From the NCBI GenBank assembly GCA_022414725.1, contig CM039463.1, positions 56,477,761 through 56,541,760 on the forward strand: a stretch of DNA of 64,000 nt, in the 5' to 3' direction. Shown here piece by piece: positions 1 to 64,000 of this stretch (position 1 is its first letter; each line of letters begins with the position of its first letter). The notes below the pieces were generated by a model. The model saw nothing but the letters and a program-made list of their open reading frames with translations. It had not been told where the DNA came from and searched no databases. The position numbers and the translations under genes were made by a program. Origin of the DNA: Microglena sp. YARC (Eukaryota; Chlorophyta; Chlorophyceae; Chlamydomonadales; Chlamydomonadaceae).

Positions 1-1431
1 TCTGCACGCACCTCTGCTGCTGGTGCCTCCCTGGAACCCCCTCCGCCTCCGCCGGTGGAGCTGCCTCCTGCCCCTGGCCCTCCTCCTATGCTATATACGC
101 GGTCATGCGAATCTTGGGAGCATCTGCTCACTGGTGGATCTCCTCCGACTTTGAACTTGCGGGACTACCGCCTGATCAACCAGGATCGACGGGATGGTGA
201 GTCCTTGAACCGCTCTTTGTACGGTCGGATGGATATGCAGGCTACAATGGCAAATGTTAGTGTGAAGCTGAGGCATCGCCGAGTGATGGCTTTCTCTGAG
301 CTTGGTACCAGGTGTCGTTCTTTTCTTGGTCCAGTCACTTCTGGGATTCTGTATCCCCCAGATCATGGTGTTTCCTTTGGTGGTACGAGGCGTAGTGATC
401 ACGAGAAGCTTGGTTATCAGTTTGTGCGAGTGCCTGTCCCTCGGTGTCCTGTTAGCCCAGATTTCGAGCTGCTTATGAGTGTTGCGAGGTCCATTCCTGT
501 GATTAGGAACATAGACGACCAGCGCGCTCTTGACGCTGGTCTTGCTGCGGAGTATTTCATGGACATTCGTAGGTCCTTGGCTCCTGTCCCTTCTGCGAAT
601 GGAGCTGGGTCTAATACCCTCATTCATGGTGAGTCTCGGTTTGATCCTGCACTGTTGGGTTTCAGTGCACTGCCTCTCGAACGTCAGGAGTTCATGTGTT
701 TAACTATGATGCTCGCGAACATGGAGGACGATATGGTCAAGGTATACCAGGACTTTGCCACCCCTCGGGATATCCTTTTGGATATCCGGAAGACGCAGTC
801 TGATGCCCTTGCCTCTAGAGTCCCTCTCATGCGTATCGAACTTCATAATGCGCACATGGGCCCTTCTGACCGTGTCGATGATTTCTTTCGCATGGTTCGC
901 AGTCTGTGCACTGACCTCCGCAGTGCTGGACATCCTGTCACTCAGCGCCACGCCATGGAAACCATTGTGAATGGGATCCGTTTGATCCGATTTGAATCGC
1001 TGCGGATCCAGTACGGTATGATGTTGGCTAACAGACAGACTGTAGATTACTGGTCTTGTCTGGAGGCATATCGGTCTCTCGACATTTTGAACATTGCTCT
1101 CCCCAGGTCCGACTCCAGGCATCCTGGTTGGTCCCGGGACGCTCCCCAGGTTCCTGCCATTGCTGCGTTTCAGCGTGGGCAGGGATCTGGTTCTCAGGGT
1201 TCTGGTTCCAACAAGCGACGTCTGGATTGCACTTGGGGCCCATGCCTCAGCAAGACGACCCACTCGGAGGATCGCTGTTTCACGAAGCATCCGCACCTGC
1301 GTAAGACCAAGCCTGGTGCACCGGTTACCAATCCGGTGCCCATGGCCTTGGCCCTTCCAGGTGTGCTTACTCCGCGGCAGCTGGCCTCCTTGCAGGCTCA
1401 GATTGATGGGTATGCTTTGGACAAGAAATAG
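1..1431 (+). CDS. gag: Copia Gag polyprotein, N-terminus outside window
   Basis: Gag forms the virus-like particle that packages element RNA. The frame is open from the first base and matches the 694-residue Gag of copy 2 from about residue 220. A Pro-rich stretch (PPPPPVELPPAPGPPP) precedes a helical region (around PLERQEFMCLTMMLANMEDD) like the UBN2/gag-polypeptide region of copia elements. Near the C-terminus is a zinc-knuckle-like C-x4-C-x5-H-x4-C (CTWGPC...H...C), looser than the canonical CCHC spacing. The ORF ends at a UAG that lies in the same frame as pol, with no frameshift between them. Confidence 0.9.
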   Translation, partial: SARTSAAGASLEPPPPPPVELPPAPGPPPMLYTRSCESWEHLLTGGSPPTLNLRDYRLINQDRRDGESLNRSLYGRMDMQATMANVSVKLRHRRVMAFSELGTRCRSFLGPVTSGILYPPDHGVSFGGTRRSDHEKLGYQFVRVPVPRCPVSPDFELLMSVARSIPVIRNIDDQRALDAGLAAEYFMDIRRSLAPVPSANGAGSNTLIHGESRFDPALLGFSALPLERQEFMCLTMMLANMEDDMVKVYQDFATPRDILLDIRKTQSDALASRVPLMRIELHNAHMGPSDRVDDFFRMVRSLCTDLRSAGHPVTQRHAMETIVNGIRLIRFESLRIQYGMMLANRQTVDYWSCLEAYRSLDILNIALPRSDSRHPGWSRDAPQVPAIAAFQRGQGSGSQGSGSNKRRLDCTWGPCLSKTTHSEDRCFTKHPHLRKTKPGAPVTNPVPMALALPGVLTPRQLASLQAQIDGYALDKK

Positions 1432-3150
1432 GAGGTACGCTCTGTCCTTTTCTCTTGCACTGCGAAATTTTCAAATGTCTGCAGCCCGAGCCTGTCTGAG
1501 GGTGTCTGGCATGTTGATTCTGGAGCTGGGATGTCAATCACAGGTGATATGTCTTTGTTCACTGTGTTTCATGCTTCTGAGACTGGGCCAGCAGTTAAAT
1601 TTGGTGATGGTGTGGTTCAACGGTCTGTGGGTCAGGGTTCTATTGTGTTATGTAGTGATTGGTTACCAACACCAATCACTTTAACCAATGTTCTCTACAT
1701 CCCACACTGTCCGGTGAACCTCATGTCAGTAAATGCTGTTGCCCATGCTCACAACTGCAAGATTTCTTTTGATAGTCTTAGTTGTACTGCCACACAGGGC
1801 TCTTCTGTTCTGTGGTCTTTCCCTGCCTCCAGTGATGGTGTGTACAAGTTTGCATGTAGGCCTTGTCACACCCCTCGTGGCCGTTTGTATGGTGCTGAAG
1901 ATTATCCAGCTTTTGCTCTTGATGTTGATGAGGATGGTGGAGTTGTGATCCCTACCACTCCTGAATGGTTGTGGCATAGGCGGCTGGGTCACCCTGGCTA
2001 TGATGCCATGCACAACCTTGTAAGGAAGGGTTTGGTTCAGAACTTACCCCTCACTCTCCAACAGGTGCAAAGACTGTCTAAGATCCCATGTGATGCTTGT
2101 CAGAAGGCAAAGGGAAAACGTATCCCTTTTCCTAAAGAAAGCAAAACTAGGATCCGTGCCCCATTACAACGCCTTCACTTGGACATCATGGGGCCATTTA
2201 ATATTAGGGGCTTGCGTGGGGAGTTTTATGTTCTGTGTCTCACTGACCAATACTCTGGCTATGCTGAGGTCTTGTGCTTGAGAACCAGGGATGAAGCTCC
2301 CTTAGCAGTTCAAACTACCATCCTCAGATGGATGACTCAGCTGCATGGATTTGTTTTCAAGTGTCTTAGGTCTGACAGGGCTAAGGAATTTCTAGTGAAG
2401 TGGTTCGAGGATTGGTTAGAATCGGTTGGTGCTGTGCATGAATTGTCCATGGCTTACACTGCTCAGCAGAATGCGACTGTGGAACGGTACAATGGGGTCC
2501 TTCAGAACGTAGCTAGGAGCATTCACTTGGAGTCTAAGCTCACTAAGTCCTTCTGGCCCTATGCCTTCCTCGCCGCGTGTTACCTACGCAACCGGCTGCC
2601 TAATCAGGGTGACAAGACTCCTTATGAGTTATTCTTTGGGGTTCTACCTGATGTATCGTTATTGCGCGTGTTCGGGTGCCCATGCTATGTTACCTTGGTG
2701 AATGGGAAGAAGCGCAATAAGCTTGACGAAAGGGCGTTATCTGGTAGACTGGTTGGGTATTCTCTGGTGAGTAAGGGTTATTTTGTTTGGGTTCCTAAGT
2801 TGCGCCAGGTGGTAGAGAGTCGTGATGTGCTCTTCTATGAACAGTTTAGCTATAACTGTATCCCTGGGCTTTTTCCCTATGATGGATCTCAGTATTTTTC
2901 TCGCACCCCTGCCGCTATCATCGGTAAAGGGCTTGATACTACTGACAATGTCCTGGGCCCTTTACCAACCCCGATTGTTGACCGCTTTACTGGTCATGGG
3001 ATGACGATGCGTCCCAGGCCAGGTAATGATGGTGCTGTATCGCGTGCGGCGGCATTGGGCCAGGGGGAGTCTGATGTTCCTTCAAGCTCTAATTTATTCG
3101 AATCTCAGGGGGTCGCCGGGCCTTCCTCTGCGCCACGTTTCGTCGGTTAA
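1432..3150 (+). CDS. pol: Copia Pol, protease and integrase part, ended by a nonsense codon
   Basis: This reading frame continues directly from gag after the UAG at 1429-1431. The aspartic protease motif DSGA occurs about 28 codons in (WHVDSGAGMS), followed by the gag-pre-integrase zinc-binding H..H..C..C region (WHRRLGH ... CDACQKAK). The integrase core shows its acidic triad in LHLDIMGP, LRSDRAKEF and QQNATVERYNG. The first ATG (1531) lies after the protease motif, so expression by readthrough from gag is more likely than by internal initiation. The ORF stops at TAA 3148-3150; copy 2 has GAA there and stays open, so the stop is a lesion of this copy. Confidence 0.9.
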   Translation, partial: EVRSVLFSCTAKFSNVCSPSLSEGVWHVDSGAGMSITGDMSLFTVFHASETGPAVKFGDGVVQRSVGQGSIVLCSDWLPTPITLTNVLYIPHCPVNLMSVNAVAHAHNCKISFDSLSCTATQGSSVLWSFPASSDGVYKFACRPCHTPRGRLYGAEDYPAFALDVDEDGGVVIPTTPEWLWHRRLGHPGYDAMHNLVRKGLVQNLPLTLQQVQRLSKIPCDACQKAKGKRIPFPKESKTRIRAPLQRLHLDIMGPFNIRGLRGEFYVLCLTDQYSGYAEVLCLRTRDEAPLAVQTTILRWMTQLHGFVFKCLRSDRAKEFLVKWFEDWLESVGAVHELSMAYTAQQNATVERYNGVLQNVARSIHLESKLTKSFWPYAFLAACYLRNRLPNQGDKTPYELFFGVLPDVSLLRVFGCPCYVTLVNGKKRNKLDERALSGRLVGYSLVSKGYFVWVPKLRQVVESRDVLFYEQFSYNCIPGLFPYDGSQYFSRTPAAIIGKGLDTTDNVLGPLPTPIVDRFTGHGMTMRPRPGNDGAVSRAAALGQGESDVPSSSNLFESQGVAGPSSAPRFVG

Positions 3151-5142
3151 GTCGTAGGATTAGGACAGCCTCGGGTCATAGTGGAACCTAGTACAGGTCC
3201 ACTGCCCACTAGTCGCCACCCCCCGTCCACCTATTCGGATAGCTCGCGGGAGTTGTTGATCACTTCACCCCCTGCTATACCTGGTGGTTTATACCGGACC
3301 AGGCATTGCGACGATGTGGCCGTCACAGATGATGTGAGTGATGACCTCGAACACTGGTCCGGGTCAGATACTGCGTATGGCTGGGGTGTTCCAGTGTACC
3401 CAGGCTTCGACGATTTAGAGGCAAAGGAGGCCGGCCTTGTTCAACCACGCATGAGTGCTGCGCTGGGGGCTTTATTACCGGTTACTGCTGATACTGCTGA
3501 TATCCCCGCTGCCCATGTACAAGTACACTGCTTGTACGTGGGGGCTTTTATTTCTACCTCTACTGAACTCTCTTATAAAGCTGCAATGTTACCTACCAAC
3601 CCAGACAGAGATCTCTGGCTGCAGGCTATGAAGGATGAGATGGCCTCCCTCCATGCTCATGGCACTTGGGTCCTCACTCCACAGCCTCCTAGGCAGAGGA
3701 TTCTATCTGGCAGATGGTTATTTGTCAAGAAACATGGGGCTGATGGTTCTTTGCGTTTTAAAGCTCGTTTTGTAGTTCGTGGTTTTCTGCAACGTCCTGG
3801 GCTGGACTACCATGATGTATATGCCCCCGTCTCCTCTAAAGCAGGTCTTCGTGTGCTCCTTGCTGCCATCACTCATAGAAAAATGTTTGTGAGGCAGCTG
3901 GACATCAAGACTGCATTCTTGAATGCCAAGCTGGAACCTGGTCTGGACCTGTTCTGCTACCAGCCTGAGGGCTTTCATGAACTTGGTCCTGACAATGTTC
4001 CCCTTGTGTGCAAGCTAATTAAATCTCTTTATGGTTTGAAGCAGGCACCCAGGGCTTGGAGCAAAGATGTAAAGCAGGTTTTGGTTGCCCACGGTTTTAC
4101 CATGTGCAAAGCTGAACCTGCTCTGTATTTCAGGAGGGATTCTACTGGTGGGTGGAGCTATGTCCTCACCTATGTGGATGACTTTATCTGTGCTTTTAGT
4201 GAGCTGCATAGGTATGCCTTGCTGATCAAGGCTATGGAAGCAGCTGGGTGGGAAGTCAAGGAAATGGGTGTACCTGTCCAGTTCCTTTCATTGGACATGA
4301 CTTGTACACTTGATTCTGACGGCAGGTGTGTTAAGATCGACCTCTCCCAGCACTCCTACATTGTTGAGCTGGTGGAGCAGTTTGGTCTCACTGCTGCTAC
4401 CGAGCCCAAGTTTTCAGTTCCCATGTCCAAGTGCACTGTCACTGATCCTCCTGGAGAACCTCTGGCCTCTAATAGCCAGTACCTCTCTCTTGTGGGGGCT
4501 TTGCTGTACCTGGCTACCTGCACAAGGCCTGATATTTCTTTTGCTGTTAGCTACCTGTCCAGGTTTTCTGCTCAACCCACTGCCCCCCTGTGGGCTGCAG
4601 CCAAGCGCTTGCTTTTGTATTTGAGAGAACATTCCCATCTGGGCCTCACTTACACTCACAGCCCTGGTTTCTCTTTTACTGTCTTTAGTGACTCATCCTT
4701 TGCTGATGATGGGTCTGACAGGAGATCTCAGACTGGCTATGCTGTGCTTGCTGGAGGCTGCCTTGTGAATTGGATGAGCAAAAGGCAACCCACTGTTGCT
4801 GTTAGCTCCAGTGAGGCTGAGTATCAGGCCCTGTCTCAGACTGCCAGGGAGGTGCAATGGTTGAAAAAGTTGAGAATTGATCTAGGTCTGCCTTGTGACC
4901 TGGTCACCATTCAGGGTGACAACTTGGGGTCCTTGAGCTGGGCCAATGACTGTCAGCTGCTCCCTCGCAACAAGCACATTGATGTCATCCATCACTATAT
5001 CCAGGAGCTGGTGGAGGATGGCCAGGTGGATGTTGCCTATGTTAACACTAAGGACAACTGTGCTGACCCCTTCACCAAGCCCCTTGATCCTATGGTGTTC
5101 TGGCGTTTCATTCGCATGTTTGGAATGACTGCTTCTCCTTAA
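3151..5142 (+). CDS. pol: Copia Pol, reverse transcriptase and RNase H part
   Basis: This is the same frame as the preceding pol segment, downstream of the nonsense codon. Reverse transcriptase motifs are clear: GRWLFVKKHGADGSLRFKAR, QLDIKTAFLNA, SLYGLKQAPRAW and the catalytic YVDD in LTYVDDFI. RNase H follows, with the acidic residues in VFSDSSFADD, SSSEAEYQAL and IQGDNLGSL, ending in the usual copia terminus (NKHIDVIHHYI ... CADPFTKPL). The enzyme would copy element RNA into cDNA in the particle. Without readthrough of 3148 it has no natural start; GTG at 3181 is only a formal ORF start. Confidence 0.92.
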   Translation, partial: VVGLGQPRVIVEPSTGPLPTSRHPPSTYSDSSRELLITSPPAIPGGLYRTRHCDDVAVTDDVSDDLEHWSGSDTAYGWGVPVYPGFDDLEAKEAGLVQPRMSAALGALLPVTADTADIPAAHVQVHCLYVGAFISTSTELSYKAAMLPTNPDRDLWLQAMKDEMASLHAHGTWVLTPQPPRQRILSGRWLFVKKHGADGSLRFKARFVVRGFLQRPGLDYHDVYAPVSSKAGLRVLLAAITHRKMFVRQLDIKTAFLNAKLEPGLDLFCYQPEGFHELGPDNVPLVCKLIKSLYGLKQAPRAWSKDVKQVLVAHGFTMCKAEPALYFRRDSTGGWSYVLTYVDDFICAFSELHRYALLIKAMEAAGWEVKEMGVPVQFLSLDMTCTLDSDGRCVKIDLSQHSYIVELVEQFGLTAATEPKFSVPMSKCTVTDPPGEPLASNSQYLSLVGALLYLATCTRPDISFAVSYLSRFSAQPTAPLWAAAKRLLLYLREHSHLGLTYTHSPGFSFTVFSDSSFADDGSDRRSQTGYAVLAGGCLVNWMSKRQPTVAVSSSEAEYQALSQTAREVQWLKKLRIDLGLPCDLVTIQGDNLGSLSWANDCQLLPRNKHIDVIHHYIQELVEDGQVDVAYVNTKDNCADPFTKPLDPMVFWRFIRMFGMTASP

Positions 5143-5517
5143 ACCAAATTTTTGGGTACATGTATTCTAGAATTTTGGTTACATGTATTCTGGAATTTTT
5201 GGTTACATTTAGAGTTTCTTTAAGTTATCATTGATTGGCATTAGGTTCCTATTCCCGGATCGGGTTTTCTATACCGTTGTTACCCGACTTTGATATTTAG
5301 TTGTCCTCTTATATCCACTTGGCAAATTTCGATTCTTTGCCTTGCTTCATACCTTCCCTTACACCCTTCGGGTTTCATTTGAAGTTTCTCTCGATTTTTA
5401 TTTTTCGGAGTTCTTTGATTTTTTTTTTTTTTTTTTTAATTTGTTACATATAGTTCTATGTCACCAGTGCCATAGGTGGAGTAGTACTATTGTATGTCAC
5501 CTGTGTCATAGGTGGAG
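5143..5517 (+). other. Copia copy 1 3' noncoding region with duplicated polypurine-like tract
   Basis: The segment between pol and the LTR is AT-rich. It contains repeated TTGGTTACAT motifs, a long T run near 5420, and two copies of a CATAGGTGGAGTA block about 40 bp apart. The second block directly abuts the LTR start and is the probable plus-strand priming site. The same arrangement precedes the 3' LTR of copy 2. Confidence 0.6.
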
Positions 5518-5841
5518 TATCAGCATGTATAGCGGTGCTCTCACGCGTTTTATGACTTGGTGACTACTTATGTACTCCCTTAGAACTATCGGCTCTCCTG
5601 AGCCAGCTTCCCGTGGGACTGAGTCATCTTGAGATGACTCAGTGGCAGCTTCCTGTCACCTACGTCTCCGGTCTGATCTGTACCCTGTTAGGTTCCTGTC
5701 TACCGCCTCCTTTCACCACAGGTGCCCCTTTATGGGTCTCCTGTGTCTGTAACGTTATCCTTGTCTCCGTGTATAGATTGGTGCGTCTGTTCCGCTGCTT
5801 TAATCTACTGTCCACTCTACCGGAGTGATTTCAAGCTGATA
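5518..5841 (+). repeat. 3' LTR of copia copy 1 (324 bp)
   Basis: This is almost the same as the two LTRs of copy 2. It begins TATCAGC and ends GCTGATA, a perfect 7-bp terminal inverted repeat instead of the usual TG...CA. It holds a perfect 26-bp inverted repeat at 5618-5643. Short ORFs inside it are not genes. Confidence 0.95.
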
Positions 5842-5953
5842 ATTACATAAATACATGACATAATACATCAACAATGCTGGAGATCATGACATAAATACAT
5901 GACCATATGTCAACATCAACATCAACATCAACAACAACAATACCGTCGCTGTC

Positions 5954-6421
5954 ATGGAAATGACTGGTACACCACAGGACATGGCACAGGGCCGCCTTAT
6001 GATCGAATTCCGTGGTGAGCGCAAGCAAATGCCGCGTCTACGAGGTTGGTTGAGGCCGGGAGCCGATGGGCTTTGGTGCAACATCTCTAGTATCGAGCCA
6101 AGACTTCGCTTCAAGTACGTGGACCATGTTACATTCGATGACGATATGTGGGAGTGCAACGCAGTATGGTTGCATTGCCTACATTTACCCAACGGATCAA
6201 TTTATACAGCGTCGGTCTTTGAGATGCTGAAGGAGGCAGTCAACATTTTGTCACACACACCCGGTGCTGCAAGGTACACACTCCTCGACTCGCATGATGA
6301 TGCGCACCGTTTGGGAGGAGCGCACCTAATTCTCACAAGGGGTTGGTCATTCGTTTTCTACGCCATGACCGGGAGCAGGTTAGGGGGCAAGGTCTTACTG
6401 GCCGTAGCAAGGCCAAAGTAA
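5954..6421 (+). CDS. Hypothetical protein, 155 aa
   Basis: This ATG-started ORF lies just after the copia LTR and an AT-rich leader with CAA/CAT repeats. The product is globular-looking, Trp- and Arg-containing (WLRPGADGLWCNI, TRGWSFVFYAMTG) and has no signal peptide or membrane segment. I do not recognise a family. The composition is balanced and codon use is not repeat-like, which favours a real or recently real gene, but nothing independent supports expression. Confidence 0.4.
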   Translation: MEMTGTPQDMAQGRLMIEFRGERKQMPRLRGWLRPGADGLWCNISSIEPRLRFKYVDHVTFDDDMWECNAVWLHCLHLPNGSIYTASVFEMLKEAVNILSHTPGAARYTLLDSHDDAHRLGGAHLILTRGWSFVFYAMTGSRLGGKVLLAVARPK

Positions 6422-6471
6422 GTAGTCCTCGGTGCCCGTCTTAAGCCTGTTTGACCATATAGAATTTTATA

Positions 6472-7041
6472 TTGTACCTCCGCTCCGGCAATCAATGTAA
6501 TGTAATGTTACGTAATTGGAAGTTGAAACGCTATCTTGCGCTTATTCTGGACAACAAGTGGAAAGCTATACTTTATAAACAATCAATCAATATGATTGAC
6601 AAGTGTTTTTCTCTACTAATACCTATCTGCATCGCTACCTTCGCTTTTATTTACATAGCTCGACTGAAGATTGAGATTGAGACTGAGCGCGCTAGAAATA
6701 AGGCAGATGCTGCTCGACTGAAGATTGAGCTTGAGATTGAGACTGAGACTGAGCACTCTCTAAAGAAGGCAGATGCTTCTCGAGTGAATAGTCTGGAGAT
6801 TGAGCTTGAGACTGAGCGCGCTCGAAATAAGGCATATGTTGCTAGACTGAAGATTGAGACTGAGCGCGCAGAAGCACTTGAGAAGCAACTGAGGTACGAA
6901 CTGTCAAGCATGACTGCCGAGCAATGGAATTCCCTGAACGATCATGACAGGCGTCTCAATGAGGATCTTTGCAAACAATACGGAATCCCCTTCCCCAACA
7001 TTCAGGAGTCATTCCTCGATTCCGCGATTCATCTTTCATGA
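6472..7041 (+). CDS. Coiled-coil protein with N-terminal membrane anchor
   Basis: The 189-residue ORF has one hydrophobic segment (CFSLLIPICIATFAFIYI, about residues 45-62), then a long charged coiled coil built from repeats of the type ARLKIEIETERARNKADA. An inner ATG at 6592 would put the membrane segment at the very N-terminus as a signal anchor and is a sensible alternative start. The DNA at about 6850-6951, coding KIETERAEALEKQLRYELSS and what follows, occurs again on the minus strand as the N-terminus of the RFC1-like ORF near 42410-42514. The function is unknown; it may be a membrane-tethered structural protein. Confidence 0.5.
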   Translation: MYLRSGNQCNVMLRNWKLKRYLALILDNKWKAILYKQSINMIDKCFSLLIPICIATFAFIYIARLKIEIETERARNKADAARLKIELEIETETEHSLKKADASRVNSLEIELETERARNKAYVARLKIETERAEALEKQLRYELSSMTAEQWNSLNDHDRRLNEDLCKQYGIPFPNIQESFLDSAIHLS

Positions 7042-7059
7042 GCGCATGGGGACACGTGT

Positions 7060-7510
7060 CGTCTCAAGCAGACGTCTGCTTAACCAACTATTTCGGGAGC
7101 ATGAAAGAGGAATCGCGGGACCCACGGAGTGGGGCAGGGGAATTCAGCTGCGGACTCGCGGAAACACGTGTCCTAGGATCTGACTTGTCCATCGGAGGAC
7201 ACACGCAAACGGCGGAACACTGTCGAATGTATCGGAGGACACACGCAAACGGCGGAACACTGTCGAATGTATCGGAGGACACAAGAGGCCGAACACCGTT
7301 CGTCCATTCATTCTCACACACACCAAGGCGGCTTTCTCAAGCAGACCCCCCGTTCGTCCATTCATTCTCACACACATATGCCACGGCGGCTTGCGCATGC
7401 CCCCCCATTCGTCCATCTGTTTCCACAAGACACCACGGAGGCTGCGGCGGCGGTTTTCTAAAAACGAGTGTAAACGGAGGGGGGAAAACATTCCCATTCA
7501 TCCGTTTTTT
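7060..7510 (+). repeat. Intergenic block of dispersed short repeats
   Basis: This block contains a GGA-loop hairpin motif near 7117 (GACCCAC-GGA-GTGGGGC), three partial copies of an ACACGCAAACGGCGGAACACTG unit from 7193, and three copies of a GTTCGTCCATTCATTCTCAC unit. The same motifs recur near 12880, 23180, 25008, 28770 and elsewhere. Small ORFs across it in several frames are by-products of the repeats. Confidence 0.7.
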
Positions 7511-7561
7511 ATGAAAAAATATTGAAAATCCAACAGCAGCAGCATCGATAATCGAGTGAAG

Positions 7562-9840
7562 ATGATAGCTTGCAGTCTCACTGAACGCTTTTCGCGCGGC
7601 GCACTCGAACATGTCATGGAGCACTGGGAGTCGTGGGACTTCCGAAAGGATAAGGACAAGTCGAAATCTCTAGACACCATCCACCGATACTTTGCTGCAG
7701 CTGACGGAGACTCGGTCCACGTGGAATACGCAAAGAATAAACACGGAAGGGGGAGGCTGTTTGCGAAACGCGGGCTTTCTATGCAGTGTGTCATGCGGGA
7801 GGTCAGGAACGCGGTGGCGCACCCGTTTTATGTCGATCTCGATTTTGTCAACTGTCACCCCACGCTATTCTCGCAACGCTGCAGGAAACGGGGGGTGGCA
7901 TGTCCGCTCCTCGATCATTACTGTGGAAACCGGACGGAGGTCCTAGGCGACATCAATGCGGACGCGGTGCAGGGGAAGACGGCTGTCCTATCCGTCATGA
8001 ATGGAAGCAAGACTGCCGTATACACGCATCAGGATTCAGTATGGCTGCGCGACTTTCAGAATGAGATGAATCAGGCCAGGGATGAGATCATGGCTCCGGG
8101 AGGCGCGGACGAGTTTTGAATATATATTGCGCGCAAGGACAGGAACACATTTGCATCGGCTGTGAACCTCATGCTATGCGATTTGGAGAACGAGTGCCTC
8201 ATGGCGATGCTAGAATACCTCGACAAAAAATCGTTCAAAGTCGGTGTGCTGGTATTTGACGGAGCAATGGTCGAGAAGAAAAAGGAGTTTGCAGACTCCA
8301 AGGATGGAGGGGTCACGCAGGAGATGCTCGATGAGGCGTCAGATTACGTGTGGGACAGGACGGGATACAGGCTTCAAATCAAGATTAAGGACATGACGAT
8401 TGATATGCTGGACGTACCGGCATCTGCGTACATGGGCGCACCCGTACATGCACCTAGGTACGCAGGAGGAGACAACGTTGCAGCAAAGATACTGCTCAAG
8501 GATTTGAGAGGGAAGCTGGTCAAGTCCAAAGGGGCCGTCTTTGGAAAACATGGAGACGTTTGGACCAATGACAAGGATGTCGTCGAATCCTTCATGTTCA
8601 CGGCGTGTCAAAGGGCGAACATTAAGTTTGTCGACGAATCTGGGACTTCAAGGAAGTACAGCTGCCTGTAAACAAAGGCTATCAACATTGTGAAGACGGC
8701 CAAGCACTACATCCCGGTCGACGACAACTTTGTAAAGAAGATATGGGAGTCAAACCTGGGAGTCCTATGCTTCCGAAATGGCGTTTTCAGGTTCCGGGAC
8801 AAGTCATTCGCCCCCTTCTCGGAGAGGCCGGAGGTCATGCCCGTCATTGTCATCGACAGGGACTTTCCAAGCGAGAGGCCGACTGACGAATTATTGGAAC
8901 ACGTCAAGGAGAAGGTGCTCGTATCGACTCTGGGGAAGAGGGGAGGGTCAATACCTACCTTCAGATGATTGCCCGCGCGATGGCAGGGAAGCACGGGGAC
9001 AAGAACTGGGGGATGATGATCGGGGAGCGCAACTCAGGAAAGGGCCTGTTGCAGGCGCTGAATGAGAGGGCCTGGGGTCAGTATGTCAACACGATCGATT
9101 CAAGCGTCCTCATGCTCAACAACTTTACGAACGACGTCAAGTCGCAGGGTTGGATGATCGAGTGTGAGTTCACGAGGCAGACGTACACCAATGAAATCAA
9201 GGTGGATCCAGGGAACAAGCACATCAAGCTGGACGGTGGGCTCATCAAGAAATTTCAATCTGGAGGCGACGTCCTGAAGGCACGCCAGTTGTACGAGAAC
9301 GAGAGGGCGCTCAAGAGCGCTTCACGATTATTCATGAACCTGAATGACCTCCCAGAGATTTCAGCAGTGGATGCTCTGGACACGGTGGTTGTTATAGAGT
9401 TCCCGCACAAGTTTGTCAATCCTAAGGACGTAGATGAGGCAAGGTGGCCCTCGCTCAAGGACGGATTCTGCGCCCGGGAGGACGTGAGGGATGCGTTCAT
9501 ATGGCTCGTGATAGATGCCTTCGATCAAGAGCAGCCACTCAAGATATCTGATGTCGTCAGTCGGGACACAGAGAAGCTCAGGATGGATGAGGGCGACGAG
9601 CTCTCGCTGATCAATGCGCACTTCAAGATAACAAAGGACCTTGCAGACGTCGTGACGGTGGCTGATGTCAACGAGTTTGCAAAGGATAAAAAGATGAAAA
9701 CGCGCGGATTGAGGGGAAGGTTGGAGAAAATGGGGGCAGTAGCGGATCGAATGCGTCAGGAGGGGGGGATTCAAGTTCGTGTACTCAGGAAGATCGTCTT
9801 ATCGCTACTTGGTGATGATATTGATGACATGGGAGTATGA
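7562..9840 (+). pseudogene. Viral-type primase-helicase with SF3 helicase domain, broken
   Basis: Four adjacent ORFs together make one gene. The first (to 8119) has DLDFVNCHPTLF, a motif of replication proteins of large DNA viruses and plasmids. The second (8120-8671) has LVFDGAMVEKK. The third (8672-8968) has FRNGVFRF. The fourth (8965-9840) is a superfamily 3 helicase with Walker A GERNSGKG and a basic C-terminal half. The first three are in one frame, separated by TGA 8117-8119 and TAA near 8669. The third and fourth are joined by one missing base in a G-rich run near 8935-8950. It would unwind DNA and prime replication. A partial second copy near 10.9 kb lacks the TAA. Start is the ATG at 7562; an in-frame GTG lies 6 bp upstream. 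Confidence 0.7.
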
Positions 9841-9862
9841 TTTTACAGAGATGAAGATTGAC

Positions 9863-10042
9863 AATTGTGACAATGTGACAAATGTGACAGGTTATAGACA
9901 TAACTATTATCTGATAGACCTCCTTAACAAAATAGTATGCCATATGTCAATTTATAGTTTGGTAAAATAACTGTCGCATCTGTCACATCTGTCACATTTG
10001 TAGTTCAGATTGGTGAAGGAATCAGGTGGTTGTTGGTTGCCG
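9863..10042 (+). repeat. 180-bp direct repeat, copy 1
   Basis: It begins just after the primase-helicase stop and appears base-for-base the same as 10413-10592. It is AT-rich, with TGTGACAAATGTGACAG near its start and CTGTCACATCTGTCACAT near its end, so its two edges are roughly inverted copies of each other. It was probably the 3' flank of the helicase gene before duplication. Confidence 0.85.
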
Positions 10043-10412
10043 CATTTGTAGTGTGTGAGCGACCGACCGACCGACCGCATCATCCATCATCATTGTACTC
10101 GTTTGTTAGTTCGTTGAGTGTCCATTCTCACACAGTAATTTCTGTATCAGACTGTATGGTGACTTTTGCATACTCGTGCACGCTCACATCTGACATTTCA
10201 TGGCAACTTAAAGCAGAGAAGTGCTTGTGTGTAGAGCTATTCTCCCCCTCCCCAAATAACCAGAAATAACAAAATTAAGGAAACATACCCTCTCTGTCGT
10301 AGTGATAGGCGGAGGCTGGATGTCTCAGACTTCTGCTAAACAACTAGATTGTGGGAAAGGGGGGAATCAGGTGTGTGTGCTCAGGAAGATTGTCTTATCG
10401 ATGGTGATGACA
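10043..10412 (+). other. Noncoding region between the two 180-bp repeats
   Basis: It contains a short ACCG tandem run near 10062. From about 10361 there is a degraded copy of the 3' end of the helicase gene (CTCAGGAAGAT-TGTCTTATCG), leading into the second 180-bp repeat. No complete gene is visible. Confidence 0.55.
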
Positions 10413-10592
10413 AATTGTGACAATGTGACAAATGTGACAGGTTATAGACATAACTATTATCTGATAGACCTCCTTAACAAAATAGTATGCCATATGTCAA
10501 TTTATAGTTTGGTAAAATAACTGTCGCATCTGTCACATCTGTCACATTTGTAGTTCAGATTGGTGAAGGAATCAGGTGGTTGTTGGTTGCCG
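10413..10592 (+). repeat. 180-bp direct repeat, copy 2
   Basis: This is the second copy of the 9863-10042 repeat. It too is preceded by helicase 3'-end sequence, so the duplication included the end of that gene. It is followed by another ACCG run and then a C-rich stretch (CACCCACCCCCC) up to about 10820. Confidence 0.85.
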
Positions 10593-10885
10593 TGTGTAAG
10601 CGACCGACCGACCGACCGACCGCATCATCATTGTACTCGTTCGTTAGTTCGTTGAGTGTCCATCATCAGGCTCTCTCACCGTGATGATGGGCGCCCCCGC
10701 ACACACGCACGGCGGGGGATTCTGTCTTGTCGTTCCATGGCCACCCACCCCCCTCAACAGGACACGGGGGGATCCTCACACCCACCCCCCACACGCCATG
10801 GCGGGGGGTTTCGAAGCCCCAAACGGAGTATAACTACTGTGGGGCATTCACTTCCATCAACAAATCTGAATGAGAATAAAAGGAC

Positions 10886-11266
10886 ATGACGACTATCGAT
10901 ATCGATATCGATATCGTCACGCCGTCTGCGTGCATGGGCTCACACGTACGTGCGCCTCGGTACGTGGTAGGAGACGACGTTGCAGCAAAGATACTGCTCA
11001 AGGATTTGGAAGGGAAGCTTGTCAAGTCCAACGGGGTCGTCTTGGTAAAACATGGAGACGTTTGGACCAATGACAAGAATGCCATCAAAGACATCATGTT
11101 CAGGGCGTGCGAAGAAGCAAACATACATATGATAAACGATTCGGGGAAATCAAGAAAGTACAGCAGCACGCGCGCAGGTGCACGAAATATTGTGAAGACA
11201 GCCAAACACTACATCACAGTTGACGACAACTTAAACTTGACACAGAAGATGATGATACGTACATGA
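10886..11266 (+). pseudogene. Partial second copy of the primase-helicase, middle part
   Basis: The 126-residue ORF matches the segment of the 7562-9840 gene coded at about 8395-8735 (shared DVAAKILLKDL, KHGDVWTND and IVKTAKHYI). Where the first copy has TAA after RKYSCL, this one reads on (RKYSSTRAGARNIVKTAKHYI). It begins in a short GATATC repeat (coding IDIDID) and ends in a tail coding NLNLTQKM that also ends the ORF at 38209-38517. It is thus a mosaic fragment without primase or helicase motifs and probably has no function. Confidence 0.65.
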
Positions 11267-11700
11267 GCGCGGGCACCGCGGAGCGGGGCAGAGGATTGGA
11301 TTGGATTCATTTTGATGACTCGCGTACACCAGTTTTTCACTGTAACGCTTGGGCTTCTCACTGTAACACTTGGGCTTCTCACCTTACATCAGGCAGAGGC
11401 CTCAATCAAGCACCCTTTGTTCATGCTTCAAGTAGGTAGTTGGCTGCAGTCTGAGAGAGTTGGACAATTATTTTGACATGGCAGACCACAAGACGACGAC
11501 TGACTGACTGACTGACCAAGACGTCTTCACCGCGCACAAATCATCTTCTATCAAACGTCGGAACGATGTCCATACTCTTGGGGGAGCACTCATACATGAC
11601 GGAAACACGGTAAAGTAGTCGGAAACGGTGATCACATGCCAAGCCAAGCAGGTCTCTGCTAGACAAATCTGCATTCAATGTGGTCAGGGTTGCCGGAACG
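11267..11700 (+). repeat. Composite dispersed repeat (shared with about 38480-38930)
   Basis: It holds the GCGGAGCGGGGC hairpin motif, a TTGGATTGGATT run, tandem CACTGTAACRCTTGGGCTTCT units and a block ending in GGTGATCACATG. The same parts in the same order occur near 38480-38930. No gene is supported here. Confidence 0.65.
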
Positions 11701-11910
11701 GAGATACCATATGTAGAGTTGACAGGTGATGGGTACCTGGAACCCTCCCTATATCAAGGCGGATCCTGTGTCGAGTCACAGGGCGACTTTCGCATCACGG
11801 CGGCACATGTTGGGATTAGTTGAGTTGAGTTGAGTTGCTGCTGCAAGTACCCCCAAGGGAACGTGCCATGAGGGAAGCACCAGATACGTGGTCTGTCCCT
11901 ATTTCGATTT

Positions 11911-12453
11911 CTACCCCAGGACGTAAGGTAATGTGCATGATGTGGATGCATACCGTGAGCATGCAGCATGTCCACCCTTGCAATCGCAATTGGCACAAAT
12001 GTGTAAAGCCCAGGTTGACAGAGAAGGATGCATAGGGGATCCTTGTCTATGTACCAGGATGAGACATTCAACATTTCCCCCAAATGCTGCAACATTGCTC
12101 AGCCCCATAAGCACATCCTTCTCCACATGTTCATGTTCATGTTCATGAATATGCATAGCATGGGCTGCTCCGCACTGATCAAACAAGAATGAAAGACAAG
12201 CCATTTGCCCACATGCAGCTGCATGAAGGGCGACACGGTATGAATTGATGAAACATTGTCCATGATGCCATGCATTGACGAGACACTCTAATTTACCATG
12301 AAGTGCTGCTACATTCGCAATCAGCTCCCATTTGCTCGCCTCGATGTCACACCAGTCGCACGACTTGGGATCATGATCAAGCAAGAAAGATGAATGACAA
12401 CACCTGCATGTGCCTGTCATGTGCTGCAACACGTCATGCCTCCAAGTTGGCAT
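11911..12453 (-). CDS. Ankyrin-repeat-like protein, Cys/His-rich
   Basis: The 180-residue ORF starts at an ATG. It shows repeated units with the spacing of degenerate protist and giant-virus ankyrin repeats: VAALHGKLECLVNAWHHG, ALHAAACGQMACLSFL and NVAAFGGNVECLILVHRQG. The N-terminus is rich in Cys and His (CRCCHS ... CDWCD), perhaps a small zinc site. A His-Glu run (HIHEHEHEHE) interrupts the repeats. Such proteins usually mediate protein-protein contacts. The C-terminus is unlike ankyrin and may have been altered. The upstream side (above 12454) is noncoding repeat DNA. Confidence 0.55.
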   Translation of the reverse strand: MPTWRHDVLQHMTGTCRCCHSSFLLDHDPKSCDWCDIEASKWELIANVAALHGKLECLVNAWHHGQCFINSYRVALHAAACGQMACLSFLFDQCGAAHAMHIHEHEHEHVEKDVLMGLSNVAAFGGNVECLILVHRQGSPMHPSLSTWALHICANCDCKGGHAACSRYASTSCTLPYVLG

Positions 12454-12665
12454 CTGGTGACCGGTGCATTATGTGCAAGAGATGCACTCTGGTTATGCTG
12501 TCTCATGACATGAATGGGATTGCGGCTCAATCTGATCCCGTGAGGGGACAACAAATTCCATTTGGAAGTGTACGGGTTGACATAAGTGAGGCGGCGCACA
12601 TCCAGGCGAGCGCCGACAGCGGACCCCGGTCTGCAGCCTTTGTATCTGTAGACAAACGACGTAGC

Positions 12666-12697
<32 letters not shown>

Positions 12698-12955
12698 GAT
12701 AGATAGATAGGATAGATAGATAGATAGATAGGATAGATAGATAGGATAGATAGATATGATAACGCACTTTATCACGACACATGCCGTATCCTCACACACG
12801 CGTCGCGGCGGCTGCTGTCGAGATGATGCCCACCAACCACTCTCACTCATTCTCACGCACGCACTCTATCACACGCAAACGGCGGAACACTGTCGAATGG
12901 CACACGCAGGACCCTCATTGACACACGCAAACGGCGGAACACATGTAGACGACTC
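12454..12955 (+). repeat. Noncoding stretch with GATA microsatellite
   Basis: A run of GATA/GGATA repeats occupies about 12666-12757. It is preceded by a segment (near 12575-12650) coding SEAAHIQASA that also ends the ORF at 36566-36913. It is followed by ACACGCAAACGGCGGAACAC units and by the target sequence GACTC (12951-12955) of copia copy 2. No gene is apparent. Confidence 0.75.
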
Positions 12956-13279
12956 TATCAGCATGTATAGCGGTGCTCTCACGCGTTTTATGACTTGGTG
13001 ACTACTTATGTACTCCCTTAGAACTATCGGCTCTCCTGAGCCAGCTTCCCGTGGGACTGAGTCATCTTGAGATGACTCAGTGGCAGCTTCCTGTCACCTA
13101 CGTCTCCGGTCTGATCTGTACCCTGTTAGGTTCCTGTCTACCGCCTCCTTTCACCACAGGTGCCCCTTTATGGGTCTCCTGTGTCTGTAACGTTATCCTT
13201 GTCTCCGTGTATAGATTGGTGCGTCTGTTCCGCTGCTTTAATCTACTGTCCACTCTACCGGAGTGATTTCAAGCTGATA
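12956..13279 (+). repeat. 5' LTR of copia copy 2
   Basis: It starts TATCAGC and ends GCTGATA. It carries a perfect 26-bp inverted repeat at 13056-13081 that contains TGAGTCA and TGACTCA, the core of AP-1/GCN4-type bZIP sites. As the 5' LTR it should hold the promoter; no clear TATA box was recognised. Confidence 0.95.
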
Positions 13280-13295
13280 GGTTACTGGGCTCCTC
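13280..13295 (+). other. Putative primer-binding site of copia copy 2
   Basis: The sequence directly after the LTR is GGTTACTGGGCTCC. It is not the usual TGG-beginning site complementary to a tRNA 3' end. Its reverse complement resembles the anticodon arm of initiator methionine tRNA with one extra base, which would fit the half-tRNA priming known for Drosophila copia. This is inference from resemblance only. Confidence 0.35.
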
Positions 13296-13378
13296 ATCAC
13301 TACCACTGCTTTGATAATGCAACTTCCGCGAGGGCCTCCTGCCGGCTTTGTGAAACTTACCAAACTTAATGGTGTTTC

Positions 13379-15463
13379 ATGGGCTCGTGGGATCCGCAGT
13401 GTCATTGTGAGCAATGGATGCGACCGAATCCTCCCAACGGGGGTGAAGGTTCCTCTAGATTGGCTAGACGACTGCGCGCCAGCGGCCTCTGCTGCCGGAG
13501 AGGAGGGTCCTTCCGCCATCAAGGAAGTAACCCCCCCGATCAATCCTCCAACTTTACGGTTCCTTCTCTCAATGTTCGACGCCTGTCCTCTGATGTTGAG
13601 GATGTCCTGATGAAGCTGTGTTGTGTACAGACACAGATCATCCGTTGTGCATCAGACCCGCAGCCTCATTGCGTCCCCTTCAATTATGATGAAGACTACT
13701 CTACTACTACTGATGATGAGGAGGACTTGAAGAATGCTACGAGTGCTGACTTCGGTGGCGTGACCCCATCTGCTGCTGCCACTCGTGTCTTTGAGACTTC
13801 CGCTGTTTCGCCGGTGTATGAGCCTCCTGATCAGCAGATGCCTAATCGAGAGCTTTCGCCTGTGTATCAGCCTCAGCCTTCGTCGGCGCCTCCCTTTGAG
13901 CCTGTTCCCCCGGCTTACCCAGAGGTGGCAAAGCCCACTTTCTTGAAGGGCTTTGCTTCTTTTTCCTCTGCATCTGCCCCCATGGAGCGTGGCCTCCCTG
14001 GCTACCACACTCGCTCTCGCGAGGCTGCTGTTTCCTCTGCACGCACCTCTGCTGCTGGTGCCTCCCTGGAACCCCCTCCGCCGCCGGTGGAGCTGCCTCC
14101 TGCCCCTGGCCCTCCTCCTATGCTATATACGCGGTCATGCGAATCTTGGGAGCATCTGCTCACTAGTGGATCTCCTCCGACTTTGAACTTGCGGGACTAC
14201 CGCCTGATCAACCAGGATCGACGGGATGGTGAGTCCTTGAACCGCTCTTTGTACGGTCGGATGGATATGCAGGCTACAATGGCAAATGTTAGTGTGAAGC
14301 TGAGGCATCGCCGAGTGATGGCTTTCTCTGAGCTTGGTACCAGGTGTCGTTCTTTTCTTGGTCCAGTCACTTCTGGGATTCTGTATCCCCCAGATCATGG
14401 TGTTTCCTTTGGTGGTACGAGGCGTAGTGATCACGAGAAGCTTGGTTATCAGTTTGTGCGAGTGCCTGTCCCTCGGTGTCCTGTTAGCCCAGATTTCGAG
14501 CTGCTTATGAGTGTTGCGAGGTCCATTCCTGTGATTAGGAACATAGACGACCAGCGCGCTCTTGACGCTGGTCTTGCTGCGGAGTATTTCATGGACATTC
14601 GTAGGTCCTTGGCTCCTGTCCCTTCTGCGATTGGAGCTGGGTCTAATACCCTCATTCATGGTGAGTCTCGGTTTGATCCTGCACTGTTGGGTTTCAGTGC
14701 ACTGCCTCTCGAACGTCAGGAGTTCATGTGTTTAACTATGATGCTCGCGAACATGGAGGACGATATGGTCAAGGTATACCAGGATTTTGCCACCCCTCGG
14801 GATATCCTTTTGGATATCCGGAAGACGCAGTCTGATGCCCTTGCCTCTAGAGTCCCTCTCATGCGTATCGAACTTCATAATGCGCACATGGGCCCTTCTG
14901 ACCGTGTCGATGATTTCTTTCGCATGGTTCGCAGTCTGTGCACTGACCTCCGCAGTGCTGGACATCCTGTCACTCAGCGCCACGCCATGGAAACCATTGT
15001 GAATGGGATCCGTTTGATCCGATTTGAATCGCTGCGGATCCAGTACGGTATGATGTTGGCTAACAGACAGACTGTAGATTACTGGTCTTGTCTAGAGGCA
15101 TATCGGTCTCTCGACATTTTGAACATTGCTCTCCCCAGGTCCGACTCCAGGCATCCTGGTTGGTCCCGGGACGCTCCCCAGTTTCCTGCCAATGCTGCGT
15201 TTCAGCGTGGGCAGGGATCTGGTTCTCAGGGTTCTGGTTCCAACAAGCGACGTCTGGATTGCACTTGGGGCCCATGCCTCAGCAAGACGACCCACTCGGA
15301 GGATCGCTGTTTCACGAAGCATCCGCACCTGCGTAAGACCAAACCTGGTGCACCGGTTACCAATCCGGTGCCCATGGCCTTGGCCCTTCCGGGTGTGCTT
15401 ACTCCGTTGCAGCTGGCCTCCTTGCAGGCTCAGATTGATGGGTATGCTTTGGAAAAGAAATAG
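13379..15463 (+). CDS. gag: Copia Gag polyprotein, 694 aa
   Basis: This is the full-length Gag. The N-terminal third is low-complexity, with an acidic stretch (DEDYSTTTDDEEDL) and Pro-rich segments. The middle matches the copia gag helical region and the C-terminus carries the C-x4-C-x5-H-x4-C knuckle. The start is the first ATG after the LTR. The ORF ends at UAG 15461-15463 in the sequence AAGAAATAGGAGGTACGC, and pol continues in the same frame. The missing start of copy 1 gag can be read from here. Confidence 0.9.
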   Translation: MGSWDPQCHCEQWMRPNPPNGGEGSSRLARRLRASGLCCRRGGSFRHQGSNPPDQSSNFTVPSLNVRRLSSDVEDVLMKLCCVQTQIIRCASDPQPHCVPFNYDEDYSTTTDDEEDLKNATSADFGGVTPSAAATRVFETSAVSPVYEPPDQQMPNRELSPVYQPQPSSAPPFEPVPPAYPEVAKPTFLKGFASFSSASAPMERGLPGYHTRSREAAVSSARTSAAGASLEPPPPPVELPPAPGPPPMLYTRSCESWEHLLTSGSPPTLNLRDYRLINQDRRDGESLNRSLYGRMDMQATMANVSVKLRHRRVMAFSELGTRCRSFLGPVTSGILYPPDHGVSFGGTRRSDHEKLGYQFVRVPVPRCPVSPDFELLMSVARSIPVIRNIDDQRALDAGLAAEYFMDIRRSLAPVPSAIGAGSNTLIHGESRFDPALLGFSALPLERQEFMCLTMMLANMEDDMVKVYQDFATPRDILLDIRKTQSDALASRVPLMRIELHNAHMGPSDRVDDFFRMVRSLCTDLRSAGHPVTQRHAMETIVNGIRLIRFESLRIQYGMMLANRQTVDYWSCLEAYRSLDILNIALPRSDSRHPGWSRDAPQFPANAAFQRGQGSGSQGSGSNKRRLDCTWGPCLSKTTHSEDRCFTKHPHLRKTKPGAPVTNPVPMALALPGVLTPLQLASLQAQIDGYALEKK

Positions 15464-17290
15464 GAGGTACGCTCTGTCCTTTTCTCTTGCACTGCGAAAT
15501 TTTCAAATGTCTGCAGCCCAAGCCTGTCTGAGGGTGTCTGGCATGTTGATTCTGGAGCTGGGATGTCAATCACAGGTGATATGTCTTTGTTCACTGTGTT
15601 TCATGCTTCTGAGACTGGGCCAGCAGTTAAATTTGGTGATGGTGTGGTTCAACGGTCTGTGGGTCAGGGTTCCATTGTGTTATGTAGTGATTGGTTACCA
15701 ACACCAATCACTTTAACCAATGTTCTCTACATCCCACACTGTCCGGTGAACCTCATGTCAGTAAATGCTGTTGCCCATGCTCACAACTGCAAGATTTCTT
15801 TTGATAGTCTTAGTTGTACTGCCACACAGGGCTCTTCTGTTCTGTGGTCTTTCCCTGCCTCCAGTGATGGTGTGTACAAGTTTGCATGTAGGCCTTGTCA
15901 CACCCCTCGTGGCCGTTTGTATGGTGCTGAAAATTATCCAGCTTTTGCTCTTGATGTTGATGAGGATGGTGGAGTTGTGATCCCTACCACTCCTGAATGG
16001 TTGTGGCATAGGCGGCTGGGTCACCCTGGCTATGATGCCATGCACAACCTTGTAAGGAAGGGTTTGGTTCAGAACTTACCCCTCACTCTCCAACAGGTGC
16101 AAAGACTGTCTAAGATCCCATGTGATGCTTGTCAGAAGGCAAAGGGAAAACGTATCCCTTTTCCTAAAGAAAGCAAAACTAGGATCCGTGCCCCATTACA
16201 ACGCCTTCACTTGGACATCATGGGGCCATTTAATATTAGGGGCTTGCGTGGGGAGTTTTATGTTCTGTGTCTCACTGACCAATACTCTGGCTATGCTGAG
16301 GTCTTGTGCTTGAGAACCAGGGATGAAGCTCCCTTAGCAGTTCAAACTACCATCCTCAGATGGATGACTCAGCTGCATGGATTTGTTTTCAAGTGTCTTA
16401 GGTCTGACAGGGCTAAGGAATTTCTAGTGAAGTGGTTCGAGGATTGGTTAGAATCGGTTGGTGCTGTGCATGAATTGTCCATGGCTTACACTGCTCAGCA
16501 GAATGCGACTGTGGAACGGTACAATGGGGTCCTTCAGAACGTAGCTAGGAGCATTCACTTGGAGTCTAAGCTCACTAAGTCCTTCTGGCCCTATGCCTTC
16601 CTCGCCGCGTGTTACCTACGCAACCGGCTGCCTAATCAGGGTGACAAGACTCCTTATGAGTTGTTCTTTGGGGTTCTACCTGATGTATCGTTATTGCGCG
16701 TGTTCGGGTGCCCATGCTATGTTACCTTAGTGAATGGGAAGAAGCGCAATAAGCTTGACGAAAGGGCGTTATCTGGTAGACTGGTTGGGTATTCTCTGGT
16801 GAGTAAGGGTTATTTTGTTTGGGTTCCGAAGTTGCGCCAGGTGGTAGAGAGTCGTGATGTGCTCTTCTATGAACAGTTTAGCTATAACTGTATCCCTGGG
16901 CTTTTTCCCTATGATGGATCTCAGTATTTTTCTCGCACCCCTGCCGCTATCATCGGTAAAGGGCTTGATACTACTGACAATGTCCTGGGCCCTTTACCAA
17001 CCCCGATTGTTGACCGCTTTACTGGTCATGGGATGACGATGCGTCCCAGGCCAGGTAATGATGGTGCTGTATCGCGTGCGGCGGCATTGGGCCAGGGGGA
17101 GTCTGATGTTCCTTCAAGCTCTAATTTATTCGAATCTCAGGGGGTCGCCGGGCCTTCCTCTGCGCCACGTTTCGTCGGTGAAGTGGTAGGATTAGGACAG
17201 CCTCGGGTCATAGTGGAACCTAGTACAGGTCCACTGCCCACTAGTCGCCACCCCCGTCCACCTATTCGGATAGCTCGCGGGAGTTGTTGA
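15464..17290 (+). CDS. pol: Copia Pol, protease and integrase part
   Basis: It continues in the gag frame after UAG. It carries protease DSGA, the HHCC zinc-binding region and the integrase D, D, E residues, as in copy 1. Unlike copy 1 it is open at the site corresponding to 3148 (GAA). It runs to 17290 only because one C of a C6 run is absent near 17251, which shifts the frame to a TGA. Confidence 0.9.
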   Translation, partial: EVRSVLFSCTAKFSNVCSPSLSEGVWHVDSGAGMSITGDMSLFTVFHASETGPAVKFGDGVVQRSVGQGSIVLCSDWLPTPITLTNVLYIPHCPVNLMSVNAVAHAHNCKISFDSLSCTATQGSSVLWSFPASSDGVYKFACRPCHTPRGRLYGAENYPAFALDVDEDGGVVIPTTPEWLWHRRLGHPGYDAMHNLVRKGLVQNLPLTLQQVQRLSKIPCDACQKAKGKRIPFPKESKTRIRAPLQRLHLDIMGPFNIRGLRGEFYVLCLTDQYSGYAEVLCLRTRDEAPLAVQTTILRWMTQLHGFVFKCLRSDRAKEFLVKWFEDWLESVGAVHELSMAYTAQQNATVERYNGVLQNVARSIHLESKLTKSFWPYAFLAACYLRNRLPNQGDKTPYELFFGVLPDVSLLRVFGCPCYVTLVNGKKRNKLDERALSGRLVGYSLVSKGYFVWVPKLRQVVESRDVLFYEQFSYNCIPGLFPYDGSQYFSRTPAAIIGKGLDTTDNVLGPLPTPIVDRFTGHGMTMRPRPGNDGAVSRAAALGQGESDVPSSSNLFESQGVAGPSSAPRFVGEVVGLGQPRVIVEPSTGPLPTSRHPRPPIRIARGSC

Positions 17291-17661
17291 TCACTTCACC
17301 CCCTGCTATACCTGGTGGTTTATACCGGACCAGGCATTGCGACGATGTGGCCGTCACAGATGATGTGAGTGATGACCTCGAACACTGGTCCGGGTCAGAT
17401 ACTGCGTATGGCTGGGGTGTTCCAGTGTACCCAGGCTTCGACGATTTAGAGGCAAAGGAGGCCGGCCTTGTTCAACCACGCATGAGTGCTGCGCTGGGGC
17501 TTTATTACCGGTTACTGCTGATACTGCTGATATCCCCGCTGCCCATGTACAAGTACACTGCTTGTACGTGGGGGCTTTTATTTCTACCTCTACTGAACTC
17601 TCTTATAAAGCTGCAATGTTACCTACCAACCCAGACAGAGATCTCTGGCTGCAGGCTATGA
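17284..17661 (+). pseudogene. pol: Copia Pol linker piece between two frameshifts
   Basis: This ORF carries the integrase-to-RT linker (DDVAVTDDVSDDLEHW, VYPGFDDLEAKEAGL) in the frame between the C-run and G-run deletions. Past about 17500 its translation no longer matches copy 1. It is a product of the frameshifts, not a separate gene. Confidence 0.75.
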
Positions 17662-18653
17662 AGGATGAGATGGCCTCCCTCCATGCTCATGGCACTTGGG
17701 TCCTCACTCCACAGCCTCCTAGGCAGAGGATTCTATCTGGCAGATGGTTATTTGTCAAGAAACATGGGGCTGATGGTTCTTTACGTTTTAAAGCTCGTTT
17801 TGTAGTTCGTGGTTTTCTGCAACGTCCTGGGCTGGACTACCATGATGTATATGCCCCCGTCTCCTCTAAAGCAGGTCTTCGTGTGCTCCTTGCTGCCATC
17901 ACTCATAGAAAAATGTTTGTGAGGCAGCTGGACATCAAGACTGCATTCTTGAATGCCAAGCTGGAACCTGGTCTAGACCTGTTCTGTTACCAGCCTGAGG
18001 GCTTTCATGAACTTGGTCCTGACAATGTTCCCCTTGTGTGCAAGCTGATTAAATCTCTTTATGGTTTGAAGCAGGCACCCAGGGCTTGGAGCAAAGATGT
18101 AAAGCAGGTTTTGGTTGCCCACGGTTTTACCATGTGCAAAGCTGAACCTGCTCTGTATTTCAGGAGGGATTCTACTGGTGGGTGGAGCTATGTCCTCACC
18201 TATGTGGATGACTTTATCTGTGCTTTTAGTGAGCTGCATAGGTATGCCTTGCTGATCAAGGCTATGGAAGCAGCTGGGTGGGAAGTCAAGGAAATGGGTG
18301 TACCTGTCCAGTTCCTTTCATTGGACATGACTTGTACACTTGATTCTGACGGCAGGTGTGTTAAGATCGACCTCTCCCAGCACTCCTACATTGTTGAGCT
18401 GGTGGAGCAGTTTGGTCTCACTGCTGCTACCAAGCCCAAGTTTTCAGTTCCATGTCCAAGTGCACTGTCACTGATCCTCCTGGAGAACCTCTGGCCTCTA
18501 ATAGCCAGTACCTCTCTCTTGTGGGGGCTTTGCTGTACCTGGCTACCTGCACAAGGCCTGATATTTCTTTTGCTGTTAGCTACCTGTCCAGGTTTTCTGC
18601 TCAACCCACTGCCCCCCTGTGGGCTGCAGCCAAGCGCTTGCTTTTGTATTTGA
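17562..18653 (+). CDS. pol: Copia Pol, reverse transcriptase part (frameshifted)
   Basis: It holds all reverse transcriptase motifs, including QLDIKTAFLNA and YVDD, nearly the same as copy 1. The frame is entered after the G-run deletion near 17500 and left at the C-run deletion near 18451, after which the last 65 or so residues are out of frame. The TTG at 17562 is a formal start only. Confidence 0.85.
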   Translation: MYVGAFISTSTELSYKAAMLPTNPDRDLWLQAMKDEMASLHAHGTWVLTPQPPRQRILSGRWLFVKKHGADGSLRFKARFVVRGFLQRPGLDYHDVYAPVSSKAGLRVLLAAITHRKMFVRQLDIKTAFLNAKLEPGLDLFCYQPEGFHELGPDNVPLVCKLIKSLYGLKQAPRAWSKDVKQVLVAHGFTMCKAEPALYFRRDSTGGWSYVLTYVDDFICAFSELHRYALLIKAMEAAGWEVKEMGVPVQFLSLDMTCTLDSDGRCVKIDLSQHSYIVELVEQFGLTAATKPKFSVPCPSALSLILLENLWPLIASTSLLWGLCCTWLPAQGLIFLLLLATCPGFLLNPLPPCGLQPSACFCI

Positions 18654-19171
18654 GAGAACATTCCCATCTGGGCCTCACTTACACTCACAGCCCTGGTTTC
18701 TCTTTTACTGTCTTTAGTGACTCATCCTTTGCTGATGATGGGTCTGACAGGAGATCTCAGACTGGCTATGCTGTGCTTGCTGGAGGCTGCCTTGTGAATT
18801 GGATGAGCAAAAGGCAACCCACTGTTGCTGTTAGCTCCAGTGAGGCTGAGTATCAGGCCCTGTCTCAGACTGCCAGGGAGGTGCAATGGTTGAAAAAGTT
18901 GAGAATTGATCTAGGGCTGCCTTGTGACCTGGTCACCATTCAAGGTGACAACTTGGGGTCCTTGAGCTGGGCCAATGACTGTCAGCTGCTCCCTCGCAAC
19001 AAGCACATTGATGTCATCCATCACTATATCCAGGAGCTGGTGGAGGATGGCCAGGTGGATGTTGCCTATGTTAACACTAAGGACAACTGTGCTGACCCCT
19101 TCACCAAGCCCCTTGATCCTATGGTGTTCTGGCGTTTCATTCGCATGTTTGGAATGACTGCTTCTCCTTAA
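18452..19171 (+). CDS. pol: Copia Pol, RNase H part (frameshifted)
   Basis: It covers the RT thumb and connection and RNase H (VFSDSSFADD, SSSEAEYQAL, IQGDNLGSL) to the normal pol terminus FGMTASP. It sits one base out of frame with the upstream reverse transcriptase ORF. Confidence 0.88.
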   Translation: MSKCTVTDPPGEPLASNSQYLSLVGALLYLATCTRPDISFAVSYLSRFSAQPTAPLWAAAKRLLLYLREHSHLGLTYTHSPGFSFTVFSDSSFADDGSDRRSQTGYAVLAGGCLVNWMSKRQPTVAVSSSEAEYQALSQTAREVQWLKKLRIDLGLPCDLVTIQGDNLGSLSWANDCQLLPRNKHIDVIHHYIQELVEDGQVDVAYVNTKDNCADPFTKPLDPMVFWRFIRMFGMTASP

Positions 19172-19469
19172 ACCATTTTTTTTGGTTACATGTATTCTAG
19201 AATTTTGGTTACATGTATTCTGGAATTTTTGGTTACATTTTAAGGTTTCTTTGGTTACATTTAGAGTTTCTTTAAGTTATCATTGATTGGCATTAGGTTC
19301 CTATTCCCGGATCGGGTTTTCTATACCGTTGTTACCCGACTTTGATATTTAGTTGTCCTCTTATATCCACTTGGCATTTTTTTGTTCTTTGCCTTGCTTC
19401 ATACCTTCCCTTACACCCTTCGGGTTTCATTTGAAGTTTCTCTCGATTTTTTTTTCCCGGAGTTCTTTG

Positions 19470-19500
<31 letters not shown>

Positions 19501-19574
19501 TTACATATAGTTCTATGTCACCAGTGCCATAGGTGGAGTAGTACTATTGTATGTCACCTGTGTCATAGGTGGAG

Positions 19575-19898
19575 TATCAGCATGTATAGCGGTGCTCTCA
19601 CGCGTTTTATGACTTGGTGACTACTTATGTACTCCCTTAGAACTATCGGCTCTCCTGAGCCAGCTTCCCGTGGGACTGAGTCATCTTGAGATGACTCAGT
19701 GGCAGCTTCCTGTCACCTACGTCTCCGGTCTGATCTGTACCCTGTTAGGTTCCTGTCTGCCGCCTCCTTTCACCACAGGTGCCCCTTTATGGGTCTCCTG
19801 TGTCTGTAACGTTATCCTTGTCTCCGTGTATAGATTGGTGCGTCTGTTCCGCTGCTTTAATCTACTGTCCACTCTACCGGAGTGATTTCAAGCTGATA
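19575..19898 (+). repeat. 3' LTR of copia copy 2
   Basis: It is the same as the 5' LTR except one A-to-G difference. It is followed by the GACTC target duplication. The 26-bp inverted repeat is at 19675-19700. The 400-bp 3' noncoding region before it has one more TTGGTTACAT unit than copy 1. Confidence 0.95.
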
Positions 19899-20017
19899 GA
19901 CTCATCTTCATCGTCCATCACTCAATCACTCACTCACTCAGATTAAAGGGACCGGCGCTTTGCGTACACAGGCATGCCCAATCCTTGTGTATTGCTGGAG
20001 GTACGATCGCCGGGCAT

Positions 20018-20026
20018 CATAAAAGG
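20018..20026 (+). promoter_or_regulatory. TATA-like element upstream of PD-(D/E)XK-like gene copy 1
   Basis: CATAAAAGG lies in a block conserved with copy 2 (29340-29348), followed in both by a pyrimidine-rich leader. The gene ATG is about 350 bp downstream, so a long 5' leader or an intron would be needed. Confidence 0.35.
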
Positions 20027-20170
20027 ACCTCCTCGCCCAGAGCATGCATATTTTTATTTTCTTCTCCTCATCATCCTCTTCCCTAGCGCGTCATTCGCAC
20101 ACCACCCTCCTCTTTCCTTTCTTCCATCTACAAATAACGCAAAATACATACACACGCGAATATCTATCCA

Positions 20171-20209
<39 letters not shown>

Positions 20210-20371
20210 TTCCACACGCCACACAGACGGATATGTAAAGCCTTCTTTTGAGATTGGAGTCATTGCCACATCCACGTATGCGCGAAGAAAAGAGTCTTCA
20301 TCGACGCGATGCGGACACAACCTTGTCAGCCCATTTCAAAGCCAGTCCGCCAACTAGGAAGGGCGCTGGAC

Positions 20372-20884
20372 ATGGACAGTCTCGACACATCCAAGCTTAT
20401 TGATCGCCTCCACTGCCGGAATGTCAGCCGTCTCAATGCACTGCGGACGTCATCGGCTACTTCCGGCGATCCACGCGTCTTGGAGTATAACGCATTGCGC
20501 CACCTAATTAAACAAAAACACCACACATCCCCATCGTCACGTTTGTTCCTCGTCGCTGTGGAGTACGTCTTAGATGACGGATGCTTCAAGCGCGCCAACG
20601 GGGACGCCCTTGTATTCTCACATGCTATCAACACACTTTTCGTGGTGGAGACGAAAATCCTCAAAGCCCCTGCCAAAACTGGAAATGCCAAGGTGTTGAA
20701 AGCCATACAGCAGGCCACTATGTGCGCGAGTAGACTTTCGTCCTGGATACCGCATCTCATCAACATTGACATGAAAGACGGAACAACACTTGGATCTGTG
20801 ACAATTCGTCGTATGATCGTGACAGCTGTGGATCGCGGTGGACGCGTCTTCAGTCAAGATATCCGCAGCCAGGAAATTGACTAA
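20372..20884 (+). CDS. PD-(D/E)XK nuclease-like protein, copy 1
   Basis: This ORF has a near-identical paralogue at 29652-30167. The central pattern, an Asp in GDALVF followed about a dozen residues later by LFVVETKIL, fits the D...ExK active site of PD-(D/E)XK nucleases, with a helix after it (KVLKAIQQATMCASRL). That assignment is inference from the motif. I chose the ATG at 20372 because it is the first ATG shared with copy 2; the upstream in-frame start (20309) is not an ATG there. Both copies lie in a duplicated block of about 1.1 kb. The protein could be a viral or element-borne nuclease. Confidence 0.5.
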   Translation: MDSLDTSKLIDRLHCRNVSRLNALRTSSATSGDPRVLEYNALRHLIKQKHHTSPSSRLFLVAVEYVLDDGCFKRANGDALVFSHAINTLFVVETKILKAPAKTGNAKVLKAIQQATMCASRLSSWIPHLINIDMKDGTTLGSVTIRRMIVTAVDRGGRVFSQDIRSQEID

Positions 20885-21104
20885 CTTAGTTAACTTAATT
20901 AACTCAGGTAACTTGATTAACTGAAGGTGGAACTTTGGAAAAACACTGGAGGTACCGAGTCTACCGTTGACAGATTAGCAACTAATAACTATTGTTTTAA
21001 TAAAAACGAGTGTAAACAACTTTGATCCATACAGGTCTCGGCATTGTTTTGCTGAGTATGTAACGTTCCCCCCGTTCCCCCAGATGGATGTAACGTTCCG
21101 TTTT

Positions 21105-22171
21105 CAGAGGTGTTCATGTGAACACGTTTAAAATAGGGATTGATGTGAGCCTCCGGCATTCTTCAGTATTTATTTTTTGTTGAAATAATTGTTGTTCCCT
21201 AGAAGGAGAGTCTTTTCAGAGGTGTTCATGTGAACACGTTTAAAATAGGGATTGATGTGAGCATCCGGCATTCTTCAGTATTTATTTTTTGTTGAAATAA
21301 TTGTTGTTCCAGAGATGGAGAGTCTTTTCAGAGGTGTTCATGTGAACACGTTTAAAATAGGGATTGATGTGAGCATCCGGCATTCTTCAGTATTTATTTT
21401 TTGTTGAAATAATTGTTGTTTCAGAGATGGAGAGTCTTTTCAGAGGTGTTCATGTGAACACGTTTAAAATAGGGATTGATGTGAGCATCCGGCATTCTTC
21501 AGTTTTATTTTTTGTTGAAATAATTGTTGTTCCCTAGATGGAGAGTCTTTTCAGAGGTGTTCATGTGAACACGTTTAAAATAGGGATTGATGTGAGCATC
21601 CGGCATTCTTCAGTATTTATTTTTTGTTGAAATAATTGTTGTTCCCTAGATGGAGAGTCTTTTCAGAGGTGTTCATGTGAACACGTTTAAAATAGGGATT
21701 GATGTGAGCATCCGGCATTCTTCAGTATTTATTTTTTGTTGAAATAATTGTTGCTCCAGAGATGGAGAGTCTTTTCAGAGGTGTTCATGTGAACACGTTT
21801 AAAATAGGGATTGATGTGAGCCTCCGGCATTCTTCAGTATTTATTTTTTGTTGAAATAATTGTTGTTCCAGAGATGGAGAGTCTTTTCAGAGGTGTTCAT
21901 GTGAACACGTTTAAAATAGGGATTGATGTGAGCATCCGGCATTCTTCAGTATTTATTTTTTGTTGAAATAATTGTTGTTCCAGAGATGGAGAGTCTTTTC
22001 AGAGGTGTTCATGTGAACACGTTTAAAATAGGGATTGATGTGAGCCTCCGGCATTCTTCAGTATTTATTTTTTGTTGAAATAATTGTTGTTCCGTAGATG
22101 GAGAGTCTTTTCAGAGGTGTTCATGTGAACACGTTTAAAATAGGGATTGATGTGAGCCTCCGGCATTCTTC
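21105..22171 (+). repeat. Tandem array of a 112-bp unit, about 9.6 copies
   Basis: Units begin CAGAGGTGTTCATGTGAAC at 21105, 21217, 21329, 21441, 21552, 21664, 21776, 21888, 22000 and 22112. The period is 112 bp with one unit of 111. Each unit contains the inverted repeat GTGTTCA-TG-TGAACAC, then TTTAAAATAGGGATTGATG, then an AT-rich tail. A second, shorter array of the same unit is at 32675-32984. Units differ at only a few positions. There are no unique spacers, so it is not CRISPR. The ORF starting at 22098 is not a gene. Confidence 0.95.
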
Positions 22172-22355
22172 ATACAATTTTTCGGTCAATCAAATGATTC
22201 CATGGAGACCCGATGTGTTTGGCCGAGCATTGCCCAGCCCTAGCGATCGATGCCTGCACCGCGAGCGAGCTAGGGGGGAGGTTGCCGTGACCCCCTTGTG
22301 GAAGAACACATGTATGACAACTACAATGTAACAAACATAAGGGGGTTCTCTCCTC

Positions 22356-23165
22356 ATGGAGAAATGCACCATGGAGAAAAAAACACCCCCCTCCTGTTTG
22401 TTCGCGCAGTTCAGTAACCGGTATTCGAAGTCTTCACACAAGCGGAGGTCTCACCCCAAGGGAGCTGTTGATGTTGACTTCATGGAGAAGCGCATGGAGT
22501 ACCTCGAGAATCGGATCGATGAAATGCAATCGGAACTGGAGGCGTTGAGGAAAAAACACACTTTCACAATCAACAACAGCTTCGGGTCGGCCACCAACAA
22601 CTATGTCGTTACATGCGAAAATTTCACCAACACCACCACCACCAACAACAACAATACTGCTCCAGATGCGGCGGCTCTATCTCCAGATGCGACGACACCG
22701 GTGGAGGACATGCACCCCTTTGGGGAGGAGGTCACGCCCGAGTCAGAGTTCCTCTCGGTCGCTCAATTCAATGAGTGCGGGTACAACCTGGTCAAGCTGC
22801 TGCAGCTATCGCACTTCAACCCCGCGCACCCGCAGTACATGAACATCATCATGGACCCCGACTGCTACCAGCAGACGTACGTGTACGGACGGGACTGCCG
22901 CTGGGCGAATGCGGAGCTGCAAGACTCGCTGCTGCCGGTGCTCAGGAGCATCGTGCAGCGAATGAGCAGGTTGAACCCGTCAGAAGCAAGCAAGTACGAG
23001 GACGACGCCGCCTTCCTCCATGGAGGCGCCGGCTCCGTCACCTTCAGGGCCATGCAGGGCATGGCCCTGCACAGCCGGACCTGCGTCAGGGTCCTCTCGG
23101 AGAGGGGCGTGCCGCTGCCAGAGGAACTACGGACGCACTTGCACTTGACAGAACACAATAGCTAA
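22356..23165 (+). CDS. NCLDV-type coiled-coil protein with C-terminal HFNP-like domain
   Basis: The 269-residue protein has a basic N-terminus, a coiled coil (MEKRMEYLENRIDEMQSELE, about residues 43-70), an Asn/Thr-rich linker and a C-terminal domain with LSHFNPAHPQYMNIIM and YVYGRDCRW. That layout matches a protein family common in giant viruses: zinc finger, coiled coil, then a HFNP..N..I / vYdG..W domain. Here the N-terminal zinc finger is not intact. It lies directly downstream of the 112-bp palindromic array, which may contain its promoter. A copy of part of its 5' coding DNA occurs inverted at about 44117-44170. Role unknown. Confidence 0.6.
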   Translation: MEKCTMEKKTPPSCLFAQFSNRYSKSSHKRRSHPKGAVDVDFMEKRMEYLENRIDEMQSELEALRKKHTFTINNSFGSATNNYVVTCENFTNTTTTNNNNTAPDAAALSPDATTPVEDMHPFGEEVTPESEFLSVAQFNECGYNLVKLLQLSHFNPAHPQYMNIIMDPDCYQQTYVYGRDCRWANAELQDSLLPVLRSIVQRMSRLNPSEASKYEDDAAFLHGGAGSVTFRAMQGMALHSRTCVRVLSERGVPLPEELRTHLHLTEHNS

Positions 23166-23358
23166 AAAACTGTGCGGGCCCCCCGTTCGTCCATTCATTC
23201 TCACACGGGCCACGTCGGCTTTCGAAGACCCCCGTCCGTACATTCATTCTCACACACACGCCACGGCAGCTTTCGCAGCCTCGTCCGTTCAGTCTCACGA
23301 CCGCATCATACGCGTGCTTTATCTGTGTGTGCGTGCGTGCAGCAATGGATAACAGAGC

Positions 23359-24630
23359 TCAATCCAATACAAGCCACATCTTCTCACGCATGTCATTGAT
23401 GACATCCGTAATGCAGAAAGAGTAAACAGCACCCGTGTTGCAGCGTCGCTTGGAGACGCCCCTCAAGCCAAGCTTGGACATCTTGAGACCAAACTTGATC
23501 AAGGTGGTTTCATGTTTAGGAGAACCAGGGATCGGGGATAGCCAGTCATTGAACATGGAGAACAAGGTGGCCGCCGTGAAGCTCACAGAATCATCGATAC
23601 GGGGATGCGAGACGCTCTGCTCTTGCATCAGGTGCAAGAGGAATTGGGACTCAATCAGCAGGATGTCTTCGGGGGTAGCTTTTTGCAGGGTGTACCTCGT
23701 GTCCAGGCCGCACTCCTGGACGACCTGCGCCAGCTCGACAACGTCAGCAACAGTCGCCTGTAGCCCCTCCTCCTCGCAGAACGTGACGTAAGCGTTGTAC
23801 ATGCCCGGGGTCGTGGCGATATGCGGTCGCAGATCGCCGGGGGTGGTGGCAATGCACCGCTCATCCAGAAAGCGGAGGATATTCTTGTGGCGAGTAAAGT
23901 CGGGGAACCGCAGGGCACGACGGGGAAGCAGCAGGCCGTCGAAAATGTGCTGGATGGGTTGGATGCCCAGATCCTTGAGCGATGATACCACTTTCTTGGC
24001 GGTGAAGCTCGACCTGAGGGCGGCAGATAGCTTCGACAGTACCCGATCGACAAATGCGCCCTGATCCAACACCGCACCAGACAGCTCTGTTGCATTGGCC
24101 TCGACAAAGTCGTGCACCGTATCGTAACACTCGATGTTAGCCTGAACGACGTTGTCGAAAATCACAGTCACCACACGTGAGACGTACGTCTCACGATCCA
24201 TATGCTCCTGGTCCGTCTCCTCAGATTCAACGGCGGATTCCACGGATCCCTCAGATTCAACGGTGTCACACTTCTCCTGTTTGCCACCGCAGTCGTCGCC
24301 ATACCATGCGTACTTCAAAACGTCCGCTAACATACCATTGTAAACGGTGGCTTTGCCCACCTCGAAGTACTCGGCACCCACATCTCTTCGTGGCTGGATT
24401 CTGGAATCGTAACCACCGCGCATGTACCTGAGCAGTGTCGCCTCTGCATCCACGCACGCTTGTGCATCTCGAACATGGATGGCAAAAATGAGCTGGGATC
24501 CATTGGGGTACTGCGAGAGCCTCTTGCAGAACGGCTGGCTGGTCCGGTCGACCTTGACGACCAACGGGGACTTGCCCAGGAACTCGCGCTCGACGAGGGC
24601 GTATACGACGTGTTGGGTGTGGTGCGCCAT
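23359..24630 (-). CDS. GIY-YIG/T5orf172-like protein with viral helicase-type C-terminal domain
   Basis: The ATG at 24630 (MAHHTQHVVYALVE) is chosen because the longer frame uses a TTG. Residues 5-110 look like the MUG113/T5orf172 branch of GIY-YIG domains: VVYALVEREF, VVKVDRT, RLSQYPNGSQ, an E in AEATLLRYM, and GAEYFEVGKATVYNGM. The catalytic Tyr/Arg set is only partly recognisable, so nuclease activity is uncertain. After an acidic linker the C-terminal region (TLFSMFNDWLS ... KFGLKMSKLGL ... VYSFC) resembles the small domain at the C-terminus of viral D5-like helicases and related proteins. Such fusions occur in giant viruses. The gene is intact. Confidence 0.6.
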   Translation of the reverse strand: MAHHTQHVVYALVEREFLGKSPLVVKVDRTSQPFCKRLSQYPNGSQLIFAIHVRDAQACVDAEATLLRYMRGGYDSRIQPRRDVGAEYFEVGKATVYNGMLADVLKYAWYGDDCGGKQEKCDTVESEGSVESAVESEETDQEHMDRETYVSRVVTVIFDNVVQANIECYDTVHDFVEANATELSGAVLDQGAFVDRVLSKLSAALRSSFTAKKVVSSLKDLGIQPIQHIFDGLLLPRRALRFPDFTRHKNILRFLDERCIATTPGDLRPHIATTPGMYNAYVTFCEEEGLQATVADVVELAQVVQECGLDTRYTLQKATPEDILLIESQFLLHLMQEQSVSHPRIDDSVSFTAATLFSMFNDWLSPIPGSPKHETTLIKFGLKMSKLGLRGVSKRRCNTGAVYSFCITDVINDMREKMWLVLD

Positions 24631-24660
24631 GGATGATACACAAGGGAAGGCTTGACTCAA

Positions 24661-25263
24661 CCAAGATGCTTGTCGCGAGCTTTATATCGTGATAATCGAG
24701 CGTTTTTACGAGGTCCATGCGAGATCCACCATGTCACACATATGACAAGGAGTGACGAGAATCCGTGTTTCATGAATGGGGGGCTGCAAAAGCCGCCATG
24801 GCATATGTGTGGGTGTGTGTGTGCAAATGAATGATGGACGGGGTCGCAAATGGTGATCACATGTCAAGCAGAGGTCTGCTTGACAATAGATCTCGTATAT
24901 CGATAGGGGAATCACGGGCCCCACGGAGTGGGGTAGGGGAATTGAGCTGCAGAAACCTGTCAAGGCATCATCACACGCAAAACTGTGGAAAACTGTCGCA
25001 TCCACACCGTCCGTTCATTCATGACACACGGTGGCGGATCATCGCCACTCATCGTCTCGTGGAAGTGGGTAAACAACGCAGAAGACCCTTTAACGAACAT
25101 TATTCTCCTCTTCACAGCCAGCAAGAATTCAAGAATTCGTCTCACTGAAGAATCTTGAAAAGCATCGTTTTTACTATTCAAGTTCTGAGTACCATCATCA
25201 GAAGACGTAATGTAAAGAAGATGCAACAGCACATACGTACATACATTTTATTATTGTTCGGTC
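24661..25263 (+). repeat. Intergenic dispersed repeats between GIY-YIG-like and D5 genes
   Basis: This is the noncoding region between two divergently transcribed viral-type genes. It holds CATATGTGTGGGTGTGTGTG, a GAGGTCTGCTTGACAA palindrome-like segment, a GCCCCAC-GGA-GTGGGG hairpin near 24916, and a GTCCGTTCATTCATG unit. No gene is supported. Confidence 0.6.
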
Positions 25264-26898
25264 ATGTTCCTACACATTGAGGAGGACGTCCGCGCGTGCA
25301 ACAGGAGCCATAACGAGATGGCGCGCATCGCGAAACGAATACTTGGAAACCGCATCGCTGCCGCGAGCACGAACGGCAAGATATGGTACGTATTCGACGG
25401 GCGATGGAAGACGGACGTCGACGCGATCCACGTCAAGCACGAGCTGTCCACCGTTGTTCTAGAGCACTTCATTATCGCTATGAACAAGGAGAGAGCGTCT
25501 CAAAGCGCTAACGACATGCAGAGCAACGCGAGCACAAAGAACGACGCCGACCTAGCGCACATCACCGCGCGCCTCCAGGACGCGACCTTCAAGAATAACG
25601 TCCTGCAAGAGATGCTCGAGTACTTTTACGACCCGGACTTCATGAAGAAACACGACGCCGACCGGCTATCGCACATCACCCCGCGCCTCCAGGACGCGAC
25701 CTTCAAGAATAACGTCCTGCAAGAGATGCTCGAGTACTTTTACGACCCGGACTTCATGAAGAAACTCGACGCCGACCCAAACCTCTTAGGGTTCAACAAC
25801 GGCGTGTGGGACCTCAAAAACGGCGTCTTCCGTCAAGGGCATCCGGAGGACATGGTCTCCATGTCCGTGGGATTCGATTACAATGTCGAAGTGTGCGAGG
25901 AATCAGCAGACCGCGAGCGGAAATACTGGGACACGATGCACCCCGACGACAACCAACGAGAATACCTCATCCACACATTTGCTAGACAGCTGTACGGAGA
26001 CAGCGGACAAGAGCTCTTTCACATACACGCCGGCGCCAACGCGTCCGCCTCTAACGGGAAGACCAAGTTCTTCGAAGTCATGGAGATCGCATTGGGCGAC
26101 TACATCCGGAAATTTGGCGTGGAAATGCTGACAAGCAAGCAACGCATCGATCCAGGTCGCCCGATGCCAGAGTTTGCGACGTGGAAGGGGGTCCGCATTA
26201 TGTATTGCACAGAGCCAAACCACGACGAAGTCTTAAATTCCGGAGTCCTCAAGGATATGACGACCGGTGGGGAAGGCATCACCACCGGTCTCTTGCACTC
26301 CAGCGACATCGTACGCTTCCGCCCGCAACACAAGACCGGTGGGGAAGGCATCACCCACCGCCTCTTGCACTCCAGCAACATCGTACGCTTCCACCCGCAA
26401 CACAAGATACACATCATGTGCGACGCCCCGACGATGGTCGACGGTTCTGACACGGGAGTCCAACGACGGATACGAAAACTCGACTACATCAGTCGGTTTG
26501 TGGACGAGGATGATGCGGACGCCGACAAATTCCTCTTCCCACGAGACGCAGGGCTTGTAGAGTCATTCAAGGCAGACGGCGCGATGCGCACGGAGTTCCT
26601 ACGCACCCTTCTACACGCGTTTGCATACGAGTACAAGTTCGATATGCCCGATTCGTTAAAGAAGACCGGTGCGATGTGCTTGAACGAGAACGACGCCGTG
26701 GCTATGTTCGTCGAAGAGCACGTCGCGGCCAGCCCGGACACGGTCATGGACCTGGATCTGGAACGTCACCTAAGAGAAGAGACGGACACGGACCTGGAAC
26801 GTCACCTACAGCAAGAGACGGACCTTGGACGTCACCTAGAGCAAAGACGCGGAAACGAAAATTTGCGAGGGGTTTTCAAAGGATACAGGCTGGTGTAA
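25264..26898 (+). CDS. D5-like SF3 helicase, N-terminal primase domain absent
   Basis: The replicative helicase of NCLDV type is recognisable throughout: D5_N-like region (GKIWYVFDGRWKT), LLGFNNGVWDLKNGVFR, Walker A ANASASNGKTKFFE, Walker B region GVRIMYCTEPNHDE, then CDAPTMVDGSDTGVQRRI. At 544 residues it lacks the N-terminal primase half of typical family members. Two in-frame tandem duplications are present: 25543-25653/25654-25767 (37 and 38 codons, DATFKNNVLQEMLEYFYDPD in both) and 26263-26334/26335-26406 (24 codons, TGGEGIT...LLHSS.IVRF). A third repetitive stretch (DLERHL.EETD) is near the C-terminus. The ORF is fully open despite these. The protein would form a hexamer; the duplicated loop lies between the Walker B and sensor motifs. 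Confidence 0.75.
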   Translation: MFLHIEEDVRACNRSHNEMARIAKRILGNRIAAASTNGKIWYVFDGRWKTDVDAIHVKHELSTVVLEHFIIAMNKERASQSANDMQSNASTKNDADLAHITARLQDATFKNNVLQEMLEYFYDPDFMKKHDADRLSHITPRLQDATFKNNVLQEMLEYFYDPDFMKKLDADPNLLGFNNGVWDLKNGVFRQGHPEDMVSMSVGFDYNVEVCEESADRERKYWDTMHPDDNQREYLIHTFARQLYGDSGQELFHIHAGANASASNGKTKFFEVMEIALGDYIRKFGVEMLTSKQRIDPGRPMPEFATWKGVRIMYCTEPNHDEVLNSGVLKDMTTGGEGITTGLLHSSDIVRFRPQHKTGGEGITHRLLHSSNIVRFHPQHKIHIMCDAPTMVDGSDTGVQRRIRKLDYISRFVDEDDADADKFLFPRDAGLVESFKADGAMRTEFLRTLLHAFAYEYKFDMPDSLKKTGAMCLNENDAVAMFVEEHVAASPDTVMDLDLERHLREETDTDLERHLQQETDLGRHLEQRRGNENLRGVFKGYRLV

Positions 26899-27130
26899 AG
26901 AATCGATTGATTGGTATAAGGTAGGTCCACCAAGCAGGGGTGGGTTTGCAAAACAATTGCTCTCGTATATCGAAAGGGATTCGCGGGCCCCACTCCGTCA
27001 GAATAGATGCAAGTACCTTCACGGATGCTGGAGCTCTTGAAACTTCGTCTTCTGCGCACGCCTCCGCAGCTGCCCTTTCGGGTCACGAGCTGTCCATGTA
27101 CAGCCATCGGCAAACAACGGATTGTATTCA

Positions 27131-27253
27131 ACAAGCGGCGGAGCCCCTTTCACCTCTTCCCCCCAGCGGAGCAACCGGGGGCGACTGGAGGGGAGCCCCC
27201 ACAAAGGAGTCCGCGAGGAACCGAGCGGGTGGGCGACCGGAGGGGAGCCCACA
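27131..27253 (+). ncRNA. Paired-hairpin GC-rich element, copy A
   Basis: This is one of four copies (others 35003-35125, 37351-37471, 45831-45951) of a roughly 120-bp GC-rich element. It contains two hairpins with the same loop type: GGGGGC (27177-27182) pairs with GCCCCC (27195-27200) around GACTGGAGGGGA, and GTGGGC (27229-27234) pairs with GCCCAC (27247-27252) around GACCGGAGGGGA. A shorter stem CCGC/GCGG lies between them. The element could be a structured RNA or a DNA structure; transcription is not shown. The name ncRNA is a hypothesis. Confidence 0.4.
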
Positions 27254-27412
27254 GTTCACATCACGCATTAGCCACCACACTACTGTGTAACTAACTGTCA
27301 AGTCTTACACAATGTGTATGTTGTTTGTAAAAGATTCACTGTAACACTTGGGCTTATTCATTCGTCTTCTTATTCTACGGTACTCAATCATCATCATCAT
27401 TAACAGTAACAC

Positions 27413-27842
27413 TACAGTCGGCGGAACAGTAAAATGAAACATCAAAAAAACGGTATAAGGCGGTGACAATCATATATTGTATGAGTGGATGGTCCTATAA
27501 AATGACCCGTCCAGCAAAGAAACCTCCTTACATGACGCATTGCACATCAACAAAGACCCCGTGTTCTTTTGGGCCACGGTACTGGGGAAGAGGCGATCGC
27601 TTAAGTGCGGCTGGTCCTTCAATGGACACTCTCGAAAGTACCGACAAAAGAACGATACGGAGTCTGCAGGATGGAGAGCCGTGATCTAAAAAAGAACCAC
27701 AATATTCTCGTTAACATCCTGCAATTTGTTGATTCAAAATCGTATTGGTGTTCCACTGCCCCGTGGGTTGGTACACCATTAGGTTACACCGTAAGGTGTG
27801 CCGTACACGAGGCGGTTTCATTTTAGTATTCCGTCGACTGTA
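27413..27842 (+). mobile_element. Short TA-ended inverted-repeat element (MITE-like), 430 bp
   Basis: The left end TACAGTCGGCGGAACAGTAA and the right end ...GTATTCCGTCGACTGTA are imperfect 28-bp inverted repeats, and both boundaries carry TA. The right interior shares a block with 40450-40530 and 51276-51375, including the small hairpin ACACC-TTAC-GGTGT. No transposase is inside. Similar CATCATCATTWACAGTAACACT sequence flanks both sides. It is a likely non-autonomous element. Confidence 0.6.
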
Positions 27843-27924
27843 TCATCATCATCATCATTTACAGTAACACTTTCAACAGAATCGAGCCTCGAGTGCAGTT
27901 TGTGGCTCACGCCCAAAAGCATCG

Positions 27925-28293
27925 ATGGGGATTGCCTCTTCATCTTGGATGTGCCACTCCTCAAGCCCCATGCGGTTCAATGAGAAAACAGATATTCTGG
28001 CCAAACTACATAGAGATTCAAACTGTAACATTATTGACCGGTCTATGCATGTTATGGACCAAGACTGGACCTCCAAGTTTGTCCAAGATATTACGTCAAC
28101 TTCCAACGCCATTACACTAAGGCTTCCATTTGCACATGAAGTGCTTATAATCCACTTAGAGTTAGATAATCAGCATCGGTTCCACACACACATTGCAATT
28201 CAAACCTTGGTCAACGAAGAGCCACGTGCTTTTTTGGATGGATTCAACAGATACCCTGATGGGGAAGTGATTGGACCATTCTACAGGGACTAA
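27925..28293 (+). CDS. Hypothetical protein, 122 aa
   Basis: This ATG-started ORF lies just after the MITE-like element. The product has balanced composition (TDILAKLHRDSNCNIIDRSM, LRLPFAHEVLIIHLELDN) and no membrane segment or known motif. The start could be a later ATG (MRFNEKTDIL). I do not recognise it. It is followed by GAGTC repeats. Confidence 0.4.
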   Translation: MGIASSSWMCHSSSPMRFNEKTDILAKLHRDSNCNIIDRSMHVMDQDWTSKFVQDITSTSNAITLRLPFAHEVLIIHLELDNQHRFHTHIAIQTLVNEEPRAFLDGFNRYPDGEVIGPFYRD

Positions 28294-28319
28294 GTTGTAA
28301 CCATCTACTCTCATCAAGG

Positions 28320-28572
28320 ACGGCGGCATCTGTGTCGAGTCGAGTCGAGTCGAGTCGAGTCGAGTCACATGGCGACCTCTCGCATCACGGCGGCACGTGT
28401 GTCGAGTCACAGAGCGACCGACCTCTCGCATCATGACGGAACCTGTGCCACAGTTCACATGCATGAGACACACACACTACCGGATGCACAAGCAAACATA
28501 CGCACGCACGTGATAGGCAAACGGAACGGAGGAAACATGACGTATACTCGGTGTATTAGATAGATAGGATAG

Positions 28573-28629
<57 letters not shown>

Positions 28630-28690
28630 GATAGGATAGGGTAGATAGGATAGGATAGATAGATAGATAGATAGATATATAGCGCACGCA
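28320..28690 (+). repeat. GAGTC tandem, CGGCGGCAC repeat family and GATA microsatellite
   Basis: GTCGA repeats at about 28333-28365 are followed by the CATCACGGCGGCACGTGTGTCGAGTCAC family and a GATA/GGATA microsatellite at about 28557-28680. The same family recurs near 11770, 34630-34870 and 37080-37290. Confidence 0.75.
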
Positions 28691-28930
28691 CTCTATCACA
28701 ACACAGGCGGCGGCTTGCGTATCATACTCGTCCATCTGGTATCCACGGAGGCTTGCGCATCCTCCTCGTCAGTTCGTCCATTCATTCATTCTCACACATG
28801 CCAATGCGACTTTCTCAAGCAGACTTCTGCTTGAGAACTATGTCGGGGTTGTGAAGGGGAAACGCGGGCCCCATGGAGTGGGGCAGTGGAATTCAGATGA
28901 TGACTCGCGGAAACACGTGTCGGATCTGAC

Positions 28931-29344
28931 TTGTTTACACTCGTCTTTCATGGGCGCGCGGAAACACGTGTCGGATCTGACTTGTTTACACTTGTCTTTC
29001 ATGGGACGTCGAAGTACCCGAAGAACTCAAAGAAAATTTCGCAATCCGCGTGCTTAATCCGCGTGCTTGTGTGGAGGCTGAGACTGACTGCCCTGCTCCG
29101 GTACCTTTGCGGAGATTACCCTCGAGTCAAGCCCCCGTATCCACGTTGGATACGAGGCTTACTACACTACCAACTTGACGCGGGCGATTCAGGTGCCGTC
29201 TTTAGGGAGATGGCCGATGTCGTATTCCAGTACGTGTGGACAGGTGGCGTCGACAGCCTTGATTGCGGCACCGAGGACGTGCCGCCAGGCATACCCAATC
29301 CAATCCTTGTGTATTGCTGGCGGTACGATCACCGGGCATCATAA
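28931..29344 (+). pseudogene. GC-rich ORF fragment, unknown
   Basis: The first part of this open frame runs through two tandem 54-bp copies of a GGAAACACGTGTCGGATCTG repeat. From about 29045 to 29290 it becomes GC-rich and code-like (LLRYLCGDYPRVKPPYPRW, EMADVVFQYVWTGGVDSLD). It then enters the block shared with the 20-kb nuclease copy. It may be a fragment of a host gene. No family recognised. Confidence 0.25.
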
Positions 29345-29348
29345 AAGG
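29340..29348 (+). promoter_or_regulatory. TATA-like element upstream of PD-(D/E)XK-like gene copy 2
   Basis: CATAAAAGG is conserved in place with the element at 20018-20026. The downstream leader is shorter because the CT microsatellite of copy 1 is absent. Confidence 0.35.
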
Positions 29349-29651
29349 CCCTCCTCGCCCTGAGCCTGCATATTTTTCTTTTCTTCTCCTCATCATCCTC
29401 TTCCCTAGCGCGTCCTTCGCACACCACACTCCTCCTCCTTTCCTTTCTTCCATCTACAAATAACGCAAAATCCATACAGATTACAGCCATACACACGCGA
29501 ATATCTCTCCCTCTTTTGAGATTGGAGTCATAAGAACCATTGCCACATCCACGTATGCGAGAAGAAAAGAGTCTTCATCGACGCGTTGCTGACACAACCT
29601 TGTCAGCCCATTTCAAACCCAGTCCGCAAAATAGGAAGGGCGGCGCTGGAC

Positions 29652-30167
29652 ATGGACGACAGTCTCGACACATCCAAGCTTATTTATCGCCTCCACTGCC
29701 GAGTCAGACGTCTCAATGCACTGCGGACGTCATCGGCTACTTCAAGCGATCCACGCGTCTTGGAGTATAACGCATTGCGCCACCTAATTAAACAAAAACA
29801 CCACACATCCCCATCGTCACGTTTGTTCCTCGTCGCTGTGGAGTACGTCTTAGATGACGGCTGCTTCAAGCGCGCCAACGGGGACGCCCCCCTTGTATTA
29901 TCACATGCTATAAACGCACTTTTCGTGGTGGAGACGAAAATCCTCAAAGCCCCTGCCAAAACTGGAAATGCCAATGTGTTGAAAGACATACAGCAGGCCA
30001 CTATGTGCGCGAGTAGACTTTCGTCCTGGCTACCGCATCTCATCAACATTGACATGAAAGACGGAACAACACTTGGATCTGTGACAATTCGTCGTATGAT
30101 CGTGACAGCGGTGGATCGCGGTGGACGCGTCTTCAGTCAAGATATCCGCAGCCAGGAAATTGACTAA
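29652..30167 (+). CDS. PD-(D/E)XK nuclease-like protein, copy 2
   Basis: This is the paralogue of 20372-20884, differing at few residues (for example VLSHAINALF for VFSHAINTLF) and keeping the D...ETK pattern. The duplicated block extends from before the TATA-like element to about 30475. Downstream, copy 2 has three AACTCAGGTAACTTGATT units where copy 1 has one, and a tRNA-like gene where copy 1 has only its ends. Both copies are open, which suggests recent duplication or selection. Confidence 0.5.
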   Translation: MDDSLDTSKLIYRLHCRVRRLNALRTSSATSSDPRVLEYNALRHLIKQKHHTSPSSRLFLVAVEYVLDDGCFKRANGDAPLVLSHAINALFVVETKILKAPAKTGNANVLKDIQQATMCASRLSSWLPHLINIDMKDGTTLGSVTIRRMIVTAVDRGGRVFSQDIRSQEID

Positions 30168-30265
30168 CTTAGTTAAATTAATTAACGCAGGTAACTTGAT
30201 TAACTCAGGTAACTTGATTAACTCAGGTAACTTGATTAACTGAAGGTGGAACTTTGGCAAAACAC

Positions 30266-30376
30266 TGGAGGTACCCAGATTCGAACCCGGATCTTATATA
30301 TCGCTCAGTGGGCGACATGATCAAGGAATGAATAAAATTGACTTAAACTCACGCTCTACCACTGAGCTACAACCCC
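30266..30376 (-). tRNA. tRNA-like gene with insert in the anticodon region
   Basis: Read on the minus strand, it has a perfect A box (TAGCTCAGTGGTAGAGC), a near-perfect B box (GGTTCGAATCT) and partly pairing acceptor ends (GGGGTTG with TACCTCC, then A). The total of 111 bp is too long for a plain tRNA, so it has an intron or long variable arm. An anticodon AAG with a mismatched stem is possible but not convincing. The D- and T-arm mismatches suggest a pseudogene is also possible. In the duplicate block near 20960 only the flanks remain. Confidence 0.45.
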
Positions 30377-30836
30377 ATTGACAGATTAGCAACTAAACTA
30401 TTGTTTTAATAAAAACGAGTGTAAACAACTTTGATCCATACAGGTCTCGGCATTGTTTTGCTGAGTATGTAACGTTCCCTCTCTCTCTCTACAATAACAG
30501 CATTGTTTTGCTAAGTGTGTAACGTTCTCCTCTCTCTAAAGAAACAAACCTCAAGCAGAAGTCTGCTTTAGAACTATGTCGGGATTATGAAAGGGGAATC
30601 GCGTGCCCCACGGAGTGGGGCAGTGGAATTCAGCTGCTGACTCGCTCCCACGCATATTAAAGGGGACCTGAAGACCACGTGTCTTGACAACTCTATCGGG
30701 ATTGTGAAGGGGAAACCGCGGGCCCCATGGGGTGGGGCAGTGGAATTCAGCGCCTCCAGCAATGCGTATTATTTCTGAGAGCCATACAAACGCTACAAAC
30801 GCTACAGGCCCACATTTACACTCGAACACAAAAAAT
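30377..30836 (+). repeat. Noncoding dispersed repeats with GGA-loop hairpins
   Basis: It contains the shared tail of the nuclease block, two copies of a CATTGTTTTGCT-AGTRTGTAACGTTC unit, and two copies of a palindrome-plus-hairpin module: GCCCCAC-GGA-GTGGGGC near 30605, and GCCCCATGGGGTGGGGC near 30722, a variant of the same motif. No gene is seen. Confidence 0.65.
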
Positions 30837-31754
30837 CTACTTAGGCTTAAATGTGCGAGCAGTATGATTCAGTTTGGAAGTTTTAGTGGAGGAGGTCAGA
30901 GTGGTGAATTTTTTAGGGGTGGTGCGCGTAGTGGTCGTTTTAGGATTGGATGTGCGCGTGGTGGACGTTTTAGGATTGGATGTGCGCGTGGTGGACGTTT
31001 TAGGATTGGATGTGCGAGTGGTGGACGTTTTAGGATTGGATGTGCGAGTGGTGGACGTTTTAGGATTGGATGTGCGAGTGGTAGAAATTGCAGGATTGAA
31101 TGTGCGAGTGGTAGAAATTGCAGGATTGGATGTGCGAGTGGTAGAAATTGCAGGATTAAATGTGCGCGCGTATGGGTCCATATTCGAAACGTATTCTTTT
31201 GAATTCCATTCGATTTGTTTGGAATTGTCTATGAACGTTTTATCAATATCGTCGATAGCGAGTTTAATATTTGATATTGCTTTTTTCGAGTCCTCGTCTG
31301 TAGCGTAAAGAACCATTTGATGGGTACTCGAATGGTACCAGATGTACAATATATGGAATTTTTCTGTCATTTTGATATTTTTTTCTCCCAAGCGTCCCAA
31401 CAACTCTGACACATTAACGTCCGGCACGATGGGCACGGTGGCATAGTTTATGACTGGATATAATCGCAGCATGTTACAAATGTCGATAACCTCGGACGGA
31501 CGCAAGAATCGGCACAACGACTCATCCTGGATCGCTTTCATACCCTTGTACGTCAACAGTTTATCCACATTTCCCCCCCATTTTTGCTTTATCCATTCAA
31601 TGATATTAACCTTTTGCTGTTTAGACAGTTTAACATTATCATATTTGACAGTGTTCACTTCGTATTTTTTGCGTGCGCTATTGTTTTTCTTAGCGCACTC
31701 ATTAAACAAATCTATTCTCTCCTTGGAGCCGGATCCGATTTGTGTGCGGTTCAT
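30837..31754 (-). CDS. Protein with Thr/Pro-rich decapeptide repeat tail
   Basis: The ATG at 31754 (MNRTQIGSG) is preferred to the upstream GTG. Residues 1-180 are a lysine-rich, globular-looking domain (VNIIEWIKQKWGGNVDKLL, PVINYATVPIVPDVNVSELL) of no recognised family. The rest is a tandem repeat of about ten residues (TRTSNPKTST, also TRTFNPAIST) coded by 30-bp units at about 30940-31170. The tail is likely extended and possibly glycosylated or DNA-binding. The stop is just inside AT-rich DNA. Reading on the opposite strand through the repeats is open too but is a shadow. Confidence 0.55.
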   Translation of the reverse strand: MNRTQIGSGSKERIDLFNECAKKNNSARKKYEVNTVKYDNVKLSKQQKVNIIEWIKQKWGGNVDKLLTYKGMKAIQDESLCRFLRPSEVIDICNMLRLYPVINYATVPIVPDVNVSELLGRLGEKNIKMTEKFHILYIWYHSSTHQMVLYATDEDSKKAISNIKLAIDDIDKTFIDNSKQIEWNSKEYVSNMDPYARTFNPAISTTRTSNPAISTTRTFNPAISTTRTSNPKTSTTRTSNPKTSTTRTSNPKTSTTRTSNPKTSTTRTSNPKTTTTRTTPKKFTTLTSSTKTSKLNHTARTFKPK

Positions 31755-31756
31755 TT

Positions 31757-32143
31757 TTAATAAGTGTAACACTTTTTTTTAAATGCAGTTGTTCTCAAAT
31801 AATTTTGGGACACCATGTATAATTTGAATGATATCCTTTCGAGCAAAGAACGCAACGTCTGGCGGGCTATCTTGACAGCCCGCGTACGCTCGATGATGTC
31901 TGACTCATGGACAACACGTCCCATCGCTGCGGAAGCAATCAAATGCAGCACCGCTGTGAATGCACCGCTGTGAATGCACCGATGTGAATGCACCGCTGTG
32001 AATGCACCGCTGTGAATGCACCGCTGTGAATGCACCGCTGTGAATGCACCGCTGTTGAAATTGAAACCACAAGCCATCGCACGCATGAGGCGGTCGATAC
32101 ATGCCGACTTATCCTCCGACAGGTTCACGCTGATCTTGTTCAT
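31757..32143 (-). CDS. Hypothetical protein with 16-bp tandem insert, 3' end in an inverted-repeat terminus
   Basis: The minus-strand ORF (start near MNKISVNLSED) overlaps the 3' end of the phosphatase gene by a few dozen bases. About six copies of a TGTGAATGCACCGCTG unit (31955-32054) code GAFTAVHSQRCIH in its middle. The last residues (MVSQNYLRTTAF) are the translation of the TACAGTTG-type terminal sequence at 31784, so the original C-terminus has been replaced. The flanking parts (DKSACIDRLMRAMACGF, IIERTRAVKIARQTLRSLLE) look like one small helical protein. Family not recognised. Confidence 0.3.
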   Translation of the reverse strand: MNKISVNLSEDKSACIDRLMRAMACGFNFNSGAFTAVHSQRCIHSGAFTAVHSHRCIHSGAFTAVLHLIASAAMGRVVHESDIIERTRAVKIARQTLRSLLERISFKLYMVSQNYLRTTAFKKKCYTY

Positions 32144-32648
32144 GGTTGTCATCGTGATGGGACAAGGATGCACCGCCATGGATGACCGTGCCCCTCAGGT
32201 GAACTTCAAACATTTCAAGGGACCGTTGAAAGTTGGCTTCTGGTTGGAATGCGGCGGGGTTCAACCTTTGAATGTGCTTGATCGCATCTGTCATCGTTAT
32301 GCATCTTTCCCACATCAGATAAGCAGCAACAACTGTTGCAGACCGTTGTCTTCCCAACCGACAATGCACAAGCACGACATTGTTTTGACTTAACACTCCA
32401 TGCATCACCTCAACAATATATGGTAGATGGGATGTGAGTTTCGTGACCTCTTTTTGCCTGCAGTTGTCTTCAACAGCAACCTTAATGTATGTTGTGTTGG
32501 GGTTCCTTGGTTTTATGTACGGTGTGTGGTTTGTGCAGTTCACAACAAGCTTGAATTGCAACGTTTTACAAAGTTGGTGGTTGAGAGCTGCTTCTTGGCC
32601 TGATAGGTAAAGATTGTCGCACACCTTGAACAAGTTATCGATATGCAT
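32109..32648 (-). CDS. Dual-specificity protein phosphatase
   Basis: The 179-residue protein has the cysteine phosphatase signature HCRLGRQRS (HC-x5-R-S) in VLVHCRLGRQRSATVVAAY. A likely general-acid Asp lies upstream in VAVEDN, and the typical C-terminal helix (DAIKHIQRLNPAAFQPEANF) follows. It would remove phosphate from Ser/Thr and Tyr; poxviruses and other NCLDVs carry such enzymes. The last 20 or so residues are His/Asp-rich. Its start is only about 27 bp from a partial 112-bp palindromic array (32675-32984), on the 5' side of the gene. Intact. Confidence 0.85.
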   Translation of the reverse strand: MHIDNLFKVCDNLYLSGQEAALNHQLCKTLQFKLVVNCTNHTPYIKPRNPNTTYIKVAVEDNCRQKEVTKLTSHLPYIVEVMHGVLSQNNVVLVHCRLGRQRSATVVAAYLMWERCITMTDAIKHIQRLNPAAFQPEANFQRSLEMFEVHLRGTVIHGGASLSHHDDNHEQDQREPVGG

Positions 32649-32674
32649 CTTATTGAGGTCAGCATATTATTGTT

Positions 32675-32984
32675 AATGTGAACACGTTTAAAATAGGGAT
32701 TGATGTGAGCCTCCGGCATTCTTCAGTATTTATTTTTTGTTGAAATAATTGTTGTTCCTGAGATGGAGAGTCTTTTCAGAGGTGTTCATGTGAACACGTT
32801 TAAAATAGGGATTGATGTGAGCCTCCGGCATTCTTCAGTATTTATTTTTTGTTGAAATAATTGTTGTTCCTGAGATGGAGAGTCTTTTCAGAGGTGTTCA
32901 TGTGAACACGTTTAAAATAGGGATTGATGTGAGCCTCCGGGATTGATGTGAGCCTACAAAAATAGGGATTGATGTGAGCCTACA
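32675..32984 (+). repeat. Second, partial array of the 112-bp palindromic unit
   Basis: About two and a half units of the repeat seen at 21105-22171, with CAGAGG starts at 32777 and 32889. It decays into two short GATTGATGTGAGCCTACA pieces at its right edge. It lies between the start of the phosphatase gene (minus) and the P-loop ATPase gene (plus). Confidence 0.9.
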
Positions 32985-33113
32985 GCATGTGGGGAGTTGT
33001 CTATGTGATTACAAAAATACAAAGTTCATGGAAACCGTCGAGTGTAAAGAGAATAAAGCAAATGTATGCAGTTGATGGTTGATTGATAGTTGACTTAATT
33101 TGAAAATAATTGT

Positions 33114-33611
33114 ATGTCTGAGCACGTCATTACATTAAGTGGCATCCACCACCATGCACCATGCACCGACCTTGCCATTCTAGACCACCCTCATGTGATG
33201 TATATTGTTGGGCGTAGGCAGGCTGGAAAGAGCTTTATGATCACAAACGAAATAGGGGATGGTGCATCCACTTTGGTGGTTTGTGAGACAGACCATGACG
33301 TAACTCATCATAAACTGCATTCCCCAATTGCAATTATGAGCATGCGAGACACCCTGGATAGCCTAATCGGGTTTCGGATTACAGTTTTGGACAACGTCAT
33401 TTTCAATTCGACAGACAGGCTACTACAAGATGCTCTATCACTGTCTGTCAAAACTGGAACACGGTTAATTGTAGCAGTTTCACATCCACTCAGTATCCCA
33501 GCTGATGGCGATGGGATAATTATACAACTGAGTGACTACAAAGACTCATGTGGCGTGCAATGCCTAAACAAATTAAAAGCCAAGTATGATCACCTTAATG
33601 TGCGGATGTGA
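33114..33611 (+). CDS. P-loop ATPase, resembles A32-type packaging ATPase
   Basis: The 165-residue protein carries Walker A GRRQAGKSF at about residue 33 and a hydrophobic strand RITVLDNVIF that may be Walker B with Asp. A following helix and strand (LSVKTGTRLIVAVSHPLSIP) are placed like the segment after Walker B in A32/FtsK-HerA ATPases, which pump viral DNA into capsids. It is much shorter than typical A32 proteins (about 250 residues) and the second acidic residue is not evident. It may be a minimal, divergent or inactive version. Another P-loop family is possible. Confidence 0.5.
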   Translation: MSEHVITLSGIHHHAPCTDLAILDHPHVMYIVGRRQAGKSFMITNEIGDGASTLVVCETDHDVTHHKLHSPIAIMSMRDTLDSLIGFRITVLDNVIFNSTDRLLQDALSLSVKTGTRLIVAVSHPLSIPADGDGIIIQLSDYKDSCGVQCLNKLKAKYDHLNVRM

Positions 33612-33678
33612 GGACAACTGCACTGGTGCGTTGTAATTCAGGACTTTTATTGCTTGGGTATAAGGATACCTGGTACAG

Positions 33679-34065
33679 ATGGCATTTTTAAATGAGGCAT
33701 CCGTATTTTCGCAGCCGACAGTGTGTGTGCTTACAGGGTTCAATACTGTCCAAGACGCATTTAAGGTTGTCCCTCACAAACACATTCCATTTGTCATACT
33801 TTGTGTGCAGAATGGGTATTTAGCATATGCATTTGATGACATTGAGGAGGTTCGCATTGAGCCAGATGTTATGTTATTGAATGCCCTTAGTCTAAAACAT
33901 CGTGTGTTTGTGTTGTGTGACAGGTTTACAGATCTTACTCCCAATCATAGGTCGTGCGTGAGCCACGTCATCTGCGCATCAACAAGTTGCGATGTTGTTG
34001 TACCCCAGTGCAATGATTTGCTATGGCTGGATTTGGAGAGAATGCGATTTGCGTTTTTGTTCTAG
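33679..34065 (+). CDS. Hypothetical protein, 128 aa
   Basis: It starts 67 bp after the ATPase and runs in the same direction. Two beta-rich stretches (FVILCVQNGYLAYAFDD, HRVFVLCDRFTDL) and several Cys residues are visible. Its second half (ALSLKHRVFVLCDRFTDLTPNHR) recalls the post-Walker B part of the preceding protein, so it may be a diverged duplicate without a P-loop. This is speculative. Confidence 0.45.
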   Translation: MAFLNEASVFSQPTVCVLTGFNTVQDAFKVVPHKHIPFVILCVQNGYLAYAFDDIEEVRIEPDVMLLNALSLKHRVFVLCDRFTDLTPNHRSCVSHVICASTSCDVVVPQCNDLLWLDLERMRFAFLF

Positions 34066-34176
34066 ATTGTGACAATTTTTCTAAAGAAGAAAATAGAATC
34101 TGCGTTCAACGCTTGTGGTTTGCTGGCATCTGGTCTGCCATTCCGTACATCCGAAAGTTTGGCCTGAATTTCTAAA

Positions 34177-34560
34177 ATGTCATCTCACCGCATTGGGTGT
34201 CGAGCACGGTGTACATACATTACATACATTCCGTATGTAATGTATGTAATCTCGTACAAGAATGCCACCGTCAACGGCTTCAACATCACCAATCAGCTCC
34301 AGGTCCGAGTGGAGGCGATCGACAACAACGTTGCGAAGATCTATACCACAGATGAGAACGGCAACCCGCTGCCGATGCCTGTCAACGTCTCATTGCGCAC
34401 TGGAGAGGATGTGAACGTCCCAGTCTACAACAATGAGTTCCTCATCGTGTGGATTGAAAGCTACGTGCTGGCTGTCGGTGGCGTCGACATCCTGTGGCTC
34501 CACAACCAGAAGCAACAGGCCTTCTCTGCTAGCAACGGCATCACGGCTTTCTCACTGTAA
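34177..34560 (+). CDS. Hypothetical beta-rich protein, 127 aa
   Basis: The likely folded part begins near residue 27 (KNATVNGFNITNQLQVRVEA) and is beta-rich, with PMPVNVSLRTGEDVNVPVYN and a Trp-containing strand. The first 25 residues are coded by a perfect hairpin (34212-34248), so translation may really start at a later ATG (MYVISYKN). No family recognised. The ORF end is followed by two copies of a GCCGTAAA..TGGTGTATCCAGTG unit. Confidence 0.45.
   Translation: MSSHRIGCRARCTYITYIPYVMYVISYKNATVNGFNITNQLQVRVEAIDNNVAKIYTTDENGNPLPMPVNVSLRTGEDVNVPVYNNEFLIVWIESYVLAVGGVDILWLHNQKQQAFSASNGITAFSL
34212..34248 (+). other. Perfect 15-bp hairpin
   Basis: ACATACATTACATA (34213-34226) and TATGTAATGTATGT (34234-34247) are exact inverted copies around a 7-base loop, and one more pair extends the stem. 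It lies in the space between two genes or at the start of the second. Hairpins at gene ends mark transcript 3' ends in mimiviruses, so a terminator role for the preceding gene is possible. Confidence 0.6.
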
Positions 34561-34624
34561 AGCGTGCTGTATCCAGTGCCATGCAGCCGTAAAGCGTGGT
34601 GTATCCAGTGCCATGCAGCCGTAA

Positions 34625-34870
34625 AATAACCTCGCATCAGGCGGCACCTGTGTCGAGTCACATCACAGAGCGAACGCTCGCATCAGGCGGCACCTGTCGA
34701 GTCGAGTCGAGTAGAGTCATAGAGCGACCGACCACTCTCATCAGGAGGCACCTATGTCGAGTCACATCACAGAGCGACCGACCTCTCGCATACGACGGAA
34801 CCTGTGTCGACTCACATCACAGAGAGCCGACCACTACTCTCATCACGGCGGCACTTGTGTAGGCACAGTG
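34625..34870 (+). repeat. GGCGGCACCTGTGTCGAGTCA repeat family, block 1
   Basis: About five imperfect copies of a roughly 50-bp unit: CGCATCAGGCGGCACCTG, then TCGAGTCACATCACAGAGCG, then ACCGACC. It is related to 11764-11815, 28327-28450 and 37080-37290. Noncoding. Confidence 0.75.
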
Positions 34871-35002
34871 CCGCTATGGCCCTCCCAATAAAAAAATAAC
34901 GAAAGTAACAACAAAATTCAGGGAAACCTATCATTCTACATCACGGTTGTTATCATCCTCAAAACTGCTTGTCAATGGATGAGAACCACCGTACCACATT
35001 AA

Positions 35003-35125
35003 ACAAGTGGCGGAGCCCCTTTCACCTATTCCCCACAGCGGAGCGACCGGGGGCGACCGGAGGGGAGCCCCCACAAAGGAGTCCGCGAGGAACCGAGTGG
35101 GTGGGCGACCGGAGGGGAGCCCACA
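35003..35125 (+). ncRNA. Paired-hairpin GC-rich element, copy B
   Basis: Both hairpins are perfect here: GGGGGC 35049-35054 with GCCCCC 35067-35072, and GTGGGC 35101-35106 with GCCCAC 35119-35124, each around the loop GACCGGAGGGGA. The element is preceded, as in the other copies, by an AAACAARYGGCGGAGCCCCT box. Confidence 0.4.
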
Positions 35126-35480
35126 GGTCACATCAACCAGCAGACACATTACTGATTTACGGAACGGAAATCACACACACACACGCAACGCCGCGGATGA
35201 TAGATGCAGGCAGGGAGGGAGCAAGTTGGTTGGTTGGTTGGTTGTCTGTGCAAGAGGGGAGGAGGGAGCAAGACGCCGACGACGTCAGGAGAACAAGAGA
35301 CACGCACGCACGCACGCACGCACGCATGGAACACACACGCACGCACGCAAACGGAGGGGGGAATTCACAGGGGGACCATGGGGTATGGTACAATACAGTA
35401 CATACAGGCAGGACCATTTTTCTCGTCTCTAAGAAATGTATCAAAAAAAAGAGTATCTAAATAACTGAGTATCTATATAA
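35126..35480 (+). other. Noncoding simple-sequence region
   Basis: It contains GGTT repeats near 35226, an ACGC tandem near 35300-35350 and CACA runs. The frames open across it are low-complexity and not credible genes. Confidence 0.6.
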
Positions 35481-36422
35481 CTAAAGCTGCTGGCTGAGGG
35501 ACAGGGAGCGAAGCTCAATTGAGAGCTCGATAGCAGCGAGCTTCTTGGCGAGGTACGCCTCACGCTTGGAGGGAGTCTGGTTCATGCACGCTAGGTGCGC
35601 GCACTTGCCAGTGGTGAAGGTCCCACCATTGGGGTTGCTTAAGAGCACCTGTTTTCTACCACACGGGTTGCCGTGAATGGTGACAGCAGTGCAGCCCAGG
35701 GTGGGGGAGTACCCCACGATGGTCAGATCGCCGTGTTTGGAGCCAACAGGAAGCTCGTTCTTTAGAACGGACCCCCCGCAACGACCAACACGACCGGAGG
35801 CCAAGGAGGAGGAGGGGGGGGCCGTTGGAAACGAGACACCAGAAGCAGCAGGAACAGCAGGAGCAGGAGCAGCAGCAGGAGCAGCAGCAGGAGCAGCAGC
35901 AGGAGCAGCAGCAGCAGTAGAAGCAGAAGCAGCAGTAGAAGCAGCCGGAGCAGCAGGAGCCACAGAGAGTGACACCGTGGTGCGGGTGCGCTTGGTACCA
36001 CCGGAACTCTCCTCCGACATGCAAACGTCCTCGGTGGGGCCGTCGTCCTCTGGGAGGGCAAGGGCACTGGCGAGGGCAAGCAAGGAGGAAGGAGTAGGAG
36101 CAGCAGAAGCAGCAGGAGCAGAAGCTTCGGCAGCAACAGCGGCTACAACAGGTAGAAGCATGGCTTCTATAAGATTCTTCTTCCCTTTGGGATCTTTTGC
36201 GATAAACTCAGCGTACGCAATTTGCATTGCGCAGACAGATTCGGCCATGCACGCAGGAACGCTTGTCATGGAAATAATAGCGTTGCAGATGACTTTCGAA
36301 ACATCGACGGTGGTGCTGGATAAATTCTTTAGCTTTATGTCCTTCTTCAGAAGGACTTGTTTGAGAAAGGTATTATCCACAAACTCGGTGATCTCGGCAG
36401 ACATGTTGTTATAGATAGACAT
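35481..36422 (-). CDS. Protein with Ala/Pro-rich linker and Cys-containing C-terminal domain
   Basis: The 313-residue protein has an N-terminal helical domain (about 1-95), a long Ala/Pro/Ser linker (GCAGCA-type codon runs near 35860-35940), and a C-terminal domain. That domain contains KHGDLTIVGYSPTLGCTA, NPCGRKQVLL and GKCAHLACM, a pattern that could bind zinc through Cys and His. There is no membrane segment. Family unknown. Long Leu-only ORFs in other frames arise from the alanine codons. Confidence 0.55.
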   Translation of the reverse strand: MSIYNNMSAEITEFVDNTFLKQVLLKKDIKLKNLSSTTVDVSKVICNAIISMTSVPACMAESVCAMQIAYAEFIAKDPKGKKNLIEAMLLPVVAAVAAEASAPAASAAPTPSSLLALASALALPEDDGPTEDVCMSEESSGGTKRTRTTVSLSVAPAAPAASTAASASTAAAAPAAAPAAAPAAAPAPAVPAASGVSFPTAPPSSSLASGRVGRCGGSVLKNELPVGSKHGDLTIVGYSPTLGCTAVTIHGNPCGRKQVLLSNPNGGTFTTGKCAHLACMNQTPSKREAYLAKKLAAIELSIELRSLSLSQQL

Positions 36423-36565
36423 ATTGTTTAGACGAGGATGTTCAAAAGAGGAGATATCAGTTGGGGTTTATCAGTTGTTGTTGTTGTTGTGGTTTCAAAG
36501 GAAGGAAAAAGGCGTCAATTTTTTTTTAGCATGGAAAATAATATAAAAGAAGAAGAGGAGAATAC

Positions 36566-36913
36566 ATGGAAACGGAAAACAAAAACAAGATGAAACATAC
36601 GATAAATACAAAGACATTGACCGTATCTTTACCTATTGGGTTTCACATGGGACTCGAAGAATGGATAGATTTGCAAACACAACACAGGGACGAGGCAATA
36701 TACGCCCTGCTCGCACACGGTCTACACGCAGTGCGGACGATACCAACAACAACATCGAAGGATTATGAGGGTCGTCGTTCAGGCAGATCGTCGGATACTG
36801 ATGATCCAAATGACATAAGTGAGGCGGCGCACATCCAGGCGAGCGCATACAGAGGACCACGGTATGCAGCCTTTGATAAGGATATCGGATCGTTGAGAGT
36901 GGTGTCAAGGTAG
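36566..36913 (+). CDS. Small hypothetical protein with possible ribbon-helix-helix start
   Basis: Residues 13-50 (TLTVSLPIGFHMGLEEWIDL, EAIYALLAHGL) have the strand-helix-helix rhythm of small DNA-binding proteins, which is only a suggestion. The C-terminal part (DISEAAHIQASAYRGPRYAAF) comes from a dispersed repeat also present at about 12575-12650, so the original C-terminus is probably lost. The ORF starts 140 bp from the divergent gene at 36422. Confidence 0.35.
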   Translation: METENKNKMKHTINTKTLTVSLPIGFHMGLEEWIDLQTQHRDEAIYALLAHGLHAVRTIPTTTSKDYEGRRSGRSSDTDDPNDISEAAHIQASAYRGPRYAAFDKDIGSLRVVSR

Positions 36914-37074
36914 CCGCCACATATTGGGAATACGAGAAGCTTATATCACGTGACCCACCTATCGGCTAGATTAAGGATGCGGCTTCTAGAAATGAGGAAG
37001 AGAGAACAAAACAAAAGGAAATTATGCTGTTACGGGGATCGTCGGGTCTTTTATCATGCCCCTCCCTCATCTCA

Positions 37075-37290
37075 TCAAGGACGGCGACTTTCGCATCAAG
37101 CGGCACCTGCATCGGCGGCGTCGAGTAGTCACTCACAGGGAGACTTTCGCATCAGGCGGCACCTGCATCGCGGCGCCGAGTAGTCACTCACAGGGAGACT
37201 TTCGCATCAGGCGGCACCTGTGTCGAGTCACATCACAGAGCGACCGACCACTCTCATCACGGCGGCATCTGTGTCGGCACAGGTGCCGCT
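37075..37290 (+). repeat. GGCGGCACCTGTGTCGAGTCA repeat family, block 2
   Basis: About four copies of the unit seen at 34625-34870, starting CTTTCGCATCAAGCGGCACCTG. It directly precedes paired-hairpin copy C, just as block 1 precedes copy B, so the two families were duplicated together. Confidence 0.75.
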
Positions 37291-37350
37291 ATGGCCCTCC
37301 CCATCAAAAAATAACGAAAGTAACAAAATACCACCGTACCACATTAAACA

Positions 37351-37471
37351 AGTGGCGGAGCCCCTTTAACCTATTCCCCACAGCGGAGCGACCGGGGGCG
37401 ACCGGAGGGGAGCCCCCACAAAGCAGTCCGCGAGGAACCGAGCGGGTGGGCGACCGGAGGGGAGCCCACAG
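37351..37471 (+). ncRNA. Paired-hairpin GC-rich element, copy C
   Basis: Almost the same as copy B, with both stems perfect. It is followed, as in copy B, by GGTCACATCAACCAGCAGACAC and an ACAC run. Confidence 0.4.
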
Positions 37472-37499
37472 GTCACATCAACCAGCAGACACACTACTG

Positions 37500-37531
<32 letters not shown>

Positions 37532-37675
37532 GACGCCGCCGCCGCCTCCATCTCGGACATGGACAGCATCAGCAAACTTGGTTCATCGTGACACCTCTTC
37601 CCCCCCCCCAAAGATTTTCATATCTATCTACACGTTCGCTCATTCAACTCTCAATTCTTTTGCATACAGTATAGA

Positions 37676-38110
37676 ATGACAGATTACGCTTCTCTCATCA
37701 CTGCGTTAGGCACGTCCAACTTGATTTGCACTGGGGTCAAAGATGTCCATTTTGGAGATCTTCAGGCTGAGGCGAGTTCAGATCACCTGATGGTAAAGAT
37801 GCCAAATGACCCGATTTGTAACGAGGGCATCTACTACAATCGGCGGAACAGTAAAATGAATATGGATATCACACATATCGGTTACGTCAAGCGAGGGTGC
37901 ACACAAAGTATTGCAGAAGTTGTGAAAATGGGAGGTGAATCAGTGGATAACATAACAATCAAGGTCCAGAGTGGAGGTTGTTTACTGTTGAAATCAAATC
38001 CAACAGTAATTAGCAATGCAGTTTGTGTCGAGCTTGTCGGCGAAGATATTTTTTCCACAAGCAAGATATTGGGATGGCGACATCAATATGAAGTCCAAAC
38101 TACAAGGTGA
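37676..38110 (+). CDS. Hypothetical protein, 144 aa
   Basis: This ATG-started ORF follows an AT-rich leader. The product is beta-rich (NITIKVQSGGCLLLKSNPTVI) and has no membrane segment. Around 37841 its coding DNA matches the TACAGTCGGCGGAACAGTAAAATGAA terminus of the 27.4-kb element at all but one or so positions, so either the gene was hit by such an element or the terminus was derived from it. The next frame (38016-38207) continues with code-like sequence, which suggests one more frameshift near 38060. Confidence 0.4.
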   Translation: MTDYASLITALGTSNLICTGVKDVHFGDLQAEASSDHLMVKMPNDPICNEGIYYNRRNSKMNMDITHIGYVKRGCTQSIAEVVKMGGESVDNITIKVQSGGCLLLKSNPTVISNAVCVELVGEDIFSTSKILGWRHQYEVQTTR

Positions 38111-38208
38111 TGTCCAAGCATTGATTGATACATTCCCAAACATGAAATTTCTGGAGTTGCGTTTTTTTCCTATACGATGTCGATTGGTGTTCGCTTCAAA
38201 ACTGTAAA

Positions 38209-38517
38209 ATGCTTCGAGGATTTTCGATAAACCATTATGAAGACATGTCCCACTCAATGCAGTTCCCCAAACACAGCATCACCAATTTCCATGGGTTTGC
38301 ATCAAAATTTGCACAATTTCCAAATACATGCGATGAGGTAGTCAATTACATGAAGCATGCCACACAAAACAGTTCAGATTGGTCTTGGTCTATCGGATTT
38401 TATGATACTAGGCAATGCTCAATTGACAAATCCCTCCAACATGATCAAATCTGTGTTCATGAAGAACTCGATGCAAACAACAACTTAAACTTGACACAGA
38501 AGATGATACATACATGA
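38209..38517 (+). CDS. Hypothetical protein, 102 aa, C-terminus from a repeat
   Basis: Starts MLRGFSINHYEDMSHSMQF. It may be the frameshifted continuation of the preceding ORF. The last dozen residues (NNLNLTQKMIHT) are coded by the same sequence that ends the fragment at 10886-11266, so the natural end has been replaced by the composite repeat that follows. Family not recognised. Confidence 0.35.
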   Translation: MLRGFSINHYEDMSHSMQFPKHSITNFHGFASKFAQFPNTCDEVVNYMKHATQNSSDWSWSIGFYDTRQCSIDKSLQHDQICVHEELDANNNLNLTQKMIHT

Positions 38518-38930
38518 TCGATCATGTCGGCAGTCGTGCGGATTGCGGGGATCACGATGACTTGCGCATACTCATTTTCACACGGAGGCTTAAAGCAGAC
38601 TCCTGCTCGATTGGTTTCTGAAGGGGGAGCGCGGGCACCGCGGAGCGGGGCAGAGGATTGGATTGGATTGGATTCATTTGATGACTCGCGTACACTGTAA
38701 CGCTTGGGCTTCTCACTGTAACGCTTGGGCTTCTCACTGTAACACTTGGGCTTCTCACTGGAACACTTGGGCGGTGAAGCGAAGTGACCCTCATCGTCCC
38801 CGTAGCAAGCAGACTACACTTAACTTATATCAAACGGTGGAACGATGTCGATACTCTTGGGGGATCGATCACTCAAACCCCGGAAACACACGGTAAAGTA
38901 GGCGAAAACGGTGATCACATGTTGCAACTC
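38518..38930 (+). repeat. Composite dispersed repeat (shared with 11230-11650)
   Basis: It has the same parts in the same order as at 11.2-11.65 kb: hairpin GCACCGC-GGA-GCGGGGC, GGATT run, four CACTGTAACRCTTGGGCTTCT units (two there), GGAACGATGTCSATACTCTTG and GGTGATCACATG. Noncoding. Confidence 0.7.
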
Positions 38931-38991
38931 CTCAAAAAATATTTGTAGTGAACCACGGACCTGTATCTGGTTTCAGGGGATATCATTCAAA

Positions 38992-39756
38992 TTATACTGA
39001 GTGTCCCAAAATTATTTGATCAACTGTATGATTTCCAGAAACTGCATAAATCTCCACAAGGCGAGCAGTAATGCCGCACGCAGCGTTGAACGCAGGGATT
39101 AGGAGGTCGTGCACCACAGGACCGCTGAGTGGCTTGCTATTGAGGCTGTCCTTGGACTCAGGTATACCTGTGTCAAGTGCTGCATGGTTACTGTCGAGGA
39201 CAAGCTGGAAGTCGAGTAGAGTGTGTAGTCTGCCTCGCGAGAACTCTGTTGGTATCGGTTGGTAAGGAAAGTAGTGTTTCCAAAAATTTATGACAGTCCA
39301 TAAGCTTGCCTGCACACTCTGCTCTTCAAAGTAAAACGAACGCAATCCGTTGACCCCTTCCTGTATGTTGCGAAGCGTTGCATCCTGGAACATGGTTCCC
39401 TGAAAGGACACAGATCTCTTGGGAGCTGCAGGACCCCCTTTGTCTCTGGATTGCTGTATCTCTGCGATCACGCAGCCGTCCAAAATGCCGCCCAGGAACA
39501 TGGATGCCATAGTGAGCTCTCGTGCTACGGTGTCTTGAAAAATTGTCCAATCCATGTCATGATGATCTTCCAGTGCATTCTTGACATAGAGTAGGCTCGG
39601 GCGAATGGACGCTAAGCCACTGCACAGGGCTCGCACATGCATGACCTTGCCCGGTAGGTTGAGTGCTACCTCTGAATCCCCGTCCTGGAAAGGTGGAGCA
39701 TACGTGCACCGGCAGTGACTGTAACAAGGACATGAGGAGCAGTTACCAGTAAACAT
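38992..39756 (-). CDS. Hypothetical protein, 254 aa, Cys-rich N-terminus
   Basis: It starts at the ATG at 39756 with a Cys-rich N-terminus (CSSCPCYSHCRC), followed by a mostly helical body (WTIFQDTVARELTMASMFL, ASLWTVINFWKHYFPYQPIP). The last residues (TVDQIILGHSV) are coded inside the inverted terminal sequence ending at 39028, so the gene's 3' end was overwritten by that element. Family not recognised. Confidence 0.5.
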   Translation of the reverse strand: MFTGNCSSCPCYSHCRCTYAPPFQDGDSEVALNLPGKVMHVRALCSGLASIRPSLLYVKNALEDHHDMDWTIFQDTVARELTMASMFLGGILDGCVIAEIQQSRDKGGPAAPKRSVSFQGTMFQDATLRNIQEGVNGLRSFYFEEQSVQASLWTVINFWKHYFPYQPIPTEFSRGRLHTLLDFQLVLDSNHAALDTGIPESKDSLNSKPLSGPVVHDLLIPAFNAACGITARLVEIYAVSGNHTVDQIILGHSV

Positions 39757-39781
39757 GGTGGCAAGTCGTATTGAAGGTTAG

Positions 39782-39928
39782 ATGCCTGTTTTTTTATATG
39801 CAATGTGGGTTGTAGATGGCGTGGGCTTCAAGTTTCCGGAGTATGTGAAGTGTCTCGATCCCGACACATTGTTCATGCCCGACATGCTGATCATGCTTTG
39901 CCCGAAAGTGATGACTATTCCACTCTAG
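39782..39928 (+). CDS. Small ORF, 48 aa
   Basis: ATG CCT ... TAG codes MPVFLYAMWVVDGVGF and a C-terminal part with FPEYVKCLDPDTLFMPDML. It begins 25 bp from the divergent gene and is preceded by no clear signal. The composition looks coding, but it may be a fragment. Confidence 0.25.
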   Translation: MPVFLYAMWVVDGVGFKFPEYVKCLDPDTLFMPDMLIMLCPKVMTIPL

Positions 39929-40334
39929 TTGTTGGTGTTGTTGTTGTTGACATCAAGTGTTGTGATACGGTTCTCATCCAAGTGTTGGCAACATATATCA
40001 CTTGACAAGCATGAGGTTGATTGCTTGAATTTTTCATGTCATAGCACGCATGGTTCTTTCTCATCAGCACACCATACATCGGAAATCCCTTGTGAATGTA
40101 AGCCTCGTATACTAGCCCCACAATACTTGTTGTCTTATCCAAGTTGTTGTGCGTTGTTGGGTTGTCTATGGTTACAATGGACCCTACAGTGTACGTGGGA
40201 TTCTGGTAAGGTAAGTAATCCATGTCTGAAGATCGTGTTTTGAAATGTACAATATAAAACCCTAAACAATTATGAGCATGGCAAACGCGAAGGAGTGCTC
40301 CGACTCGAAAGTAGTTGCCGCTTACTGATTTCAT
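39915..40334 (-). CDS. Hypothetical protein with remnant leucine-rich repeat upstream
   Basis: I use the ATG at 40334 (MKSVSGNYFRVG). The frame stays open upstream to 40529, where it codes INLTPLSGLTALQIL, one leucine-rich repeat like those of the gene at 56649-57227, and then transposon-end sequence. The body (MDYLPYQNPTYTVGSIVTID, FPMYGVLMRKNHACYD) is beta-rich and unrecognised. Either start is possible; the upstream part looks like later fusion. Confidence 0.4.
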   Translation of the reverse strand: MKSVSGNYFRVGALLRVCHAHNCLGFYIVHFKTRSSDMDYLPYQNPTYTVGSIVTIDNPTTHNNLDKTTSIVGLVYEAYIHKGFPMYGVLMRKNHACYDMKNSSNQPHACQVIYVANTWMRTVSQHLMSTTTTPTTRVE

Positions 40335-40449
40335 TGGGATTACAACTCTGAAAACCCTATTTAAATGTTGCTGGAAGCAGGGACTATTAAAGCTCAAGAT
40401 CTGTAGGGCCGTGAGACCAGACAGTGGTGTTAAGTTGATAGTATAGTGA

Positions 40450-42623
40450 TACAGTCGACGGAATACTAAAATGAAACCGCCTCGTGTACGGCACACCTTA
40501 CGGTGTAACCTAATGGTGTAGCAACCCACGTGACAGTAGGTCTATGCCACCCCCCCTCCCCCCCTCTCCCTCTACCTGCCCCTCTGCCCCCGGAGCCCCG
40601 TCCCGCACTGCCCTTCCCCTTGACTGGAGCCTTGTCAGACTTTAAGTCCATCGTCATGCCTCTCTTGCTCAGCTTGGCACTTAGCAGCTGGGCTTTGGCT
40701 GCCGCTACCATCTCGTCGCCATCATCTGCGTCCTCGTCTTCATCTGCAACGCCTGCACTAAGCTTCTCGAACCCGGACTCGTCCTCATCGTCATCCGCTC
40801 CGTCTTCTGCTCCGGCAGCGCCCTTCTTACCCTTTTTGCCCTTCAGAGGTGCGGAGAGCATTGCACCGCACTTCGCCTGCAGGCCTTGCCGGTTGAAGCT
40901 CCTGGTAAAGGCGCTCTTAATCTTTGTAGGGACATCCTTCATGGGGTCCTCTCCCCAATCGGCCTTGGTCTTGAACTTGGTCACGTCAATCACGTAGTCA
41001 AACATTTCCCGGGAGACGCAGTAGTCCTGCATCAGGGTAACCTTCTGCTGGATGCCACCACTCTCTCCATCAGTCACTAGTGGACGCGTCAGTAGGGTGC
41101 GCATGGCTGATAGGTACTCTAACCGCACGGGAGATCTGCTAGAAGCCATGTGGCCGCTGGAAGACATGGTGGTGGTGAGTTCTCCCAGCAAGCGTTTTTG
41201 CTTGTTTGAGGTTGAGAAGTTGCCCAGCCATGAGGTGAAGCGAGAGTAGTTGTCACCTGGCCAGAAGGCGTCCCTCCCGCCGCGCATGTACGCCCCCGGC
41301 ACAAGGCATGCAAGCGTGTTGAAGGCAGGCATAAGGCTCCAGTTCATGTAGCGCCGCACAGACGTGTTGATCACATCTCCTGCAGATATGGCCTCAGCTG
41401 ACTTCGCCACTGCCCTCATCCGCTGCTCCTCAGTTCCTGCGATGACTGGGCGGTGGTTAAGGTAGTTCTCCTGGATCAACAGGGGGACGATGTCGTCCAC
41501 CATAGCTAGGTTCAGCCGATCTTGAATGCTCATGCTTGAGCTGGCAGGCTCTAGCAACTTTCTTGCACACTCGAAAGGAGACAGGTCACTGTCCTTGTCG
41601 CATGCCTGGCTGCCCTTAACGTCATCGTAGGACATGGTGGTGCGACTAAGACGGACCATTTGCAGCTGTCCTAGGATAGAGCGTAGGTCGCAATTGGCTC
41701 CCTTGGCCAGGGCCTCCATGGTGGCATCATTGACAGTCAGCCCCTCCTTGCGGCATATCTCCATCATCCTTATCTTGACTTGCTGTGGGGTGGGTGACCT
41801 GAAGTCAAGCTCCACACAGTAGTTCCGCAAGCTTTTCAACTTCTGGTTCCACTTGTCGTTACAGATGCAGATAATGGGCACCTTTGAGGACTTGATCGTC
41901 TGGATCAGGTCTTGCACACCACCACGGTCACCACCAGACATCCCATCATCCTCATCCATGATCAGCAGCTGCTTCTTCATCTTCCCATCAGCTCCCACCA
42001 ACAGAGATTGATTGGTTGCCATCTCCTTGATCATGTTGGCCGACTTCCCTCCCATGCCAGCTGAGGTCTTTGAATCCGACTTGTTACGGGTGTCACTGGC
42101 ATTCATCTCCACAATCTCAAAATTACACTCCTTGGCCAAGATATGGGCGGCAGAGGTTTTGCCGATTCCCGGAGGACTACTGAGCAGCACCGCCTTCTTG
42201 GACAGGTCCTTAGGATTCTTCCGGCTGCCAGGAGGGGCCTGTGGTTGCTGGCCACGCAGATTTACACCCTCCCAGTTGCTGAGCCACATCCTGAGGGTGG
42301 CAATCAGCGTGTTGTTGCCCACCAGCTCTCTAGTGTTTGTTGGCTTGTACTTGTCCACCCAAAGTTGGTAGCCGGCATTACCTGAAGGAGCCTGGACACC
42401 AAATACTACTTTGTCATGATCGTTCAGGGAATTCCATTGCTCGGCAGTCATGCTTGACAGTTCGTACCTCAGTTGCTTCTCAAGTGCTTCTGCGCGCTCA
42501 GTCTCAATCTTCATTTATGCCTTATTTCGAGCGCGCTCAGTCCCCTCCAACGTTGCCCAAAAGCAACGATCTGCAGTCTGGATGAGTATAAGGTGTGTCC
42601 CACTTTATTTGAGAACTACTGTA
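40450..42623 (-). mobile_element. TACAGT/ACTGTA-bounded segment carrying an RFC1-like gene
   Basis: The left boundary TACAGTCGACGGAATACT matches the terminus of the 27.4-kb element and of 51276. The right boundary ...GAGAACTACTGTA matches the termini at 51013 and 56335. The two ends point inwards as in a TA-targeting transposon, though they are of two sequence types. Almost the whole interior is one gene, and there is no transposase. This reads as capture of a host gene between transposon ends (inference). Confidence 0.5.
40466..42514 (-). CDS. RFC1: Replication factor C large subunit (RFC1-like), without BRCT domain, both ends fused to repeats
   Basis: The large subunit of the clamp loader that places PCNA on DNA. 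LWVDKYKPTNTRELVGN opens the AAA+ domain. Walker A is SSPPGIGKTSAAH, Walker B LLIMDEDDGM, then RGGVQDLIQTIKSSKVPIIC and the RFC1 C-terminal helical region, ending in an acidic and Lys/Gly-Arg-rich tail. The BRCT N-terminus of cellular RFC1 is missing. Instead the first 33 residues (MKIETERAEALEKQLRYELS...) copy the end of the coiled-coil gene at 6472-7041. The last 20 or so (PLGYTVRCAVHEAVSF) are transposon-end sequence. No introns are visible and GC is higher than in the flanks, as expected for a retrocopy or horizontally captured host gene. The frame is intact. Confidence 0.85.
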   Translation of the reverse strand: MKIETERAEALEKQLRYELSSMTAEQWNSLNDHDKVVFGVQAPSGNAGYQLWVDKYKPTNTRELVGNNTLIATLRMWLSNWEGVNLRGQQPQAPPGSRKNPKDLSKKAVLLSSPPGIGKTSAAHILAKECNFEIVEMNASDTRNKSDSKTSAGMGGKSANMIKEMATNQSLLVGADGKMKKQLLIMDEDDGMSGGDRGGVQDLIQTIKSSKVPIICICNDKWNQKLKSLRNYCVELDFRSPTPQQVKIRMMEICRKEGLTVNDATMEALAKGANCDLRSILGQLQMVRLSRTTMSYDDVKGSQACDKDSDLSPFECARKLLEPASSSMSIQDRLNLAMVDDIVPLLIQENYLNHRPVIAGTEEQRMRAVAKSAEAISAGDVINTSVRRYMNWSLMPAFNTLACLVPGAYMRGGRDAFWPGDNYSRFTSWLGNFSTSNKQKRLLGELTTTMSSSGHMASSRSPVRLEYLSAMRTLLTRPLVTDGESGGIQQKVTLMQDYCVSREMFDYVIDVTKFKTKADWGEDPMKDVPTKIKSAFTRSFNRQGLQAKCGAMLSAPLKGKKGKKGAAGAEDGADDDEDESGFEKLSAGVADEDEDADDGDEMVAAAKAQLLSAKLSKRGMTMDLKSDKAPVKGKGSAGRGSGGRGAGRGRGGEGGWHRPTVTWVATPLGYTVRCAVHEAVSF

Positions 42624-42660
42624 TCAATTAAATTGCATTAAATGATTGGATAACTTCAAT

Positions 42661-43182
42661 ATGTATGCAGTTGAAGAAATGGATGCAAGCCTTAGTACTA
42701 CGACATTCAAAAGCCGCATCATGGGCACTTCAGTCAACGTCAGCTTGACAATAAGGAATACCCATGAGGCCACCATGGAGTTCACCCTCTTCGGTGCCGC
42801 TTACACATTCACTGTTACGAGGTGGAGCAGAAAGGGTTTGTCGTCCTTTCTGCTTCTCTTCTTTGCTTACAAGTGCCGCGAAGCAGCTGACTTCGGTTCT
42901 CTCACGGTGGATGACAACGGTGTTCCTACCTTCAATAAGACCACTTCCCAGAAGGTCAATGCTGTTATCCAAGGTGCCAAGGATGTCATGGCATGCGTAG
43001 ACGAGATTGGTACTCGGCACCAGCGGTCAGTGCTCGACTATGCCGTCTGGTACCGGGAGAAGCACACCTGCTGGGACACCTACGAGAACTACATCACCAT
43101 GCTGGCATGCAACTGCATCGTCCACACAGATTTCTTGGCTCCGGGTGTCACATGGGAGTTGGTGACATTTGGCATGGCTTGA
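42661..43182 (+). CDS. Hypothetical protein, 173 aa
   Basis: The ATG at 42661 (MYAVEEMDASL) is used; the longer frame begins with TTG. The N-terminal half is beta-rich (NVSLTIRNTHEATMEFTLF), then comes a Trp/Cys-containing helical part (LDYAVWYREKHTCWDTYENY). No known motif. It is followed at about 43255-43350 by another transposon-type right end, and starts only 38 bp after the end of the RFC1-bearing segment, so it may itself be element cargo. Confidence 0.5.
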   Translation: MYAVEEMDASLSTTTFKSRIMGTSVNVSLTIRNTHEATMEFTLFGAAYTFTVTRWSRKGLSSFLLLFFAYKCREAADFGSLTVDDNGVPTFNKTTSQKVNAVIQGAKDVMACVDEIGTRHQRSVLDYAVWYREKHTCWDTYENYITMLACNCIVHTDFLAPGVTWELVTFGMA

Positions 43183-43254
43183 AGTGTATGAGGAATTTGC
43201 ATGTACTAAATATCAGAATGCCATGTATGGCAACCAACGCTTCTGTAAAATTCT

Positions 43255-43350
43255 TCAACCTGCTGCACCCCCCCCAACGTTGCCAAAACGCAAAGATCTG
43301 CAGTCTGGATGATTATAAGGTGTGTCCTACTTTATTTGAGAACAACTGTA
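43255..43350 (+). repeat. Terminal sequence of the ...AACAACTGTA type, right-facing
   Basis: About 95 bp matching 56240-56335: CTGCTGCACCCCCC, AACGTTGCC, GATCTGCAGTCTGGATGATT, then TTTATTTGAGAACAACTGTA. No opposite end facing it was found nearer than 42623. Confidence 0.7.
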
Positions 43351-43447
43351 AGAGCGGGCGACTGTATTCATGCAAGTGTTGGGTGAGTTCAATTGAAAAC
43401 TCATAAATTGTGATTCATTGAGTGTACATAAATTGTGAGCGAATTAC

Positions 43448-44119
43448 ATGGCCTGCGTTCGACGTAAATACGGAATCCCTTGCCAACCATATTCCAATAA
43501 ATGTCCCAGCCATCTTGCTAACATTCCAACCTGTGCAGTTGACAGCATCGCTTACTTGGAAAGACTGGTTAAGGCGAAAAAAGAATTGGAGGCCCAGGTC
43601 GACGTCATGTCAGCCCAAGCTATACAGGATGCAGCCAAGATGGACCATCTGGCATCTCACTCCAATGTCATGGCATCTTACTCCAATGTCATGTCAGCCC
43701 AAGCTGTACAGGATGCAGCCAGGATGGACCATCTGGCATCTCACTCCAATGTCATGGCATCTTACTCCAATGTCATGTCAGCCCAAGCTGTACAGGATGC
43801 AGCCAGGATGGACCATCTGGCATCTCACTCCAATGTCATGGCAGCCCAAGCTGTACAAGATGCAGCCAGGATGGATCATCTGGCATCTCACTCCAATGTC
43901 ATGGCATCTTACTCCAATGTCATGTCAGCCCAAGCTGTACAGGATGCAGCCAGGATGGACCATCTGGCATCTCACTCCAATGTCATGTCAGCTGTACAGG
44001 ATGCAGCTAAAACCAACTGTCTGGAGGCCCGGGTCAGCCAGTTGGCAGCGCAGCTCGCTAGGTTTCCGCACAACCCGGGTATGCATTTCTACGGCGATGG
44101 CAACATCACCCCGCCTTGA
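43448..44119 (+). CDS. Repeat protein with 28-residue coiled-coil units
   Basis: The N-terminus (MACVRRKYGIPCQPY) has several Cys. A predicted coiled coil (YLERLVKAKKELEAQVDVM) leads into about five imperfect repeats of MSAQAVQDAARMDHLASHSN plus VMASYSNV, ending in a C-terminal coil (NCLEARVSQLAAQLARF). The 84-bp DNA unit is a multiple of three, so another frame (43422-44153, Trp/Met/Pro-rich) is open too. The Ala/Gln-rich frame is the better protein. Function unknown, probably structural. A piece of the 22-kb gene follows in inverted orientation. Confidence 0.55.
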   Translation: MACVRRKYGIPCQPYSNKCPSHLANIPTCAVDSIAYLERLVKAKKELEAQVDVMSAQAIQDAAKMDHLASHSNVMASYSNVMSAQAVQDAARMDHLASHSNVMASYSNVMSAQAVQDAARMDHLASHSNVMAAQAVQDAARMDHLASHSNVMASYSNVMSAQAVQDAARMDHLASHSNVMSAVQDAAKTNCLEARVSQLAAQLARFPHNPGMHFYGDGNITPP

Positions 44120-44297
44120 GATTATCTCCCTTGGGGTGAGACCGCCTGTGTGAAGACTTCGAATGCCGGTGACTTGCGCATACTCATTCTCACACGTGAA
44201 TTCAAGCAGAGCAGACTCCTGCTCGAAAACCTAACCAAATATGAACAACGCACACATGACGTCCGCATTTCGAAAAAAAATAAGTATACGCAGCAAT

Positions 44298-45098
44298 TTA
44301 AGCCAACTCAGTATTATTGAGCAAGTAGATAATCTCGTACATTTCACAGGGAATCTCGGGACTCGACACGTCGAATGCACCATTCAGATTCTGGGACAGT
44401 TTGTCCATCCACTTGTGATCAGCCTCGGTCATGCGCGCATCGCGCAAGGAGTTGGCCTTGTCGGGATGCAGCCGCATGATCATCATCCTCTGTTCATTCC
44501 TCGTCCAACCGGCATGTAACCAGGTGTCAATGGCTTCGTCAGACAACCAGTACTTCCACCAGCTGGTGGACATGGTCGCCCGGGTAGGCCCTCTTGCGAG
44601 GAACGTTTCTAAGATCCCGGTCCTCTCCAGTAGCCCGGATACGTCTTTAAACGTGGGGGACGACTGATTATCGGACTGGGTCTCGGGCTCGGGCTCGGGC
44701 TCGGGCTGGGCCTCGGGCTCGTCTTCAGACTCGGACATGGCCTGGGCCTCGGGCTCGGACTCGGACTCGGACTCGGACTCGGACTCGGACTCGGACTCGG
44801 ACTCGGACTCGGACTCGGACTCGGACATGGCCTGGGCCTCGGACTTGGACTCAGACTCGGACTCGGACTCGGACTCGGACATGGCCTGGGCCTCGTCGTC
44901 AGACTCGGACTCGGACATGGCCTGGGCCTCGTCGTCGGACTCATCATCAGACGATACCAAGGATACAATGCACGGCTCAAGTGTGTTCAGAACGCAGTTG
45001 CAGATTTGTTTCACGCAGTCGCGAACAATGTCTTCATCGTCCGTTGATAGGTCGATGATGCACGGTTGTTCTGACACGTTAACGAAAGTACAAGACAT
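44298..45098 (-). CDS. Acidic Ser-Glu repeat protein with J-domain-like C-terminus
   Basis: The ATG at 45098 ([13 protein letters not shown]) is preferred over the upstream TTG. Residues 15-60 hold Cys-containing helices. Then follow long SE dipeptide runs broken by EAQAMSESE units, coded by a TCGGAC-type hexamer array (44680-44930). The C-terminal 90 residues include [18 protein letters not shown] and [15 protein letters not shown] ... [11 protein letters not shown]. The HPDK motif between two helices, with a following LN.A.. helix, resembles a DnaJ J-domain, which would stimulate Hsp70. The helix order and spacing are only approximate. Intact ORF. Confidence 0.5.
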
Positions 45099-45830
45099 GA
45101 TTGATTGATGAGAAATGATAAATAGCGGCAAAGTGGAAGTATAATATGTGTGTGTCTTTACAGCTCGAGCGAAACATTTCAATTTTTTTTCACAAGCACT
45201 ACGAGGAGAAATACATGAAGGAACGCGCGTTCGATGATAACTACAAGGACGGGCTCATTAATATCGCGCCCCGCCAAGGGAACTCGGCGACTTGTACCGC
45301 GGCGGCTTGTATGGCTCGTACCGCGGACGCGATGGTGTGTAGTCATCCAGCACAGTGATCAGCAGATCATGCGCATCCAGCACAGTGATCAGCAGATCAT
45401 GCGCATGTGCCCTGAACATCGGGTGCCAAGTTCCGTCTTGGTGTTACTTGCGGATGTAAGCCACATGACCAAATCCGCCCCGGAATTCTTGCGAGGCCAA
45501 AGAAATATTGCAAACTGGAAGTTGTGGTAGGACGCAAAATTGATTACAAGCTGACAGGTTCTTTACAGAACGCAGTGTCGAGCGAAGTGTAGAAGATAAA
45601 CACATACAAGAGGACTTTGGGAGGACTTGGGATATTATGTAAAGAGAACCAGACCAAGTTTAGTAAATTGGCGTGTTTTTGTGTTTCCGTGTTTTGAATG
45701 AGACGCCGACGCATCTGACGCAACCGTATTCACTGTGGTACAGGGGTCATCCAAAGAAACCGCACGATCACAAGCAGACTATATTGGGTTCCTTAAAGGG
45801 GCAGAGGGATTCAGTTGCAGATTGTATTAA
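45099..45830 (+). other. Noncoding or degenerate region with 30-bp tandem
   Basis: A short ORF from 45146 (KHYEEKYMKERAFDDNYKDG) may be a gene fragment. A 30-bp unit (ATCCAGCACAGTGATCAGCA...) is repeated twice at 45347-45406. The rest is without recognisable genes. Confidence 0.4.
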
Positions 45831-45951
45831 ACAAACGGCGGAGCCCCTTTCACATCTTCCCCAGCGGAGCGACCGGGGGCGACCGGAGGGGAGGCCCCAC
45901 GGGAAGTCCGCGAGGAACCGAGCGGGTGGGCGACCGGAGGGGAGCCCACAG
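45831..45951 (+). ncRNA. Paired-hairpin GC-rich element, copy D
   Basis: The second hairpin (GTGGGC/GCCCAC) is perfect. The first has drifted to GGGGGC...GGCCCC and pairs less well. The upstream box and flanks (GCAGATTGTATTAAACAAACGGCGGAG, CACAGTTCACATGC) are shared with copy A. Confidence 0.35.
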
Positions 45952-46132
45952 TTCACATGCATGCAGCAGACAATACGATGTATGTATGTATGTAGCCGGT
46001 CTCTACATATGGACTGTGACAAACATGCGGAAAGCGTGGGAGAAGAATGGGGTAAGGGTGGTGTCGCAAGACGGATTGAGAAGAGCACACGACTCCTCCT
46101 GTTTGACATAATTTCTCCATGCAGACTCAAAC

Positions 46133-46354
46133 ATGGATGTTATTGAAGGCCTTAATGCTCATGTGCAATTCCTGTCACAAGAGCAGGAGAGGTTGATGCA
46201 AGAAATTGCAAATTTGTCTACATCTCCAGACATCGAACACGAAGTGAAAAGAGAGCAGGTATTGATTTTGGCCCGGGAATTACGCGCTGCTTCCTCTGAG
46301 CATGCCCTCGTCTTTGCCGCTCTGCAAGCGGCAGGCCGCAGGCAAGTTGGATGA
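46133..46354 (+). CDS. Small coiled-coil protein, 73 aa
   Basis: ATG-started ORF with a regular coiled coil (VQFLSQEQERLMQEIANLS, REQVLILARELRAASSEHA). It is preceded by a repeat block (45993-46100) that recurs at 46861-46985. It overlaps the end of the ankyrin ORF on the other strand. It may be genuine, but its short length and overlap leave doubt. Confidence 0.35.
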   Translation: MDVIEGLNAHVQFLSQEQERLMQEIANLSTSPDIEHEVKREQVLILARELRAASSEHALVFAALQAAGRRQVG

Positions 46355-46681
46355 TAAGAGGTTCACTAAATCATGATACCCGTTGTGTTGTGCGACATAA
46401 CATGCAGTACTTGTATCAAATTGTGCACCTGGGAGGGCAAGTAATGTTTTTACTAAATCATAATGACCGTTTCGAGAAGCCGCAGAAAGATCGCAATTAG
46501 TTGGATGCGATCCTGCAGAAATCAGTGCGAGGACACTCTCTAGTTTGTTTAGTGAGCATGACAAAGTTAGTGCTTGTTGTATGCAGGTCTTGTAATCACT
46601 CATCTGCATACACAAGCCGATATTCAGCATTTTCATGTCACCTGTGCCAGCACCAACTAGAACAACCGTCTCAGGATCCAT
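46280..46681 (-). CDS. Ankyrin-repeat protein, 133 aa
   Basis: Starts at ATG 46681 (MDPETVVLVGAGTGDM). It has at least three ankyrin-like units: LTLSCSLNKLESVLALISAG, LSAASRNGHYDLVKTLLALPG and CYVAQHNGYHDLVNLLSSNL. Likely a protein-interaction module of the kind abundant in giant viruses and protists. It overlaps the 46133-46354 ORF by 75 bp on the opposite strand. Confidence 0.6.
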   Translation of the reverse strand: MDPETVVLVGAGTGDMKMLNIGLCMQMSDYKTCIQQALTLSCSLNKLESVLALISAGSHPTNCDLSAASRNGHYDLVKTLLALPGAQFDTSTACYVAQHNGYHDLVNLLSSNLPAACRLQSGKDEGMLRGSSA

Positions 46682-47509
46682 TTTTACTAATCCTCACAAT
46701 TTGTTTCGTGTTAATTGTACGCAGGGGGGCTGGACAAGCAGCAGTTGTGCAAGGCACTGAGACCTAAGGAGGAGCCCCATTGGGATGACGGAAACTCTTT
46801 GGCACATCGACCGAATGCATCAATGCATGCATGCACACGCATGACCATGGCATGTCAAGTATGCCTATGTATTCATAGTAAATGTAGCCGGTCTCTACAT
46901 ATGGACTGTGACAAACAGGCGGAAATCGTGGGAGAACAATGGGGTAGGGGTGTCGCAAGACGGATTGAGAAGAGCACAGACTCATGCTACATCTGACCAT
47001 TTTCATTTTAAGAGGGGGGAGGCGAAGTGCAGCGGCAGTTAAGACAGATGATGATGATGCGGTGTGTGCAGTGAAGTGCATGTGGGTGCAGCAGCAGTGA
47101 AGTAGTGGTCCTCCCCATCCAAAATTACAAAAGTAACAAAAATAACAAAAATAACAAAATTCAGGGAAACCCAATCGTATTTACATTATAATTATCATTA
47201 CATCCTACGACATGGTTGTTCTCATCCTCAATCATTATAATATTAATTTATTTTGTAAGTTTTGAAAGGTCATGGGGCATGCGGTAGCCAGCCGCTGTGG
47301 CATGTGCGAATGATGGACAATGGGGCAGATTGGGGTGGTTCCTGTTTTGTCTTTACAACTGTTGCATCTGAAAAGTAAACCGTTGCAACCTTCCTCCTCC
47401 TGCTGCGTCCACACCAGTTTGCCAGTAGGCACTGCGCATGATCCACCTTTATCGTAATCAAAATGAAGTATAATTATATTATTATTCATTGGTTCAACAT
47501 TAAGAGGCT
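46682..47509 (+). other. Noncoding region with duplicated block
   Basis: The segment 46861-46985 (CCGGTCTCTACATATGGACT...GATTGAGAAGAGCACA) is a diverged copy of 45993-46100. AACAAAAATAAC repeats lie near 47130. The rest has no supported gene. Confidence 0.55.
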
Positions 47510-47854
47510 ATGATTTCGACAACTGTCCCAGCTACCGGATGGACTGTGGTGTTGAGCAGCAACTGCGAACACTGTCGGTTGTTTGCAACATATTACATTT
47601 CTTGGTTGGAATGCGAGGATGCGAGAGTTGTTGTCAATGACCTATCACATCTCGAGGTCCGAGACCTGCTGAAGTTGTTGAGGATCACGAGGTTTCCAGC
47701 AATCGTGTACAAAAAGGAGATCTTCGAAGGAGCCAATGCATACGATAAGATGCAAGAAATTACAGGTGTCGCGTGGGAAGGAACAAAAGAAAGCACAACC
47801 ACACAGGAATTGAGTAGCATACAGGGCATTAAGGCATTCATAAAAAATGCCTAA
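47510..47854 (+). CDS. Thioredoxin/glutaredoxin-like protein
   Basis: The 114-residue protein has a CxxC redox motif (SSNCEHCRLF, residues about 17-21), a helix, a strand and a cis-Pro motif TRFPAIVY followed by KKEIFEG, the layout of thioredoxin-fold oxidoreductases. NCLDVs often carry such proteins for disulfide formation in virions, but a cellular glutaredoxin-like role is equally possible. The C-terminal 35 residues are extra. Intact. Confidence 0.6.
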   Translation: MISTTVPATGWTVVLSSNCEHCRLFATYYISWLECEDARVVVNDLSHLEVRDLLKLLRITRFPAIVYKKEIFEGANAYDKMQEITGVAWEGTKESTTTQELSSIQGIKAFIKNA

Positions 47855-48029
47855 ACGACAGCGACTGCGTCGATGAGAACTACATTGATAACACGCCCCG
47901 CGAAGGGAAAAGTTGCAACAGTTGACTCGTTTGCTTTCCGAAAATAAGTAAGCCTAACAGTGTATAAGGAATTTGTTCTCTCTCTTCCTTCGCACACGAC
48001 CGACCACCTATATTAAGCTTCGAGTTGCC

Positions 48030-49876
48030 ATGAAGTACAGGCTTCCCATAGCTGCCCTCTCCCTGATTTTCGTAACCGGTATCTCGTGCACCTACCTCAA
48101 GGTGAGCGTGCTCAATGCCGACGTGCTGACCACCAAACTGCGTGCGTGGTTTGTGCAGAACCCCGAGGACCGCCCGTACCCCCCCGTCATCGGAGTCACC
48201 CGGTACGACAGGGCACTCGTCGCCGGTCCCCTGGGCGACGTTCTCGTCCCGCACGCCCGCGAAGTGGTGTACCCGCTCGTCTCGGAACCGAGGATGCCGT
48301 TCTACGCCCTGATCCAACGCCTGCGCCACTTTCCCCGCGCGGAGAGCCACGCCAAGCTGTTCTCGGTGGTCCACAGCTACGGGTTCATGACGTTCCATTT
48401 CATGTACGAAATCGTACCCAAGATCGCCGAGGGCATCGCGCTCCTGCGCGCAGACCCCGAGGTGAAGCTTCTCGTCTGGAAGAACGACACAACGTGGATC
48501 CAGACGCTATTCGACCTTCCCGCGCACAGAATCGTGCAGTACGACCACCACACCGTGTACCACGCAGACAAGCTGTTCGTACCGTCTCCGGGGCACACCG
48601 GCTACACGAACCCCGAGCTGGTGCGAGCTCTCCTCGCGCACCTGCCCGCGCGGGTCGAAAACGACAGGCCCTACGTTCTCTACGCATCCCGCGGGTCGTC
48701 GAGCGATCGCAGGGTGCGCAACGATCAAGAGCTAATCGAGGCGCTGCGCCACGCGTCGCCCTACCCGCTCGTCGTCTTCACCGACCGCGAAACACCGACG
48801 CAGATCGTCGCCCTCTTCCCCTGCCCGTCGGGCGTCTCTACGAAGAGCGACCAGGACTCCGGGACGGGCCAGGACTACAGGGGGGAGATCAACGACCCCG
48901 GTGAGAGCAGTTCGCTGCGCAAAGACAAGAGTGCCTCCTTTTGCTCAGGATGCGGTGCGGGGCGCATGGGCGACGGCGCGTCCTGCTGGCCGTGCGCGCC
49001 CGGATGGTTTGCGCCGGATACGGAGGCGAACCCGACGTGCCGCATTTGCCCTCTGAACACCTTCGCGGCCGTGGACGCCGCGCGGTGCGTCTCGTGCCCG
49101 GCGGGAACGGGAACGGTACTCTCTGGGGGGCAAAGCGCTGAGGACTGCGTGGACGTCGCGCTCGCTATTTTGTACCGCGCGGAGCTGAACGGCGTCATCG
49201 ACATCGTTCTCAAGATGACTCCGCGGTCCTCGCCGCCACCCGACACCAGACTCGCGCTCACGGAATGGGAGTGGACAGTCTTCGGGAACGACTCATCGTC
49301 GGCGCAGACCCTGCCCTCGACAAACCACGACTGGCGCTCGCTCATTTCCGAAACCCAGTGCGACAGCGACGACCCGTACATACCCAGGTGCTATGCATCG
49401 CGCCTCACCATAGCCTTCAGCGGAATCGATTACTCGATCCTCGAGACCGACCCCGAGGCCTTGCAGGTCTTCAACGACTCCGTGCGCGCAGAGATCGCAA
49501 AGAGCCTGGACGTCCCGAACGAGCTCGTCTCAATTACGGGCATACGCCCGGGGTCGGTGGTCGTGGACGTCACGGTTAGGTACGCGAACGAACCACCCGC
49601 GACGGAGAACATCGTGTTCCAGGAGACCTTCAAGAACACGTGGGGGGTCACAGAGGTCTCCGTGTCCCCCGAGCCTGAACCGCCCCCCCCATCATCACGG
49701 ATGCGCCCACACCTCAGATGCCATCGGAAGACGGATCCAGGGGCGGTTTGAGCATCGCGCTGGGCGTCGGGTTGGGAGTCGGTCTGGGCACGATTTTGAT
49801 TGCTACCATCGTCGTCATTCTTATCTTGCGCAGAAAACGACGCATTGCGGCCGCGGCCGCAACTTCGAACGACTGA
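48030..49876 (+). pseudogene. GT61-like glycosyltransferase fused to Cys-rich and membrane-anchor parts, frameshifted
   Basis: The ATG at 48030 gives a signal anchor (PIAALSLIFVTGISCTYL). Residues about 60-260 resemble GT61/DUF563 glycosyltransferases (HSYGFMTFHFMYEIVPKIAE, KLFVPSPGHTGYTNPELV, VLYASRG). The transferase part is cut short. A Cys-rich segment follows (CSGCGAGRMG ... CWPCAPGWFAPDTEA ... CVSCPAGTG), then a region ending GSVVVDVTVRYANEP that resembles SEA-type domains. The open frame runs to 49751, but a C8 run at 49683-49690 shifts it; one more C restores 61 codons with a membrane helix (GVGLGTILIATIVVILIL), a basic stop-transfer and TGA 49874-49876. GC is much higher than in neighbours, so it is likely a host gene. 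It may be intact if the C run is an assembly error. Confidence 0.5.
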
Positions 49877-49994
49877 TGTTCGTAAAGTTTTAATACAGAA
49901 CGAATACAGTAGGAGACACAAATTGTGGGACACCTTACCGGTGACCCACAATTGCGCATCCCCCTGTCCGTCCGTACATTAATTCATTATTGAG

Positions 49995-50982
49995 TTATGC
50001 GGTTGCCACCCGTTGTTTGTACCAGTTCCCTGCTTTCCTGTACAACGCCTTACGAACGTCGTTCACATTGAATCCGTTTTCTTCGATCGTGTCTCGTTCC
50101 TCCTTGAACACGTCTCGGCACACCCATGACGAAAACTCAGAGACGCTATGTATCCGCAACTCCACGCCCTGTTCAACCAGGCACTCGATGCCTTGGCTCA
50201 ACCGAGACTCGGTCGTGACGGACTCGACGAACTCGGTCACAGTCTTGATGTACTCTGTCTGCGACGGCACCGCTTGCTTCGTGACGGCGGTGCAATGCGT
50301 CTTGCCTTCGTCTTGAACCACAGACGAGACGATGGGTGGTCCACGCACGTCCACACGATGCCCTCGCACCACCCTTGACGCCGGCCAGCTGGTACGCGAA
50401 CGGACACTCTGCATCTACGGAGTTCGTGAGATCCGCCATGTAGTCTTGCGCGGGCTGCGTGTCGCTCATGTCGACTTCCACCTCGTACGTCGGAAAGTTC
50501 ATGATGTTGAAGATCCATTCCTCCTGACAGAACATTGTGCTGTACTTGGTCATGTCAACCCATTCATAGTCGATTCTGATCGCAAATATCACAAACATCT
50601 TGGCGAGCTTACACAGGGCCACCTTGCTCTGCACACCTTGACCGCAGTACTCGCCACATACGACGATGTTCGATCTTATATCTGCTCCATGGATCGCTTG
50701 GATACGATCGAACAGATCGGAGTACTTCTTCGCAGTCAGAAACATGTGGCAGCCTTGGTTGTCGTTGTCGACTGACAGGATTCTGTTTCGAGACTGAATG
50801 GTGTCGACGAAGTCAGGGGTTCCAGTAATGAAGTGCCTCACAATGTCCGAGTGCGTCCCGGGCAGTTTGACCGTGCCTCGGAACTTGAGCGTCTGCGGGA
50901 TCGCGCTTCCGAAGACGTACGGCAACTCTTTCAGGACGTTCCTGAACTGCTGGATCGGGGGAAATGGAATGAAGGCCGGCAT
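49995..50982 (-). pseudogene. Rnl2-like RNA ligase, two frameshifts
   Basis: ATP-dependent RNA ligases join RNA ends via a lysyl-AMP intermediate. Motif I KLPG is in FRGTVKLPGTHSDIV, motif III in NIVVCGEYCGQGVQ, IIIa in FVIFAIRIDYEW, motif IV in CEGIVWTC and motif V in WFKTKG. The start MPAFIPFPPIQQF (ATG 50982) is chosen because sequence upstream is the translated end of the 51013 element. Two single-base deletions break the frame: near 50371, before CEGIVW, and near 50313 where GGG is read as GG. The C-terminal part (49995-50310) is then in a third ORF. With both bases restored the gene would be complete, so it may be a recent pseudogene or a sequencing artefact. Confidence 0.65.
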
Positions 50983-51012
50983 TCGACTAACATACAGGTG
51001 TCGGTGGAGCCT

Positions 51013-51098
51013 TACGGTAGTTCTCAAATAAAGTGGGACACACCTTATAATCATCCAGACTGCAGATCGTTGCTTTTGGGCAACGTTGGGGGGGTGAA
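51013..51098 (+). repeat. Left terminal inverted repeat of the Fanzor element
   Basis: It pairs with 56250-56335. It contains GGGACACACCTTATAATCAT and GATCGTTGC-TTTTGGGCAACG, the latter a small hairpin (CGTTGC..GCAACG). Confidence 0.8.
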
Positions 51099-51275
51099 GA
51101 GGTAACCGTCACATCTGTCACATCTGGCGCACCATGTGAATCTTTTGACAACTAGGGCATTGCCTTCGGGGCTTATAGTGTGTGGTATCGGCCAGGTTCT
51201 GCAGTTGGGGTTCTCTACCAACCATTGCGCGATTCGTTGGCGCCACTCTGTAATCGCTTCATTTTGCGTGTCTCC

Positions 51276-51375
51276 TACACTCGACGGAATACTAAAATGA
51301 AACCGCTTTCTGGAGTGTACCGTACACCTTATGGTGTAACCTCATGGTGTAGCAACCCACATTGCAGTGGAACAC
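51276..51375 (+). repeat. Second type of terminal sequence, next to the Fanzor 3' end
   Basis: TACACTCGACGGAATACTAA begins a block also present at 40450 and, inverted, at 27842. Inside is a conserved hairpin ACACC-TTAT-GGTGT (TTAC in the other copies) followed by CATGGTGTAGCAACCCA. It ends about 25 bp from the last Fanzor codon. In TnpB and Fanzor systems the guide RNA is commonly made from this position, so this is a candidate region for it (inference). Confidence 0.5.
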
Positions 51376-51397
51376 CATCATGTTTTTTTGTAGCCCA

Positions 51398-53740
51398 TCA
51401 ACAACACGCATCCCTGCAAAATGGAAGCAGTCTCCCTTGACCCAACAGTTCCATGCAGTGCAGCCTTGCGATTGTGAGAGCAGAGGAGCGGTCCCGGTCC
51501 GAGTAAGTGCTGGTTTCTGGAGAGAATCGCAGTCCTCGTACCTCAGGGTACCGCTTGATCGAGTTGTTGTCGGCAAGAGAGGGGGCTAAGCCACCCCTCC
51601 TGTGTTTTTCTTGGATTTTTTTACGTGTGCAGTACACCCTCACCGCCAACTGGTCGCGATAAGAGACCTTTGGAGTCTCCTTCAATGGGGTGTGACCCAA
51701 CAACTCGTAACCTAGACGAATCTGATCTTCCGTGGTTATTTGGACACTTGGAATCTTGTAAACACATTCCTTCTTGGCACCCGGTTTCCCAAGGACATGA
51801 GAGTCGTCTTGAATTCATCTGTCACATGAACCTCCTCTGTTGAAGAGGCGCTTGCAGGAAGCGAACATAGATCCCGTAGGCACAGCTACCTCTCCTGGTC
51901 CGGTAGCCTTCAGCTTCGTGATTGCAGAACCATATGCTACGCGAACCCTCAGGTCAGGATGATCCAACTTCATGTTGCGCTTGATCCCTGCCCAAAATGA
52001 GTCCATAGCCTTGCGCTTGCCAATGTACCTCTGAAAGTTGTCTCGGGATTCTCTGCGACGGAGTGCCATCCTCCACCACTCGTCGGAAAACGTAGCGTAA
52101 TTTTTCAAGTAAGCCGAGATATCATCCTTCCTGGATGTACTCAACGCTGCTCCATTTTCACGCAGAGACTCCCATCTAGGAATCATGTTTTCTTGCTGTT
52201 TTTTCTGTTTCTTGATACCAGACTTGTGGTCAAAAGCTCCGCTTGTAAGCTTCCATGTCTTGCTTTTGTCGTCTGCCAGATACGTGACTGTAGCGATGTT
52301 GCTCCTACCAGGATCCACACCCAGAACGACGATACCCATATCGGGCAATGTCGTTTTGAGTTTTTGGTCATACTGTTCTGAGACGCTCATACCTTCCTCG
52401 TCACGAGACCTCTTACTTTTATTCTTCAGATCGGATACACGAACCTGTACTGTCTTGCTGTACTGCATGCTCAATGAGACTCCGTCAGTACAGATGCTAC
52501 AATCGAACACCCACCCCGTCTTGACAGGTGGTTTCTTGAAGAAGGAACCTGCGACTGTTTTTCGGGCGTTCACGAGCGTGTCATACCTACCCTTTGCATG
52601 TCTGTACTCGTCAGTAGCCTTGATATCCTTAACGTCAGCATCGTACTTCTGTTGGGCCAACTTGTATGCATCCCATTCACCAGGACCACATGATTTTTTC
52701 TTCTTAACTGAAGGCTTCAGAGGCAACATGAAGCGGTCGGGATCCTTTACATTTTCCCACTTTGAAAGCTCGACGATGTTTGGGTCTTTGGGGGAAACAC
52801 GTACCTGAACAGGTTCACGAGGGTCTCATGTCAAGGCGGACATGCGCCCGTTGGACATTAAAGATGGGCATCAACCGGATACGACGTGCACCAATAGCCT
52901 CCAACCGTGTCTGCATCCAATAATTGAACCAGACCATGGTCGGGAAGTCCATGTCTTTGCCATAGTCATCATAAAGTTGACTTCCATCTGGAACTTTCAG
53001 CCTGACTCGAACTTCACGGACGTACACCTGAACAGACTCTGGCCAAGATTCCATCTCCTGTATTTCTTGTTGGATGACCCTCATCACGTCGTACACACGG
53101 ATGGTCTTCGGAGCTCCCAGTGCATTCAAAGTAGCCTTAGTGAGGCGGGTCAGACGAGGTACCAAAGGAACCCATGCGTTGTTCGACACGACAGTGCTCA
53201 ATGTGTGACCGGCATAGTTCAAAACCTGGTCGAAATAGATAGGGTAGGAGTTGATGTAGTCAGGGTCATCGCTACCAAGCACCTTTCCGATTACGTCTTT
53301 CACGGCTTCGTATGATATTCTACTCTCTTCATCTGGAAAGACGCCGTCAACTCCGATCCTTAGCCAATCCTTCCAGTAGGTATCCTTCATATCGTACATA
53401 TTAGGAATCGGCAGGTCGCCCTCCATGAGCCTCGTGACATGGAAAGTCAGCACCAGACTGGAACGCCGTAACATGCGGCTCACCACATTGACGAGCTGAT
53501 CCACATGCCCCCTGAACTTACCGAATTCTTCATCGTCAAGACTGATTGCCTTCTTCAGGGCGCATTTCACGACGCACATCTTTTCCACCGTCTTGTACTC
53601 TGGAGGGGGTCTGGCGATGAGACCATGGTCTTCGCATAAACGGACAATATCGTCCTTCTTGTCCTTTGAGGAGTATGCTACTTCGGCCAATTTTAGTAGC
53701 TCCTTCAATTTCGCGACTGTCGACCGGCACACCGAGCGTG
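51398..53740 (-). pseudogene. Fanzor (eukaryotic TnpB-like RNA-guided nuclease), frameshifted
   Basis: Minus-strand ORFs 53897-52815, 52729-51815 and 51703-51398 form one Fanzor. The N-terminal part has a SAP-like start (LKELLKLAEVAYSSKDKKDD) and the Fanzor landmark RLMPIFNVQRAHVRLDM. The middle has RuvC-I GVDPGRSNIATVTY, with the catalytic Asp, then FQRYIGKRKAMDSFW and VRVAYGSAITKLKATGPGE. The end has VTDEFKTT, VRGLRFSPE and the RuvC-III-like SDRDRSSALTIA. The CxxC zinc finger after EFKTT is not seen. Three breaks occur, near 52815, 51830 and 51748; the last is one A short in an A run. The N-terminus stops at about 53740, where the divergent gene begins. Likely inactive unless the breaks are errors. 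Confidence 0.75.
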
Positions 53741-53745
53741 AAACG

Positions 53746-55170
53746 ATGCGTTCCGCCAACCTGTACAAGGGTGCAGCTGCCCCTGTGGGCGTGCACCGGA
53801 TGGAGGACCGAGGAGGGTCCCAACGGGACCTCATCTTTCGAACCCCCCTGGGTGAGATGTCGCGAGGGCCTGCCACGACGACGGTCAAGAGCGTCACTGA
53901 CTACGGTCGAAGCGGTATGTCGGCCCCTGGCAACGCGCGAATGGAGACCGGGTCTCGCACGCGCCCTGGAACTCTCACTACGGCCGTCAAGGCGTTGGTC
54001 GCACCTTTGCAGGATGTGCTGCGCACGACGCGTAAGGAGGAGTACCTCGATTCGGCGCCTGTGGTGGACCTTGTAGGATCTCACGGCGTTTCCAAGCTCA
54101 CGGTGTACAACTCGCAGGATGTTGCGCGAACGACGCTCAAGGATGTTCTCCTCGATTCGGCTCCTGTGGTGAACCTTGTAGGATCTCACGGCGTTCCCAA
54201 GCTCACGGTGTACGACTCGCAGGATGTCACGCGAACGACGCTCAAGGATGTTCTACTCGATTCGGCGCCTGTATTGAACCTTGTAGGATCTCACGGCGTT
54301 CCCAAGCTCACGGTGTACGACTCGCAGGATGTCACGCGAACGACGCGCAAGGAGGTGGGTATCCACGACAGACATCATACTGGCAACTTTGCGGGCGGCT
54401 CTGTGTCACGCCGAGGTCCTGTGGTGGATCCTGATTCTGGAGCGCGTCACACGCTTCGCGAGGCGACCGCTGTCAACCCTGACGGTCATCAACGTAATTT
54501 GTATGCGAAGAACGTTGGTGGCGTTGTTTACTCGGCTGATGACGCGGCGCCCGATGCGACTCGTAAGGACGTTGCGGTGGGTCAGGATCGTGGTGGTGGC
54601 TTGCCAACGATGACATCTGGACGCGGAGCTTACAGTGTTTCAGTGTTGGAACCTCCTCGAGCGACTATGCGTGAGACGGCCGCTGATTCGGGAACACGGT
54701 TCGGTGTGTCTCGGCTTGCAGAGAGTTCTGGTGCGTACGTTGTGGCCAAGCCCGACAGTTTAGAGGCGATGATGCGCAGCACGACGACTGACGGGTCTGA
54801 GTACTATGGTACTTCTGAGTCTGGTGTGACCGGACCGGTTTCGCGTGCCGACGTCGGTTCGGTGGAGCCCGCGCTGTCTCGTGAGGCGCTTGTGATGACT
54901 GGGCGCGAATTTCTGGTTGACAGGAGGGGGTGTGACGCTCCGGCTGGGGCGCGGTTCGGTGCCGGCGTAGCTGAGATGGGTGTTGTTGGAGACGAACGTG
55001 GCGGGGACCCTGCTTTGCGTGACGGTGGGTGGCAGAGTAGGTACTTGAATTCTAGTGTCGCTGGGGGAGGTGACATGTTGTTGCCTTACAACACTGTCGA
55101 GCCTGATCCTGAGCCGCGGTACACGGTGGACCGTTTGATGGGTGACATAGAGGGCAGACGTGCACAATAA
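53746..55170 (+). CDS. Virion-like protein with repeated TTRKE/TLKD motifs
   Basis: I start at ATG 53746 (MRSANLYKGAAAPVGVHR), since upstream the frame overlaps Fanzor coding DNA. The 474-residue protein is built of spaced motifs of the form T-[TLM]-[RK]-[KED] (RTTRKEEYLD, RTTLKDVLLD, HTLREATA, DATRKDVAV, ATMRETAAD). Three tandem copies of a unit of about 39 residues (LNLVGSHGVPKLTVYDSQDV) lie at about 54040-54350. This pattern resembles a family of NCLDV structural proteins (DUF5899-type, recalled from memory). A capsid or internal virion role is inference. GC-rich and intact, it sits as cargo between Fanzor pieces. Confidence 0.55.
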   Translation: MRSANLYKGAAAPVGVHRMEDRGGSQRDLIFRTPLGEMSRGPATTTVKSVTDYGRSGMSAPGNARMETGSRTRPGTLTTAVKALVAPLQDVLRTTRKEEYLDSAPVVDLVGSHGVSKLTVYNSQDVARTTLKDVLLDSAPVVNLVGSHGVPKLTVYDSQDVTRTTLKDVLLDSAPVLNLVGSHGVPKLTVYDSQDVTRTTRKEVGIHDRHHTGNFAGGSVSRRGPVVDPDSGARHTLREATAVNPDGHQRNLYAKNVGGVVYSADDAAPDATRKDVAVGQDRGGGLPTMTSGRGAYSVSVLEPPRATMRETAADSGTRFGVSRLAESSGAYVVAKPDSLEAMMRSTTTDGSEYYGTSESGVTGPVSRADVGSVEPALSREALVMTGREFLVDRRGCDAPAGARFGAGVAEMGVVGDERGGDPALRDGGWQSRYLNSSVAGGGDMLLPYNTVEPDPEPRYTVDRLMGDIEGRRAQ

Positions 55171-55191
55171 GACCACCAACAATAAAAAATA

Positions 55192-55590
55192 TCATCTGCA
55201 TGAAGTTTGTATTGTGTTTGCTGTTGTTGTAGCAGTTAATGGGCGGTTCGTAGACTTCTGGTACTTGCGGATCTCGCGCAGGGCGACGGTGCCGGGGCGG
55301 TACCTGTGAGGTTTCTTCACGTCCCGTTCAGCACTGATTGTCATCTTCGCCGTCTCCAATTGAGGTACCAACAACACATCGTAGCAAGCGGCCAAGGAAT
55401 TTGTTGTCTGGTCCCTAAACTCTTTCTTGAGGTAAAAAATTCTCTTCCGAATGCGAATCATCTGCTTCTTTATCTTCATCCTCTCTTTTGATCGTAAGGT
55501 TTTCTCAGTATCCAACCTTGACTGCAGATTGTCATGAACCAGCAGGAATTTGACAAGGTCGGATGCCTGTCCCTATCAATTAAAACAGTG
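55192..55590 (-). pseudogene. Fanzor RuvC-II fragment fused to a histone H3 core fragment
   Basis: Reading the minus strand, [40 protein letters not shown] and [14 protein letters not shown] correspond to the Fanzor segment that contains the RuvC-II Glu (here in PQLETAKM). Nine codons later, in the same frame, the sequence becomes histone H3: [20 protein letters not shown] then QKST (55249-55320), 24 residues without a mismatch to plant/algal H3. After that it is unrelated ([12 protein letters not shown]). The H3 DNA is GC-rich, unlike the Fanzor part. This Fanzor is a different one from the 51.4-53.7 kb gene and its next segment is on the opposite strand at 55713. Confidence 0.7.
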
Positions 55591-55712
55591 TATCGTTTCA
55601 TAAAACTCATTGGTTTTACAAGAAAAAAGAGCAAACTCCGTGGACAGTGTAAAGGGGACTTAGTTCCACTTGTCACTGAATTTTGTACATTTTTTTTGAC
55701 TTCGTAGCTCCG

Positions 55713-56151
55713 ATGGAGAAGAGCACGAAGGTACTCGTCGGTTTTGGTGATTGGAAAGGTCTGGGGGCGACACCAATCTCTAGGCGGACTTGTGGCTATT
55801 CGTTTCGAGCTTCGTAGCCGCGAAAACGTTATCATGGAGGACGTCGATGAGTTCAGAACATCTCAACGATGCAGCTGCTGTGAGACCCGACTTTGCAACA
55901 TGGTTGCACTCACTCATCGTAAGAAGCAAGACGGTACTTGGGAATGTACGGAAGGACGCAAGCGGATTCACAAGATTCTCCACTTCAAAAGCAGTCAAAG
56001 AGGAGCGACACGCAAACAGAGCGGCGGTAGGCTCCACTGCGGGAAGACTTGGGACCGCGACGTGAATGCTTCCAGGAACATCCTGATGCTTACACTCCAC
56101 CAAGTCTTTGGGAGAGAGAGACCTCTCGCGTTTCGCCGAGAGGTTCCTTGA
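55713..56151 (+). pseudogene. Second Fanzor, C-terminal fragment with zinc finger and RuvC-III
   Basis: The plus strand codes MEKSTKVLVGFGDWKG, then shifts by one base near 55780 to the frame with VDEFRTSQRCSCCETRL, the Fanzor/TnpB zinc-finger region (CSCC, later LHCGK), and WDRDVNASRNIL with the RuvC-III Asp. The usual C-terminus follows (FGRERPLAFRREVP). The RuvC-II part of the same gene is inverted at 55330-55590, so the gene was split by an inversion. Not functional as it stands. Confidence 0.75.
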
Positions 56152-56249
56152 AAAATCCACCAACACCTGATACTGATATGGGGACACAGACGGTTGAACG
56201 GTTCACCACAGAGGCGACTCGGAATATCTTCGAGAATATCTTCAACCTG

Positions 56250-56335
56250 CTGCACCCCCCAACGTTGCCCAAACGCAACGATCTGCAGTCTGGATGATTA
56301 TAAGGTGTGTCCCACTTTATTTGAGAACAACTGTA
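56250..56335 (-). repeat. Right terminal inverted repeat of the Fanzor element
   Basis: It pairs with 51013-51098 and ends ...GAGAACAACTGTA. The same type of end is at 42560-42623 and 43255-43350. Confidence 0.8.
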
Positions 56336-56344
56336 TGTATTACC

Positions 56345-56551
56345 ATGGAAGAGCACAGTAGTGACTTAAAAACAGTAGGTGAGAGGATCGAACATATAAT
56401 ACACGAGATGGATTCTTTGCATGAAGCGACAGGCGTGGAGTATTTCAAAGCCCAGGCATTAGCATGGTCCGGATGGGTGTGGATGCTACAAGATAGAAAG
56501 CGACGAGAGTGGAAGATTACATCCCCTGGGGATGCTCAGGGAATGGATTGA
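56345..56551 (+). CDS. Small hypothetical protein, 68 aa
   Basis: It starts at the ATG just outside the Fanzor element (MEEHSSDLKTVGERIEHIIH). It is amphipathic-helical with a Trp-rich middle (ALAWSGWVWMLQD). The longer frame begins inside the element end and is not natural. Unrecognised. Confidence 0.4.
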   Translation: MEEHSSDLKTVGERIEHIIHEMDSLHEATGVEYFKAQALAWSGWVWMLQDRKRREWKITSPGDAQGMD

Positions 56552-56648
56552 TTGATAATGCAAACACACGCACGCAGAGTGATAGGCGAACGGAGGATAG
56601 AGAGATAGAGAGATAGGATAGGTAACTGGAAACCAGACGACAAGCTGA

Positions 56649-57227
56649 ATGAATACATACATACAGGATCGAATGACACATCCATCGACCGAATGCATGC
56701 ATGCAAGCAAGCAAGAAAGCACGCACACGCATGACCTAACTTCTTTGGCGGAATTCGAAACCTTCACGCACACGCATGACCTAACTTCTTTGGCGGAATT
56801 CGAAACCTTCAACCTGACACCTCTGTCAGACCTATCTGCGTTGACGCACTTGGACATTTCGGGAATCGAAGATCTCGAAAACCTGACACCTCTGTTCGGT
56901 CTAACTTCGTTGGTTCACTTGGACATCAATCACACCTACGTGTGCGACATATCACCGTTGTCCTGTCTAACTTCATTGATTCACCTGGACATGTCGAGCA
57001 CCTACGTGTACGACCTATCACCTCTGTCCGGCCTCACTTCATTGGTTCACCTGAACATGGCGCACACCAACTTGGTCAACGACATATCACCGCTGTCCGG
57101 CCTCACTGCGTTGGTTCACCTCGACATTTCGGAAATCGAAGGCAGGCTCGAAGACATATCACCGGTGTCCGGCCTCACTTCGTTAGTCCACCTGGACATC
57201 AATTACAACGACGTGGAAGACATATAA
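56649..57227 (+). CDS. Leucine-rich repeat protein
   Basis: After a low-complexity start with a duplicated THTHDLTSLAEFETF block (45-bp DNA repeat), the protein has about six LRR units of 22-25 residues of the type DISPLSGLTSLVHLDINY, like bacterial internalin and giant-virus or protist LRRs. LRRs form a curved interaction surface. The ORF ends right after the last unit, without a C-terminal cap, so it may be truncated. A single unit of the same kind is fused upstream of the gene at 39915-40334. Confidence 0.75.
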   Translation: MNTYIQDRMTHPSTECMHASKQESTHTHDLTSLAEFETFTHTHDLTSLAEFETFNLTPLSDLSALTHLDISGIEDLENLTPLFGLTSLVHLDINHTYVCDISPLSCLTSLIHLDMSSTYVYDLSPLSGLTSLVHLNMAHTNLVNDISPLSGLTALVHLDISEIEGRLEDISPVSGLTSLVHLDINYNDVEDI

Positions 57228-57301
57228 TGGGCGTTCCTGCTTCCGAACGGATTTCCAATCTTACGATCACTTTTTGGGGGTCTTTTGATGCTTTCCAAAT
57301 G

Positions 57302-57329
57302 CAATCTTACGATAAAAATCGTAAGATTG
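57302..57329 (+). terminator. Perfect 12-bp hairpin downstream of LRR gene
   Basis: CAATCTTACGAT and ATCGTAAGATTG around AAAA. A related TCTTACAATA...ATCGTAAG is at about 57525-57546, near the 3' end of the convergent gene. The position at the 3' ends of convergent genes fits transcript-end hairpins; this is inference. Confidence 0.4.
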
Positions 57330-57450
57330 TAGTCAATTTTGACAAAATATGCTTGAAATGAGCTTGAAAGACGGAGAAACGTACAGATTGCGAATGTTAC
57401 AACGTTGAAATGCCATATTTTGTAACAAAAGGTGTTAACATCAATTCGTG

Positions 57451-57472
57451 TCTTACAATTATAATTGTAAGA
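57451..57472 (+). other. Perfect 22-bp palindrome
   Basis: TCTTACAATTA followed by its exact reverse complement, with no loop. It shares the TCTTAC core with the hairpins on both sides. Confidence 0.6.
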
Positions 57473-57555
57473 AATAAAGGGAAAGCGGACGGTTATAAGT
57501 CGGCAGGCAGAATTCAGCTTTTACATCTTACAATAAAAATCGTAAGTATAATTCA

Positions 57556-60500
57556 TTAGTAAAAAACGGCTGTGTCAAACATCTTACTCCTCCTCCTCCC
57601 CCCCTCCTCGTCCTCCTCTTCCTCCTCCTTCTCCTCCTCCATGTCCCCATCCCCATCTTCCTCCTCCTCCATCTCCTCCTCCTCAGCAATGTCTGCATTG
57701 TCTCCATCCGATTGCACAGCCTCTGCCCTGGTGTCCTTCTCAATGGATTGACAAGCTAGGAGCATGCTTGTGTGGTACTTTCTCTGGATCTTCATACCCT
57801 TGGTGGGTTCGCAGCTAAATTGAAATGCGTCAATGGGAATATCGCCCGTCCATGTTGCTTTTCTCCTAACCCCCACGGTAATAGGCACAAGCTTGTGGTC
57901 CATCCAATCTTCTGGCCAAGTTGGGTATTGTGTTTCAGTGTACACCAACTTCTGAGCCCCAGAGTACAAGGGCTTTAAATACACACATTCCACTTCTCCA
58001 TTCACTGGTAGTGATTTGACCTCCACCACGTCCCATCCTCTCAATCCGCTAGAGTCAACCATTTGTACCTTGACCACAGCGACATGACCAACAACCAAAT
58101 CAGTAGTGGGCTCGTAGGCTATTCTTCTATCCGGCTTCGTCCCTTGTGAAGAATATAAGTACAACACATCCTCCTCCTCTGGCCTTTCCATATTAGTCTC
58201 CAAAGTGTGTGCGACCTTCATAGTCTTGGCAATCTCGTTACTTGCAGGTAAAATGTCTGACACATCCAATGGACAAGTCATCCAATGCTGCTATCAAGCG
58301 CTTGGCCATTGATTTCTCAGACTGTGTCAGAACACGACTGGTTGCTGACAACTCCGATGGGAAGTCGACAAAATGTTGGTCTTTCGGGTACTCCCCAGTC
58401 ACAGCATCATCTGGTTGAGTGCTCCAATAACTCTTCTCAACGTTGAAGAAATCAGTCCACCACTTATTGCTGGCTTCCCAAGTTTCACGAAGCTTCTCGG
58501 CAATATGTTTGAAGGACTGGGCATGGGATGGGCCATCGGCTGCTGGTTCATCCATCGGCTGCTGGTCATCGGCTGCTGGTTCTAGAAGGTCCTCCGCTGC
58601 GTGTCGTACACGGACATCAGCTACGGGTCGTGCACGGTCGTCACCGGCGGTTTGTACAGGACCATCGGCCATGTGGCCTGCAAGGACGTCACCTCCGGGC
58701 TTCTCGTTATGAATAGTCTTCCAGACAGCCGCCCAGTTTGCCTCGATATTCTCGAGCTCTTCAATCTTGATCTTGGGGGCTTCCTTAAATACTGTTCTGG
58801 TGTCCACCAGTGGGAAGCCTTGGAGGACGTAAATAGGTTCAGCGTCATTGTCCCACTGTCCTCTCCAAGATCCTGACTCGTCATACTCCTTGTAATAGAC
58901 CCCTGCAATTGTTGGTGTGCAAACATGTATTGTATATTAGTGAATCATTTAGGACACCCATATTCCTCCCGACTATACTCGGGAGCATCCCTTGGATAAT
59001 ACATCCTAGGTCCTAGGTACAACTTCCTTTGTATCATTTAATTTATATTGAAGACTGTACATGTAAATCAATGAGGACATGGTGACTACAGCTAGCTTCT
59101 GCGTACGCTGTGGTGTCCTTAATCTCACGTCCCTAGAGTATTTATATTTCTTGGATGTAACAATTTCAATTTCAATTTCAATGAGGACATGGCACACCCA
59201 TATTCCTCCCAAGCATAATCGGGAGCATTGTGCAGACAGTACATACACGCACGGTAGCATTTAATTTGTAAATATCAGTATATCAAGTATTCTTACCGAC
59301 TCTCCCGTTGGGACCTTTCGTTATCTTGAATGCGTGTAAACGGCGATTAACTCCTTTGACGGTGCTAGTGCCATGACCGAACAACTTGTAAACGTTGTCT
59401 AGGAGGACAGCGGAGAAGTCCCCTATAGAGGTCACGACGTCTTGCCTTGTGTAAGGGCCCATTTTCTTGAATAAGTTACCAACAATGCCCATCAGATGGT
59501 CCAGGGTGTACACTTCCATGTTCTTTAACCCTTGCGAGATCACAGAGTACTTTTGGTCAAGATTGCTATGTGTGTGTCCGGGAGGGAGGAAATGGACGTA
59601 CACTTCCTCAAACCAGTTCATCTCAACCAACAAGGACAAGTATGCGAACATGAAAGCGTTCTTGTTGTCCTTTGCCGCGTTGTCCATTTGCAAGAAGCAA
59701 TACGGTGGAAGCTGCCCCTCTTCTTCAAGGACCCGGTTGAAGAAATGTTGGAAGCATGATATAGTCAGATTGATGGACTGCGAGTAGAATGGCAAAGCCC
59801 AATAACCAATGAAGCCTCTTCCCTGGGAGAATAATCCTGAGTTAACATAGAAGGAAACATGAAGTCAGAATATTAGCATTATTTTGTTAAGTAATCATTT
59901 CAAGTTTTAAATACTGTGTATGCTCCCGATTATGCTCGGGAGGACATGTCCTACATGCGCTGTATTTGTACTCACCCATGATGCGTGTCTTTAGAAGTTC
60001 ACCTCCTGCGGTCTTCTTTGTATGTGAGAAGTGGCGTGACTGAGGAAGATTAGTCTTCTTGTTGTCCATTGCATCAGCGGATGCGTGCAAGAAGAGCTTC
60101 GGATACTGTTCAGACAGTTTTTCACGGATGTCATACCTACGCCGACCAATGGAAATCTGATTACGGTGCACAGCCTGACTCTGACGAAGTTCATCAACTG
60201 CTGGCTGAAACGTAGTGGTCAGGAGTCTGGCTCGGTACTTGACGCAGTCGTCGCACTTGGCAAAAGGCTGCCAAGTCTTTATCTTCACGTTCCACCAATG
60301 TGCATGCCATAGTTTACGCAAACTGCTGTATAATGTTCTGGGAGGAACCATGCCGTTCTTCTTCATGTCCCTAAAGACAGCTTGCTTGCTTGGAAATATG
60401 CCGCAATGTAAAAAAATCAAAGGGCGCATGACCTTAGATTTTTTCCTTCCTCTAGATCCTGGAGCATATGAAGTCTGGTGCGGCATTGACTCCCCAAACT

Positions 60501-61409
60501 CATCTACGAGAGATTTCATCGCAGCGTTGAAATTGTCCCTCAACACTGCGGGTGCACTCCTCTTCCTCCTCACCTTCACAGCAGGTTCAAACCTAGACAG
60601 GGTCCAATGGAACGAGGTTAGGTCGCTTATTGTTATGGATGCTCCCGATTATAATTCGGGAGGGTAGAATGGATCATTATACGGTTGCCTGATGTATTGG
60701 GTTGTCCCGAGCATAATCGGGAGGAAGCAAAGTGCACTGTAACCACATGAGAATTCGGGATAACTTACTCTCTGTTGTTTTTGATCTGACCACTTATCGC
60801 AAGCCATGCATTTGAACCGATTACGGATGCAGCCTGATAAAATGACTTGCAAACGTCAACGCCCAATATCCTGAACGAGCAAAATAATCGTTAAGTTCGA
60901 GTCATAATACATTTCAAAAATCTTTAGGCGCATCAGGCGCATCAGGCGCTTCAGGCGCAAGATCAAATTATTGACAACCTACCTTTGTGAGTAACGGTTC
61001 TACACGGATGTAACAATTTCAAATTTCAAATTACAACCTACCTTGTCGACACACTCCTTGTCCCTGTCTTGCGATCCCGCTTGCTTGCCAGTGCATTCAA
61101 TTCGATGTAGCATCGACGTTGCCTTTCGGCAGGTTCGAGCTCGGCGAATTCATTTCGTCGTTCGCGAATTACATCCTGTGGGAGTACCAAGTGACATGTG
61201 TTCTTGCACTTACAGGTAATAAGCTTGTCGAATTGATTCACGCTATCAGAGTTGGTAACTATGTCGCTCTCTTCGGCTGGCACGGTTTCGATCGCATCGT
61301 CGCCACTGGAATTCTCGAAATCTAGTTGTCGACGTCGAGGTACCGGCAACATAGGCTCAACCCAGTGGTGTATGCCCAATCCAATTCCTGGGGAAGGGGT
61401 AGCGTCCAT
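57556..61409 (-). CDS. Multi-exon DUF7869-like (transposase-like) protein
   Basis: Coding blocks on the minus strand are separated by AT-rich introns. Block 1 (61409-61042; MDATPSPGIG, CKCKNTC) ends at AAG|GTAGGT. Block 2 (about 60834-60769; FKCMACDKW) ends at AGA|GTAAGT. Block 3 (about 60598-59970) has SADAMDNKKT. Block 4 (about 59845-59294) has LQMDNAAKDNKN and FLPPGHTHSNLDQKYS. Block 5 (58902-58240) has KEYDESGSWRGQW. The last block ends at 57556 with VVGHVAVVKVQMV and a long Glu tail. DN..KDNKN and GHTH..LD are hallmarks of DUF7869 proteins (name recalled), which resemble DDE transposases. The block 4-5 junction keeps the frame; other junctions do not all close, so limits are approximate or the gene is decayed. 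Confidence 0.55.
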
Positions 61410-61739
61410 TTTGCCCCTTCCCCTCAAAGAAACTAAGCCTGCCAAGATGATAAGAAGGAATCGACAGTGGGCCTGCCGTCGGGTGAGTGATCGCGGAACC
61501 CGGGACCAGCCAAATGTACCGGGGTCGATCTGTACCGCTACCAGCAGACTAGACCGGGACCAGCAACTTCCGACTATACTCGGGAGCTTTGACATAGACC
61601 GGGCCTAGCAAACTGCAAGGGCTAATACTGTAAGAATCAATTCGGGAACACAAGACTGTATTTTGCAGTACGTGAATAACTAGAGGCCATAGTTCGACGC
61701 TGTCCAAGGTCCTATCAGTTTGCTTGCTATGTCGGTATT

Positions 61740-62084
61740 ATGCCGCCGAAGGACCCTGACGAGGTGAATTCTTTTAAGAGACCCCTTCTTCCTAACTTCC
61801 AACCTACGCAAACCGATTCACGTCGTAAACAAACGCGGAGAGACATTTTCTCCAACTTCGTAACAACCCATTCAAGGGTTGTTCCCGGGAAAATACCTAA
61901 GCAGCAACCTGTGCAACCTAAACCTTTACGCTCTGGTGCTGTAGCTACCCAGCCTGCGCAACCTCGACGACCAGCTGCGGTGCCTGCGCAACCTCGACAA
62001 CCAGCTGCAGTGCCTGCAAAACCTCGACTGTTGCAACCTAGGACTCTGTCCTTCAATACAGTTGAGAGCTTTTGCGAACAGTAG
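61740..62084 (+). CDS. Pro/Gln-rich hypothetical protein, 114 aa
   Basis: Divergent from the DUF7869-like gene, with about 330 bp between the two starts. The N-terminus (MPPKDPDEVNSFKRPLLPNF) is basic. The second half has repeats of PAQPRRPAAV/PAQPRQPAAV. Probably disordered. It overlaps nothing but ends two bases before the next possible start. The pair may belong to one mobile element (inference). Confidence 0.4.
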   Translation: MPPKDPDEVNSFKRPLLPNFQPTQTDSRRKQTRRDIFSNFVTTHSRVVPGKIPKQQPVQPKPLRSGAVATQPAQPRRPAAVPAQPRQPAAVPAKPRLLQPRTLSFNTVESFCEQ

Positions 62085-62148
62085 CATGTCCCCTCCAAAA
62101 GGTGGTGGTGTCACAAGCAAGTCTAAACAAGTCCGTGCAGCAGAAAAC

Positions 62149-62541
62149 TAACCTGAGGAACGTACACCAGGAGCTGATGCGGTAACACGTGAAGGGGTAA
62201 GAGAGGGGCCACCACAACAACCACCTATTGGTTGGGTTGAAGGACCTCACAACCCTGATGGACCCCTTGGATTTACCGAGATCGCCAGAGATGAAAGTGA
62301 TGCAGACTCCAAATTGTATTGGGCACCATATGTCACCTTCACCTACGTGGGTAATGAAGAGGATCGATTAGGCGTGCACAAGATAGGTATCGTCGCATGG
62401 GACAGTGAACGAGATGCGCTTCTTCGTAAGGGTAGGAAGTCCCCCTATCAGCTCTGCATAGACAACTTGATGGACTATGGCGGAAGGACAGACCAAGATG
62501 GAAAGCAAATCTTTATTCCGTGCCCGGCTATAGTCAAGTAA
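62149..62541 (+). CDS. Hypothetical protein, first exon(s), next to hairpin array
   Basis: The frame is open from an in-frame TAA at 62146 to 62541; the first ATG inside is within LGVHKIG-preceding sequence or later, so the true start is unclear (an ATG at 62086 is in frame but cut off by the TAA). The product includes PIGWVEGPHNPDGPLGF, KLYWAPYVTFTYVGNEED and GIVAWDSERDALLRKGRK. Just before the stop is a good splice donor (GTCAA|GTAAGT at about 62538). The 79-bp array that follows may therefore lie in an intron, with more exons beyond the window. Family unknown. Confidence 0.4.
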
Positions 62542-62573
62542 GTTCAGATGGGTGTTGCTTATGAATTTGGACT

Positions 62574-64000
62574 GCATGTATTCTGAGTACATGTTTTCTG
62601 TATCATTCTCTTGTTGGATTTGTCAATGCTCCCGATTATGATCGGGAGGACTGTGCGTATTCCGAGTACATGTTTTTTGAATCATTCGCTCGTTTGGTTT
62701 GTCAATGCTCCCGATTATGATCGGGAGGACTGTGTGTATTCCGAGTTCATGTTTTCTGTATCATTCGCGCGTTGGGTTTGTCAATGCTCCCGATTATGAT
62801 CGGGAGGACTGTGTGTATGCCGAGTACATGTTTTCTGTATCATTCGCTCGTTGGGTTTGTCAATGCTCCCGATTATGATCGGGAGGACTGTGTGTATGCC
62901 GAGTACATGTTTTCTGTATCATTCGCTCGTTTGGTTTGTCAATGCTCCCGATTATGATCGGGAGGACTGTGTGTATTCCGAGTACATGTTTTCAGTATCA
63001 TTCGCACGTTGGGTTTGTCAATGCTCCCGACTACGATCGGGAGGACTGTGTTTATGCCGAGTACATGTTTTCTGTATCATTCTCTTCTTGGGTTTGTCAA
63101 TGCTCCCGACTACGATCGGGAGGACTGTGCGTATTCCGAGTACATGTTTTTTGAATCATTCGCTCGTTTGGTTTGTCAATGCTCCCGATTATGATCGGGA
63201 GGACTGTGTGTATTCCGAGTTCATGTTTTCTGTATCATTCGCGCGTTGGGTTTGTCAATGCTCCCGACTACGATCGGGAGGACTGTGTGTATGCCGAGTA
63301 CATGTTTTCTGTATCATTCTCTCGTTGGGTTTGTCAATGCTCCCGTCTACGATCGGGAGGACTGTGTGTATTCCGAGTACATGTTTTCTGTATCATTCGC
63401 GCGTTGGGTTTGTCAATGCTCCCGATTATGATCGGGAGGACTGTGTGTATGCCGAGTACATGTTTTCTGTATCATTCTCTCGTTGGGTTTGTCAATGCTC
63501 CCGATTATGATCGGGAGGACTGTGTGTCTGCCGAGTACATGTTTTCTGTATCATTCGCTCGTTGGGTTTGTCAATGCTCCCGATTATGATCGGGAGGACT
63601 GTGTGTATGCCGAGTACATGTTTTCAGTATCATTCGCTCGTTGGGTTTGTCAATGCTCCCGACTACGATCGAGAGGACTGTGTGTCTGCCGAGTACATGT
63701 TTTCTGTATCATTCTTTCGTTGGGTTTGTCAATGCTCCCGACTACGATCGGGAGGACTGTGTGTATGCCGAGTACATGTTTTCTGTATCATTCGCGCGTT
63801 GGGTTTGTCAATGCTCCCGATTATGATCGGGAGGACTGTGTGTATGCCGAGTACATGTTTTCTGTATCATTCTCTCGTTGGGTTTGTCAATGCTCCCGAT
63901 TATGATCGGGAGGACTGTGTGTATGCCGAGTACATGTTTTCTGTATCATTCTCTCGTTGGGTTTGTCAATGCTCCCGATTATGATCGGGAGGACTGTGTG
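62574..64000 (+). repeat. Tandem array of a 79-bp hairpin unit, 18 copies, continuing past the window
   Basis: The hairpin CTCCCGAT-TATG-ATCGGGAG starts at 62629 and again every 79 bp up to 63972, exactly 17 periods without an insertion or deletion. Between hairpins is GACTGTGTGTATGCCGAGTA then CATGTTTTCTGTATCATTCG and YTCGTTGGGTTTGTCAATG. Variants are TTATGA or CTACGA in the loop region and Y/G changes elsewhere. Because 79 is 3n+1, all three forward frames are read in turn, giving ORFs of 60-219 codons that are not genes. Confidence 0.97.

Follow-up and report, generated by a model that had tools for sequence, protein, structure and literature searches.

Genes and Repeats at the Locus

The window, a 64,000-nt stretch of contig CM039463.1 from the chlorophyte Microglena sp. 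YARC, contains two arms of 81 nt (51013–51093 and 56255–56335) that are 96% complementary and lie 5161 nt apart. Between them are the remains of a Fanzor1 gene, a piece of a second Fanzor, and part of a gene that had been called virion-like, with an RNA-ligase-like open reading frame (ORF) to the left and another ORF to the right (Table 1). A D5_N ORF is also present in the window. The initial annotation took the interval for one element bounded by inverted repeats of ~86 bp. The inverted repeats are real, and both outer edges are TA, as it had noted, but they are not the bounds of one element.

Table 1 Features of the interval and related repeats elsewhere in the window
Feature	Position	Strand	Remarks
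M left end	38927..39028	-	positions 1-104 of M, 96%; runs leftwards
Additional repeat A, M right end	42542..42623	+	
Additional repeat A, M right end	43249..43350	+	
RNA-ligase-like ORF adjoining M copy 1	50173..50982	-	PF09414, E 3.9e-5, under Pfam cut-off
Left arm: repeat A, right end of M copy 1	51013..51094	-	points left, toward the RNA-ligase-like ORF
M copy 1, inner part	51095..51275		L013, L014, L016, and L017 run on past the TA without F1
F1, mariner-type, truncated	51276..53722	-	C end 51276-51377 retained; C' end and first codons missing
Fanzor1 coding remains	51413..53720	-	at least 2 frames, internal stop
Rearrangement junction, Fanzor1/virion-like gene	53718..53722		window only, best 40 of 447 candidates scored
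Virion-like gene, 3′ part	53719..55182	+	residues 291-744 of 744-aa relative P0001, 89% identity
Histone H3 fragment, 36 residues	55246..55353	-	inside ORF 55192-55515
Reversed F1 piece	55574..55684	-	111 bp, 96%
M copy 2	55697..56335	+	M 2435-3099: C-terminal second-Fanzor part and right end
Right arm: repeat A, right end of M copy 2	56255..56335	+	9 bp 5′ of the next ORF's ATG (56345)

Two different Fanzors are present, as first described. Fanzor1, frameshifted and with an internal stop, matches Guillardia theta Fanzor1 (9cer) at E 9.6e-4. The C-terminal part of the second (55744–56151, plus strand) has a TNB domain (PF07282, E 3.9e-10); in locus L021 the second Fanzor gives TNB matches under the Pfam cut-off (E 8.8e-4 and 0.0037), and comparison with SpuFz1 yields only E 0.34. 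What had been called a split gene is a 3′ fragment. The virion-like gene, reported as intact, is itself partial, and its label is unsupported by Pfam, NCBIfam, PDB, and IMG/VR. Searches of IMG/VR found no relatives of Fanzor1, the RNA ligase, D5, P0019, or the virion-like protein (the last by single-sequence and profile search), and no match to a 20-mer of the arm repeat, designated repeat A.

Repeat A as a Tc1/Mariner Right End

A complete copy of a 3,099-bp element, M, lies at L021:2387-5485 with both ends in place. Its transposase matches DDE_3 (PF13358, E 3.9e-25), so that a Tc1/mariner transposase with these ends, which the initial annotation had proposed to look for, does exist. M is a Tc1/mariner element carrying a DDE_3 transposase and a Fanzor; no DDE_3 match was found in the six frames of window positions 51300–56251. 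The terminal inverted repeats (TIRs) of the L021 copy align over 40 columns (~40 bp). Repeat A at both window arms corresponds to M 3021–3099 and consists of the right end of M plus subterminal sequence. Its true partner is a left end, alike over only ~40 bp, and the arms are two right ends from different M copies. Repeat A occupies the expected right end in 17 of 20 long M copies, representing 15 distinct flanks.

The arms are also no private pair. The 30-nt core of repeat A (at most three mismatches) is matched four times in the window, where 100 shuffles gave a mean of 0.00; the two additional copies share one orientation. Genome-wide there are 1757 first-look candidates, of which the best 40 were scored. 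Among 20 fetched 10-kb loci, none contains an inverted full copy, contrary to the expectation of several units built as inverted pairs, and an opposed piece of 37 bp is present in L010; extra copies of at least 60 bp, in the same orientation, occur in 12 of the 20. A C..A pair in L010 and L022 may mark the ends of a further element type.

A Nested Fanzor1 Carrier and a Composite Junction

F1, the carrier of Fanzor1, is nested in M copy 1. Its TIRs and a single-TA empty site are seen by comparing L025, where it is present (4537–8022, turned), with L024, where the site is empty; a transposase-like stretch in the L025 translation was read by eye only. Locus L012 is 97% identical to the window DNA up to 53722 and then continues with the rest of F1 and the left end of M.

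At that point the window passes instead into the virion-like gene. Among the best 40 of 447 candidate places scored for this junction, only the window spans it, 35 have the virion side alone, and four have the Fanzor side alone; a second composite copy could lie among the rest. The virion-like gene has a place that it occupies elsewhere too, 5′ of the right-flank ORF, which lies 1.8–3.3 kb 3′ of it in 20 of the 35 other places and 2.6 kb in the window. Close copies of the right-flank ORF all carry repeat A (20 of 20 fetched, 26 listed); none of the diverged copies does (0 of 12 fetched, 13 listed). A junction found in the window only, within the scope just given, together with an order around the virion-like gene that recurs in other places, points to a one-off rearrangement and not to the proposed vehicle for viral structural genes.

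Filled and Empty Sites

M copy 1 is inserted upstream of the RNA-ligase-like ORF, and M copy 2, its left side cut off, lies 5′ of a different ORF. The 5′ region of the RNA-ligase-like ORF gave 131 first-look candidates, 40 of which were scored, each at least 98% identical. In 7 of 20 fetched loci of this kind the left end of M lies 636–3817 bp from repeat A, and in all seven its left flank reads AGGTAATGCA followed by TA. Two of the 20 (L043 and L046) read AGGTAATGCA TA AGGC and are clean single-TA empty sites for the whole of M. Empty sites with a single TA, which the initial annotation had suggested testing for its 5.3-kb unit, are thus found for M and for F1.

Four more of these 20 sites (L030, L040, L042, and L048) lack repeat A and retain the sequence that lies just inside it in L032. 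It is therefore possible that repeat A was lost or gained alone, as a 98-bp piece running from TA to TA.

Weighing the Explanations

Very probably, the interval consists of broken, nested Tc1/mariner-type transposons that lie in virus-like DNA and were joined by a single rearrangement. M copy 1 would have inserted at a TA 5′ of the RNA-ligase-like ORF, presumably by cut-and-paste through its transposase, and F1 would then have inserted within it. The rearrangement would have cut both at 53722 and fused them to what is left of the virion-like gene, its 3′ part. M copy 2, its left side lost, separates that gene from the next ORF, a position in which other copies have an M right end too. The original proposal, a single nonautonomous 5.3-kb element with TA ends that moves viral structural genes with a Fanzor and virion cargo, is highly improbable. 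Its arms are inverted, TA-edged, and true transposon ends, and the M transposase could in principle mobilize two inverted right ends jointly. However, a left end is missing, with right ends at both arms; the junction is spanned in one of the 40 places scored (best 40 of 447); full inverted copies of repeat A occur in none of the 20 loci; and the virion-like gene is truncated and located as it is in other places.

Many copies of repeat A lie 1–100 bp 5′ of the ATG of several different ORFs and run in the same direction as them. That arrangement would be expected of a leader or promoter cassette serving viral genes, in which case repeat A would not be a transposon end. The empty sites and the transposase speak for rejecting this reading: repeat A ends a transposase-bearing element with a matching left end, single-TA empty sites exist, and 17 of 20 long M copies, with 15 distinct flanks, have it at the expected right end. 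As the whole explanation a cassette is very hard to credit, though this leaves room for a secondary promoter role of repeat A. Less remote, and still unlikely, is an independent miniature element of ~98 bp, flanked by TA, that coincidentally also ends M. Repeat A stands between two TAs in L032 where L030, L040, and L042 have one, and solo copies have several differing 5′ ends, a variety that at first sight exceeds what deletion within one element would produce. Against this, the same site has the M left end in seven loci and is empty for the whole of M in L043 and L046, so loss of repeat A from M explains L030, L040, and L042 as well.

Flank Motifs and a Putative Role for Fanzor

The flanks of the two carriers show one-sided motifs. 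At M sites the base before the TA on the Fanzor 5′ side is A in 17 of 17 distinct cases, with a mixed opposite side; at F1 sites it is C in 13 of 14, against 2 of 17 on the opposite side. By analogy these motifs resemble target-adjacent motifs (TAMs), and the predicted TAMs would be HATA for M and CTA for F1. Such motifs fit a Fanzor that would work with an RNA from the right end, its guide being the flank past repeat A. The predicted fold of this putative right-end RNA has a z score of -1.42, with 14 of 200 shuffles equally good, and a search of Rfam with 50900–56500 returned a single match (E 0.37) far under the gathering score.

Tentatively, the two Fanzor families may still influence where their carriers persist, each carrier at TA sites that bear the TAM of its own Fanzor on the Fanzor 5′ side. 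Directed by an RNA from the right end, with the adjoining outer flank as guide, Fanzor would cleave unoccupied sites in the many near-identical virus-like copies (~100 by first-look counts), and the transposon would be copied into the cut sites. Homing by an RNA-guided nuclease would in this way be joined to a cut-and-paste DDE transposase, and solo right ends could serve as ghost guides that lack a Fanzor.

Relation to Known Elements

The Fanzor1-bearing Mariner elements PGv-1, PUl-1, PUl-4, and HMa-1 were reportedly described by Bao and Jurka, and Saito is said to be first author of the Spu-1/SpuFz1 study. In the account of the former (PMC3627910, 2013), these elements have Mariner-type ends, a TA target duplication, and an internal Fanzor, as here; some have a transposase, and some lie in viral DNA, on its own or embedded in a host contig. 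The present genome differs in having two such families, one nested in the other in the window, with high copy number and one-sided flank motifs.

The flank motifs resemble those of the Fanzor elements of Spizellomyces punctatus (PMC10432273, 2023). As that paper describes them, Spu-1 elements have 30-nt inverted repeats, a conserved CA before the 5′ repeat, the TAM CATA, and a right-end omegaRNA, and ghost loci retain the ends but lack the Fanzor gene. The motifs here are HATA and CTA instead of CATA, and M carries a DDE_3 transposase, unlike Spu-1, within whose ends no transposase was found in that paper's description. The Spodoptera ascovirus SfAV also has a Fanzor1 in a viral TIR transposon, characterized as nonautonomous, present in two copies, and of another transposon family (PMC10711439, 2023). 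Teratorn, a piggyBac–herpesvirus fusion (PMC10175614), joins a transposon to viral genes much as the initial annotation proposed; unlike Teratorn as presented there, the interval yielded no recurrent unit, proper end pair, or intact viral gene.

Implications

The tempting claim that a transposon here serves to move viral structural genes can be removed, and a testable alternative is offered in its place. The two TAMs, predicted from sequence alone, lend themselves to bench tests. That the TAM-like motifs are one-sided although the TA target is palindromic suggests that nuclease activity may select which insertions persist. Two Fanzor families with one-sided motifs in one genome bear on why eukaryotic DDE transposons retain an RNA-guided nuclease.

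Structure of the Interval between the Arms

The initial annotation took the interval between the two inverted arms to be one TA-ended unit with Fanzor and virion-like cargo, a vehicle for viral structural genes. The arms and their TA edges hold up, and the interval itself is a one-off patchwork made up of disrupted mariner elements together with a disrupted virus-like gene. Both arms map onto positions 3021–3099 of M, a Tc1/mariner element with a transposase and the second Fanzor, and both are therefore right ends (repeat A). A full inverted copy of A occurs in 0 of 20 fetched loci, a sample of 10 kb per place, nearly all on the inner side, from 20 of the 39 other scored A places. An opposed A piece of 37 bp in L010 is the sole such case among the 20, and 12 of them have extra A copies of at least 60 bp in the same orientation. 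The internal junction is spanned by the window alone among the best 40 of 447 candidates in a 211-bp search around it; 35 match only the virion side and four only the Fanzor side. These results speak against a vehicle, and the junction against one recurrent 5.3-kb unit.

The right-flank ORF, which follows the right arm, is listed 1.8–3.3 kb downstream on the same strand in at least 20 of the 35 virion-side places, counted among the best 40 matches listed for that ORF; in the window the distance is 2.6 kb. Junction and gene order thus indicate that the arrangement of the right half is shared with other places and that the left half has its proper location elsewhere. The virion-like gene, first described as intact, covers only residues 291–744 of P0001, a 744-aa relative, at 89% identity, so that over a third is missing. 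A protein search with this ORF returned 24 relatives from EukProt and other sources and none from IMG/VR.

Features in and around the interval, with positions in the window
Feature	Position	Strand or direction	Remarks
Tandem array	21101–22172		Long; array units near 79 and 112 bp
Short element	27413–27842		Ends C' and C; apparently with a 5' piece of the second Fanzor (by eye)
Partial M left end	31786		
M left end	39028	Reading leftwards	
Left outer flank	50853–51012		131 first-look candidates in genome; best 40 scored, many 97–99%
Left arm	51013–51093		81 nt; arms 96% complementary; TA at outer edge
Start of F1	51276		
Junction	53722		
Histone H3 fragment			36 residues; between left and right halves
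Reversed F1 piece			111 bp; between left and right halves
ORF with the same histone H3 fragment, fused in frame to a basic TnpB-like stretch	55192–55515	Minus	TnpB-likeness by eye
Right arm	56255–56335		TA at outer edge
Right outer flank	56336–56480		103 first-look candidates in genome; best 40 scored, many 97–99%
Tandem array	62569–64000		Long; array units near 79 and 112 bp

Element M

The copy of M in L021 (2387–5485) is 3,099 bp long, with A as its right end and a left end that matches A across 40 columns. The Tc1/mariner-like transposase anticipated for these ends lies inside it (DDE_3, PF13358, E 3.9e-25), together with a Fanzor whose TNB matches are weak (E 8.8e-4 and 0.0037, below cut-off); the corresponding Fanzor part in the window gives a clear TNB match (E 3.9e-10). 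A search with M 1–547 gave 1,422 candidates, and among the best 40 scored only L021 and L027 themselves match the whole query. The other 38 match M 152–547, and in 34 of these piece 1–153 sits some 200–285 bp off, indicating that a longer form of M is common. A stands at the expected right-end place in 17 of 20 longer copies with both ends fetched. One M copy (L088 and L108) has about 23 bp of flank on both sides, far beyond a TA duplication.

Searching the genome with repeat A gave 1,757 first-look candidates, the best 40 of which were scored. The window holds two copies beyond the arms, both in one orientation; its four copies share a 3' end, TGTA or CGTA, and have variable 5' ends, as do further copies elsewhere. 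Because many A copies lie 1–100 bp upstream of an ORF start and are oriented as the ORF, a leader or promoter was first suspected.

Upstream of the RNA-ligase-like ORF, which adjoins the left arm, the M left end lies 636–3,817 bp from A in seven of 20 fetched 10-kb loci. All seven M-filled loci have AGGTAATGCA before TA as left flank, and six have TA before AGGCTCCACC as right flank (L009 is different). Sites empty of M, with a single TA, also exist: L043 and L046 read AGGTAATGCA TA AGGC. Among further copies of this flank (20 of 40 scored, selected for being absent from the list of A matches), A is found in 14, with only its first part in L029 and L037, and is absent from six. L030, L040, L042 and L048 lack A, yet keep the sequence that adjoins A on the inner side in L032, so in some copies it is A by itself that was lost or gained. 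A short unit of about 33 bp, GTCAAAAAGTAGCATG..CTGCTGTA, at TA beside A, is present or absent by copy in L030–L048. At the right-flank ORF, A is present in all 20 close copies fetched (26 listed), 13 of which have the second Fanzor 3' region, and in none of the 12 diverged copies fetched (83–86% identity; 13 listed).

Element F1

The minus-strand gene is a Fanzor1, matching that of Guillardia theta (E 9.6e-4), with seven relatives found. It is carried by F1, a second mariner-type element with ends C and C', the latter on the Fanzor1 5' side. Both ends are present in L025 (4537–8022, turned), and L024 is an F1 empty site with one TA. The flank GTGTCTCC and its TA run on without F1 in L013, L014, L016 and L017. 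L012 matches the window at 97% up to 53722 and then runs on across the remainder of F1 as far as the M left end, 3,817 bp in total, which places F1 within M copy 1 (the left copy in the window) in that locus. The window copy has lost both the F1 far end and the M left end. In L012, the flank past the F1 far end is unlike the L013-type site, pointing to some rearrangement after insertion there too.

Genomic Setting

The genome searches covered an assembly of 568 Mb in 2,390 contigs (window at G000:C2:56477761-56541760) that includes chromosome-sized pieces (C1, 195 Mb), for which reason the source is regarded as a eukaryote. The window contains a D5_N ORF, an RFC1 ORF and the RNA-ligase-like ORF (PF09414, E 3.9e-5, under the family cut-off), a surrounding gene set that may be of giant-virus origin. 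Two 5.8-kb repeats, 98.8% identical to each other, have ORFs of copia type by eye. Judged by sequence, the virus-like region is present in very many near-identical copies within one nuclear genome.

One-Sided Flank Motifs

The distinct outer flanks of F1, collected from the window together with every locus fetched before this count, have C before TA in 13 of 14 sites at the C' end and in 2 of 17 at the C end (Fisher 7e-6; background 0.176). At the M left end, A precedes TA in all 17 distinct flanks (20 copies, L081–L120), and the base before it is C, A or T, never G. The 15 distinct right-end flanks are mixed, with the mirror base T in four (Fisher 1e-5). For both elements, similarity over 10 bases was the sole ground for merging flanks, and the sample is not random, since it consists of the best-scoring copies. 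A separate, earlier-drawn set of 12 M right-end flanks has A in six, a milder bias on that side. Since the motif bases are present in readable empty sites, they belong to the target. HATA at the M left end and CTA at the F1 C' end are two different one-sided TAM-like motifs.

Since its TA target is palindromic, a transposase has little cause to favour one side; a Fanzor that reads a TAM has. The excerpted account of SpuFz1 (PMC10432273) describes CA before the 5' IR and a CATA TAM, comparable to HATA in M and to CTA on the Fanzor 5' side in F1, as well as a right-end omegaRNA and ghost loci without the gene. By analogy, M and F1 may behave as SpuFz1 does; the right-end RNA fold, taken alone, is not significant.

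As early as 2013, PMC3627910 described Fanzor in mariner elements, some of them in viral DNA. Within a limited literature search, the combination of M and F1 and their motifs was not found in print. As far as seen, the new points are a high-copy, transposase-bearing Fanzor element, another Fanzor element lying inside it and a different TAM-like motif for each of the two.
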